A stretch of DNA of 64,000 nt from Proteromonas lacertae (lineage: Eukaryota > Sar > Bigyra > Opalinata > Proteromonadidae): contig NGBS01000002.1 in the NCBI GenBank assembly GCA_002245135.1, positions 186,001 to 250,000 on the forward strand, read 5' to 3'. Each line of letters opens with the position of its first letter. The first letter of the stretch is position 1. Shown piece by piece: positions 1-64,000 of this stretch. The notes below the pieces were generated by a model, which searched no databases, had not been told where the DNA came from, and was given only the letters and a program-made list of their open reading frames with translations. The translations under genes were made by a program, and so were the position numbers.

Positions 1-297
1 TGTTTATTACTTGAAGTACTATCAACAGATTCAATAGATTTTTTAACTGGAATATTTTCATTTTTTACTTTTTCAGTTGGATTACAATTTATTTCTGTTG
101 TTTCTGTAGGTTTTGTTACTATTTCATCTATTGTTTCTTCATTATTATTTCCTGTTTTATTTGTATCATTCTCCACTAAAACATCTTGTTCATTATTATT
201 AACTTCAATTGGAGGTGGAGGTTCTAAATATTGTGATAAAATATTACTACATATTGCTTTGATTATTTTGGAAGATAATTCACAAAATACTTTACTC

Positions 298-329
<32 letters not shown>

Positions 330-619
330 TATATTATATATATACATTATCTTTACAATAATTCCTTATTTCATTTTCAATATTTGATAATATTTTGGGA
401 GATAACATTTTGTATATGAAATTCTGTTTTTCGGTAAGTTGATTCATTAATATTATTTCATAGATATCCAATATATCTTTAGGATGTAACGCATCTATTT
501 ATTGTTATTAATTTTATATTTGTATATATAATATACTTGATTCATATTTTGATATTTTATTAAAAGAGTTATAAATTGATGCAATTGTTGCAGCTGCACA
601 TGATGGTCCACTCTATTAA

Positions 620-654
<35 letters not shown>

Positions 655-1239
655 TTGACCTACCCAACTTTTTAATAATTGAATATTATATTTAGGATGA
701 ATATTCTCACTGTGACCACATATACATATATTTGGATTATATTCATTTGGAGTATAATAGCAACAAACACAACCACCATCAGGAGGAATTATACGACTAT
801 CTATACCTTTATCATAAGGAATTTCATAACACTGATTTGTCTAAGTATATAATATGTTTAATAATACATGACATGAAAGAGGATGATGACAATAACACAT
901 GTAAGTATCAAATTCTGCTTGAGATGGAATTTTACATTCACAAAATTGGCATTTTATGCCATACACTAAATGTGGTGGTTTTACTCTTTTTTGGTCGGTT
1001 GTTATAACTGGATCTTCCTCTACATCATCTGCTGTTAATAAAGCATCTTGTTTACTACTACCATTTGTATTTTCATTAGTATTTGTTTGATTCACTTCAG
1101 ATGAATCATTTTGAGTAGGATTAGCAGATTTATTTGATTGAGCAACCTTTTTCTTTATTTTCTTCTTTATTTTCTTCTTCTTGAACATGTCAGAGTAGTC
1201 CATTAACAAATCTTCTTCTTCGACATTGTTTTCATCCAT
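1..1239 (-). CDS. Cysteine-rich putative zinc-binding protein, multi-exon, 3' end outside window
   Basis: Start ATG at 1239; the reading continues through at least five exons and leaves the window at base 1. Short introns with GTAT...TAG ends (for example 841-867 and 613-654) keep the frame open. The N-terminus is acidic, then Lys-rich (KKKKIKKKIKKK), then N/T-rich. A Cys/His region follows with clusters CQFCEC, CYCHH, CVCC and CICGH, which looks like one or two zinc knuckles. Next comes a segment WVGQSGPSCAAATIA, a helical stretch, and an N/T/E-rich low-complexity tail. I do not recognise the family. The CxC..H pattern is vaguely like FAM221 proteins but I would not name it so. It is divergent from the sphingomyelin synthase gene, with only 107 bp between the two starts. 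Confidence 0.6.
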
Positions 1240-1346
1240 AGTTTTGAATTTTTAAAAACTGTTTCAAAAAATATAGTGAGTTTCAATTTCAGTCAAAAAA
1301 CTCAACAACTACAACTACATTTACAAAAATTTAATAAAATTATTTT

Positions 1347-2502
1347 ATGGTGCTAGATACTAAATTGAAAAGCAATATGAAGAGTTTTTCAAACACATAC
1401 AAAAGAAATAAAGGTATTTTATAATTGTTTTGAATAATAGGAGTTACAATTGGTTGGATTATTATTTATGTGGCTATATTAGGATTAGTATATCATTTTA
1501 CAATTCGTTTTACCTCTTATTATTACACTTAATCGCAATTACTTACTTTACGATATTGATAGGGTGGGATACATTCTTCATAAAAATACTTAAAAACAAA
1601 GAGTATGGTTATCTCAACGAAATATTGTTAATGGGTATAATATCTGTTGTTTCAACTGGTTATCTATACCAATATGCTCCATGTTCAGAACAAGTGCTTC
1701 TACATTTTTATTTACTTCTTTTTTCAACGTATAATATTAATAGAATAAAAATCATAATAAAATTAATATAGATGTGTGAATGGAATATCTTCTGCTTATT
1801 GTTCATATTTACACAAACCTAATAAAACTCTATTTGATATTGGTTTTTGGTTATTTCCAGAAATATCTCGTGATTCATGGTTTTTCTATATTGGTGATAT
1901 AATGGATGTAATATTAGTATTTTCGTTAATTACAATATTTGTATTTTTATCTCCTGAAAGTCGATTAAGTTTCTTTTGCAGTTCAATTCGTTTAACTTCT
2001 ATAGTATATTATTTGAGAGCAATTACTACATTTTGGACTTCTTTGCCTGGTCCAGCTATTCATTGTAGAATTGGTTCAACTGAATTACCTGTTACTAGTA
2101 GTATATATGATATATTAGGTCATATATCTCCGTTATATGGAATGAGTCGAAATTGTGGTGATTTAATATTTAGTGGTCATATTGCTGGTGCATATGTATG
2201 GTTATATTGCTTTACAATGGCATTACCAAAGAAATGTATTATTTTATTAATAGTTTTTATAAAATAGATCGAAGAACTGGATGGATAATAATGATAGTTT
2301 ATTTATCAATATTAATTCCCAATTTATTATGTTGTCGTCGTCATTATTCAATTGATATTGTTGTTGCTTTATTTATTGGAATCTTTACGTATATAATAGC
2401 TATTTATTAATGATGAATAGATCTTATTTATTTCATAATTCATGGATTCCTCGAGGTTGGAATGAAAAACCAGCAAATAAATATTCTGTAGAAAATTATT
2501 AA
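1347..2502 (+). CDS. Sphingomyelin synthase-like (PAP2-type) phosphotransferase
   Basis: Multi-pass membrane enzyme of the sphingomyelin synthase/ceramide phosphotransferase family, which transfers a phospho-headgroup from a glycerophospholipid to ceramide in the Golgi or plasma membrane. The conserved blocks are easy to see: a DxxFxxFPEI-like segment, the TSLPGPAIHC block (animal enzymes have TLPVPGMH), CGDLIFSGH carrying the first catalytic His, and RRHYSIDIVVA carrying the second His and the Asp. All three catalytic residues are present. Introns: one near 1405-1432, one ending at 1771, a 32-nt intron after ALPKK, and one near the C-terminus; the last exon ends at the TAA at 2500-2502. The spacing between the two catalytic blocks matches the family once the 32-nt intron is removed. 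The exon structure of the first 150 residues is uncertain (a longer intron may lie near 1490-1560). The headgroup donor cannot be told from sequence. Confidence 0.82.
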
Positions 2503-2693
2503 TGGATATATTGCCAGTTGGTGAGAATCATTTTTACAAACATTCTCATCAATTGGAAAAATAAAATTAGATAGAATTTCACAAGAAGATCTCCAACATT
2601 ATAAATATATCAGATTTTTCCAAACTCAGAATAATATTCATATAATTATACTTGATTAATTTTGTTGTATTAAAAAAAAGAAATAAAATGGAA

Positions 2694-4128
2694 TTAAATA
2701 TTTATTATATTATTCTCTTCTATCTCATTTACTTTTATACTTCTTTCTATCATTTCCATATCACTCATATTTATCAACTCTTCATTTATACTTTTCATCT
2801 TTATACTTATATTCAACAATTCATTCTTTAGATTGATTATATTTTTATTTAATTCTCCTACATCATTCAAATATACTACAAAACAATTATCAAGTGTTAA
2901 ACATAATGTATAACATTCATCTAATTCTTTTAATAAACCACTTTCATCATATTCTATGTTTCTTAATGGTAAATAATTGCAACTATTATATACTTCTTTC
3001 ATAATATATTGAAATTTACTCTAAAATATATAAATATTTATTATACTTTAAAATCATTATAATACTTCATTAGTGATGATAAATCTGTGTTTGTATTATT
3101 AATTATTTCATTATATATTGATATTAATTTATATTTGTTATATGTAATTAATGTTTGATAATATTTCATCTTTCTTCTTTCATTTTCTCGATATACATTA
3201 CAGAATAAATTCTATTCATAATGATTAAAAATATATAATATATATACTTCAATTTTTTCTTTTTCTACTTTTATATTATTATTAAACATACAATTTATAT
3301 AATTCCATTGTATATATTCATTATATAATATATTTATTATCATATCTTTATCTTCATCACTTGTATTATTAATATAACACTCCAATACTTCATCATTTAA
3401 ACAACTTAATTTAAAATCGATTGGTATATCAGAGTTTATATAATTTGACAATTGTTTTGATTTTGGTGTTACTAAGGGACTTTTCCTCTGTGATGGTGAT
3501 AATGATCTAGATGGAGTTCTACTTCTATTTCTTATACTCATCCTTGTACTTGGAGAAGATGATCTAATCTTCGTTGTCTTAGAGAGTGAAGGTTTTTTAT
3601 AATTTGAGGATGGTGTTTGTAATGTATTGGATGGTTTTGTTGATTGGTTTCTTCGAATTGACAGAGATGGAGAAGATGAACGATATAGAGTATTTCCTGG
3701 TTGTTGTTGTTTAGATGAATTTAGTGTAGTTGATTTTGTGACTGATATTTTAGGAGGTAATTTATTTAATGATTGTCTTGACATTGTTGTAGATTTTGAG
3801 CGAAGTGTTAAGTTGGTTGTTGATGATTGTTTAGATGTTGATTCCTTGTTGAACAGGAGTTCTACTACGATTTAAAAGAGTTGAATATGAACTATTAGTA
3901 GAAGGAGTAGAAAATGAGTTTCTAGGTTTGGGAGCAACTGGAGTTTTAGATCTATTAAAAGCCAGTGGTGGCTTTGATTGAATTGTTTTGTTCATTTGCT
4001 TCTAAACATTATAAATAATAAAAATACAGATTGACTTTCCTCTTTTCGTTTCTTCCATTCTTCCAACCTTTTTCTAATCGGATCTATTCAAATTATATAA
4101 AGTGAAGTAATATACCTTCTGATTGCAT
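2694..4128 (-). CDS. HAUS8 / QWRF-type augmin subunit-like protein
   Basis: Five or more exons read on the minus strand from ATG 4128 (MQSEDPIRKRLEEWKKRKEE) through a long Ser/Thr/Pro/Arg-rich basic region, then a helical C-terminus ending at 2694. The helical part contains LYNEYIQWNYINCMF followed by heptad-like segments. This matches the layout of plant QWRF/AUG8 and animal HAUS8 proteins: a disordered basic microtubule-binding N-terminus, a QWRF-like motif (QWNY here), then coiled coil. Known role of the family: the augmin complex, which recruits gamma-tubulin to microtubules for branching nucleation. Introns near 4092-4123, 4004-4030, 3203-3240 and 3021-3046 all keep frame. One inconsistency is that the basic region changes frame by one base near 3845-3865 with no usable intron. 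The name rests on motif and architecture, not on an alignment. Confidence 0.55.
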
Positions 4129-5436
4129 TGATATTCAATTTTTAAATTTGAATTTAGCTCAAGCTTTTTTATTTAAATCAAGCTTTTAATTGTTTGTTTT
4201 GTTTTTGAGTGAAAAATAGAGAGAATAGAGACTAATTACTCTTAAAATAAAGATTATGATTATTCTCATGATAACAAGCGTATTAAATTGAATTTTAGTC
4301 ACATGACTAATCCAACTGCAAATGTGGATAAAGGAAATACAACATATATATTTAATAACTCATTCATTTAATATGAAAATAAAAGTGGAAGGAGAAAAGG
4401 TATTAACTCTTTACAATATTGTGAGTTTCTACAAAAACCAATTCCTCAGTTAATAGAAAAATATCCAATTGTAAATAATAATGATAGATAAAAATCATTC
4501 AAATCATCCGATAATTATAACATCCTTCTTACTAAGGATTTAAATAGAGAAAGTATTATACATTTATCTATTCAAATTTCATATGATGGAGTAGAATTAA
4601 CACCATTTTCATCAATCAAAAAATCAATTAATATACTATCATTTAAATTATTAAATGTAAAAAATAATGTAAAACTAGTTAATGTTATAGCTGTGGATGA
4701 TAGCTGCAATTAAGTATTTAAATTTTCATTGTTATACTTCCGCTAACTAATTTTAGTAGATGGTGTAAAGGTAAAAGCATATGAAAAATAGAAGAAGGGA
4801 AAACAATTAAAGTAAGAGAAACAATGCGAGAGTATAGAAGAATTGATTTCAAAAATATAAACATCAAAACGGTTATTCAGTGAATAGATGTGTAAAAGTG
4901 TTTAATAATGATAGTTATAAACTTTTTCTGATGAAAGAATATGGAAAGAATGTGAGTATTTTCAATTAGAATTTTTATCTATTCAAACTGAGATTAAATT
5001 TATTACATACTCTATCTATCAATCTTTTATGAAGATTTAATAAAAATATTGGAATACTACATATGGTAGTATATTTGTTGAAATTTTGCATTTACATAAG
5101 ATTATTTTGAAATGTGAATTACATCACTACAATAATATAAGTAAAATATGTGATTAAAAATGAGTAATTGACTTTGGAAGAAGAATAACGGCTGGTAAAT
5201 CCGTCGATTCTGTATATTAAAGATTAAAGAATGGTAAAAAGAAAATATAATATAAACATTTCACTAATCATTAACAGTTAAATATATATTAATAAAATTA
5301 ATTACTATTTTTATTATTAGTAGCATTACATTGTCATTATATTCTATATTCTCTCCTTTACTCAATTTAAGGCTTTATTTTCTTTTTGTTAATTTCATAA
5401 AACGAACAAATTATTGAAACAGAAATTCCCTCCAAA
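4129..5436. pseudogene. Gene-poor stretch with decayed coding-like DNA
   Basis: No intact reading frame of useful length on either strand. On the plus strand between about 4411 and 4710 a frame reads like protein (for example ILLTKDLNRESIIHLSIQ, then SYDGVELTPF) and is followed by an intron-like GTATTTAAA...TTTTAG at about 4710-4756. Stop codons interrupt it on both sides, and fragments of open frame continue to about 5220. This looks like an inactivated gene or transposon-derived ORF. I cannot assign a family. The first ~60 bp next to 4128 are the promoter of the augmin-like gene, and the last ~100 bp lead into CUEDC2. Confidence 0.35.
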
Positions 5437-6402
5437 ATGCTATATACTCTACAATTACTCAAAAATCTAGAAATACAAGATGAAACAATTGATGAATCAG
5501 TTGCTGCATTTTTAGACGGTATAAGATCATTAATTAAGAAAGTCTAGGATTACTGGAAGATAAAGTAAGTATTGAAGAATATGAAGATGCTTTAAAAGGA
5601 TATGTCACTGATTTGGAAGAATATGATGAACCAAAACTACATAAAGAAGTATTTTGTAATTATTAAGGTATATACATAGATTGAGGATATATTTAAAAGT
5701 TACAATGAAGATAGTGACAATAAGAAAAAAGAAAATAAAGAAAATAAAGTACCAGAAACACATCTTTCGAAATCCAAAGAAAATTTAGTAATATCAAGTA
5801 AATTACAAATAGATCAAGAAGAAACAAACGATACAAATGAAAATGATGCTTCTGATGATGATTTTGATGATATTGTAGAAGAAGAACCAAAACCAAACGA
5901 AGAAAAAGTAAGACAATTAACAGAGTTATTTCCACAATTATCATTAGATATTATAACATACTTAATACTCAGATATGTAGAAGTATCAGATATAACAGAG
6001 AAGATATTAAATACAGCAAATGATAATGATTTAGTTAAGGAAATGAATGATTATAAAACAGAAAAGCAAGAAGAAAGAATAAAAAGACAATTAGAAAATG
6101 ATAAAAATAAGAAAAAAATGAAAGAGAAAATTATAAAGAAACATATGTTTGTACCTAAGGATACGATAGTTGTATATATTTTATGTTTATAATGATAGAA
6201 AGAGAATCTAATAGAGAAATCAGCATTTGCTGTTGATAAGAAGAAGAAGAAGAGAGAAGTTCGTTATTTAGATGGTGCTGTTGTATCTAGTAAAGGAGAA
6301 AAATATATAATTGTAGATAAAAAAGAAGAAAATCAAGATACATTTTGTAATATAAAAATAAAACCTAAAGGAAAAAGAGGTCCTTCTCCTAATTTTAAAT
6401 AA
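5437..6402 (+). CDS. CUEDC2: CUE-domain protein, CUEDC2 homologue
   Basis: Four exons from ATG 5437 to TAA 6400-6402, with introns at 5519-5547, about 5649-5672 and about 6171-6197. The N-terminus has a helical domain (IDESVAAFLDGLLEDK, then a tyrosine- and acid-rich helix). After an acidic, low-complexity linker comes a CUE ubiquitin-binding fold (VRQLTELFPQLSLDIITYLI). The C-terminus carries the diagnostic CUEDC2 block: a KMKEKIIKKHMFV helix, then VRYLDGAVVSSKGEKY, matching the human pattern IRYIDNQVVSTKGERF, and a final basic IKIKPKGKRG. The human protein is an adaptor in ubiquitin-dependent signalling and mitotic exit; the role here is inferred only by homology. It is followed 108 bp later by NRDE2 on the same strand. 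Confidence 0.85.
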
Positions 6403-6472
6403 CAAAATATTTTTACAATATATTTATTATCAGGGTAAATAATAAGAGAATTAAATATTAGTTTGATTATCA

Positions 6473-6481
6473 TCAAGCCTA
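6473..6481 (+). promoter_or_regulatory. TCAAGCC-type promoter motif, NRDE2
   Basis: TCAAGCCTA, 29 bp before the chosen NRDE2 start at 6511. This supports that start over upstream in-frame codons. Confidence 0.4.
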
Positions 6482-6510
6482 TATTCTTTTTAAATTCCTC
6501 TTTTCTCGTC

Positions 6511-9500
6511 ATGAGTAAATCTAATGCTTCAACTTCTTGTTTATTTCCAATTTTGGGAGATGACAATATAGAAATAGATGATGATAATAACCAAGGTAAT
6601 ACTATAGAAGAAACTGAGTCAAATGAAGAATCAATAAAACCAGAGAAGAGAAAACATTCTCATCATCATCATAGTCACCACGAAAGAAAACATAAGAAGT
6701 CTAATAAAGCAGATGAAGAAGAAAAAATCTGTATGATAAAATCTGTATTATATAAATAGCTAAAAATGATAATTATATAATTGATAAAAATGGTGATGAT
6801 AGTATTTTATTTTATGGAAGTAATGATAGAGAAAAAGTTTCAAAGTATAATAGACTCTATTATTACAATGTTAATAGTTACAAAATTGATAGAAGAATAC
6901 TACCACTTGGTATAGAAGATCAACCTGCATTTGTTCAATACAAATTACAAAATCACTTACCATCAAAGAATGTTAGATATTTCTCAAGTGCAGTAATAAA
7001 CCAATTAAAAGACAAAAACAAAAAAAGAATTCATTATGAAAAATCAACATTAAGAAATAAAAGATTAGATAAAGATATGATTATACTGAATAGTGATTTT
7101 TTACCATTACCACCAGAAATAGAGTTAAAAGATGATGAAGAAATAGATAGTAAAGAAGAAGAAGAAGAAGCTTTGAAACTACAAAAACAATTTAGCGAAG
7201 AAGAAAGAAAAAATCCAAAAAGAGTAGAATTATGGTTAGAATATATAAGTAAACAAGCATCTCCAGATACATACCTTACTGGAAAAGCATTAGTATTATA
7301 TATATATATTATTATTATATTATTACCAAGTAGAATACATTAGTAGAAAGAAAAATATCACTTTATCAAAAAGCATTAGAATATAATCCATGTGATTTGA
7401 GATTGATCAAAGGATTAATGAATATAATATCAAAAGTATATATATATACTATTATTATTATTATTATCGAATTATAGTATTGCGAAGAAGAAAGATCAGA
7501 GAAATTATGGTCAAATATATTAAAAGTAAAGAAAATGAAACCAATACTATGGAGTGACTATATTCGATATAGAGTGAACAATTTTAGTGATTTTAATATG
7601 ACTAAAATGAGATTATTATTTGAGAATGGATATAATGATTTATTAGAGTATTATAGTGAATTAGAAGCAGCAATAAATAATAATAATAAAGCAACAATAG
7701 TAATCAATAGTGATAATAACTACAACAATGATATAAATAGTGATAATATTGAGAAACTAAATGAAATTGAATATTCACTTAGAAGGTTGATTAATATGAG
7801 TTGTGAAATAGAAAAATGTTCAGGTTATAGTAGTATTGGATTAATTGCATATCAATGTATTTACGAATATAACTTCAATGTATTTATAATATTTATTTAT
7901 TCATTTATTAGATGCCAAATGCAGTAAAAGGTCAAACAGTTGAAACTAAGAAGAGATTCTTTGAAGTATATTATGAAGGAAATAACAACAATATAATTGG
8001 ATTTAAGAGAGATAATAGTGGTTGGAATAAATGGATGGAAGAACAGGAGAATGAGATTGGAATAAATAAAGATGAAGAAACAAAAGCAAAATCATTTTTT
8101 AAACACAAAAGAACAGCAAACCAGAATAATAATAATAATAATAGTGAATTATCCATATTACAACAACAACAACAACGACAATTAAGGAGTGATTTATCGA
8201 CAATAATGAAGAGAAGAAATGAAATAATGTTTCCTTGGAGATTAGATCCAATAATAACTAATGATGAAGAAGAAAAAGAGAAAGAGAAAAGTGATGATGA
8301 TAAAATAGAAAATGATGAAAATGTGGAATATGAGACATTTTGGAGTACAGTTCATAGAGCAAGAATTACTCGTCCAAAAGTCATGCAAACAGAGAAAATA
8401 TATAAGAAAATATTAGGTGAAATAAACGAAATAGAAGAAAGTAAAAAAGTAGAAAAGGATAAGATAAAATATAAGAATATTGATCCAAATGATTCTTATT
8501 ATTTGTATGTAATAGTTTAATTTTTATTTATATATATTATATAGATTATTGAATAAAGAGAATGAATTGGACGAAATTAACTGGAAACCTAATTATATTG
8601 ATAATAATGTATAAATTTCACTTTTCTTTTATATATTATTCTCTCTATAGATTGATTTCAAGATTATCTCTCCATATCTTATAAGATTCAACAACAAAAT
8701 GAAATATGAATTATTATACGATATGTTAGAATATAATGGTGTTTATATAACCAACAGATATTCAACTAATTCACCCATTTATCAAGACAAATTACTGTTA
8801 TCAGATACTCTAAAGAATGATATATTGTTATTTGATGAAACTTATTCATTATGGGAAATTATACAGAAACAATTACTTATATGTAATATAAATAGTAATT
8901 ATATGATGGATAATGGAAGAATAGAATTTGTATATTTTATTTCATTTTTTTAATTTTATTTTTATATAGATTCGAAATGTTATTTATACAGTTTGTCAAA
9001 ATAATCCAACAGATATTCCACTTCATTGTTTATATATGACATTTGAGAGTGAAATATCATTAATCAATAACAACAGTGACAATGAAATATTATATAGAGA
9101 AATAGGTAAAAAGATACTACAATCAAACCCTTCAAGCCAAAGTGACTTAAGATTGTGGTATTACTACATAGCCAATGAAATAAGACATAATCAAATAGAT
9201 GAGGCTTTGAATTTGTTAAATAGAATATTATTAACTTCTAATCAATTACCTTCTCAATCTAAAGTCTATTCATCTTTATTAACTCAATTACTTGTTTCAG
9301 TATTACTGTTCAAAGGTTCACAGAAGGTAATTCCTCCATTTATCGATGATTTTTCAGCTGTTATTCAAGTTATTGTGTTATTTACTGAAGGGAAATACTG
9401 TGATTATAAAACAGCAATTAATATTGATCAAAGTAGAATTAATAAAGCAATACAGTGGTTTGAACTGAAAATAGATGTATATATTTTATGCTTATAATAA

Positions 9501-10389
9501 TATCATTTATTTATATAGAGAATAAAGAGTTTAAATGATAAGAATAAACTGCAATTTCTGCAAGATGAATATTTCTTATTACCTCCATTTGCATGTATAA
9601 TTCTATTATATGGATATTTGCAATATACTCAAAATGGAATTGAAGAATTTATAAACACAATGAATGAAAAAATTGAAATATTTCATGTTGATAATGAATT
9701 TGTATATATATATATATATATATATATTTATAGTTACCTTATGGTGAATGGTTATTATACAAAGAATATGAATTTTTATGTTATTACATCAACTCATCAA
9801 AAACAATAAGTAGAAAAATAATGAGAAAATCAATTTATAATTCATTGCAGATATACCCAAATAATCAACTGCTATTACTGTTGTTATATAAATACCAAGA
9901 GAATGGTCCTTTATCATTTGTATATATAATAATAATATAAATTTTATAAATACATAGACAATTCGATATTATTTAATGTTATTACTAGATAATTGTGAAT
10001 CTTATTTAACAAAATTATCCATTTTAATCACACCTATATCTATGCTATATTGTATCCTATTTCACTCAAGTATTCTCTATCGCCAGTCAAAATATGCCAA
10101 TTCAAAGCCTTCACCATTTTCTATTAGAAGTTTATTTGAAAAGGTAATTGAAAAGGGTGGAACAAATATACCATTGATATGGAGAGAGTATATTCTGTTT
10201 GAAATGAATAATAATGAGTATGAGAAAGCAAAACAGGTGTATTATAGATCAATTTATAGATGTCCATGGTCTAAAAAGTTATGGTTAGATGTAATAAATA
10301 TTCTAAGACCAATTCTAGAAGAAGAAGAGATAAAAGAGACACTTAAGATCATACTTGATAAATCTATTAGTTTAAGGAGTATTGAATGA
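6511..10389 (+). CDS. NRDE2: NRDE2 homologue (nuclear RNAi-defective 2 / exosome-linked HAT-repeat protein)
   Basis: More than ten exons separated by 25-45 nt introns. Start chosen at ATG 6511 (MSKSNASTSCLFPILGDD), which puts the family's short N-terminal motif at the start and lies 30 bp after a promoter-like motif. A His/Lys-rich basic region is followed by the NRDE2 signature (IDKNGDDSILFYGSNDREKV and RRILPLG), then HAT/TPR-like helical repeats such as ERKNPKRVELWLEYISKQ, TKKRFFEVYYEG with WNKWMEEQE, and PWRLDP. The C-terminal block IPLIWREYILFEMNNNEYEK then YRCPWSKKLWLD aligns well with the animal protein. NRDE2 acts in the nucleus with MTR4 and splicing factors in RNA surveillance and, in worms and fission yeast, nuclear RNA silencing. 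Several introns hold long (TA)n runs, for example at about 9702-9726. Confidence 0.88.
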
Positions 10390-10489
10390 TTTTATGGATA
10401 TTTTAATTAATATATCTTCTGTATATGTGTTTGTTTTTTATTTTGAAATACTGTAACGAGTATATATTTTTAAACTGTTTTTTTATTTT

Positions 10490-12807
10490 ATGACTCTCAG
10501 ATATTATGTATTTATTAGTAGTTATATTTTTAGGATACAACTCTACGAGAAGAGCAAGAAAAACAACTTGTCAATCCTAACGATCCTGATGTTTTAATTG
10601 AATACTTCGAAAAATATCCTAGAGAAGTAGTAATCCGTATAATAAAAACTATTATACATTTTAAACGAATATAGAAATGCCTACTCTTGGATTAGCTCAT
10701 TTAGGCCTTCCTGGCTTTCCAAAGTGTTTATTAGACTTTTCAAAACTGAAGAGTCTAAATTTAAGTGATAATAAAATAACTCGTCTTCCAGCGCATACTA
10801 TTTTACATGATTTGAAGTGCTTGGAGGATATAGATGTGTCAAATAATTTTTTACATATATTTGAGGATGTACAAATACTGGGGTATTTAGCTAACCTTAA
10901 ATCACTTAATTTCCTTCACAATCCATTACCTTACATGTTTAACAAATTCATTTTAATTGCTTCTTTATTTAGAACAGTGAGTTATGGTATGATTAAAAAA
11001 AAGTATTATATATATCAATAGATGCTGGAATAGAATTCTTACAATATCCAAGAAAAGGGTTATTTCCAGTATTGAAAGTATTAAATACAAAAGAAATAAG
11101 GATGAAAGATTTAGAACATATTGTCAGAGATATTACATTATTTCGTTCAAAACCTGAAGAAAAACCAAAATTATTTCAACCAGAGATTAATAATCATGTT
11201 ATTGCAAGTAGTATGAATAAAAAAATGTTATTATTGTATAGATTATGTTGAAAAGACAATTGAAGATAATAAAAAAAGACAAAAACAAAGACAAATTCTA
11301 GTATTATACCATTTTATTATCATTAGAGGCAAAGAGCTAAGAATAAAGAGATTCAATCGAAGCTTAGGACATTCTTTTTATCAGGAACAGATACTAATGA
11401 AATAAAGTATATATAGATATGTTTATTTATTAATGAATATAGTGAAAAACCAGATACAGCTGATATGGATTTGTTGTTATTAGCAAAAGAAGGTGAAACT
11501 TATAAAAGTTCTCCAACAAAAGAAAAACCAAAATCAATTCAAGAAAGAAGTAAACCAACCTCGTATATATATAAATACATTTTATAATTCAATTAATAGA
11601 AAGAAAAATTATTTAGATGGCGAAGTAAAACCAATAAAAGATGTACTTTCAAATAATCCACAAGAACATGAATTGTTTTTAAGACATAGAGCATTTTGTA
11701 TATATTCTATATTTTGTAAAGACATATAATATTCTATTTATTAAATAGGTGAATTAGAAAGAAGTGAAAATCTTATTTTAGATAGTAATAATGTAATTCC
11801 AGATACACAGAAGTCAGATTATCAGAAACAAGTGATTGAATATGATATAAGTAAAAAAGCATATGAAGAAGTGAAGGAACAATTTCCTGAGTCAGATTTT
11901 ACTTATACATCTCTTTTACAAGCTTTTCATGAAGAACAAAAACAAAGAACAGAAGAATCTGTGGATGTGAAAAGAAGTAGAAAGATTAATACTTCTTTTA
12001 GAGGTAAAATAAATCCATTACTGAAAATGCCAGTATTATTATTATAGATTATAATTATAGGTTGAAAAAATGGATAATTATTTTGTAAAATTAAGAACTA
12101 ACATGATTCAATATGATTTACCACCGCCAAAACCAACGCCTGCTCAATTTGAAGCAATAGAATATGATTTAATCAATAAAAATGTACAAAGAAATCACAA
12201 TATAAAGAGAAAGAACTTCTCACAGATGTATAAAAATAAAGAAAGTAAATTGTGGAAGACTAATCCACAAAAGATGAATGATATATACACAAGAAATAAA
12301 GTATGATTATATCTTTGAACTCTTTATAGTTTTTGAAAGAAATAAGAGAAAAATCACAAAAGAATAAAAAAGATGAAATAAAAACTGATGATGATGATGA
12401 TAATTCAAAAACTGCTTTGGCTAGACCCAAATCACTGTTTGATAAACTTAATGTTAAAGGTTATAGACCAATCGAAACTGTAGAAATAGCAGAGAAAGAT
12501 CCATTGAATCATATTCCATATGAAAAGATTATGAAAGAGTATATATAATAATATATTAATTAATAGTTGTTCTGAAATAAGAAGTAAAACGGAGGAAAGA
12601 CTCAATAAATTATCAAAGTTGAATGATGATTTTATTCAACAAGAAATTGAATGTATGTTAATTTCATATTTGTATATATTATTAGTTGATAATTCAAGAA
12701 GTAACATTTTACCAATTGTGACACAGAGAGTATTACAAGCAACAGAAGATTATACTCAAATTAGTATAGGAAAAAGAACTATTAGTTATTCAAAAGAATT
12801 TGTTTAG
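10490..12807 (+). CDS. Leucine-rich-repeat protein with charged helical C-terminus
   Basis: About ten exons. The start at ATG 10490 gives MTLRYY, then a 26-nt intron, then DTTLREEQEKQLVNPNDPD. A 38-nt phase-1 intron follows at about 10634-10671 and leads into the LRR block: LKSLNLSDNKITRLP, LEDIDVSNNFLHIFEDV and LKSLNFLHNPLPYM, roughly three to four repeats. The LRR cap runs into a long Lys/Glu-rich region with predicted helices (KEIREKSQKNKKDE, VKEQFPESDFTYTSLLQAF) and no recognisable domain, ending at the TAG at 12805-12807. There is no signal peptide or membrane segment, so it is probably cytoplasmic. LRR-plus-coiled-coil proteins of this size are frequent in cilia and centrosomes, but nothing in the sequence proves that here. 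The gene is convergent with the large Ig-like gene. Confidence 0.65.
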
Positions 12808-12912
12808 ATTAGATTTTATTTTTTTATTTTTGTTTGTGTTTATTTCTTATTTACCATACAAATTTCAAATGTTTTATAAGTCAATGAATAATTGAAACGA
12901 AATGAAATTCAT

Positions 12913-15900
12913 TTATTCACTTTCAGCTGCTAATCCTTTCTCTTCTTTTGGAGCTGCAGCTGTGGCTTTCTCTGGAGCTGGTTCACCACCAGCTGCTGCT
13001 TTCTCTCTAGCTTCCATTGCAGCTTTAGCTGCTTGTGCTTGAGCTGTTCTCATTCCTCTTCTAGTAGCTCTCTTCTTGGCAGAACTAGCACGAGCATATA
13101 CACAGAATCCAATCAATAATAAGAAGATTACACCAGCTATTGAAGCAACTACTATAACTGCTGTTGAGGTTTTCTTACTCACTATTTCTTCTGCTGAACA
13201 ATTATCTTCTAAAGTCTCCCAATGAGGATTCATACCAGATGTACATCTTCTTGTCATTGTTCTTGTTGACCCTGTACATTGAATTGTTACTGTTTTGCCT
13301 TGTTCAGTTGCTGGCCATGAACCATCAGTTGGACATCTAACTGTATCTACACGAATGTAAATATTTCCATATAATTCATCAGAAACTGGATTTTTAACTG
13401 TTACTCTGAATGTGGTTAAAGCCATTTCTGCTTTGGGAGTTCCTGTAATTGCACCAGTTGATGTATTGAATGATAATCCTGGAACTGTTGTTTCAAGAGA
13501 TGGAGTAATTGCATATTCTAATTCAGCACCATATACACTAAATGTTGGAACTAATCCAGCCACATCAAAATCTTTATATACTGTTGAAGTTCCATTACTA
13601 ATAACGAAATCTTTAATCATCTTTAATGAACAAACAAGTGAGAATACTGGTTCTTGTCCCCATGTTGGACTTCCACCTAAATCATTACACATTCTAGTTT
13701 GTTTACCACTATAACCTTCTGGACATTCTCTTACACATTCACTTCCAGCTACTGTTGCAGTCCATTCTCCTTGTGGAGCACATAATTTATTGTTACAAGC
13801 ATCAAATGTCACTTCCATCAATTCTAAACCATCATAACCTGGCATAGTTGGCTCACATGGTGCTAAACCAGGAATACCAGTTGTTGTGAAGTTGATTAAT
13901 ACACCATCAAATGATTCAGAAACACCATAAATGTAAAACTCTTTTGTTACTTGTTTTGCTTGCCAGTTTGTTTCATCATCTATATTATCTGGATCTCTGA
14001 AGATAATTTGATCTTGCGAATCTAATAATTTCCATGTTTTACCACCATCTGTTGTTGCATATACATCCCATGCAAATGGAACTCTAACTGGATATAAGCC
14101 TTCCTTCAACATGTCACCAGTTGTTATAGTGTATTTGTTGAAGAATTCTGATCTTCCATTTGGCCACATGAATGTAATTTCTACACCATTACAACCACAT
14201 CTAACATAACCTTTTGAATTTTTATTACCATCAACCCAGTTAGTTAATGGTTCATCTGGATAAACAAAATCTGATCCAAAGTTGTTTGTAACTTCCATAC
14301 TTCTTACACTTCTTCTGTAACAATCAGCAACTATATAATTGAAGAAAGCAGCAAATGGATTGATATTTACACTATTTCTGTGTTTATGAACCTCTGCAGC
14401 AATATAATTCACACCATTTTGTAATATATCAGCTGAAGCACCAGTTCTTCTTAACATTATATTACTTCCTGTGTATATTTCTGTGGCATAAGTATTAGCT
14501 TGTTGATTTGCTGGAACATTTCTTCTGTAGAATTCTTTGTTGTTTAAGTAAGCAACAATACCAGCATCATATTTAAAACCAGCTTCAAAAGCAGCTATCT
14601 TTCTAATATCAAAATCATCAGGAATTGTGAATGTTGTTCTATAATAAGTTGTATAAACTCTATCACCTCTATCTGGATAACTTCCTGGAATATAAGATTC
14701 CCATTCACCTGGTTTGAAGTTATTATACCAATTTCTATTATTAGCTGATGCACTATATTCCCATGCTGCATTTGGTGGACTTAGATAAGCAACATCAAAT
14801 ACTTGAGTTTTTACTTCATTACCATTATAAATTATCTCACCATCAGCTAAAGAAATTGTCAAAGCATTTGAACCCCATCCTCCACTAAGACTTAAAGTAT
14901 AATTATCTGGATACATACAGAATGATCTTTTTGTTACTGTATATGGGTAAATACCAAAATCCCAATTAACTATATAATCTTGTTTATCATCTGGTGGTTC
15001 TAATCCTCTGAAAAAGTAACCATAAGCATACCAACCAGCACCATTAGATCCTGTTGAACTAGCAGCAATTTGAGCAGGGAATGATCCTTCTGGACACGGT
15101 TCTGTTTTGATTGTTAATTGAGTTGTTCCAGATCCTGCTTTATTTGTACATGTTACTGTAAATGTTAAACCATCTGGATTGTTATACATTGAATTACCAG
15201 TGATTGTTCCTGTTTTATTATCAAATACTAATAAATCAGGAAGATTAGCTGGATTAATTGAACAGTAATCTGCTGCATAACTAATAATTGGTGATATAAC
15301 AGCACCAATACCTCTTTGAATAGTATAAACACCACCATCACCATCTGGATATTCGATTTGAGGTGATGAAGAAGAACCAATAGTAACTGAAAATTGAACT
15401 ACAACATTTTCTGGAGCATCATTTCCTTTCACTTTATCATTCAATATATATTTACCATATCTGTAAATACTTGTTCCTTCACCATAAACCCAATATTCAC
15501 CTGGAACTGAATATACATTTGGACCTAATGTCACTTGATAAAGACCATTATCAACACATTGGAATATTGAATGAGTACCAAATGCTGAACCTTGCCTTTC
15601 CATTATCGTATTTCCTTCAAATGTCTTTAATTTCATTCTTTGGAGTGGATCATTTCCAAGATTTGCACCACCAGTAAATACCATTCTCACAAATGATTTA
15701 CCTGTTTCACATGAATCAATTTGAATTGGAACTAATGCTTGAGTAATACCACCATCAGATTGACCAAAGATTGTTATAGTTCCTGAAGCTGATTCTAATG
15801 GAGTTCCAGTTATTGCACCTGTGGCTGAATCTACACTTAAACCAAGTGGCAATCCACCTTCTACATAATAATTTACACCTGTTGGAGCTGTGATTGGAGC

Positions 15901-18131
15901 AACTGTATCAATTGGCACTCCTATTTTTCCAGTAATTGTAACACCAGTATAATCAATTGGAATTGGATCTACATATTTAACTATTTCAATTTCTACTGTC
16001 GCTGTTAATACACTTGTTCTATCAGTTGAAGTGGCTGTTACAGTATATTTTGTTCTGTAAGATGAATCAACTGTGGGTGTTCCTGAGATTACACCAGTTC
16101 TTGAATCACATCTTAAACCAGCTGGTAATGTTGGATAAATACTGAATGATTGATATATTTTGTTTGACATAAAGATAATTGGTCTATTTGCATCAAGTTG
16201 AATTTGAGACATGTAAATAGCTACTGGAGTTCCATAAGATAAGGATGAAGATGGTAAATAATAATAATAATCAGATGGAATATAATTCTTTTCCATCATA
16301 TTTGGACCTCCTGACCAGAATAACTGTACTTGCTTCAATGAATTTGTATATGATTTTAAATATGTAAACTCAATTGCTCTTGGACCTTCACTTGTTGTTA
16401 ACGAAGCTTGACCTGATCTTGTATTAGCTAAACAATCACCTTCAATGGTTAATTCTGACACATCTCCTGTATATTCTGCTGTCCATGTAACCTTAGCAGA
16501 ATCCATAACATCTGCACCATAAATATAAGTACCTGATCTTGGGAAATTGATATAACCTTCATACACTACTTTTAAGTTTGTTCCATACTTTGCAATTAAA
16601 CCTTCAAATGATTTACTCGATTTTTCTCTATTTATTGTATCTACTACATGCTGAGCTACTAAAGTAGGATTTTCACAGGATGATATACGGCATGAAGAAT
16701 AAGAGCATGAATAATAACGAGCCATTATACCTGGCTTTAAGATTTCTGTTGATAAAGTTACAACTGTAAGATAAATATCAGCTGTTGTTGTTGAAACACC
16801 ATTCTTGGCAGTAATCTTATAACGAGTTGAACTACTTTCTATTGATGGATTACCTGTAATTGCACCTTTATTAAATGATAAGCCAGTTGGTAAAGCTGGT
16901 TCTATATACCATTCAGTTGGACTTCCTTCATAACTTGGTTGGATATTTACACCTGTATGAATTCTAACAATATAATCACTGGATGGATAAGTTAAGAATT
17001 GAACTGGTTGTTGAGGACCAGATATAAATTCACCACCTAACACTTCATAATACATTATACCAGCTGAGAATATCTTCCATTCAACATAAAACTGAGTTGC
17101 ACCAGTATTTTCATAATGTAGAGCAGTAAATGCATGATCGCCCTCAGTCATTTCAAATCTAATAACAACACCAGTTGTAGTACTAATAGTAGCAATTGGA
17201 TGAGTGTAATTATTATCTAAAAATACCCAAGCACATTCATCAACTTTGAATCTAAATGAGTAAGTACCTGTAACTGGAGCATGAATAATACCATCATATC
17301 TGGTGAAATATCTTTCTTGAGGAAAAGCAGCTGGACAAGCTGTTATACCATCATTACATTTATGATTTAATTCGCTGAAATAATAAGTGGTGATTGGATT
17401 CATATTTCCATTTTCAAAATCATATAAGTATGGATCATAAGTTGAAGGACATTTCAATCCACCATCAGAATTATAATAACCATTTGGAGATATTCTAGCC
17501 ATTATACCAGGTGGTAATTTTGAATTATCAACTACAATTACATTCACAGATACTGGTAATGAACCAGCAGTGTTTTTAGCTGTTACAACGATTGTAATAG
17601 CTCTTGTAGTTGTTGTTGGAGTTCCACTAATTGCACCAGTCACTGGATCTAAAGTCATTCCTGCTGGAATGTTGTTTGTTTGTTTTTCAAAGGAAGTAGC
17701 TTGTGGATCACACTTTGGACCTTGTATAATTGTATAAGTGTTGATTGGGATTTGAATTCTGTCAGTAACACCATAAGTACAAGATTGAATTGGAGCAGTT
17801 ACTGACATTGAGATTGTTGCTGTGGATGTATCACCTGTAGGTCCTGTAAAAGTGATGGTAAATGTAGTCTTGGGTAAAGCAGACGTAGGAGAACCTTTAA
17901 TTGAACCATCACTTCCTAAAAACAAGCCAGTGGGTAAAGCTGGATGAGATGCAGCTTTTGTTGGTGTTGGTAAACATGATGGAATGATTTCTACTTCTTG
18001 ATTCACATCGAATGAGAAATCAGTGTTATCATTGTTGTAAGTACACCTTGGTCCTTGTGCATAGCCTAGCAACAGTATAAATAATTAAACTTACAGATAG
18101 ATATCAGTATTAAAAACGCTAAATACCTCAT
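12913..18131 (-). CDS. Large type I membrane protein with He_PIG (putative Ig) and PA14 domains
   Basis: Two exons. ATG 18131 encodes a signal peptide (MRYLAFLILISIC), interrupted by a ~27-nt intron near 18069-18095; a 5.1-kb second exon follows. The mature protein of about 1700 residues has many He_PIG repeats recognised by LPTGL...G.I.GTPT motifs (GMTLDPVTGAISGTPT, GLSVDSATGAITGTPL, GLSFNTSTGAITGTPK). It has two PA14-like domains (starting GIMARISPNGYYNS and GIMARYYSCSYSSC), a discoidin-like segment around WVDGNKNSKGYVRCG, and two cysteine-paired modules near the C-terminus (CVRECPEGYSGKQTRMC). One transmembrane helix (VIVVASIAGVIFLLLIGFCV) is followed by a basic stop-transfer and an Ala/Glu-rich cytoplasmic tail. 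PA14 and He_PIG modules usually bind carbohydrate or act in adhesion, so a surface adhesin or sugar-binding receptor is a reasonable inference. The ligand is unknown. Confidence 0.85.
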
Positions 18132-18822
18132 AATTTTATTTCACAAAATACAATTCTGTTTTATTGTTCAGTTATAAGATTATTCTTTGATTAGCAAAGA
18201 GATTGAAATAACTGAAACACAAAAAACAATAATCATGAATCTTCTTTTTGAACTGTATTTCTATTTTTATATAATCTTTGTCACTTTTTGACCTTTTAAG
18301 AGAATAAATCATATATATTTCTGTTAAGTCTGAATTGAATGTGTTAAGAATTCTATTAACATATTCTTATAATGTTTGCATTTGAAGAAGTATTATGAGT
18401 AACATACAAATACACCTTTATCAAAACAAAAACAGATTGTATCAAATCAAAACTGATACATATGTATTAGATTCTATTCCATGATTGTTATTTACACAAA
18501 CTGAGAACATTATACTGGTTTAATACAGCACAATCACTGTTTTAGATAAATCTTGGGATAACGAATATATATACACCATTAACACATTTATTGAAACACA
18601 TTCATTAAAAATAAAAGTACAATTTTTCGTAAATACTAATTTTGGAAGAGAAAAAAGGGATAAACATTTTGAATTAAGTTTGATGAAAATCAAACCTACA
18701 AAACATTTATAATGATGTTATTTCATTACCAAACATACAAACAATCATATATATATATAATAAAATAATAATTAATAAAATTAGATAATAATCTGTGTAT
18801 ATATTTATATAATTAACTATCC
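18132..18822. other. Intergenic region between two minus-strand genes
   Basis: 691 bp with no supported gene. It holds the promoter and 5' leader of the He_PIG/PA14 gene (near 18131) and the 3' flank of the calpain-like gene (stop at 18823). It is AT-rich with short stop-filled frames. I see no tRNA cloverleaf, inverted repeat or conserved protein frame. Confidence 0.6.
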
Positions 18823-21800
18823 TTATTTTTCATAAGAAGAACAAATCTCACAAGTCCACTTCTCAGGAATAGCTTCAGTCTCTAAGAAACCAGCACATGT
18901 AGGATGTATCATAACACCACAATGGTTAGAACAAGGTATCAACAATGTAGGATTCTTCTTCACACCTTCAGCAGCTATTCTGTGACAGAATGTACATTTA
19001 GTTAATTTCTTCTCAGGAACATAATCAGCAGGTTTCTCCCATTGTGATTTACCAGTTGTAGTATCATAATAATATGTTCGTTTCTTATTATCATCATACA
19101 TTTCTTTCCATTTATTCTTTGTTATAATTACACCACTTGGAACACCTTCTGGTCCTGTTGTTGGTACTTCTGGAACATTCTCTACATATTTATTCAATGT
19201 CTTATCATGATCATATTTAGCTTTATTCTCTATTCTCTTCATATGTTCTTCTAATGTAAAACCGAATTTGTGAGCTAATGTTCTCTTGATTTCTAATTCC
19301 TCTACAGTGCTCATTGGAGCAAAAACGATATTATAATTTGAATAAACAGTTATGTTGAATAAACCTTCATCATCTAAATTGTAAGTACAAACTAACAAAG
19401 CATAACAACGTGGAGATAATGTTGCTCTTATTTCCACTTCTTGTTTAAAATCAGGATTACCAGTTGAAGATACTACATTCATATAATTCAATTCATCAAC
19501 TCTAAACTCTTCATTCTTATAATTTGAATCTTTGACAATATAAGCTGCAATTGGTAATGGTTTTTCTATAATATGTCCACTTCTATCACATTGTTGTATT
19601 TTAATAATCACATCAGTATCTCTATCAATCTTTAATAAATAAGTTGGAACTTTTCTTAAATCACATAATAAGTTATGTCTGCCAGGTAAACCAACAGCTG
19701 TTCCATTTTGTTTATTCCATCTTCCATCTAATACTTTCTTTTTCCATATATCTTCACTTATATAATAACATACAAATAATGATCTAAATACTTGACAGAA
19801 ATCATTGAATGACATCCAGAAGGTAGTTTCATCAACATCATATGGATCGTAATGTAACTTATGTCTCATTCTGGTAGTCCATAACTTTGAAGCTCTTCCC
19901 CAGTCTCCTTTCCATATCATATCACCATTACAATAATCTGGTGGATTTCTTAACTTTATTAATTTATGTCCATCTACTGCTTTTACATCCAATATTCCAT
20001 AAGCTGAACCCCATACTAATCCACTATCTAATACCTCTTTATCAGCTGCAGCTTGTGTAACAGTACCTGCACCTAGTAAGAATCCATTGTGTTTAAATTT
20101 CAATAAGTTAGACCATAATAAAGATCGATTATTACCTCTAGCAGCTCTTGCTAAATGGATTTCTTCAGCTGGGAAACCTGTTAACATATATAATGCTTGA
20201 TGAACATAACCAACTTCTAAACTTGCATAAGCACCATAATATTTAGCAAATGCTTTTTCTATTAAAGGAACCCAAAGTTTATCAAAGTCACTGCAATAGG
20301 CCATTGCAGCTCCAGCACATTTATTTGCATGGAATGTTTTATCTAAGATAGGGAAGTAATCATCTACTAACAATTGATGCCAAACTGCATTCTTATATAA
20401 TTTGATCAAATAAGCACCAGTTTTAGAAGTGTGTTTATTATATATAATATTTCTAATCATTGGATTAATTCTTTTAATTACATTATCTTTATTAGTAGCA
20501 GCTGCTAATATTGATAATGAACTTAATAACCATCCATCACTTATCACTCCTTGGAATATATCACTTGGATCAGTTCCACTATGACCATATAACTCTACAG
20601 ATGGATTAATAGAATTGGCAACTTCCCAACCAACGATTGGCTCAGCGGTTGTACATAATACACCAATAGAATCATTGTTATGAGGGAAATCAGGATCTTG
20701 GAATTGTATTTCATCTGTTTCAGCATCTGGTTTACAACATCTACCTCTCTTTATTTCACTCAATGTGCAATCGGCATTGTAAGTCAATTCATCTTTACCT
20801 TTTGGTATTTTAATATTTCTCTTTAATCTTTCTTTTCTTCTATCTTCTAACATCTTATTATGTACTTTCAACATATAAGTATCTCTTGGTTTCCAATATT
20901 TCTCTAATTCTACAGCTGCATCATCCATACACTTATCTTCATCATCACTTATCTTTTCTTTTAATATTTCTTCTCTATCAAATTGATCTTTCAACGCAAA
21001 GAATTTTTCCTTTTGTTCTGGTGTTAATTGACTCAACCATGTTGCTATAATAGTTGTATCTAATGTAGCTGAACTTCCTTCTCTAAATACTTCTTTGGGT
21101 GGAACAATATCATTTGCCATTAATCTGAATTTATTCTCTTTCATAAATTTAGTGAATAATAATCCATCTCTCTTCATTCTACCATGAGCTGAAACTAACA
21201 ATAACAATGTAAACTCAATTAAGGCTCTATATTCTTCAGAATACTCAACAGCTAAACAATTATCAGCAATTACTAAGTCTCTTAAGGTTTCTCTAATATT
21301 TAATTCAAATTCATTAGTAATTTTATCATATTTATTTCTACTACAACAATTCCTTATACATGGCCAAATACCTAATGGTGATATAAATCCATAAGGTCCT
21401 TTACCTTTCAATGAATAATCCAACATATCTTTAAATCTCCATAAACCATTGGATTTTCTAATAATTTCTTCTTTTTCTTCTTCTATTTCTTCACCATGAT
21501 CATCTATATGTTTTTCATGAACTACATTTACTTTGATATATAAATCAATCATATAATCTCTCACTTGTTTAGCTGCATCAAATGCACATTGATATTTCCT
21601 TCTATCATATGCTGTTTTTAATCCTGCATTGATTAGTTCAGGTGTTAATTCTTCTTCACGAATATATTCATCTTTTTCATCTTCTAAATAGATTGGTATT
21701 CTTTCTCGTCGTTTTCTATAATCTCTTATTGTCTTATCAATTGCTTGTTTAATCTCTCTCAATTCACAATATGCTGCAGCATCACCTAATCTTATAGGAA

Positions 21801-24800
21801 TTGTGCTTAAACAATAAGCCAATATCCATTCACCAATTAATATAAACACACACATAAAACATACTCCTACACCTATTGGATGTACAAACGCTATTAATAT
21901 AAAACCCCATGCAACTGCTAGACTCATCACTGATATCATATCAATACCACATCTATTCTCATCTTTAATAGTATTTGTTTTAGCATCATATGAATAGATT
22001 GGGAATAAATATGGACTAAAATATAATGGACTATCTTCATTTCTATTACTAACACATATGAAGAAATCAATTACAAAGAATGCTGCAATAATGATCAATG
22101 ATACTGATAAGAAATAGACTAAAGAGACACTAAATATAAGTGAAACTAATAACAGAATAACTATGATTGTAACACCACCTCTCATTAGTTTATGTATCAT
22201 CTTTGGAGCTATATAATAATCATGTATCACCCATTGTCTTATCATATAATAAGCTAATATCAATACAGCTAATACTATTAACACAGATAAGGCTACTAAA
22301 TAATCAGCCCAGAAGTATAATGGAATATGGCAAATAATTAATATTACTAAATTCACCCACATATATGTTAGAGTTTTCTTACATAATTTCCATTCATCAT
22401 CCCACCATTTAATAATAGAACCACATAATAATATGAAGGATGGATATACGAATAACATCATTAATATTAATACGAAATTATCATTAGACATATCCCAATC
22501 TAATATAGCCCAACCACTGTATACTTCAGTTATTAAGAATAAAAACACTGTTAATATAATCATATTTTGAACATATATTGACATTTCATATTTATGGAAA
22601 TATCTTACTATTGGTTCTATTGTTGTTATTAATGTTAATAAAATCAATGCAATTAACATTCCAATCCAATGTGGTTTAATGAATATTGATAAGAACATTC
22701 CCATTAATAAGATTAATAATACATCGATGATTAATAATGCTATGACTATATAATCTTGCATTGTTAAACAACCAGCCCAGAATGCTTCCCATGATGATAA
22801 TGTTGCTGGATCAATAACTACATGTTGTTCTTCTTCTTCCTTTGGCTTTTCATCTTTTGGTTTCTTACCTTCTTCCATTTCTATTTCTTTCATTGCCTTC
22901 TTTCTAGCTTTCTCTTCTTCCTTTTGTCTTTTCTTTTCTTCTTTAGCTATTTGCTTGGCTGTATAACCTTCCACACCAAATTGTTCTCTTTCATCATACA
23001 TTATATTACCATTCTTATCAACTATACTCTTTGCATATGGTTTTCCTTCTTTTACTTCAGTTGGTTTATCATCTTTTGTTTGTTGTGGAACAGTTGCACC
23101 AGCTGTTATTGAACTACCTTGAATTGGAGGAGCTTCAAATCCTGTTGGTGTTTTCTTTGGTTTAGAAGCAGATGGTTGTGATGAAAGACCAGCTGCTCCA
23201 GGCATTGGTTGATGTTTTAAGAAACTATTAGCGGGTTTAGCAAATCCAGAATCAGGAGTAGCACCATTTCTAACACGGAAGGATGATGTAGCACCAATTG
23301 GAGCAGCAGTACCAGCTGGTTGAATAAATGAACCAGCTCTACCAGCACCTATTGTACTTGGAGTTGCCATTACAAATGATCCACCTCTTGCACTACCTAT
23401 TGATCTGCCTGGACCTGAAGCTGTTGGTACACCTCCTGCTCCTGGACCACCAATTGCACCTCCTACAAATGAACCTCCAACGAATGAACCACTTACCATT
23501 GAACCACCTGCATTGAATGTTGGTGCGATAAATGAACCAGTCTTTGTACCAACGGCTGCTGCTACTTGACTAATACCAGCTGCATTAGCTGCAGGAGTCA
23601 TAATGAATGAACCACCAGTTGTTGGATCAGCGACAAAGTATGAACTACCTCTTGATTTTGGAACACCACTTGCAATAAATGATGAAGTTCTAACAGGTAA
23701 TGGAGCACCAGTTACACCTTTACCAGGTCTTGAACCAGCAAATGCAGGTTTAGCTATTACTACACTATTATCACCACCACCAACCAATGAATTACTTGGA
23801 ATTGTAACACCTTTCTTTGGTTTCAAATTAGCTTGAGGAATAGCATTAGCTGGAATAACGAATGAACCAGATCTTACACCAATTGGAGCAGCCATACCAC
23901 CACCTCCACCTGTTGGTACAATGAATGAACCAGTCCTTCTTGCAGAAAATGAACCTGTTGATTTGGGAATAACAACTGAACCAGTTCCTTGTGGAATAGC
24001 ACCTCCAATGAAAGAACCACCACCCATACCACTCATACCAGGAGCTAATATTGATCCTTGACTAGGCATACCACCTAAGAATGAACTTTGACGAGGAGGA
24101 CCTCCCATTCCACTACCCATTGCTAATGGTGGAGCTACATTCCTTCTTGAACCAGATGTAGCACCTCTACTTCTCATGAAACTATTACCTTTACCAGCTA
24201 CAAATGAACCTGATCTTGCACCTAGTGGATTTCCCAATGGAGCACTTAATCCTGTTATACTGGATGGTGGTTGTTGTGATACTACTGGAGGACCTAAGGA
24301 TGATTGTGATGGTATAGTGAAACTACCTGATGGACCTGGTAGAGTTTCACCTGGAGCGACTTCTTGCATTAAATCTACATCAGTTGTACCATAATAATAT
24401 AAATTATAATATTCTTCACTGTTATAATATTGTTGTTCAATATCGATTTCTTCTTCTTTTTCTTTCTTTTCTGTACGTTTTTCTGGATCTTCAGTCCAAC
24501 TATAATCATTCTTTTGATATAACATAAATACACATATTGATATTGTAATAATTAATGGGTAAGAATATAAAGATAATCAACACAAATGGATTATCTGTCA
24601 TTCCATAGTTAATAAAACCACCTAAAATAAACAATATTTCTGTAATAATAGCTAAAACCCAAGGCAATCTTACTGGCTTTAAATACGAAATAATGATCAT
24701 TCTTTAAATTCCTATCACTTTCTAATCTAAATGCACGATATGTTGAGAATACTAAACTGAATAATATTCCACACATTAATGCTAATACTGCATAATCATA

Positions 24801-27504
24801 TAGATTCCATCTTACACCAAAGGCTGAAATTTCAGCTGGACCTTCATCATCCACAATAAATATATCCACTAACAACACAATTAAGAAATAAAATGAGATT
24901 AATCCAATAGAGAATAGATTTGTACCAAATAGATTATTATTCTTTCCTTTCTCACTTTCATGTATAATATCCACTTGAGTAGAATCTACAATAGACTTCC
25001 TTGGTAAACAATTAATAATAAATTCAAAACAAATAGCAAATGCAAATGTTAAATATGCAAACATATGTCCTAATAACCAATTATCACCACACCAAATACA
25101 GAACCATAATCTACTCAATCCAATAATAAATGCAGTACCACTTGGTCCCCAAGATACTTCTGCATTAATACAACTCCATAAGGATATATCTAATACAATA
25201 ATGGAGACAGTAGCACCAATTCCTTGACCACCATAATCTTCATTAGTAAATGGTGTAATGATACTGTACAATCCTAAAAACACTATTGCAAAAGCATACA
25301 ACATGATTGTTTCAGATCTTATCATTGTTTTACTCCTTCCATAATCTCCAGATAATGCATTTGAATATTTAAATACTTCTTGTGAAGGATCAATAGTATA
25401 TATATCATCTATAAAATCACTCAATAATGCTTGTTCTTCTAACAAATCATATTTATTCAACGTCTTCGGTGCATCTAAAATCTGTTTTGCTTCACCAGTT
25501 ATTGCCATTGTTAATAATTCATCTTCATTTACATCTCCCATTATAATATCTTGTTTATCATACAATTTCTCCAAGTGTTTTCTAGCTCTTTCCAACTTAG
25601 GATCATTAATAAAAACAATCCAAATCATAGGTATACAATTCATAGTTAACCATATACAACTAGATGCAAAGAATGATGTTGGTCTTTTATCAATATATAA
25701 AGCAATTAACATGAATGCAAATACACAAATAGCTGCTAGGAAGAAACACCATAATGTAGATCTTTGCATTCTCCAACCTCTCCTTTTCCAAGTTCCAATT
25801 CCATAATATAAACAGATTGCACATAAACCAAAGCATAAAATAGCTGCTCCAATAACAGGTGGATTTACTACAATAATGCAAGTTACACCCCAACTAATGA
25901 GTATTAATATTGGCATTAATAATATCATATATATAATAATCTTAGCAAAGTATAAATTCCTATTAAAATCTACATTCTGTATGTATCTACCATAGTTTAA
26001 GAATAAAGCACCAACTATATTTGGAGGTGATGTACCTATACCATTACCTCTGAATTTACAACTATCTAAATATGCATCTATTCTGTCAATTCTGAAATTC
26101 AATTTTTTGTCCATAAAATAACAAGTTAATAATCCAAAAAATAACAATGGAATAGCAAATTCTACTATATTTAATACGAAATCTACTTTCTCTAAATCAT
26201 CATCATATACAGTTTCTAATGGATCATAGGATATGATTGGTTTTATGATTGGTATATATGGATAGTTTGGTCCAGCTCGATGTTTAGATAAACCATATCT
26301 TGGACTCCATAATGTGATTCTAGTAGCTTCATTAAATACTTTCTCATAACATGGATGATCTATTGTGTCATCACTAGTTGAACTTTCTTGACGAAAATAT
26401 GACTATAAATATATATAAAAATAAATATAATAATATACAAATTTTGATTTTGTATATTGTTCCAATATCCAAGTAGGTATTCTCTCTGTTCTATAATCTT
26501 CATAATTCACACACAAATAAACAGTAGCTGGGTAATTTATAGAGATAGTTAAATATTCCTTAATATCAGCACTTAATTCTCTCTCTTTTGCATATCCTTG
26601 AACTAAGATACCACCCACTGGATCTCCAAATTTTTCATATTTATAGTTAATTTGAAATCCTAAATCATCTAAGAATGGAGCTCCCCACCATAATCTGTTT
26701 TCTTCTGGTTCATATAATCCAGCAACAGTAATTGATTTCTCTTTAAATCCATGTGAACTTTCTACCTTTACAGAAAATGCATTTACACTCTGACGGATTA
26801 ATAGACAAGCTGCATTTGGATTGAGGTAGGTTTGAGCTGATGAGATTGTATTGTTGATACACGGCACTCCATTCAGAGATAACCATAATATTTCTGAGCA
26901 TTGTTCTATTTAATAAATAACATATATATATACTGGCTTTATGTACTTCATGATCTTCTAAATTACTGGAGAATATTGAACAAGGCATCATTTTGGTAGA
27001 TGTTTCACCTAATAAATCATCACCAAATTCAAAGCCATCATCTAAATCCCATGCTTCTATTCTGATTGGAGTTCCTGCTGCTTTTACTCCAAACTATTCG
27101 TTAAATGATTAAATAAATTATATACATTCATTGAATATCCATCTCCCCATTTGGGATTTAAATCATTATATATTACAGAAGTTTCTCTTTTTGTAATGGC
27201 ATTCTTCTGGTTACTAGTTGCTGAACCTACGAATACTTTTACATATGGATCTGATTTATCTGAACCACCAAGTGTATCTTTATTTGGTAAGTTATATGCC
27301 TATGTTTGTAATTAACAATAATAATACTTCAACAACAGTTATAATTAATTCTCCTGCCATTTCTTGTGGTGAATTACACGCATTTTCATAAGGCCAGCCA
27401 GGCCATGAAGGATAATCATCACAAGAAAATCGAGTTTGATTGAAATCTGTTTTTCTTATGGCTGCACAGCATAATATAAAATATAATAGTATATTTAACT
27501 TCAT
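18823..27504 (-). CDS. Giant TML-calpain-like (DEK1-type) multi-pass membrane protein, catalytically degenerate, with C2, WW and PHD domains
   Basis: Eight or so exons, about 2800 residues. ATG 27504 encodes a signal peptide, then a C2 domain split over three exons (AYNLPNKDTLGGSDKSDPYV, NPKWGDGYSMN, AWDLDDGFEFGDDLLGE) with its Ca-binding Asp residues. An extracellular-type region and a first membrane block (~26100-24600) follow. Next is an acidic stretch and a ~400-residue Gly/Ser-rich region with many GSF(V/I) repeats, then a second membrane block of about ten helices (~22780-21800). A long cytoplasmic linker leads to a calpain CysPc plus C2-like module (~20600-19250), a WW domain (YYYDTTTGKSQWEKP) and a C-terminal PHD-type finger (CTFCHR...HPTC...WTCEIC). 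The order recalls plant DEK1 and protist TML-calpains. The active-site Cys is replaced (QGVISDGWLLSS, canonical GDCW) and the His also (GSAYGIL, canonical GHAY), while RNP with the Asn remains. It is therefore probably a non-proteolytic membrane scaffold or sensor. Junctions near 24650 (22 or 34 nt intron) and 24520 are inferred. Confidence 0.8.
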
Positions 27505-27670
27505 ATTAACAACATATCAAAACTAAAAAAAAATAAAACTCAGAAGTATATTAAATATCTATATTAAATAAAACTAATTAATGCACTTTATCGCAAGAAC
27601 GTAAATAAACATTTTCATACACCACAAAATAGAGTTTTCCGATAACCTTATTTTCAATTCTATATTGATA

Positions 27671-28859
27671 ATGCCAAAGAAATCAAATGAAACAAACAAT
27701 GATGATGATGATGATATTCCACTAAAATTGAATATTGGTAAAAAAACACATCAAACACAAAAACAAAAACCAATCACAATATCTACTCCAACAAAGACTC
27801 CACTCAAATTTTCTAGTATTCCATTACCATTAGCTCCGGCTATACAACCTTTGTATATTATTTAGATTATTATTTAGAACTCAATGGAACATTCCACCAA
27901 CTGTTGCATCTTCGGTGCAGACATCAGGATTAACAACTCCTACATCATCTGTATAATATATCTAACACTATATTGATGTTTTTATTAATAGTCTTCAAAA
28001 AAGAAATTCAGACCAAAAGGTTTTTCATCTTCTACTCCAGAGGCATCAACTTCAAATTCACAACAACAACAACCTCCTCCTATAACTACAACTAATACTT
28101 CTTCTTCATCAACAACTAAAACACCATCACTACCAATATCAAAATTCACAACAAAAGCTCAAAACACAGAAAGAACATTCAAACCAAAACCAAGAACCAA
28201 ATTAGTAAGTGGAAATGTCACATTATCATCAGGAGGATCCAATAATAACAGAGTTAGTTCAATACTTACAGGTTTATCAGATGAACATAATATAGATGAA
28301 ACTCCAATGCCAGAAAATACAAGCATTGAAGAAAGTAAAACTGCTCCAATCACATTACCATATGTAAAAAATCCACCAGAAAATAAATTTCTCACTTTGG
28401 AATCAGTTGGGACAATGTTTGATACTGTATTATATTATATTATATTATATATATATACATATATAGACTAATTCAAATGAATTTTTCTTAATGTCTTTTC
28501 CTTCCTATTTACCAGTATATCCACCAGAAAATGATGAAAATGATAATTCTAACAAGTTGAGAAGAATACCTGAAGGATTAATAGGAAAAGTATATATATA
28601 TCTTAGATTTGTAATTATTATAAATTAGTTACGTATTCATAAATCAGGAAAAGTAACAATGAAAATCGGTGATATGATATTGAATGTTAATCCTTCTCAA
28701 CCATCTCCATTTATTCAACAATTAGTGACATTAAATGCAGATACTCAACAGATGTGTATGATGGATGATATAAAACAACATATCATTTTAACACCAAATA
28801 TAAGCAACATTTTAAACGCTGATAGTAATTCAAGAAATACAAATTACAGAATATCTTAA
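27671..28859 (+). CDS. POLR3D: RNA polymerase III subunit RPC4 (C53/POLR3D)
   Basis: Five exons from ATG 27671 (MPKKSNETNNDDDDD) to TAA 28857-28859, with introns at about 27853-27877, 27951-27991, 28428-28466 and 28591-28629. The N-terminus is disordered, rich in Thr, Pro, Gln and Lys. The C-terminal signature of RPC4 is clear: PEGLIGKLRIHKSGKVTMKI, then GDMILNVN, a Phe-Gln-Leu block and MDDIKQHIILTPNI. The family pattern is GFIGKLLVRKSGKVQLLLG followed by GHVKHKLVCSPDF. RPC4 pairs with RPC5 in a TFIIF-like heterodimer used for initiation, termination and reinitiation on tRNA and 5S genes. The gene is divergent from the calpain-like gene across 166 bp and convergent with the glycosyltransferase. 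Confidence 0.85.
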
Positions 28860-28916
28860 TTTTTTTAATCTTTTTGTTTAAATTTATATTATTTTTAAAT
28901 GCTTAATTACTAGTAA

Positions 28917-30144
28917 TTAAATTACATATTTTAGATAAAGGATAGCATATAACAAGCTAATTTGAAACTGTTTTGAGTTGATAACCATATTAGTAACTTC
29001 AAATCGACGATATATTGGATAATTATGTGAATGATATGTTGAAATAAACAATTTAGGATGTTTTTCAAATCCATAATTCTCATTAAATCCATAATCATAA
29101 GTAAAAGGATTTAAACCTTCAATAGGAGAAAATAGTGGAATAAAATGATAGTTTAATGAATAACTTAAATAAAAATAATCAGCTGTAACAAATGCAGACA
29201 TTGTGCTAATTATTACAGCTTTCGATGAACTCATCCATAGAATATTTACAGTATTTGCTCCAAATGGTGCAATTATGATATTTGCATATAATATTGACTT
29301 AATTTGATCAATTGGTTTAATTCCATCAAAATGGATTATAGTATAGTTATAACCACTTTCTTCAATTATTTTAGTTAAATCATTTAAGTTTAATATCATC
29401 CTATATCTATTTTTATTCTTCCTAATAATTAACACAATTCTTACTGATTCTATTAAAACTTTTGGTTGGATTTTCAAAATTTTATATCCATCTTCTCTGA
29501 ATCTATTTCTTTGAAATAATGATCTAAATATTCCTAGCCAACCTCCATTTTGTGTTTTGAACATTAAATTCAAACTATTGAAACATATGTATCTATTATT
29601 GCTTTTTCTCATCAATTTTGCCAAATTTTGTTGATATATTATTTCATATTGTTTATAATTGTTTAAGATTATTCTTAACATCATATTATTATAGGGGATC
29701 GTTAGTCGTGGATCAAAATCTGCCATAATCAAATGCTCTAATGGTGGATATCTACCATCATCTTGAATATTATACAAAAACATTGTATCAAGAAAATGAC
29801 CAATGTTACTATGAAACCATAATGAAGTGAACCAAGCATTTTTAATTTCAATAGAATCTTCAGGAAATTCATCTATATAGAAATCAATGTTACTAAATAG
29901 TCCAAACATGTAACTACTCATTTTTTGTTTATATGAATTATATACATCAATATTTGGCACATAAATGTGTAAAATAGATTATTTTTTATCCAATTTCTTT
30001 TTTATACACACGTTATTAGCAGTAAACCAATAATTCCCTGTTTCGAGTAATAGTTTATCTTGAAAAACAAATGAAGAATATTCGCAAATTGTAATCTGAA
30101 TAAATTGAGTAACAAATAGAAAGCATATATTCTTTTCAATCATT
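28917..30144 (-). pseudogene. GT61-family glycosyltransferase-like gene with an in-frame stop
   Basis: A single minus-strand frame runs from ATG 30144 to the stop at 28917-28919, broken only by TAA at 29979-29981. The N-terminal 55 codons look like a signal or anchor segment (ICFLFVTQFIQITIC) and end with FTANNVCI, like the NVC motif at the start of GT61/DUF563 domains. After the stop the frame continues for about 350 codons with GT61 features: a WFHSNIGH block, LIMADFDPR, a VRIVLIIRKNKNR strand, GIKPIDQIKSILYANIIIAP and FGANTVNILWM (family HGAGLTN). GT61 enzymes transfer xylose, GlcNAc or arabinose in the secretory pathway. No GT-AG intron removes the stop. Alternatives are a pseudogene, readthrough, translation from a downstream start without signal peptide, or a sequencing error. 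A GT61-like frame is well supported; its intactness is not. Confidence 0.65.
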
Positions 30145-30223
30145 TTAAATAAAAAGCTTGATTCTCATTTGACACAAACACAAAATTTAAAAATAACATA
30201 TATATATATAATTTATCCATAAA

Positions 30224-33200
30224 TTATGGCATTTTACTTCTTTTCCTTCTACCTATTGTTGATGTTTTCCTATTATTTACCAGAGTTGAACTTCTTTTTA
30301 GATGTGGATTTACACTCATATTTGTTGTATTAACGCTTGCCATTGAAATTGATGTTTTACTTCCTTCTGCAACACTTAGTTCTGAAGAATGAGTCAAACT
30401 ATCTGTATCTTCCAGAGCTTCATCGCTAGTAAATCTATATACAAACTTTGGAATGAATTGCAAACCAATAATAAATAAAATCATTAGCTGATATCCTATT
30501 CCTCTAAATAAAATTAAAGAATCAGGAGATGTTTCTATAACAAATTCTAAAGCAAATAAAACAAGTGAGAAGAAGAGTAAAATAATGAATTAAGAAAATA
30601 TTATATCAATAGATTCATTTAAAAAAAGATATATTCTACAATAAATGTTACTAATAACATATAAGAATCTAAAAACTCATTTGCTCTTCTTCTTCCTTGA
30701 ATAGATTGAATTAATCCATAAAATATATTAATTCCTATAAGTACTGCAATAACAATTCTATGGAAATAATAAAATAAATACAAATAATATATACACGAAT
30801 ATTTCATTAGTAGAACATTCTTCATAGTATGAATCTGACAAGAATGTTGTTTCACTATTATCCAATTGCAATGTATATTCTGTATGAGATATTGTTTGAT
30901 ATAATATAGAAACAAATAATGGGAGCAAATAATTTAGAGCAAATAGTTTCACAGCATATAAAACATGAATATGAATCTTACGAACTTCTCTTCTTTTTGA
31001 TTTTCTAATTTTCCTTGCTTTTACTGTGAGTAATGAAGTAACAAGTGAATATGATAAAACAACTAAATTGACTCTTAAATAACATACTAATGAACTATTA
31101 TTCTCTGGAGCATATATTGTTGTTATAACAGAACCACTAGCAATCAACAAAGTTAATATTATAAAGTAATGATAAGGAGTTGAGAAGCATTTTATTACTC
31201 TTTTATTTTTATATTTCATTGTAAATACTAATGCTGCTAAAAGTGCTAAGCAATTAATTGCACAGAATATTAATGCAATATATTGAAGAGCTACTGTTCT
31301 CTTTAAGATTATAGTATCTTTTGTATTGAAATAATCTGATGGAGTACCATCAGGAAATGGAACTGGTTCATAGGTTTTAACTTCACCAATCTTAGGATTA
31401 ACTTGAACAAAGCCAGTAGTGATAATTTCCATTAAAAATGCTGATCTTTTTACATAATTATTCTCATCAACTGTAATAAGGCCAGAAGGTGCTAAGTATT
31501 GTAAACCAGGTAAAGTTAATCGTATATAATCTGTTGAAGGCCAATTATCTTTGTCGTGAGAGTTTGAATCTTTTTCAGATATATAATTCTTAGCAATATT
31601 AACAGCTTCTTTGATTAACTGCATTGCTATATAAGTATTTTCATAGTAAGGAGTTATATAGAATTGAGAATCTAATTTATCTTTTGCATTGTTAATAAAT
31701 GCATAATTTGATGATGATTCAATTTCCTCTTGATATGATATTGGGATATAACTTCCTAGTGAATGTACTGATATATCTGATGATCCTAATAAATAATGAT
31801 CGAAGATAAAATTGACAAAAAAGAATCTTTTCAATCTCAAATTATATTTTATATAATACTTCATACAAGTGATGGAATTTGATAATTTCAATGCAATAAA
31901 TACTATGATTTAAATTATTATATAAAAGAATATACTAATCAAATTATTTATCTTACCATATATTGATTCAAATTTCTTCATTACAGTGTCACATTCTCTT
32001 CCATCATTGATTATTTTTTCACCTAATAATGCTGTGTTTGATATACTTTTTATACCTGTCACGATATTTTGATAATATTCAGCTGTAAAAATGATTAAGG
32101 ATAATCAATTAATAATATAAAAACAATCAAAAAAAGATATTCATTCTCTTTATCAATTAATATGAAATAATTGGTGAAATATTGTTTTGTATAATCTATT
32201 GATACTTGTACCATTTGCGATAATGTTGATCCAACAGTGAATGTATATTTGGAGAAGAAATTTCCATTACTATTACCTACATACATAAATATCATCCTTT
32301 TCTCATTTGTAACTTTACTAACAATATCTCTACATCCACTTGTTATACAACCAACTATTGCTTTGACTGATGGATCATTACATAATTCTATTGTTGTATT
32401 TTCTATCAATTCATTTGGTACTATTTTCACTATTGCATAAACTTCATAACCATTTATTCCTCCTGTATTATCTAATTGATTCACTGTATCGTCAAAACAT
32501 AACCATACATTATATTTTTCTTGATATGGCTCATAATCTTTTTCTACAATCAATGCAATTCGAATTATTTTCTCAATCTTATACACACCATTATGATTTG
32601 TAAAGTCACATGATTTTCCACTATTCTCTTTTATCCATCTTGAAAACGTATAAGGATAAACTAAACCAGATGGTGATGATACTGGTGTTAATACTTTATT
32701 CCTCATTTCAGTTATATATACTCTTCTTGACAAGTAATTGTTTGTTTCTAATTGAATATAACCAGTAGCAACACTATGTTTCTTTCCTGTCATACCTTTT
32801 CTTATTGATAATGGTTCAAAACTTCCACTTTCTCTTACTCCAGTTGCCCATAATTTAACTGCAGTATAGGCTGCTTCAACAATGGCAGTAACAACTACAG
32901 AATTCTTATATTCTTCTTGGAATTTATCATAAAACATTTTTAATTTCTGATTACTTCTTAATGTAGATTTGCCTAATACTGAGAACCAACTTGATATGAA
33001 TCTATCTTCTTCAAAATATTGTTCATTTCCTGTCAATATCAGCTCATCAACTAACATATGATAATAGATATATGTCGGAGGTTTTAAGCCAATTGAATAC
33101 GAGTCTTGTGCCAATTTCAACGAATCGTAAGAATAAACAATATCCAATAGAATTGCACCATTAGGATAGTCTACTAATATTTTCTGCAATGATTCTATAG

Positions 33201-36200
33201 AACTATAAAGATAAGCATCATATCGAACTTGAATTTCTTTTAATAATTCAGCAATAATATCTTTAGCAACAATACTAAATGATGAATTTGAATATACTAT
33301 TGCATATGCATTCGTTTGTTCCATTGAAAAAGTTGCTTTTACTGCCGATATTAATTGATTAAACACAGTTTGTGTTGTAATTCCAAAACTACTACAACTT
33401 TCACCTATTGCAATTCCTGGATAGAATAACAATTTCTTTGCTTTTGAGAAATAAGGTTCCATCACTTTATACTCATCATCCCAACTTCCACCAAATACAG
33501 TATTTAATCCTGTTAAAGCAGCTGTTTCTTGACTTAAAGCAGGCAATTTTTCTAAATCTGATGCTGTATCAATAACGTCCAATTCTATTTTATTTCCAGA
33601 AAGACCTCCTTCGCTGTTTATTTCTTTTATTGCCAATTGAATTGCACTTAATATTCCTCTGCCTCTTTCTTCATCTTCTCCTGTTAATGAAGTAACCACA
33701 GCAACTTTATGACTTGGATATTTATATTTTGCTCCATATTTTGAATTAGTTAAATCACATATATAAACTCCACTATTGATTAATTCTTTCCAAACTGATG
33801 GCTCACCTAAATCATCTGTTGATACTACTGATAATCTACCATCTGAATTACCTGAATATGATCCAATATATGTTACTCTTTTTGCAACATTGTTACTTGC
33901 TATTGTGAAAATTCCTGATGGTGACTTATACTCTGTATTGAAATATTCCAAATCTAATTTGCTAATTGGTATATCTTTATGATCATTAACTACTTTTTGC
34001 CAGAATAATACTGCAGTATAAAATGCCTCATGATAGCTATTTATAGGTATTCCTGTTGGTAAACCCACTTCCATTGCTTCTTTAAATGCTTTGTTTTCTT
34101 TTGTATCAATTGTATTAAAGTATTTATTTATTGAAAAGAATGGTTCAACTCCATATATTGCTGCATTTTCTGATGTTGAATATGAATAGAAATGATAATC
34201 TGAATCTACTGGTCTTAACTCTTTTAATGCAGCAGATATAAGAACATGCAACCTTACTGTACCAAAGAAGAATATAGAAGCATTACTTGTTAATCGTGCA
34301 ATCATATTCTTTATTGCAGACACTACGTTATCTGTTGTTTCATCTAATGTTATTGAGTATAATACATCTCCATATAAATAATTTATATATCTTTCAGAAT
34401 AAGTTGTAAATTTCAAACTTGTTGCATCAGATGTCCCAATTATTCCAAAAGATCTACGACCTAAATTCAAAGCTCTTTTAATAATAAATTCAACAGCTGT
34501 AGCATCAACACCAATATGGATGATATTCCTTTCACATGATTCTCCTCCATATACTCCAATGTGGAATATTTTAACTTCCTTTTCAATAGCTAATGCATTT
34601 ATCATATCTAAACAAATTGAACTTGCTGTTGTAAATATTGCACTGTAGTTTCCTTTTGTTAATAGATTATTCAATTGAGTATGACAATTTGTCGAATCTG
34701 ACTCATCATCAACTGTAGTGATTTCTACTCTATTTCCTCTGATAGCTTCATTATTATTTATCTCTTGTATTACTAAACTAAATATATCATTTATTCCTTT
34801 ATAATCTAAACTATAAGCACCTGACTCAGATGTTAAAAGAATGACTTTAATAACATCCACCATAACAGTTGCATCACTATTATCTCCTAGAACTAAAGAT
34901 GTATCACATAATTTTCCAAAATTTCCTGGTAAATGCCAATTAAATGATTCTGGCTCAACCTCTAAATACTTTCTAACAATTACAGCATTTGAACCTTCAT
35001 ACTTATATACAAAAATATCTCTATAAAGATAATTACTTTTAGCAAATCTTACATATTTTTCCATAGTTAATGTTTTATTGAATAACAGAGGCTTTATTAT
35101 ATTCATATTCAACGATCCTGCCTGTAACACACACTCATATACCTTCTCAAATAGTAAAACAGTAGATACACTTTCTTCAATAATATCTTCCATTCCTGTA
35201 TATTTATGAAGCAGATTATGAACATTTTTTATAATACTATTCTCAGAATCTGGTGCATCAATACCACCAATAAAATAGTAAGGTATTGTCAAGTCTGGTA
35301 ATTCTTCTCTAATTGTTATTGGATTGACTCTAACTTGAATTATATCATATATATCTCTATTTGGTTGTATAATCTCAATATTCTCCAACAAACTAACCAA
35401 TGGTATAACGTTTAAAAAACTAACAATTAAACCTCCTCTACCTAATTTAGATAAAATTGTTCTTACAGTATTTAATGATATTCTGTCATAATCACCTATA
35501 CTAAGTGTATATGCCATTGTAAATCTAGAATCCATTGTCATCATAAATACACCTCCAAAATATCCCCATGTATCCATCTTTGCATTACTGTATAATAATA
35601 CAACATTAAATCTATTCTCTAAACTCATCATAAATGTCATTGTTGAATCTATAATTTGGTTTGGAATTGGACCTGAAAATAAGATATTTGGATGGCATAA
35701 TTCAGCTTCAAATTTCTTTGGATATAATAACAACTTCCTTTCCTCTGTTAATAATATTTTCTGAATTGTATTTAAACAGAAATGTGTAGTACAACCTATA
35801 TACAATAAATTATTCTCATATTTCATTGAATCTTTAAGTCTTTGATCTAATGTTAAATCATTATCATTATAAAACAGAAATACAATTGACAATGGAACAC
35901 CAAATATACCACCTTTTTCATTTACATCTTCAATAGCAGCTACACAAGAAGATAGAATATAAATGAAATAAGGTTCATCTTTTAATGATAATATTACTGT
36001 TACATTCATTGCCAATTTTGGCAATTTATCTCCAATTCCATTCTTATTGTTTCCTGACCAATCACATGTATATATATCATATGACATATATCTTGTTGAA
36101 TATGGATCAGGTGAATAATCTGATGTACTATCAAATTTTACATCAAATTTATAACCCTCATCTGAGTTTACAACTTCAGCAATATATATTGGTATTGATA

Positions 36201-39200
36201 AATGGTGATTTTTAGTGGATGAAACCATACCAAATGAAGTATCAAAACTAATATCATTTAAAGTTGCTATGACATTTTCAACAGCAATGGATTTCTTTGC
36301 TTCTATTGCTTGTCTCCACAATAATACAGCTGATAATGCATAAAACTGATTTACAGATCTTGAAGTTATATAAGGATAATAAGCATCATAATACCTATTA
36401 ATTACAAATATTATTGAACTAGTATATTCAATTTTATCTGTCAGCAATATATGTCCTTCAAAATAAACAGCATATTCAGTATTAACAACCATAGCATCAA
36501 TCCCTAATATATAGAATGTATATTGTGGAGCTTTCAATCCAGACAAATATGCTAATTTATAAAATTCATATCTATTTGGACCATCTATTAAGGTGATTAC
36601 TATTCCATCACCTAATAAATGAAGTAATGTACTTTCTACAATTCCTGTCATATCTGTTGTATCAAATGGGATTTTCAATTTCTGATAGATTGATACATCC
36701 AAATCATTCAAATCAGCTTCAATTATCTTTGCTACTGTACTATAATAGTAATTATTTGTATAAACAATGATAATTCTCCTTTTTGTCCTTATATGATCTT
36801 CTTGAATATAATATCTTATGTATTTCTAGATAATAATAATATAATACTCATAATTAAAATACTCTTGCTGTAAATGGAACTCCAACATATGAAATACATT
36901 CTTCACATTCTAAACCTTCATAATCATGAGCATAAAATAATAGTATTTTGTTTTTTCTTAAGTATGGTATTGCTGCTTTTCTCATCTCAGAAATATAAAA
37001 TAAAGGAAATTATAATAAGAGACGAAGAAAAAAAAAGATATTTACTTAATCCGAACATAAAACTAACACCATTTTCTACTAATATAGAAGTAGCATTACC
37101 TATTCTAGATGGATCTGACTGAATATCAATCGTAATCGGGTGAATATATAATCCTCTAATACCGTTATATTCTATATTACATAAATCAATGGCCATTAAA
37201 TATGTTGATAATAAACTAATATCTTGTAAAGAATAAGAACCAGATAGAGAAACTAATAATCCAACCTTAATAAGAGATCTTTCATATCTCTCAGAAAATG
37301 ATTCTTTCCAATTACATGTATATATTCTACTTTCTCTATAGGTTCTTTTCCATATTTGAGAATCAAATGTGGCTTTTATTGTATATGTAACAAAACGAAG
37401 TAGACCATCACTATCTTTTTTATACATACTAATAGGTCTTGATAAAACGTTGGTTCTATCCATTTTCAAATAACCAAATGGACTTTCTTCATCAATACTA
37501 TATACATTTTCAAATATATAGGATTGCTTAACAGAATCATCTGTTTTTAACAAAACTGATAACATATATAAAGATAATAGAACATTTATTTCATCTCCTC
37601 TAATTACATAACTCTGTGTCAAAATACTATTAATCTGCTCTTGAATATTTGATTCAGTAACTAATTGAGATGTAACAACGTATTGATTTACAGTATAACT
37701 TTTATCTATCAATCCAAAAGTATAATCATCAAAACATATTACAGTATAAGGTTTTGATAAATTAAATGCACTTAATCTGTCAATTATATACTGCTTAAAC
37801 AATTTAAAGAATGTTTTTAATGATTCACCACTTAATGTTGTAACTATAAAAGTATTTGATGATCCATAGTAAGTAATGTTCTCAAGGAATGAAATTACAT
37901 CATCTTTTAGATTTGCTTCATTTACTTTCATCAATCCAGATACTTCAAAATTAATTACATCAAATGAACTTATTATAATGTCATTATATACTTCCATTGA
38001 AGGATTTGAATCATAAATAAAAGCTATTTGTTTTCCAAATGCATATAACATGTAATTGATTGAATATGATATATATTGATCTGGTGATGGAGTAATCAAA
38101 TATCTAATAGAAATATGATGATAAATATTATATTATAAATACGAGTTCTGTTTACATATTCCTCCTGTATTTACTCCTGTATAAAATAGTACAGTTTTCT
38201 TCAATACTTCATCCTCTGCAAATGTATTTATAGTATTTGTATCACATCCACCAATAAAAATCAATATGCCAAAATCTTCTATTCCTTTTTTTATTTTTGT
38301 TAGCTTAACATTATTTGTTGGACAATCGTACAAATGAGGAACCTATTATATTTACATAATATGATATTTAACATACAACAAATCTTTCATTGAAATGATA
38401 ATTTCCTCTAAGTTCATTCAAATACCAATTGATTAGTATCACATTCTGTAAAGCCTTTGTAGATGTTATATCATCAAATATAAATCCGAAATGAAGAGGA
38501 ATATTTCTACCATCACTACTACCACCGTTCTGTTGATAAAAATCACATACTCTATCATAATTATCAGTAGTCTATATATATATAAAATGAATTATTTATA
38601 CAGTCCAATCATATCCATTTGAATATAATGGAGATGGATATGAAACATATAATTCTTCATTATAATTACCATTATTGTCATCGCTAATTAATCTAGTTAG
38701 ATAAAAACTTTTAGAGAAATATCTTCCATCTGTTACTTTCATATTATTACCTTCTGGAGTATCAATATTCATATCTTTGAAATGTAATAATACAGTTGAA
38801 GCTTTAAGCATTTTCTTTGATTGAATAGCATCTCTAGTTTTGATAAGAATTTCATAAAATGATATGAAATCTTCTTCTAATAGTAATTCTGTATCTCCAA
38901 GATAAGTCTCTATATTCTTAATCATATTCATATTTGCTTCATTTTCTAAATCTTTATAATACGAAGTCAATATCAAATGATCACTGAAATTTTGAAATAA
39001 TTCATCACCTCTATTGTATAATAAATTATTAACATATCTTCTGGATAAGGTAAAATGTATATTCTCAGCATTTCCTGTTCTACAACTAACATTATTAACA
39101 AATTTCACTGTTGTATCTCCCATTATGAAGAAATTCTTCTGCTTCGTTGTACAATCCCTAAAATCATTATCAAATGATTCAGCTCCTGATTCTATCTCTA

Positions 39201-42200
39201 TAAATTCACATTTTTTAGTAGTATAACTATTAGCAAGAAATTTCTTTGCAGATACAATCATATGTTGAGAATATGAATCATTTGTATAATATATAACACA
39301 TTTATCTGATTCTAATATTAGGTAGTTCAGTGCTGGATATAAACTATTATCAATAGTTCTAGAATAGTATATCAATTAAGAAATCAATAATTGTTATATA
39401 TAACATTAAAAAAAGATATAACTATAGTGTTTGCTTCACACACATCTCCATCGAATGGATAGAATAGAAATAATATTTTATCATACACTGTTATTATATC
39501 ATTAAGTATCTTTCTATTTTCTCTTCTATTTAATAATATATATAATGTAAAAAATTATACGATATAACTCCTGTAAATGCAAAAACAAGTTCATCTTTTG
39601 CTAACGCATTCAATTCTTTTTTGATTTCAGAAAGTGACTTTTCATATTTGGGGAAGATTGGCTTTACTATTCCATTTAATAAACCACCTTGAATATTTAA
39701 AAAATCACATGCTGCAATTGCTACTTCAGCCAAATTAGAAAATATCTTTTGATATTCATGTTTATAAGGTAGTAATACAACTAGTTTATAGACATTGTAC
39801 GATGAATGTATGTCATTATTAAACACTATAATAATTATATTAGAAGATAATTATATATATATATATACCATAATGAGAATAATCACAAATCTGATTTGTA
39901 TTTTCAATCATCACATAAGTTCTAAATGATGCATAAGTTTTAGAACTTAACGAAAACAACCTCACATAGTTCTTTTTTGTTCCCTATATAATAATTAGAT
40001 AAAATGATATATACCATTACTAAATGAAATCCATTAATTGCATAACCTGACTCAGTTATACCAAATGGACCATTAGTAGTATTAATATAAGTTCCAACTA
40101 TTTGCCTATTTAATTAATATATATTTAACTGTAATAATACTTTTGAATATATTCATATTTTGTTGATAAAGCATTCAACATCCACTATTATAGATAATAA
40201 TAATATTTTATAAATACTTCTTTAAAGAGATATATTGCATTATATGCTGTAATCTGATCATTACTAATTGCACCTTCATTATCAGTATAATATTTCTTTA
40301 TATTCTCTTTTAATTCATTAAGATTTCCTTGATTTTCATCAACATAGTATGAAAAAGTGTAGAATTTATATGGATATTCATAACCTGTATCTAAAAACAA
40401 ATTTTGATTAATATCGGGGATTATAATTCGATACATTGAATTCATATCTTGAATATTAATAGCTTTAACAACCAAATCTAAATACTCTTCTTCTAAACAC
40501 AATATTCCATATCCTACAGCTTCTATATCTATATCATTGCTCTCTTCATCAGAAGCTAAAATAGAATCAAGTTCTTTTCCATCTAATTTAATAATACAAA
40601 TAAATAAATAATATATACAAGGATATAACGTAGATCTAAACACTGATATAGCTGTCATTGCTTCAGCTCTTGAACATTCAATCATTTTATATTCCACTAT
40701 ATTTGTAATACCATTCTCTATTAATTTCTCCTTCCATTGTTTCGCTGTAATTGTTCCATATTCTAATGTACTTGATATTATGACAATTGGATTTGTATTT
40801 TCTCTCAAAAGAGTTGTAAATGCTTTTGATATTTTAGCAGTAGTTGAAATTGCTGTAGTAACCAATTTTTCTTTACATTCAGCACTAGATGCGTATTTCA
40901 AAGCTATTACTTGAACATTTGTTAGCTTTTGAATTGATAACTGATTTAATAATTCATTTCTATCTTCCATTCTTAACGTGGTTAAAATATAATTAAATTC
41001 GCCTGTATCATAGAATCTTTTCAACTATATTATAAGTAAAATAAAGTGAAATTATATACTGTTTTAACTGTTTGAGTAATATTCATATTACCATCCATCA
41101 ACATTGGCAATATTCTAACTCCAAAATTATTAAACTACAATATATTATAATGAATTAATATATACATTAATTAATTCTCTCATAGCTTGAATTACTGCAT
41201 CAACAATATACATATCTTTACCTGAATAAGGCCCAGTAATATACACTATTAGAGCAATATCATATTGTTGAATATCTTTCACTTTTGGACTTTGGAATGA
41301 ACAAGTAATCTTTCTTGGCCTTCCATAATAGAAATTGTAAGTAAATAATTCATCTCTTTGAATAGTAACATCAGTTATTAAATTTCCACTTCCATCATGA
41401 TTAGTTGATAAATATACATCAGAAGTAAGCGTATTTATATGCGATACAAATATTGATACTTTATCATTGCTGCTTGATATATTTACTTCAATAGTGTTAT
41501 CATACAAAACATAAAACAAATTTGGTACAAAATCACTCAATGTCTTTTTATAACCATATAAAAATACTTCAAACATTATATGCAACTTATAAAAGACTAA
41601 ATCTTCTAAATCAGGGGTGGGTTTATACAAAACATTATAATAACTAAGATATTCAGCATAATATGTTACTATTATATCACTTGTATAATAATTATAATTA
41701 TATAATTCCATAACTTCTATATTTAAAGGTATTTCATAATAATCATTTACATCTATAAGGTCTTGTAGAATTGATTCGGTTGTGGTTGGATCTGCTAATA
41801 TAACAAGGTTAATCTCTTCGTCATATTCATTAAAAGTGTTGATTAAAATATCACCAGTTCTTTGAGGTATTGCATTTTCACCAGGTTGAAGAGGAGGTAA
41901 TTCAACTAAAGTTCCACCAATTATAGGAAGGAATTCTTTTAAATAATCTACATATACAGAATATGGATGATTTTCTTGATATAGTACAGCTATGAATTTT
42001 GATTCTTTAACCATATACATTGTATCTATGTAAAAAATTAATCATAAAGGGTGTATACATCTTTCAGCATATCTTCTAAACGATCCATAATACATGATAT
42101 TACTATGACAAGCATCAAATAACTGCGGTGTTGTAGTCCACAGTATCATTTTTGATTCTATCAGTTTCTCATTGATTTTGGTGAAATTATCGAAGATTAT

Positions 42201-42485
42201 ATACGTAAATATATGCGTAACTTTATTATTCTTAAAATACTGTAGAGCTTGATCAAAGTTAACCCCATTCTTCTGACAAGTTGTATTAAATGCTACTAAC
42301 GAGTTTTCCGACAACTTAACGTCTATATTACCGAGAAAGTTCTTTATATCTACATCTGGATTAGGTGCTCCTGTATTATCAATCTCGTTCAAAAATCCTA
42401 TATTTGTCGTAGCAATAACAACTACATATAAAATTTCGATACAAAACAAAACTTTGTCAAACCTAAAACTATATCTATTAACCAT
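30224..42485 (-). CDS. Giant class C GPCR-like receptor with nine tandem AmiC/UrtA-type periplasmic-binding domains
   Basis: About 19 exons and roughly 3800 residues. ATG 42485 opens a hydrophobic leader, then nine copies of a type I periplasmic-binding fold, each ~390 residues. Copies end in a Cys-Asp/Asn-rich linker (for example IYTCNW, IYTCDW, KLCDTS, YICDLT, KSCDFT). The best-preserved copy (~33710-32590) reads like bacterial amide/urea-binding proteins: VAVVTSLTGEDEERGRGIL, INSEGGLSGNKIELDVID, FGGSWDDEYK, LLFYPG..IGESCSS, then SVATGYIQLETNNYLSRRV near its end. A 7TM_3-type domain follows at ~31320-30440, with CFSTPYHYFIILTLLIASGS and YLRVNLVVLSYSLVTSLLTV like metabotropic/GABA-B receptors, and a Ser/Thr/Arg-rich tail. 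Every exon junction from 42053 to 30577 keeps frame, so this is one gene. At least three introns are AT-AC type. It is probably a plasma-membrane sensor; ligand and G-protein coupling are unknown. Confidence 0.85.
30577..30632 (-). other. AT-AC (U12-type) intron in receptor 7TM region
   Basis: The intron starts ATATCTTTTTTTAAATG and ends with TTTTCTTAATTCATTATTTTAC. It contains the same TTTCTTAATT branch-like element as the intron at 39367-39419. It joins TFIVEF to FFSLVLFALEFVIE in frame, completing a late transmembrane helix and connecting to the last exon. At 56 nt it is longer than the neighbouring GT-AG introns. Confidence 0.72.
32085..32140 (-). other. AT-AC (U12-type) intron in receptor gene
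   Basis: The intron starts ATATCTTTTTTTG and ends TTATCCTTAATCATTTTTAC. TCCTTAATC is close to the U12 branch consensus and lies 10 nt before the terminal AC. Splicing joins LIDKENE to AEYYQNIVTGIKS in phase 2 and keeps the ninth binding domain open. The GT-AG choice in the same gap (GTTTTTATA...ACAG) breaks the frame. Confidence 0.75.
36981..37041 (-). other. Possible AT-AG U12-type intron in receptor gene
   Basis: The gap between two exons again begins ATATCTTTTTTTTTC and contains TTTCCTTTAT about 20 nt before its end, but the 3' end in frame is GATGAG. A GT-AG alternative from an internal GTCTCT site to the same acceptor also keeps frame (adding YLFFSS). The U12 assignment here is therefore only suggestive. 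Confidence 0.4.
39367..39419 (-). other. AT-AC (U12-type) intron in receptor gene
   Basis: Sense-strand intron begins ATATCTTTTTTTAATG and ends TTTCTTAATTGATATAC. The 5' site resembles the U12 consensus ATATCCTTT, and TTTCTTAATT resembles the U12 branch site TTCCTTAAC, placed 9 nt before the AC end. Removal joins CEANTIV to YSRTIDNSLYPALNYL in frame. The result matches the family pattern GEECSNVFYTGAAPNQ..PA..YL. The only nearby GT-AG alternative (GTTATATC...CTAG) gives an immediate stop. Confidence 0.75.
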
Positions 42486-42911
42486 AACTTTTAAAAAACG
42501 AAAAAAAACACTTCAAGCCTAAACTTGTTTTAACTGTTCGTTGTTTTTTAAATACCTTTTAAGTAAAACTTAAATAAATCAAATATATTTCTACTACATC
42601 AATGCCATTACTTATAACTGTAACACTGCTGAGGAACTATACTAAGAAATGTCATTCATTTAGATAATGAAGATTTGAAGTTATATATATTTAAATTATT
42701 AATGTAGCATTATATTTTTGATATTTTAGTTTGTGAATTTACAATTGAACTATATGAAAGAAATTATGTGACATTGAGGTGCTTTCTTTTTCAATTAGTT
42801 GCAAAAATAGAATAATGGATTTTATCTATTTGAAAATAATAGTGAAAGTAAGAAAATTGTATTTAACAAAAACACAATTAAAAGTGTCGCTTCATTTGTT
42901 TTTCATTTTTT
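42486..42911. promoter_or_regulatory. Divergent intergenic region between receptor and sugar-transporter genes
   Basis: 426 bp with no convincing gene. It carries TTCAAGCCTA at 42512-42521, 26 bp before the receptor ATG, one of the motif copies listed elsewhere. The rest is AT-rich. A frame at 42779-42976 has no recognisable content, although an unrecognised first exon of the transporter could lie here. Confidence 0.45.
42512..42521. promoter_or_regulatory. TCAAGCC-type motif, receptor gene promoter
   Basis: TTCAAGCCTA on the plus strand, 26 bp upstream of the minus-strand receptor ATG, so the motif is inverted relative to that gene. Confidence 0.35.
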
Positions 42912-44529
42912 ATGTTCACAGATTTAATAATTCCAGGTATAAATCCTTTCATTTTATTTTATTACATAATATTTAATAAAATATCACATTATATATCACC
43001 CTAGGGTTAATAAATTCATTTTGTGGTTTGGCTTATGGTTATAACAACGGTATTGTAAGTGGATTAAAAGTACAAATTATAAAATACACATATCTTCCAA
43101 ACGAACGTAATGAGGATTTATTATCTGTTTATTATGTATATATTTATTGATTTAAAAAATCATTTAGGGATTATATACATCAGCTACATTGTTTGGAATG
43201 GTAGTGGGAAGTACCTTTGGTATGTGGTTTGCAAACCGATTTGGTAGAAAGAAAAGTTTACTTATGTGTGGAATTATATTATTTATACTCCCAATACTGT
43301 TAGCAATAATTGAGAATTATTGGGCGGTTTTTGTAATAAGAATTATTTTGGGTTTTGCAATTGGTTTATCAACTTGTGTTGGTCCAATGTATGTGACAGA
43401 AACTGTTGAAACTAAGTATCGTGGAAGGTTAGGTAGTATGTATCCATTAATATTAATCTTTGGAATGACATTAGCGGTATTTTTATGAATTTATTTTTAT
43501 TGTTAATAGTATTTAGCTAATTATGCATTTGCTGAAGGAGAATACAATGAAAATATCCCATTTAAGAAATGGCAATGGTCAATACAATACGCAATAGGTG
43601 CAATAATTGGATTAGGTTTGTTAATAACATTAATATGGACAAAAGAAAGTGAAGTATGGTTAAACTCAAGAAAGCTAGAAAAAGAAGCAAAGAATGAAGT
43701 AAAAACTAATATAACAGTTAATTCAATCAATATGAAATTGACTTTAAAACAAAAAATAGGTTGGTACAGTTTAGCTGTTATGTTAGGAGTATTAGCTCAA
43801 TTCTGTGGAGCAAATGCAGTTGTATTTTATAGTACAAGCATATTGAATAAAGCTGGAATGTCAAATCCTTTATTATCTGTATTTTTAATCATTGGATGTT
43901 GGAATTTCTTATGTGTATGTTTAGAGATGTATATAGTTGGTAAATGCAAAAGAAGAACAATGATGGTATGTGGTACATTTGGTTTAACAATTGGTAATAT
44001 GTTATTAGGAATAAGTTTTGAAACTGATGTTACAGCTTTAGCTATTATTGGATTAATATTATATTTGATCACTTATGAAAATAGTATTGGGTCTTTATTC
44101 TATTTATTATCAAGTGAAATATTTCCAAGGGAAATAAGCTCATCTGGTTTAAGTATTGCTGTTAGTACATCAAATGTTGGTAATATATTAGTTTCATTTT
44201 TATTCCCAGTAGTTGAAAAGGAAATTGAATCTGGACCTTGTTTCTTTATTTTTACTGGATTTACTTTTCTTTGTACCATTGGTTGCTATTTCTTCTTACC
44301 TGAAAGCAGTGGTGATATTATGGAATTGAAATCAGCTCCTGTTTCTCCTACATCAGTACTTTCACCTGCATCTCCTATAACAGAGGTTGAAATGACTGAA
44401 AAAGTAGAAAAAGCCGAAAATTCAGAACAAATTAATCCAGTTACACCAGTTGGATCTTCTGATGCTGTTTCTAAAGAAGAAGAAATTGGACAAGCTTCTA
44501 AAACTGAGAAAATAGTAAAAGAGAATTAA
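42912..44529 (+). CDS. MFS sugar transporter (hexose-transporter type)
   Basis: Four exons. The best start is ATG 42912 (MFTDLIIPG), joined by an intron ending near 43006 to a helix 1 segment with GYNNGIVSG, the counterpart of GYDTGVISG. Further introns lie at about 43136-43168 and 43478-43511. Family signatures: WFANRFGRKKSLLMCG (loop 2-3), RIILGFAIGLSTCVGPMYVT, YRGRLGSMYPL, and the PESSGDIMELK C-terminal motif (usual PET/PESxG). Twelve helices fit. The cytoplasmic tail is rich in Glu, Pro and Ser. The usual helix-7 QxxGxNxxxYY is present as QFCGANAVVFYST. Substrate is probably a hexose by family, not proven. The closest relative in the window is the partial gene at 62796-64000. The N-terminal exon is the least certain part. 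Confidence 0.82.
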
Positions 44530-44653
44530 CTAGTAAATTATCATCTTATAAATAAATTTTGTTCATGCTATATTTCAATAATAACATAATAAAATAATAA
44601 AATTCTTACTACAACAGGAGATAAATCAATTTCAATCAAGATAAAACGGTCAT

Positions 44654-44667
44654 ATTATTCAAGCCAA
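44654..44667 (+). promoter_or_regulatory. TCAAGCC-type promoter motif, EGF-repeat gene
   Basis: ATTATTCAAGCCAA, 39 bp before ATG 44707, in the same orientation as in the acetyltransferase genes. Confidence 0.5.
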
Positions 44668-44706
44668 GTTTTTCAACATTTTTTATTTTTATTTTTTTAA
44701 AGATAA

Positions 44707-45779
44707 ATGAAGATAGTTTTACTATTATATATATGCTTTATAATAACACAGGCTAGTGTCTGTCCACATTTATGCAGTGGACATGGCTCATGTATGAAAA
44801 ATGGAATTTGCCTGTGTTTTCCAGGTTGGCTAGAAGGCGATTGCTCACAACGTATATTTTTAAGTGTTATAAAATAATAGGATCTTGCCCATATGATCAT
44901 CCATACGTTGATCCGAAATATCAAATAAAAGACGAAGATAGATTGTTTTTAGAATGTAGTGGCCAAGGTGAATGCGATAGACGAACCGGATTATGTGAAT
45001 GTTATGAAGGTTATGAAGGAACAGCATGTCAGAGACAAAGTTGTCCAAATGACTGTAGTAATCATGGTGTATGTACTTCTGTCCATTTAATGAAAATTGA
45101 TAATAGTCACCATGAAGCAATGTCCTATGTAAGTGATTATAACAATTTGAATTATAATTATTGGGATATTGATCAAAGTTTTGCTTGTGTATGTGATAAA
45201 GAATATACTGGATATGACTGTAGCATGCGAAAATGCCCAATTGGATATATACCTACTAGTGATTGTGATACTCCTTCTCAATCTACACAAATATTAGAAT
45301 TTTCAAATTATTCAGATAATACAAAAGGAAGTACAGTTTATGTAGAATATATTGATAGTTTTGATAGAATTTGGTATACAGATCCAATCACAATAGATGA
45401 TGTAGAATCATGGAATTATGAATTAAATAGATTACCTGCTGGTGTAATAGATGTTGAAAATATAAATTGGAAAGCTGATGAAAAGAAATTAGAAATATTA
45501 TATGGCAAATATCAAACTGGAAGACAACCTGATTTTAAAATAATAACAAAAGAAATATTAAATGAACCACCTTATTCTCCTGCTAGTAAAGAAGCACCAG
45601 GATATCATGGTATGGTTTTAAGTTCAGTAACATACAGTGGAGATGTAAAATATAGGTCTGATGGTATTCCTGGATTAGTATGTAGTGGTAATGGTGTATG
45701 TGATGGTGAGAGTGGAATATGTGAGTGTTTCACAGGGTATTATGGTTTAGCTTGTACAGAACAATCCGAATTAATATAA
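44707..45779 (+). CDS. Secreted EGF-repeat protein
   Basis: Two exons. ATG 44707 gives a signal peptide (MKIVLLLYICFIITQA) followed at once by a first EGF-like repeat (CPHLCSGHGSCMKNGICLC). A 29-nt intron ends at 44880. Exon 2 continues with CSGQGECDRRTGLCECYEGY, CPNDCSNHGVC and a final CSGNGVCDGESGICECFTGY. Between repeats 3 and 4 lies a ~130-residue non-EGF segment with many Tyr and Asp. No transmembrane helix or GPI-type hydrophobic C-terminus is visible, so it is probably secreted or wall-associated. Proteins with this tenascin-like EGF pattern are common in protists and algae, with no fixed function. A TCAAGCC motif at 44654-44667 precedes the start by 40 bp. Confidence 0.78.
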
Positions 45780-45861
45780 TTATTTGTATTATATATAGAG
45801 TGTGTTGTTTTAATTCATTCATTTTCATAATAGAATTGACAAACAAAAAGCTTGATCATAA

Positions 45862-47290
45862 TGGGTATTTTTGTAATTTTCTAATTATGTAATAGAGTTA
45901 CCAGCTGGCCTTGTTGATAAAACACTCTATGAGGATATGCAGAAGCAGCTCAACAAGAGAGGGTTAAGTAGAGATGAAGAAGAAGAAATGGCGCGAAAAA
46001 GAGCCAAAATAGAAGGTATATAAGAATAATATATTATTAAAGATGATCGTGCAAATGCTCCAAATAAATCCCCTTTTGCTTTTAACTCGAATGAGATTAT
46101 AAGAATTCATATTGGTATTATTTAATTTATATCGTATATGTAGTGAAAAATGTAGAAGAATTTCATAATCAAGGTGGAATAACCTATAATCCAGAATTTT
46201 CTCACCAAATGTTTGATTCTGAAGTAATTGTCGGTTATTCAAACCCTAAAATAGACATATATTATAATGCATACACTCTTCAATCTCATTATACATTTAC
46301 ATACGATAGTTGTGTTGATCACATAGATTGTATATATATCCATAGTTATATCTCATATTCATAGTGGAAGAAAGTGACTTATTGCAAGATGACGTAAGAA
46401 AATGTATTTCATTAGGTTTAGCAGAAGACAATTGTACAAAAGAAGATTTTGAATTAAGTTTAACAAACCCACCCAAAGCCGAATTTGGTAATATCATTTA
46501 TGAAGGAAATTGTGGAAATGCATCCAACGATATCATTCAAATATCACGTTCAAATTTCCAAGATCCTAAAATAAAGTCGTTTCATGAAAGAGCTCAAAGA
46601 TTATCCTTTTGGGAGATAGAAGCTGCTTCACTAATTGAGTTAGATGATCCAAGATGGGAAGTGATCTATTTATATAATAAAACAGCTGATTTATTTATTG
46701 GTTACATAACATTATTTCATTTTTATTCACCCTTTAAACATATTCAGAATAATGATAATAATAGTGATAAACCTGAAATATTAAGAATCTGTCAAGCATT
46801 AATTATTCCCCCTTATCAACATAGAGGATATATGAAACAATGTTTTGACTTGTTATATGATATTGTTAAGAAGGAAGGCGCATATTGTGAAATTAATGTT
46901 GAATCTCCATCTGATCAATTCACTAATATGAGAGATTTGTATGATTTAAGTCAATTTTTTAATTTGATTAATGTGCCAAATGAACCAAATATGATTGAGA
47001 AAAATGACTTAGAGAAATATTATGTTGATTTTCATATTACTAAAAAACAGATTATTATGCTGTATGAAGTTAAGATGTTATATAACATTCAGGAAAAAGA
47101 GAATAATAGTAAAGTATTGGTTGATAAATATAGACATATGATCAAAAAGAGAATTTATAAAGAAAAGATTGATATGTTGAGAGAATCATCTAGAAATGAG
47201 AGAGTTGAGTGGTTGCAGAATGAATTTACATACATTTTAAATAATTACAGTAAGTTGTTGGAGAAATTGAAAGTAATTTTGAAATTATAA
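45862..47290 (+). CDS. HAT1: Type B histone acetyltransferase HAT1 catalytic subunit
   Basis: Five exons from ATG 45862, which is split from its second codon by a 31-nt intron. Exon 2 gives ELPAGLVDKTLYEDMQKQL, then a basic-acidic stretch (MARKRAKIE). Later exons contain the HAT1 N-terminal fold (VEEFHNQGGITYNPEFSHQM, VIVGYSNPKIDIYY) and the GNAT core: FHERAQRLSFWEIEAASLIE, DPRWEVIYLYNK, ALIIPPYQHRGYMKQCFDLL and INVESPSD..TNMRDLYDL. All align in order with human HAT1, which acetylates new histone H4 at K5 and K12 with RbAp46/48. The acetyl-CoA loop reads QHRGYM rather than the strict QxxGxG/A, a mild deviation. The C-terminal ~90 residues are helical and charged. The stop is at 47288-47290, 95 bp before the convergent acetyltransferase gene. 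Confidence 0.88.
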
Positions 47291-47385
47291 TTGTTTTGTT
47301 ATTATTATTTTCTATAACATTTTTACATTTGTTTTTGTTAATTCAATATATTCCAAAGAATAAAATAATATATAAAAACCAATAA

Positions 47386-48027
47386 TTATGGATATTCCAA
47401 TAATGCTGCTTTTCTTTCATCTTCATTCGTTATACTTCTTACTACACGACAAGGATTTCCTACTGCAACACAATCACTTGGAATATCTTTGCCAACTACA
47501 CTTCCACTACCAATTATTACTCTATCACCAACAGTAACACCTGGAGTAAATGTAACACTTCCACCAATTACACAATCCTCACCAATATTTATAGGCATAC
47601 CATATTCCCAACCATCTGCTCGTAATTTATAATCCATTGGATGATTTACATCATAAATACTAGTTCTTGGACCAAATGTGGTTCTATCACCTACTGTAAC
47701 TGGACATATATCCATTACGATTGAATCGGCATTAAAGTATACACCTTCACCGAAATGACAACGAAAACCATACTCAGTACGAATTGGTGGTTCTAAGTAA
47801 AAATTTGTCTTTGATGCAGGAAATATTTGATGTAGCAAATCCATTCGATATTCTTCTTCCTCATAATTAGCTCCATTATATCTCTTTACAAGCATTCTTA
47901 CATCAACAAATTCTTTGTGTATCTCAGGATCTACTGGACAAGAAGGGTTGTATAAATCTCCTGCTTCTAGTCTTTCTCTCTGTGTTCTTTTATCATTTGG
48001 ATCAACAGTTTTCTCTTTTGATGGCAT
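47386..48027 (-). CDS. Maltose/galactoside O-acetyltransferase-like enzyme (copy 1)
   Basis: Single exon, 213 residues, the usual length for bacterial maa/lacA-type enzymes. An N-terminal Mac-type helical segment (QRERLEAGDLYNPSCPVDPE) precedes the left-handed beta helix of hexapeptide repeats. The catalytic His lies in YDVNHPMDYKLRADGWEYG (family THPxxxxxRxxxxExG). The acetyl-CoA end is VTVGDRVIIGSGSVVGKDIP then VAVGNPCRVVRSI. It transfers acetyl from acetyl-CoA to a sugar hydroxyl in the cytosol. It is more divergent from the other two copies than they are from each other. It is divergent from the MFS gene across 139 bp. Lack of introns and close similarity to bacterial enzymes suggest acquisition from bacteria (inference). 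Confidence 0.85.
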   Translation of the reverse strand: MPSKEKTVDPNDKRTQRERLEAGDLYNPSCPVDPEIHKEFVDVRMLVKRYNGANYEEEEYRMDLLHQIFPASKTNFYLEPPIRTEYGFRCHFGEGVYFNADSIVMDICPVTVGDRTTFGPRTSIYDVNHPMDYKLRADGWEYGMPINIGEDCVIGGSVTFTPGVTVGDRVIIGSGSVVGKDIPSDCVAVGNPCRVVRSITNEDERKAALLEYP

Positions 48028-48135
48028 ATTTTCGGAAGAATAAAGATCTTATTATTGTGTTTAGTTTTTGAAATATTAGATTGAAATATGTTTTTCTAAT
48101 TAAGAAGAATCTGTCTTTTTTTTAAGTATAAATAC

Positions 48136-48149
48136 TTGGCTCGTGAATT
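48136..48149. promoter_or_regulatory. GGCTTGA-like motif upstream of the intronless MFS gene
   Basis: TTGGCTCGTGAATT, followed by GTGTCTCAAT, 17 bp before ATG 48167. The segment also resembles the plus-strand text upstream of acetyltransferase copies 2 and 3 (TTGGCTTGA.TAATTGTGTTT). Confidence 0.35.
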
Positions 48150-48166
48150 GTGTCTCAATATTAAAA

Positions 48167-49441
48167 ATGCAATTAACAGCTAATAAAACAATATTTCTTT
48201 CAAAATTTGTTGGAAGTTTTGTTGGACTGTTTCTTGAGGGTATGCTAGATGTGGCAAATGGAGTTATATTACCTTTAATTAAGAAATATCATGGTTTTAA
48301 CTACAAATTTTATAGTCTCATGCTTACACTATCTGGAATATTTGGAATCACATTTTCATACATCACAGCTTTTGTTATTAAGAAGTTTGGCTACAGATAT
48401 TCCTATTTCTGTGCGTACATGTGTTATATTCTTGGATACCTTGGTTTTTATTATGTGGAAGCACCTGCTTTAATTGTAGTGAGTTATATTATTATTATAA
48501 TTGGTCAAAATTTTATTGATCTTTCTGCTAATTCTTTGGGTAGTGCAATATATATAAAATATGTAGCTATTATGTTTTCATTGTCTAATTGCATTTATGG
48601 AGTTGGTTCATTAGTAGGTCCTCCATTTATTCAATTATTAGAGAATACTCAAAAATCATGGTGTTATAAGGAGTATAGTTTAATGTTACTTATCCCAGTT
48701 GGTATATCATTTATTATATCAATCTTTACTCCCTATGATAAAGATACAGGATATGAAAGAAAGCCAGAAAATGCAAAACCATCTGAAGATGTAAAAACAG
48801 TAGAAAAGAGACTAACTTCTAAAGAAGTATTCTTTTCATCAAGAGCAATGTTAATGACAATTATTTTAGGACTGTTCACACTTTGTGAGAAATCAACAAC
48901 TGCATGGGGCTATTTATATGCAACTGAATATCTTCATCAAGATTCTACAATTGGTAATAATTATTTGACATACTTTTTTATGATTTTCACTATATCAAGA
49001 TTTGTCAATGGATTTATAACCGAGAAGATTGGTTTTTTCCCTATGTTGGAAATTATTGGAACAATGGTTTGTATTTTGTCATTAATAGGATTTAGTTTTA
49101 CAGAAGGAACAACAGGATTATATTTTTTAGCTAGTTGTGGCTATTTTGTTTCTACATTTTGGCCTTGTATGTTAGGTGTAATAATCGAAGTATATAAAGG
49201 CAATGCAGAAACAGCAACAGGATGTATATTACCAGGTCAAGGAGTAATGATAATGTTGGTTAATTCTGTTCTTGGAATAATCAATGATTCATTTGGAAAT
49301 CAATATGCTTATATGATTTCGATGGCTTTTTGTGCTGTTGCTTTGTCATTGACAATCTTCTTACATTGTATGGTATATTTAGAAAGAAAAGAAGAACAAA
49401 AGAAGAACAAAAATAACTTATTAACAAATGAAAATATATAA
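48167..49441 (+). CDS. MFS transporter, intronless
   Basis: Single exon, about 424 residues. Start placed at ATG 48167 (MQLTANKTIFLSKFVGSFVG), because the upstream extension to 48143 would need a GTG start. About twelve hydrophobic segments with a central charged loop (YDKDTGYERKPENAKPSEDV) fit the MFS fold. The pattern LEGMLDVANGVILPLIKKYH in helix 1 and GSLVGPPFIQLLE in helix 5 recall the FucP/DHA1-like carbohydrate-transporter branch rather than the hexose-transporter branch seen elsewhere in this window. The substrate is unknown. It lies between three sugar acetyltransferase genes, so transport of the same sugars is a fair guess. It is convergent with the acetyltransferase at 49527, only 85 bp away. 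Confidence 0.75.
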   Translation: MQLTANKTIFLSKFVGSFVGLFLEGMLDVANGVILPLIKKYHGFNYKFYSLMLTLSGIFGITFSYITAFVIKKFGYRYSYFCAYMCYILGYLGFYYVEAPALIVVSYIIIIIGQNFIDLSANSLGSAIYIKYVAIMFSLSNCIYGVGSLVGPPFIQLLENTQKSWCYKEYSLMLLIPVGISFIISIFTPYDKDTGYERKPENAKPSEDVKTVEKRLTSKEVFFSSRAMLMTIILGLFTLCEKSTTAWGYLYATEYLHQDSTIGNNYLTYFFMIFTISRFVNGFITEKIGFFPMLEIIGTMVCILSLIGFSFTEGTTGLYFLASCGYFVSTFWPCMLGVIIEVYKGNAETATGCILPGQGVMIMLVNSVLGIINDSFGNQYAYMISMAFCAVALSLTIFLHCMVYLERKEEQKKNKNNLLTNENI

Positions 49442-49526
49442 TAAAATTAATAAATTATAATATATTTATTTTATTGTTCAATTTCAAAAAAGAAATCATA
49501 AAATAGATTTAATTATTCTTATAAAG

Positions 49527-50138
49527 TTAACTACTAGCATATTCTGTAGCAGCTGCTTGTCTTTCTTCTGCACTTTTTATTTGTTTAATAACATGACAAG
49601 GGTTTCCAACAGCTACACAGTCACTTGGAATATCTTTACATACTACACTTCCACTTCCTATCACTGTTCTATCACCTACAGTAACACCAGCTACAAATAC
49701 TGTTGAACCACCTACAAAACAGTCTTCACCAACTGTTATTGGCTTACCTAACTCTAAACCACTGTTTCTTTCATTATGATCAATTGGGTGAGTTGCTGCA
49801 TAAAAACTAGCTCTTGGACCAAACCAACTTCTCGCACCTATTCTTATTGGACATATATCAAGGATAATAGCGTTATAATTCATATATGATCCTTCTCCAA
49901 AGTAACAATTATCACCATAATCAACATGAAGTGGTGGTTCGATATAAAATGGTTTTGGACAATTCGGGAATATTTCATGAAGTAATTTAATTCTATATTC
50001 TTCTTCACCTGGGTAAGTCTCATTAAACTTCTTAACTATTTTCCTGACTTCAATAAAACGTTTTCTAATCTCTGGATCAGTTGGGTCATAAAGCTCTCCT
50101 GCAATCATTTTTTCTCTTTCTGTTTTGGTTTCACTCAT
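49527..50138 (-). CDS. Maltose/galactoside O-acetyltransferase-like enzyme (copy 2)
   Basis: Single exon. Start placed at ATG 50138 (MSETKTEREKMIAGELYDPT), which matches the start of copy 3; a longer in-frame extension to 50204 overlaps the conserved promoter segment and is probably not translated. The Mac-type N-terminus is followed by hexapeptide repeats, catalytic His in FYAATHPIDHNERNSGLELG, and the C-terminal GSGSVVCKDIPSDCVAVGNP. The function is as for copy 1. The last ~95 residues are almost identical to copy 3 at protein and DNA level while the first ~100 differ more, suggesting gene conversion. Confidence 0.85.
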   Translation of the reverse strand: MSETKTEREKMIAGELYDPTDPEIRKRFIEVRKIVKKFNETYPGEEEYRIKLLHEIFPNCPKPFYIEPPLHVDYGDNCYFGEGSYMNYNAIILDICPIRIGARSWFGPRASFYAATHPIDHNERNSGLELGKPITVGEDCFVGGSTVFVAGVTVGDRTVIGSGSVVCKDIPSDCVAVGNPCHVIKQIKSAEERQAAATEYASS

Positions 50139-50170
50139 TTTTGGATTTATATTTCTAAAATGACAAACTA

Positions 50171-50184
50171 TTGGCTTGAGTAAT
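50171..50184 (-). promoter_or_regulatory. TCAAGCC-type promoter motif, acetyltransferase copy 2
   Basis: Reads ATTACTCAAGCCAA on the gene strand, 32 bp before the ATG at 50138. It is part of a block conserved with copy 3. Confidence 0.5.
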
Positions 50185-50424
50185 TGTGTTTCAATTCTTA
50201 ACAAAAAAAAAGAAACACAAATAAGTGTTATTTATCTGCTACACTTAACTAGATGATATATTACTATTTAAAATCAACCATTTATTTTTTTCTGTTGATA
50301 TTTTAAGTGTTTATGACTTTATTAATACAAAAAATATAATGAAGTAAATGTTATGTCTTTTCAAATACAAAACATATTCTCTTATTATAATGAATACTAC
50401 TTTAAAAAGTGAATATTATTTTCA

Positions 50425-51036
50425 TTAACTACTAGCATATTGTTTAACAGCAGCTTGTTTATCGTCTGGATTATTTAAGTGTTTAATAACATGACAAGGG
50501 TTTCCAACAGCTACACAGTCACTTGGAATATCTTTACATACTACACTTCCACTTCCTATCACTGTTCTATCACCAACAGTAACACCAGCTACAAATACTG
50601 TTGAACCACCTACAAAACAGTCTTCACCAACTGTTATTGGCTTACCTAACTCTAAACCACTGTTTCTTTCATTATGATCAATTGGGTGAGTTGCTGCATA
50701 AAAACTAGCTCTTGGACCAAATAAAGTTCTTGCTCCTATTCTTATTGGGCAGACATCAAGTATTACAGCATCAAAATTCATGTATACACCTTCACCAAAG
50801 TAACAGTTCCAACCATAATCAACATGAAGTGGTGGTTCGATATAAAATGGTTTTGGACAATTAGGAAATATTTCATGAAGCAATTTATTCCTGTATTCTT
50901 CTTCATCAGGGTCAGTTGCGTTAAACTTCTTAACTATTTTCCTGACTGCAACATACTCCTTTCTTAGCGATGGCTCCATTGCATTATAAAGCTCTCCTGC
51001 AATCATCTTCTCTTTTTCTGTTTTGGTTTCACTCAT
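50425..51036 (-). CDS. Maltose/galactoside O-acetyltransferase-like enzyme (copy 3)
   Basis: Single exon, 203 residues, tandem duplicate of copy 2 (same strand, ~290 bp apart). It begins MSETKTEKEKMIAGELYNAM and shows the same hexapeptide beta helix, the same catalytic THPIDHNERNS region, and the same GNPCHVIK ending. Its upstream region shares a ~45-bp block with copy 2, including TTGGCTTGAATAAT at 51071-51084, so the promoter was duplicated with the gene. Both copies have all family residues I can check and look functional. Confidence 0.86.
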   Translation of the reverse strand: MSETKTEKEKMIAGELYNAMEPSLRKEYVAVRKIVKKFNATDPDEEEYRNKLLHEIFPNCPKPFYIEPPLHVDYGWNCYFGEGVYMNFDAVILDVCPIRIGARTLFGPRASFYAATHPIDHNERNSGLELGKPITVGEDCFVGGSTVFVAGVTVGDRTVIGSGSVVCKDIPSDCVAVGNPCHVIKHLNNPDDKQAAVKQYASS

Positions 51037-51070
51037 TTTTGGATTATTAATTTTCTAAAATGACAAACTA

Positions 51071-51084
51071 TTGGCTTGAATAAT
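51071..51084 (-). promoter_or_regulatory. TCAAGCC-type promoter motif, acetyltransferase copy 3
   Basis: Reads ATTATTCAAGCCAA on the gene strand, 34 bp before the ATG at 51036. The 14 bases are identical to those upstream of the EGF gene, which has no other similarity to this gene. Confidence 0.5.
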
Positions 51085-51251
51085 TGTGTTTTTGACTTTA
51101 CATTTTTAGATTTAACAAATTGGAACACAAATACAATTAAACATCATGCATTATTATAATACATTATTATTCATTTTTAATTATAACATCTCACGTAACT
51201 AAATAAATAATTTAAAATACACATAGAAAACACGTATGTATGTGTAGAACA

Positions 51252-54200
51252 CTATATATAAATAGTTTTTCTCTTGTTCATATTCACCACTGTTGGAGCT
51301 TTTCTTAATTTCTTTCTATTACTGTTATTATTCTTGATATTAATATTATTATTGTTTTCATCAGCATATGGAATATAGTATTTTATATCATATCTATTCT
51401 TTTTCCTTGAACTTAACCTATTTGCCTTTCCACATAAATATACAATAAATATAATCGAAACTACTGTTAATATGGAGAAAAAAGTAAACAAAAATGTTGA
51501 TAATTGTTTGTAAATGGAATCATAAAAGGATGGATTAAATTCAATTGTGTTTGTGAGGATATAATCATCAGTAGAACCTATATATTTATATGGAAATGAA
51601 ATATCATATAATATTGATAAAATTATCTCTTTAATAACATAATAATCTTTTTCTTTACATGTAAATTGAAATGACACTTTAGTTAAAATACTATTGTTAT
51701 TCTGTTCAGTTCCTATAAATGATGTTTCATTCAATAAATAATGACTGATGTCCAATAAATCAAAGAAATTAATTCTTCCTTTATATTTATCAGAAAAGAA
51801 ATATGAATCAATTGATGTTACAAATGAAACTACTACTACAGTTTCAAATGCATAATATGGCTCATGTTTGACTAAAAAACACTTTTCAGTAAAAGATGTT
51901 TCATCCCATTCTGGTATTCCTGTATAATTCACTTCATTTATTATACACATTTCAGATTTATAACCAAAATATCCATTCTCACATTGACGATAGGCTATTT
52001 CATCAACTAAAGTGGAATAAAAATATTCATTCTCATAACAAGAATGTGCTAATATTTCCAAGCAAACTTCTGTATCAATACACAGTACTTCATTACATCC
52101 TATTACTGTATAACAATTCAAATCCATTATTTCAGCTACTCTTCCATCTATTATACCATTATTTAAATTAAATGTTAAATTATGTGGAAGTGTCTTTGAA
52201 ATTGTCCAGTTTTTGATTGTGTTGTAATAAAGTGGGAAATTTCTTGGAGCATCAATTCCATATTCATAGATATAATACTCATAATTATATCTCAACGTAA
52301 ACGGTGGGTTTTTTATATTTATTGTCTTTTCTATATGTGGATTATAAAGATTTGGATCTATTTGAAATTCTGTTACATTTAATATATTTTTGAAAGATAA
52401 TTTTACATTAAAAGGATAATAAATATCATCATCTCCAACTACTATATACGGAAGTTCTTTTATATCAAATATAAACGTAGAATTTCCATCATCTATACAA
52501 TAATCAATTGAATTTGAACTATCATATATCATCTCATAGAAATACTGTTTATATTCATTTGAACTGTCCAATATTGTTGTACTTAATATGATATCATTAT
52601 AAAGATTAGATATTTCAATATTTAATGTTATTCCATGTCTGCATTCATCAATAACAAATGATACATTCTCTTTAATTTCACCCATTAAATTACTAGCTGT
52701 TACTGTGAAATTATTATAATCAAGTTGATATTTGGGAATTCCTAATAATTCACATTTGTTACCAAAATACATTCCAATTGGTAAAGATGGTGTTATATTA
52801 CAATGTTGAATAAAACCATAATTATAATCAATTTTATCTACTGATACATTACTATATGTTTCAAATATAAAGAATGAGGGTTTATTTGAATCTGTTCTAT
52901 TTAGATATAGTAATAAATAAGGTTCTGAAATCGTATGTAATTGTAAATGTAAATTAAAAGTGATATTATTATTATTATTATCACTATGTGAAATAGTAAA
53001 TTCAATGAAATGGTTATTTATAAGTTCTGTAACATTTTGATTAATTGGTATAACTTTTCCATATATAATTCCACAATCAGAATTAAAATTCAATCCTATT
53101 GGCAATTCTTGATCTATAGAATAATTACCATTATAACGCCTATTTGGCTTTAACACAATACTCTGATTGTATAACAAAGTTAAATACTCATATTCATATA
53201 GTAACAAATCTTTGTAATTGGCTTTTATAAAATAACTATCACAATCAATATATCCATTAAAAATACATTTTATTTTTTCCAATTGATTAATATGAGATAA
53301 AGTTATTACTATTTTAACATAATAATACTTTACTGAATTATCTAAATGTATTGAAAAATCTGTTGTTGAATGATTGGCTACATATGAATGTGATGGATTA
53401 ATATAAAATGAAAATGATTCAAATTCTCCATATAACCTTAATGAATATATAAAATATTCATTTATTAATAATGTATAATACTCTATCACTATTGGTGTAT
53501 CTATATATATCGGATTATCTATACTTAATACATTAGTACTATTCTTTATCAACTCTTTATTAAAGCTCTTTACAATTATATTATCATCATTAAAATCATA
53601 ATAACACCAATATAATGAATGATCTTTCTTATAAATTATCTTTGTACTGCTTAAGTGGGATTGTTTCTTTTAATTGATATATGATTGTTATATTAGTTGT
53701 TGATATAATATTATTATTGTCTAATCCACACACTTCAATCACATAATTCATTTTTTCATTCTCAACATTGTTGAATATCAATACACCTTCAATTACACCA
53801 TTATCTTTATTAAAACTCAAACCGTTTGGTAATTCTGGAAATATCTTAAAACACTTTATATATCCTAATCCTAGGATTATTGGTTGAATATTAATATATG
53901 TATTGTTCAGCAACATAACATGGTTATTATTTGGATATTTAATCATAATAGATAATAAATTAGTGGAAATAAATGTATCGTTTAATAATTGATAATTGCT
54001 ATCATCATTATTTTCATCATCTTCTTCTATTCTGTAATATAACTTTAACAATTCATGGTCATTTGTATTTCCAACATAATCAATATGAATGTAAACATTT
54101 CCTTTTGGTAAAAGTATTGATTTTTCCATACTATTATAAGTACATCCTTCATATTCCATAAATGCACAATCCAATGTGTTGATATACATCCTTGCTGAGT

Positions 54201-55055
54201 TAATTGACACTAATTTGAATGTTATTAGAGCTGTTTCTTCCAATATCATGTTCATATCATATGTTGATATATATGATATATCATTAATAACACCTTTATC
54301 TTCTGGTACAATGTTTATTTCACTAATTATGTCTTTATTATAAATTGGATGTGATAAAAGTGAACACTTTGGAAAGGAACATCTATTATCAGTACTAAAT
54401 GACTCATTAATGTAATTGACTAATATACCGTTTGGAAAACTAGACATTAAAGATTTATCTTCAATTATTATAGTAAAACTACTGCTATAATCTATTTTTT
54501 CGTTTGAGCAAAATACATTCACATCAATTAATGCTGATTCTGTAAAATATCCTGTAATTACTCCTGTATAACTGTCAATCTTTAGGTTATTATCATAAAC
54601 ATTTGCGATCTGGTAATTAGAACAGTCTGAATCTGTAATAGGTGATAAGAAAAATGTGATATGTGTAGTTGTATACACATTCTTAGTTGAAGTGTAAGTA
54701 AATAAAGTTGTATTCTTAAAAACTATTCAAGTGGAAAAATAAAAAATATACCTTGAATGATAATATTCTCTTTTAGGATATTTTTCTTCGTGAAACCAAA
54801 CACCGTTACATTTGCTAAACAAGCCTGTTGAGGTCGTCCAAAAATATATCCAGTTTTGGGATTTAGGTAAATTCCAATCGGTAGTCCAACAGCATCATAC
54901 TTAATTATCTCTTTACCCAAAGATGGGACATAACCACTTATTTCATCGTTTATAATATATGTATATGTAAAGGACTCGTTGTATATTTGTTGATATTCTT
55001 TTGGTTGAGATATTCGAATAAATAGAAGATAAAACAACAAAAATACTACGGTCAT
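51252..55055 (-). CDS. Divergent He_PIG-domain type I membrane protein
   Basis: Three or more exons. ATG 55055 encodes a signal peptide (MTVVFLLFYLLFIRIS). He_PIG-like repeats follow, with pattern LP.G..(F/L)N...G.I.G: GIYLNPKTGYIFGRP, GLSFNKDNGVIEGVL, GLNFNSDCGIIYGKV and LTFNLNNGIIDGRV. A PA14-like stretch lies around ARMYINTLDCAFMEY. Near the C-terminus a cysteine module (RQCENGYFGYKSEMC) corresponds to the one in the 12913-18131 protein. Then comes one transmembrane helix (FLFTFFSILTVVSIIFIVYL) and a short Lys/Asn-rich tail. The two proteins share architecture but are very diverged; this one is Asn/Tyr/Ile-rich. The junction near 53553-53640 is unclear: either an ~82-nt intron or a one-base frame change. 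A surface adhesion or sugar-binding role is inferred. Confidence 0.7.
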
Positions 55056-55112
55056 TTAGTTGTGTAAATTACATAAAAAAGGTAAAAGATATAAAAAAGA
55101 AAAATACAACTC

Positions 55113-56026
55113 TTATTCATTCTTCTTATCTATACTACTCATTGATTCCATTTCTAACCTTCCTAATTCGAAGCATATTTCTAAACTTTTCTATTGAAAA
55201 AAAAAATAGAAAAAAAGAGTATACTTTATCTATAACCACTCTCATTACTTCACCATTTTGAGCAAAATCAGGTAGTCTTCTTATTTCTTTACCATTTTTA
55301 AACAATATAAATGTTGGTAATTGCCAAGACGATCCAGATATGTCGATCTTATATTTATCAGCAAGATTTGTATATCTAGTTAAATCAATTTTGCCAAATT
55401 TTAATGTTTCAGTTGTGTACCTGTTTGAAATGTCAGCATAATCTGCAGCTAGGTATTGTGAAGCAGGAGACCATGAACAGTCAAATTCTATTAACCATGT
55501 ATAATTTCTATTTCTGATTACTTCCTTTTCAAATTCAACAAAATCTAAACTGATAATTTTTGAAGGACCATGATAGATTGGGGTTGGAATTAATAGATAT
55601 ATAACTATAAATTACAATTTGATACACATATATACATAAATAAATTATAAGATACCACACACAGAGACGTTTATCAAGGAAAAATAATAAAGCCATAACT
55701 AAAACTTTCAAATATAGAAAAACTAAATCTACAAATTTCTATTTATTAATATAGAACATATTAAATATACAGCAATTGAAGCCATTTTTCTATATCTGAT
55801 TGCGAGTGTTATAACTGCCAAAATCAAGTACTCTCCTTCTTTATTCAATCCACGGATAGATGTTTCTTCCCTCAAATATGCAGATTTATATATATACTTC
55901 TCTCTCCAAAAGAAATATGACAGAATAATCTAGTTTTGGTTAAAATATGGGTTAATTATATACTATTGAATTAATAATGTAATAAGGATGGAAATAAAAC
56001 TCCAATCTAGCCTTAGAAATGCTCAT
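55113..56026 (-). CDS. TMX2: TMX2-like thioredoxin-related transmembrane protein
   Basis: Five or so exons from ATG 56026 (MSISKARLEFYFHPYYIINS) to the stop at 55113-55115. Introns lie near 55929-55961, 55752-55783, 55601-55631 and 55196-55229. It matches the animal TMX2 layout: two N-terminal hydrophobic stretches, the block LNKEGEYLILAVITLAIRYR (human WREVEILMFLSAIVMMKNR), IPTPIYHGPSKI before the thioredoxin fold, WLIEFDCSWSPASQYLAADY, TETLKFGKIDLTRY, and LPTFILFKNGKEIRRLPDF. Animal TMX2 is an ER/MAM protein. The position of the thioredoxin active site (WSPDC in human) reads WSPAS, so no resolving Cys remains at that spot. It shares a 60-bp divergent promoter with the coiled-coil gene at 56087. 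Confidence 0.85.
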
Positions 56027-56037
56027 TATATTTTCAC

Positions 56038-56051
56038 TAGGCTCGAATTAT
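56038..56051. promoter_or_regulatory. GGCTTGA-like motif in the TMX2 / coiled-coil divergent promoter
   Basis: TAGGCTCGAATTAT lies in the 60-bp gap between two divergent ATGs (56026 and 56087). It is a variant of TTGGCTTGAATAAT. Confidence 0.4.
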
Positions 56052-56086
56052 GATTTGATTTAAAAACTGTTTTATTTTTAAAATAA

Positions 56087-59000
56087 ATGTCCAGAAATCA
56101 AGAGCTGATAGACGAAGCTTTAGGAAGAACTACTGCTGTGAAAATAAATGAGAATAAGATAAAATTTCAAGAACTTATGACAGTATCTCTTTAATTTTGC
56201 TATATTAATATTTAATAGAAGTGCAGAACAGAAAGGAATGAATTATGCAATTATCCAATAGATACTAAACCAAATATTGAAGAAGACAATTTTAGAGAGA
56301 TTACAACTCTGGAGAGTGAAGAGGATGATGTAGAAAATGATTTAAATGCAGCTGATACATTACCACATATGCCAATAGTACAAGTATAATTTATTTGTAC
56401 ATTTGTGAATTTTTATAGATTTACACAGATTCTCTACAAGATTACTTACATAAACTAGAAACTCCATCCATTAACATCAATGAAAACTTGGAATCTCTAT
56501 ACAAAACATGTCAAAGTTACACAGAAATGACCAGAAACTTAATCATTCATCACATACAAAGATATGTTCAGTATTGTCAGGGAAGTGAATCAATTGAAAG
56601 ACTATACAATGATTTTCAGAGGCAACAAGAAAAATTGTCGTTTATATACAGTGATGAACAAGAAATGTTAAGAAGATTCAAAGAAGCAAATGATTCAACG
56701 AAATCAGATGTGTTAAAAGACAGTGATTTATATAAACTAAATTCATTTTTATACCAAACATTAGCTTCATTAGACAAATTCAATTCATATTTAACTGTTG
56801 TTCAATTATCACCATTATTGTATAGTTTATGATTTATATTAATGTTATATAGAAACTGTTTTGAACTGTTACATCAGACATATTCATACTTTAAAAAGAA
56901 TGAAGGTGATTATGCATTTTCAAATAGGACTATGCCTGTTAATTTTACAAAAGTATATTATTAATAGTATTATAATTAATAGATTGAAGATTTAGAAAAA
57001 TCTCTGAGTTTACACACAACATATTTTGGAATTGCAACTAATAATGCTTTATCATCTGATGATCTTGAAAATTTAATAACAAAAACACACAAGAAAGTAT
57101 ACGAAGATCAAACTAAACGTGGAACATTCTTAAATTACAATTTTCAAGATGCAAACTCTGCAAGTGGTACTTATTTCTATACTAAACCATGTAATTGGGT
57201 TGATTATATACCATTCCCAGCTGTTTTATCAAAATTACAAATTAAGCAAGATGAATTCTTTTCAAATACACTCAAGAAGCAATATGATGAATTTCTAAAA
57301 GGAGAAATATTATTTGTATCAGATACAGATTATACTAACACATATACAAGAATAAAGACATCCATTAATAATTATAAAGACAGATTATGTCCTGTAGATC
57401 CTCCAGGTCCAACTAATGGTACAACAATGTCAACATTAAGACAATTACGTAACGTATTATCACCTGAATTGAATTTAGATGGAAGTACATTCAAAAGTCC
57501 AAGAGGTTTTGATGGAGATTCAAATGATTTGAATAGTAAAATGAAAGAGATTTATAAAGCAGAATCTTTACCTTTACCATTATTAATGAGTAATTATTTG
57601 TTAGTGAATATTAGAATCAGAGAAGCTAGATTACAATTGTTATATTTATTGAATTATATAAGAGGAATGGAGAGAAATATTGTTAATGATTATTATGTTT
57701 ATAAAAATGTAAAGTTTGATTTTGATACAAAAGAGAATTTACCAACAAAAGATATTGATTGGTCCATTCCATTAGACAAATCTCATGAAACACCAATAGA
57801 TATTTCAAATCTCTCAAACCATTCGTTATTATACATTAATGGACATACATTACCTAGATATTTAGATACATTAAACAGTGATGATAATGAATTTACAGTG
57901 AAAGATGAATATGGCATAAAAATAATGTATGAAGAAAGTATTAAAGACTTAGAATCAATAGAAAATGAGATATTAAAGATTGGCAGTTATTATATATTAC
58001 AAACTAATAAGAAAAGAACTGAAGAATTAGATAAAGTAGAAGTAGAAGGAAGAGATTTTGTATCAACCGATAGACAGACAATGTTAATGAATTTATATGA
58101 ATGTGAAGTGTTATATTACCAATCTAAATGTAAATTATTGAATCAATATTACTTTGGATTTCTACACAGTTGTTTAGATGAAGATAGATTGGAATTAACT
58201 CATGTAATATTTAATATAATGAAAGAAAGACCATTGTTCGATTTAGATGAAAATTATTTCAGTGATTCATATTCTAAAGAAATTATCGCTTATGAAACTC
58301 ATACGAAAGTAATAAAAGAGATAATCAGTGATATTACCTACAGTAGCAGAAGTGTTAATAATTCAATGAATAAACAATATAAAAAGGACATAGAAGAGAA
58401 TAATATAAATAATAATTATAATAGATTCGTTACACTTGGAACTCCATCATTGATTGTAGAAAGTAATAACAGTAATAATGACTCTCCAATGATAAATCCA
58501 GTAACAGATACTCCATTAATCAATCCTTTTGAAATACATAACAATTTAAGTCAAATCTATAGGTTTTATAAACTATATCTTCATATATTTGAATATATGT
58601 GTAGATATCATTCAATTAGTGATAATTCTCATGTTTGTACAATGAAAATAGCTTTATTAAGACAGTGTGCGAAGGATTGGAAGAATATGGGAACTTTTCT
58701 TATTCATCATTATGTATATATATCATTATTAAATTATAATTTAAATAGTTAGGAGATGCTTTTAATCTTCACAATTACACTACAAAGTTAAATGATGCTG
58801 TAAACTTTTTTAAAATCAACCAAACATCAGAAAATCAAAATATTACAACATTGTCATTGTTTCATAATAGTTATGTTTTATTAAAGCTAAGAAATCCAAT
58901 TATTACTGAGATATTAAGAACTTATTATTATAGAATAGTTTATACTCGTCAAGTTCAATTATATGGTACTGAACAGACTGAATTGATGATAATGGATCAT

Positions 59001-62000
59001 TCTACACCTAATGATCGACCAGATGATATATTTAACTTTAATATCAATATAAACTCATTTGAGCCAAGTTGGTCTTTATTTAGTTTGAATAAACCTGAAG
59101 AATTGAGTAAGTTGATAATGAACGAGAATGTTGAACATATGAGATGGATATATAATGTATATATATATATTTATAATATTATTTATAATATGGTTAGACT
59201 CAATATTATAACAATGTAATGTTTTCCACAATAATAGCACATAACCAAATTCCACTAAATCGTTTATTACGTTATCAGACAATGAAAGAGTTAAAATCAG
59301 AAGGTTTTATATACAATGATACACAAAATACATATAAAGATGATGAAGAAAGATTAGGTCATGAAAGAAGAGCATTAGCTTTAGCAATTCACAGAGCCAG
59401 AAACTTCTTTGTTTCATTTAAGGAATGGAGTTTAGCTTGTATTCAAGAATCTCAAAGTTTATTTAAAAATGAAATAACTGAAAGAAATTCAAATTCAAGT
59501 GCTGTTGCAACAAATAAAGAAATAGATCAAATCAGAATTAAATCATTAGTCTTCTATTGCGAAATGATTAATAGAATCACACAACCAGAAATAATGAAAC
59601 TACAAACAATCGAAGTCATAAACGAACTTCGTGTAATATCCAAGAAATTTACAAAGAAACAAAACCCATTTGCTGTTGGTTATATGCCTTCTGTTATTCC
59701 TTCAGATTTAGATAATGATGAAGATGATGCTGATGATATGACAGATAGTAAATTCATACTACCAAATGGCTATATTTGTAGTACAAATTATTTACCTCAT
59801 GAAGAACAAATATTAGCAATGTATACATCCAATATTAATCCACCAGAATCAGTCAATTTACATTTATCGATGTTATTATCATATTATACGGCTTTATTTG
59901 ATATTGTGAAAATGTTTAAGTTTCACATTTCATTCCAACCAAGAGTTATTGATGAAGATACAACAGTTGAAACAACCATTGTAAAGAAGTCAACACTTTC
60001 ACAGTTAAGTTCAAAAATTAAGAATTTGAATATAGAACTTCAAGGCTTACATGAAGCAGAAGTTAATCCTGAATTATTACCAAGTTTCTTGTGGAAGAAG
60101 AGAAGAATGATGTTTTATCAAACATTATCAATATTCCAATACTTCAAATATCAATTAATTATCAACAAAAGAGATGCGAAATTGAAAGAATTCTTATATA
60201 TGGAACAATATCTTTTCCATTCTCCATTACCATTGTCATTAAATGATTCAAGTAGGAAAATAGGTGAATGGTTATCATGGAAAAACACATTAGTTGCTGA
60301 TGAACCAATTAAATCATCTGATTATTGGAGTTCATTGTATTGTCAAAATTCTCCAAGTGAATATCCATTATATATGTATAATAATAATGTTAGAAATACA
60401 AGGAATAATTTATTGTCATTTTATATGTTATATTTAAAGTCATTGGATAAGAATGATCAGATTGTGTTTAACAATTCTGTTTTGACAATTTCTAATTATT
60501 TAGATGAAAATCTGATTAGTAATAATATCCATGAAGGTAATTCGCCATTACAATGTATTGATTTAAATACAAAATACTTGATGTATATATTGAAAATATT
60601 TAATTATTTCACATTATACTATAAAGATAAATCAATTGCTAATCTCTCACTTCATAAAGATATTACTTATTTGTTGTTAGAGAAGTATGTAAAGAGAGTT
60701 AAAATAGAATATGCAAAAGAGAATAATATTCCATTAGATGATGATGTAGAAGATGATTTATTCTTTGATTATAAAGATATATTGAATTATATAATACCCA
60801 AACCTGCTCAAGCCGAAATAGCTGAAAAGGTGATAAAAGATATCTTAATCACACAATTATACAATAATTTATTAAACAAAGGAAATGATTTATTAACATA
60901 TTACCATACTATGTTGTTAGATTTAAAAGCAAAATCAAAGAAAGGACCAATTCCAGTGACAAATCCAGTAATTGATTATATTTACAAGTTTTATAATGAT
61001 ATATTACATCAAGGATCAATAAGAGAAACAGATGGTACTGAAATATTATCAATTTCAAAAGCATCTTTACAACAGAATATATCAACTTTAACTCAATTTA
61101 TTAACGAACAATACTATAAACAATTGGAAATAGATAAAAAACATCTGCATTCAACCATTGAAGATTTTCATACTCAATTATTAGAGAAAGAGAAAGAGAT
61201 TGAAAAGAAGATTGTTACAATAAAAGGATTAGAACAAACTGTAGTTAGAAATATAGAAACACAAGTAAATGATCGATGCTATTCTTTATTATATGAATTA
61301 GATGGATTAAAAAGAAAATTGAAGTTTTATGAGAAGAAAATGAAGTATGAATGTGATAAAGCAAGAGAAGAAACAAAAAAAGAGTTTATTGATAAAATAA
61401 GAGATTTAGAAATGGAATTAAAAGCTGTAAATAGTGAATTTGAAATGTATAAAGAGAATGTAGATCAAACAGTAAAGAATAAAGTTTCAGAATTGAAACA
61501 AAGTGCATTAGTAAAAGCAGTAGAAGAATCAGGAGCTTCATTACTAATGAAAAATGATTTGATGAGACAGCAGAATGAATTAGAAAAAATCAACGAATTA
61601 GAAAAAGAAAACAGTGAACTTCGTAAAGAAATAATGAGATTAAAGTTGATGTATGATAATAAAGAAGTAGCTGCAAGAGCTGTATATGATAGAGAGTTGA
61701 GTAAATTAAATGCAAAAGTGTTAGAACTTGAGAGTTTATTAACAGAATATGGAGCAAGAGATAAGCGTGAACAATCATTAGAAGATAGATTGATTGATTT
61801 ACAAGATAGATTATCCTATAAAGAAAGAGAAGTTGTAAGTTTGAAGAAACAATTAGCATCTATTACAAGTGTAAAACAACAATTAGAAGCACACAGAGAA
61901 GATGAATTGAGAATTATTACTGAATTAAGATCAAAACTTCGAAAATATCAAGGTTGGGATAAGATGGATGTTGGTAAATTGGTTTTAGATTTAGAAAAAC

Positions 62001-62662
62001 AGCAACAACAATTGAATCAATTGAATAATGTAGAAAGAAAGGAATTATTAAGAAGACAGATGATTGAACAAGCTGCAAATAGGAAAATCAATCATATGAA
62101 GAGTAAACTAAACACAGCTGAAAATATCAAACAACAAGCCTTACAAACCATTATAACATTTAGGAAAGTACAAGAAGTAGCTCCATCTACAGATCCAATC
62201 ATTTGGGCGCAGAATTATGCAGAATTATTGAATGCCTATGAAGATACAATTCATGAGAATATAAAACTGAGAGGAATGTTATCAGATATTGGTATTGATA
62301 CAACTACAGTTAGTTCTGCAGCTCATCCATTTAAAACACCAGAGGAAATAGGTAATAGTATAGCCAGATCACCTAATGCCAATTCTAGTAGTAATGGAAC
62401 TAATTATTTACCAAGTGTGTCTCCTTTATATCCTATGCCTCCTAGTAAACATAAACCATCGACACTTGATGCAAATATTATCCAACAGAGGAATGCTCTG
62501 AGAAGTGTTCCAAAATCTGCATTAGAGAATAGAAAAACTGAAAATGTGACTAATTTTGGTAGTAAAAGTGGTGATGGATCATTTTATGTAAGGAAACCAG
62601 TAGAATCTCCAAGAATGCCTATATTAGGCACTCCAATTGGTAGAGCAAAGTCTAATAAATAA
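56087..62662 (+). CDS. Large coiled-coil protein, possibly CCDC162-like
   Basis: About seven exons, roughly 2000 residues. ATG 56087 opens MSRNQELIDEALGRTTAVKI; introns lie near 56186-56219, 56384-56419, 56815-56851, 56953-56983, 58713-58750 and 59157-59195. The N-terminal two thirds are helical without coiled coil, with segments such as LLMSNYLLVNIRIREARLQL and IMYEESIKDLESIENEILKI. These remind me of the CCDC162/DUF4549 family, but I could not verify this. Residues from about 61130 to 62200 form a long coiled coil (EKEKEIEKKIVTIKGLEQTV, LEKINELEKENSELRKEIMR). The C-terminus is a Ser/Pro-rich tail with PSKHKPS and PMLG-type motifs. There is no signal peptide or membrane helix. A cilium or cytoskeleton role is plausible only by analogy. 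Confidence 0.7.
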
Positions 62663-62795
62663 TTTACTATTATATTCATATATTTATTTGTGTATATGAG
62701 TATTTAAATAACAAATCAACAAATTAAATAATATTTACCTTTTTGATTTTTTAATTATATTCTTATATAATAATATTCATATGTATATATTAACT

Positions 62796-64000
62796 TTATG
62801 CTACAGTTGGTAATTGTGGTTGAGCTGGTTCTTTAGATAGTTCTTTAGCTGGTAATTCAACTGTAGTAACAGGTGGTTGACCTTCTTTATGAACTTCAGT
62901 AACTTCATTTGGATTGCTTGATACTGCAGGTGTTGAACTTGTAGTTGTAGCAGTTGTAGTAGTTGCAGGAACGGCTTTAGTTTCACTTTCTTTAACTGTA
63001 GTAGTACTACTTTCAGGTAAGAAGAAGAAGCAATAAACTGATGCAAAAGCACTAACACCTGTAAAGATGTAGAAGACTACATTTGGTCCAGCTTTCTCTT
63101 GTAATATAGGGAATGTAAATGATATTACAATATTGGCAAGATTGTTTGCAGTAACAGATACACTTAAACCACTACTACGGATTGGTCCTGGGAAGGCTTC
63201 ACTTGCTACAACCCAAAATAATGGACCTGGACCCCATTCGAACATGAATAAGAAAATGACAATTCCAACAATTGATAAGGCTGTAACATGAGCTTCATAA
63301 CTAATTGCCATTACTAAATTACCAACAGCTAACCCAAAGTATGTAGAAATTAATAATGTTCTTCTCTTGAATTTATCTATAAATGGCATAGCTAAAGCAG
63401 TACTGGCGAAATTCCATAAACCAGTTACACAGGCTGTTGCAATAAATGGATTAGTTAATCCTGCTTTACCTAATATATCATTACTGTAATACATAACAGC
63501 ATTAATACCACATAATTGGCCACAACAACCAAAGATTACTGCAAATGAATACCACTTTATTTTACCAGCTGTATCTACTGTTTCATTAACTGTTACTTTT
63601 GTTTGATTTTGTTGTTGTTGAGCATTTCCATTCTTTTGTTTATTTAACCATACATCAGTTTCTTTAGCAAATAAACAGCAGACTAATATCAATAAACCAA
63701 CAAAAGCTCCAATTGCATATTGACATGACCATTGCCACTGATCAAATGGTTTATTATCATCATATTCATTCTTAGCAAAAGCCATATTCATGAAATAGCC
63801 AAATGCCATACTCAAAGTAACAATTAATTGATACATACCACCAATTCTTCCTCTATATTCCACATCCACTGTTTCAGTTACATACATAGGACCTACACAA
63901 CTAGTCAATCCTACTGCAAATCCAACAATTATTCTTAACACAAATGCTCCCCAATAGTTCTTCACTACTGCCAAAATTATTGGAATTACTGTCAATATTA
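62796..64000 (-). CDS. MFS sugar transporter (hexose-transporter type), 5' part outside window
   Basis: Open frame from the right window edge to the stop at 62796. The N-terminal helices lie beyond base 64000. It shows RIIVGFAVGLTSCVGPMYVT, YRGRIGGMYQL, QLCGINAVMYYSNDILGKAG (the QxxGxNxxxYY motif of sugar porters), DKFKRRTLL, and PESSTTTV at the end of the last helix. The tail is Thr/Pro/Glu-rich. It is clearly paralogous to the transporter at 42912-44529 and better conserved to family consensus. No introns are visible in this part, whereas the paralogue has several in its first half. Confidence 0.85.
   Translation of the reverse strand, partial: ILTVIPIILAVVKNYWGAFVLRIIVGFAVGLTSCVGPMYVTETVDVEYRGRIGGMYQLIVTLSMAFGYFMNMAFAKNEYDDNKPFDQWQWSCQYAIGAFVGLLILVCCLFAKETDVWLNKQKNGNAQQQQNQTKVTVNETVDTAGKIKWYSFAVIFGCCGQLCGINAVMYYSNDILGKAGLTNPFIATACVTGLWNFASTALAMPFIDKFKRRTLLISTYFGLAVGNLVMAISYEAHVTALSIVGIVIFLFMFEWGPGPLFWVVASEAFPGPIRSSGLSVSVTANNLANIVISFTFPILQEKAGPNVVFYIFTGVSAFASVYCFFFLPESSTTTVKESETKAVPATTTTATTTSSTPAVSSNPNEVTEVHKEGQPPVTTVELPAKELSKEPAQPQLPTVA

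Follow-up and report, generated by a model that had tools for sequence, protein, structure and literature searches.

A 12 kb region on the minus strand of a 64,000-nucleotide stretch of Proteromonas lacertae DNA (the window) was read in a first-pass annotation, made from the letters alone, as a single gene in which nine bacterial-type binding domains precede a class C seven-helix (7TM) domain. To our knowledge, class C receptors carry one ligand-binding module per chain. The locus raises the question whether such a chain is indeed encoded as one gene, and what it might sense.

The gene model and its introns

The gene was spliced by hand on the minus strand between 42485 and 30224, guided by the reading frame and by homology. 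The model begins with an ATG at 42485 and ends with a stop at 30224, exactly the coordinates given in the first-pass annotation, and its 20 exons are separated by 19 introns of 30–61 nt. The spliced frame runs through 3830 codons without a stop, in agreement with the proposal of one continuous gene.

30224..42485, minus strand: whole nine-VFT class C receptor gene, 20 exons, 3830 aa (spliced open frame)

GT-AG ends were found in 15 of the 19 introns (30–54 nt), and the other four begin with ATATCTTTTTTT. The first-pass annotation did not mention these four. GT-AG splicing throughout was tried and rejected, as four junctions then lost the frame and AT-AC or AT-AG ends restored both frame and homology. 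The four ATATCTTTTTTT introns were accepted because they are needed to keep the frame.

39367..39419, minus strand: intron with U12-like AT-AC ends, ATATCTTTTTTT...CTTAATTGATATAC, restoring the frame
36981..37041, minus strand: intron with ATATCTTTTTTT start and AG end, placed by frame and homology; its 3′ end is the least certain junction
32085..32140, minus strand: intron with U12-like AT-AC ends; paralog L037 has this donor at the equivalent site
30577..30632, minus strand: intron with U12-like AT-AC ends

U12-type introns have AT-AC ends, an ATATCYTT donor and a CTTAAY branch site. Three of the four odd introns have CTTAAT near their end and finish in AC, and so carry all three elements of this consensus; in the fourth, the donor is paired with an AG end. 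By raw count, ATATCTTTTTTT occurred four times in 529,218 bases (the window and loci L009–L031, both strands), all four being introns of this gene. A looser full U12 pattern gave four matches, three of them in the receptor gene, against two in each of two controls, and is therefore weak on its own. The search for the minor spliceosome detected a U6atac snRNA (G000:C1066:116605-116719, 81.5 bits against 33). A minor spliceosome is therefore likely in this genome, which seems to retain U12-type introns. The homologous intron of L037 has the donor and a branch-like site, but, judged by eye, splicing at the most straightforward AT-AC ends shifts the frame by one base; L037 might contain a sequence error or splice at a different end. 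L037 and L038 (C132 and C131) are near-identical copies of a paralog with single-base indels, several of them in homopolymers as judged by eye, which suggests long-read errors left uncorrected or the decay of one copy.

Four introns that are not GT-AG, together with the indels of L037 and L038, a sign of possible frame errors in the assembly or in some of the copies, could point to a pseudogene or to mis-joined neighbouring genes. Either is very unlikely in view of the 3830 spliced codons without a stop, the single donor shared by the odd introns in a genome with U6atac, and a 41%-identical paralog in which this odd donor recurs at the corresponding site; mis-joining is further opposed by paralogs that have the identical domain order in one ORF.

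Nine Venus-flytrap domains and a class C membrane part

The protein was cut at conserved cysteines into nine Venus-flytrap (VFT) segments of 375–405 aa and a C-terminal membrane part.

41301..42485, minus strand: VFT D1, aa 1–384; family HMM E 2.1e-17, no Pfam match
39885..41300, minus strand: VFT D2, aa 385–789; family HMM 2.3e-41, Peripla_BP_5 18.5 bits, under cut-off
38545..39884, minus strand: VFT D3, aa 790–1182; Peripla_BP_5 42.1 bits, family HMM 2.1e-52
37314..38544, minus strand: VFT D4, aa 1183–1568; Peripla_BP_5 25.3 bits, just under cut-off, family HMM 2.2e-54
36064..37313, minus strand: VFT D5, aa 1569–1952, the best-kept pocket position family-wide; Peripla_BP_5 123.9 bits
34906..36063, minus strand: VFT D6, aa 1953–2338; Peripla_BP_5 44 bits
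33757..34905, minus strand: VFT D7, aa 2339–2721; Peripla_BP_5 83.6 bits
32608..33756, minus strand: VFT D8, aa 2722–3104; Peripla_BP_5 over cut-off
31373..32607, minus strand: VFT D9, aa 3105–3479, membrane-proximal; Peripla_BP_5 57.9 bits
30431..31297, minus strand: class C 7TM domain; 7tm_3 64 bits
31082-31084, 30815-30817 and 30446-30451, minus strand: putative TM3 Cys, ECL2 Cys and TM7 Pro-Lys, respectively; topology by comparison with class C
30224..30430, minus strand: cytoplasmic Ser/Thr/Arg-rich tail and stop codon (translation)

The family HMM recognised all nine domains, with E from 2.1e-17 to 2.5e-75. It was trained on domains of the window and of paralogs, and thus partly on the window protein itself, so Pfam served as the independent test. 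Peripla_BP_5 scored over its cut-off of 27 bits in six of the nine (D3, D5, D6, D7, D8 and D9), and D4 (E 1e-5) and D2 (E 1.2e-3) fell under it. D1 gave no Peripla_BP_5 match in the Pfam search of the spliced protein, and the first 64 positions of the family HMM went unrecognised there; from its hydropathy, the hydrophobic N-terminus of D1 (aa 7–30) may be a signal peptide. The nine repeats of a type I binding fold were in this way recovered, and the combined Peripla_BP_5 and 7tm_3 search that the first-pass annotation had recommended found binding folds in most copies as well as the membrane domain. The Cys-Asp linker which it had described as closing each repeat was present at six of the eight VFT–VFT junctions; one junction has Cys-Ser and one Cys-Asn, and the end of D9 is different.

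Strong divergence among the copies, also claimed earlier, was borne out by direct BLAST between the window domains, where E fell below 0.01 only among D5, D6, D7 and D8 and between D9 and D7 (0.002). The domains are 15–20% identical to UrtA, and, of the two bacterial proteins originally named as likenesses, UrtA was closer than AmiC both by sequence and by fold. The VFT fold was shown for D8. An AlphaFold2 model of D6–D8 had a low pLDDT of 41 and was discarded for the tandem arrangement. In each of the 72 rows in which neither column is a gap, both a C-terminal Cys and a pocket-loop Cys are present, and their co-occurrence therefore says nothing on disulfide pairing.

The membrane part of the spliced protein matched 7tm_3 with 64 bits (cut-off 33.5), as expected of the class C domain that had been proposed; the six-frame match of the window, 38 bits, is among the weaker ones of the genome. 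The TM3 and ECL2 cysteines and a TM7 Pro-Lys are in the class C feature list in the available part of PMC3727952. The N-terminal Venus-flytrap domain, a class C hallmark, is present in nine copies. Two Cys columns, C466 and C559, are invariant in 13 aligned family members, and both cysteines are also found in the window; by comparison, the pair would correspond to those of TM3 and ECL2. TM7 in the window reads FIPKF, which holds the Pro-Lys; the Lys is invariant in the 13 other members, and the Pro is not the majority letter there. No NCD3G cysteine-rich domain was matched by Pfam between D9 and TM1 in the window protein. NCD3G is also absent in GABA-B, so this absence counts only against the mGlu/CaSR/T1R branch. 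When a profile of the last VFT and 7TM of 13 paralogs was compared with solved structures, its first half matched urea-binding proteins and its second half GABA-B subunits 2 and 1, followed by mGlu7 and CaSR; the 7TM of the window alone matched no solved structure at E 0.1. The receptor is classed as a class C GPCR with a new domain layout, not as a UrtA. Twelve G-alpha matches, pieces and duplicates included, were detected in the genome (best 354.6 bits). Class C membership would also imply work as a dimer and coupling to G proteins, of which the genome survey shows the G-alpha genes.

The paralog family and the age of the array

The surveyed genome of 50.2 Mb in 1181 contigs contained 132 matches to 7tm_3, of which 123 were over cut-off (counted from the table); the open frame around the match reached 1500 aa or more in 44 of the 132 and 2000 aa or more in 36. 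Because certain matches are pairs of exons from a single gene, and others near-identical copies, there are fewer genes than matches. Peripla_BP_5 had at least 112 matches (112 of 112 scored, from 683 first-look candidates). Judged by these matches, the window receptor is one of a large family, a point missed by the first-pass annotation. Going by the 132 7tm_3 matches, which are not a gene count, the family may rival the vertebrate V2R chemoreceptor families in size.

Twenty paralog loci, picked for long ORFs, were fetched. All had 6–8 VFT matches in one ORF running into the 7TM; the first match was usually partial, most ORFs beginning mid-domain, and it was weak in L017 (E 0.0025) and L021 (E 0.0011). 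The 7tm_3 match was complete in 19 of the 20, L014 having only the first 178 of 251 positions, and L028 resembles a near-copy of L009. Upstream flanking sequence brought the count to nine domains in C356 and in C713, the first of the latter weak and in two pieces (E 0.006 and 0.0004); C158 had eight firm domains and one weak (E 0.086), with no sequence left further upstream. The VFTs of L017, L018, L020, L021, L022 and L024 mostly scored lower against the family HMM, and these loci may form a divergent subfamily. The nearest paralogs of the window gene are 37–41% identical over most of D6–D8, and one, with 37%, lies on the same contig.

A gene-fusion artefact was considered and rejected. Most of the array lies in one ORF in all 20 fetched paralogs, and a VFT stood directly upstream in each of the eight best-scoring 7tm_3 loci when both strands were scanned; length was no selection criterion for these eight, three of which overlap the fetched 20 and some of which are near-identical to each other. 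Breaks into separate genes, suggested as possible near 36700 and 31900, adjoin exon junctions inside D5 and D9, and both positions are inside a long single ORF in the fetched paralogs. The receptor layout is not the product of chance or of gene joining, because paralogs have most of the array in one ORF.

Outside this genome, three database proteins of 2360–2450 aa (P0001–P0003) were 32–39% identical to L016. Each is labelled 7tm_3 and shows six VFT matches; two of them, P0002 and P0003, stop partway through the 7TM. A search with a VFT+7TM profile scored 7999 candidates and turned up no other close relative, its one hit being a weak one to a gecko V2R-like receptor; since the method depends on exact words in common, a missing match counts for little. 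With the VFT profile, 10 proteins were found, several of them named bacterial urea-binding proteins. Compared with PDB entries, RPL3 was closest to plants and Tetrahymena (about 416 bits), followed by fungi (about 400) and animals (about 390), a hint, and no more, of a host outside the opisthokonts.

The history of the array was traced in two trees. The large tree held 149 domains and UrtA, out of 161 rows from which 11 with less than 60% of the columns were dropped. Labelling the domains by position from the membrane required 12 changes, against 139 for labelling by gene; with a label of its own for UrtA, position required 13 changes, where the minimum is 9 and shuffled labels gave 100.7. In the second tree, made with a mixture model for 47 domains of seven genes, 12 changes sufficed for position, against 33.1 with shuffled labels, and gene required 37. 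Of these genes, six sorted by position for positions 1–6 with SH-aLRT of 80–97, and the very divergent L021 did not. P0003 paired with L016 at positions 1, 2, 4 and 5; at position 3 the two grouped with the window. The domains thus group by position and not by gene, from which it follows that, as far as these trees tell, the ordered array is older than most genes of the family; it probably also predates the split of the host from the source of P0003. The test of array order covered positions 1–7 of the nine, counted from the membrane. Joined long branches were flagged in both trees, and single deep groupings are therefore not claimed.

Binding pockets, proposed working and known receptors

The ligands first proposed included urea and amides. 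According to the available part of PMC10392092, the urea pocket of UrtA consists of W120, S122, Y141, Q144, E146, Y190, F192, N246 and S274, and each mutation of Ser122, Gln144, Tyr190 or Asn246 cuts or abolishes urea binding. At most three of the nine residues are kept in any window domain, and at most four in any of 160 family domains, partial ones included. In the comparison with UrtA that had been suggested, the urea pocket was thus retained in no window copy, and urea or amides lost their support as ligands. The UrtA family model TIGR03407, queried with D5, D7 and D8, scored 118.7, 74.7 and 103.8 bits, respectively, against a cut-off of 492.75. A sensor of urea or short amides would be in keeping with UrtA being the nearest known family in both sequence and fold; such a sensor is nevertheless extremely unlikely, with the family score so far under cut-off and with at most one of the four main hydrogen-bonding residues (Ser122, Gln144, Tyr190, Asn246) kept in any of the 160 domains.

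The most pocket-like position across 24 genes, L028 included, was position 5 (D5). Tyr141 is kept there in 15 of 24 and Glu146 in 15 of 24, Gln144 is replaced by Asp in 14 of 24, and Asn246 by Glu or Asp in 18 of 24. This acidic pocket suggests a cationic ligand for domains of the D5 type. Compared with random column sets, L028 and short rows being left out, the pocket columns were more variable at positions 1, 3 and 4 (D9, D7 and D6), leaned towards less variable at position 5 (346 of 5000 random sets), and were not notable at positions 2, 6 and 7. With nine columns, related sequences and a marked excess in three of seven positions, the test is suggestive only.

The open gene model, the nine VFTs, the 7TM hallmarks, the family layout, the age of the array and the G-alpha genes are directly supported. 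Taken together, they make the product probably a cell-surface chemoreceptor of the class C GPCR type, with nine UrtA-like VFTs and a GABA-B-like 7TM. Its VFT modules would form an extracellular array, set end to end with short, mostly Cys-Asp linkers, and the last would join the 7TM bundle through a short linker without NCD3G. Small ligands would close one or more VFTs, and the VFT next to the membrane would relay this closure to the 7TM and, from there, to a heterotrimeric G protein. Different paralogs may recognise different ligands. Only some of the VFTs need bind; the rest may be spacers or allosteric modules.

A more demanding version, which we hold only tentatively, would have nine separately specialised modules in each chain, some VFTs taking agonists and others acting allosterically, and the paralog family as a multi-input sensor in which one 7TM integrates the cues. 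The extreme length of the chain, the strong divergence of its domains, the loss of the UrtA pocket and the finding that D5 alone has a pocket leaning more conserved than average family-wide would also suit a chain that serves chiefly as a long stalk or an adhesion rod, with one or two binding VFTs and the rest keeping the sensor at a distance from the cell coat or making contact with surfaces or prey. We consider this unlikely, since full modules are kept in fixed order (positions 1–7) despite their low identity to UrtA, which a rod does not need, and since the faster-changing pocket columns of D6, D7 and D9 fit shifting ligand sites better than a rod.

Among known systems, GABA-B receptors have the closest solved 7TM by profile and share with the chemoreceptor proposed here the 7TM family, the VFT–7TM junction without NCD3G, the TM3–ECL2 cysteines and the TM7 Lys. 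GABA-B receptors have one VFT per chain, which is ANF-like, whereas the window receptor has nine that are UrtA-like. From UrtA and AmiC it differs in that the domains are ninefold, are fused to a 7TM in a eukaryote and have lost the urea pocket. Early fungi and the anaerobic gut fungi also have large class C GPCR expansions with bacterial-type binding domains, according to the accessible portions of PMC3251606 and PMC5168858, with 78 in Allomyces and 24, 32 and 51 in three gut fungi. Their N-termini, however, reach at most 1667 and about 1600 residues and carry ANF, SBP type II and further domain types, and these portions mention no tandem type I arrays. Diatom class C GPCRs, basal to GABA-B, have a PBP-type N-terminal domain on the 7TM in 7 of 16, but the genes are few and no tandem array is mentioned in the available part of PMC3727952. 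Two VFTs on one chain are found in trypanosomatid receptor adenylate cyclases, which have a single transmembrane helix and a cyclase in place of a 7TM (PMC6027212, available part). Class C receptors are shown with single binding modules in the accessible part of PMC12716839.

Among the matches listed from the open literature, no publication on tandem VFTs on a class C receptor was found, nor any described receptor with the nine-VFT–7TM layout, as the first-pass annotation had supposed. The members examined (the 20 fetched paralogs, the window gene and the three database proteins) have six to nine VFT matches each, arranged in a fixed order. With this, the family breaks the one-module rule for class C chains, and VFT–7TM coupling appears extensible far beyond it. 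It also combines bacterial binding domains of the UrtA kind with a 7TM that is GABA-B-like. Several chemical signals might be read by each receptor, and single-chain multi-ligand sensing is now testable.

Other genes of the window include, directly downstream of the receptor at 28917-30164 (minus strand), one with a glycosyltransferase family 61 match at 28917-29978. A large protein at 18823-24576 (minus strand) has a calpain protease domain (182.9 bits), a WW domain and, by eye, many hydrophobic stretches, and resembles plant DEK1-type calpains. Another large protein, at 12913-18084 (minus strand), has repeated He_PIG domains and PA14, and the gene at 51252-54726 (minus strand) may be a relative of it, with similar repeats by eye. 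A protein with EGF and teneurin-like EGF domains is encoded at 44757-45779 (plus strand), adjoining a sugar-transporter gene at 43168-44529.
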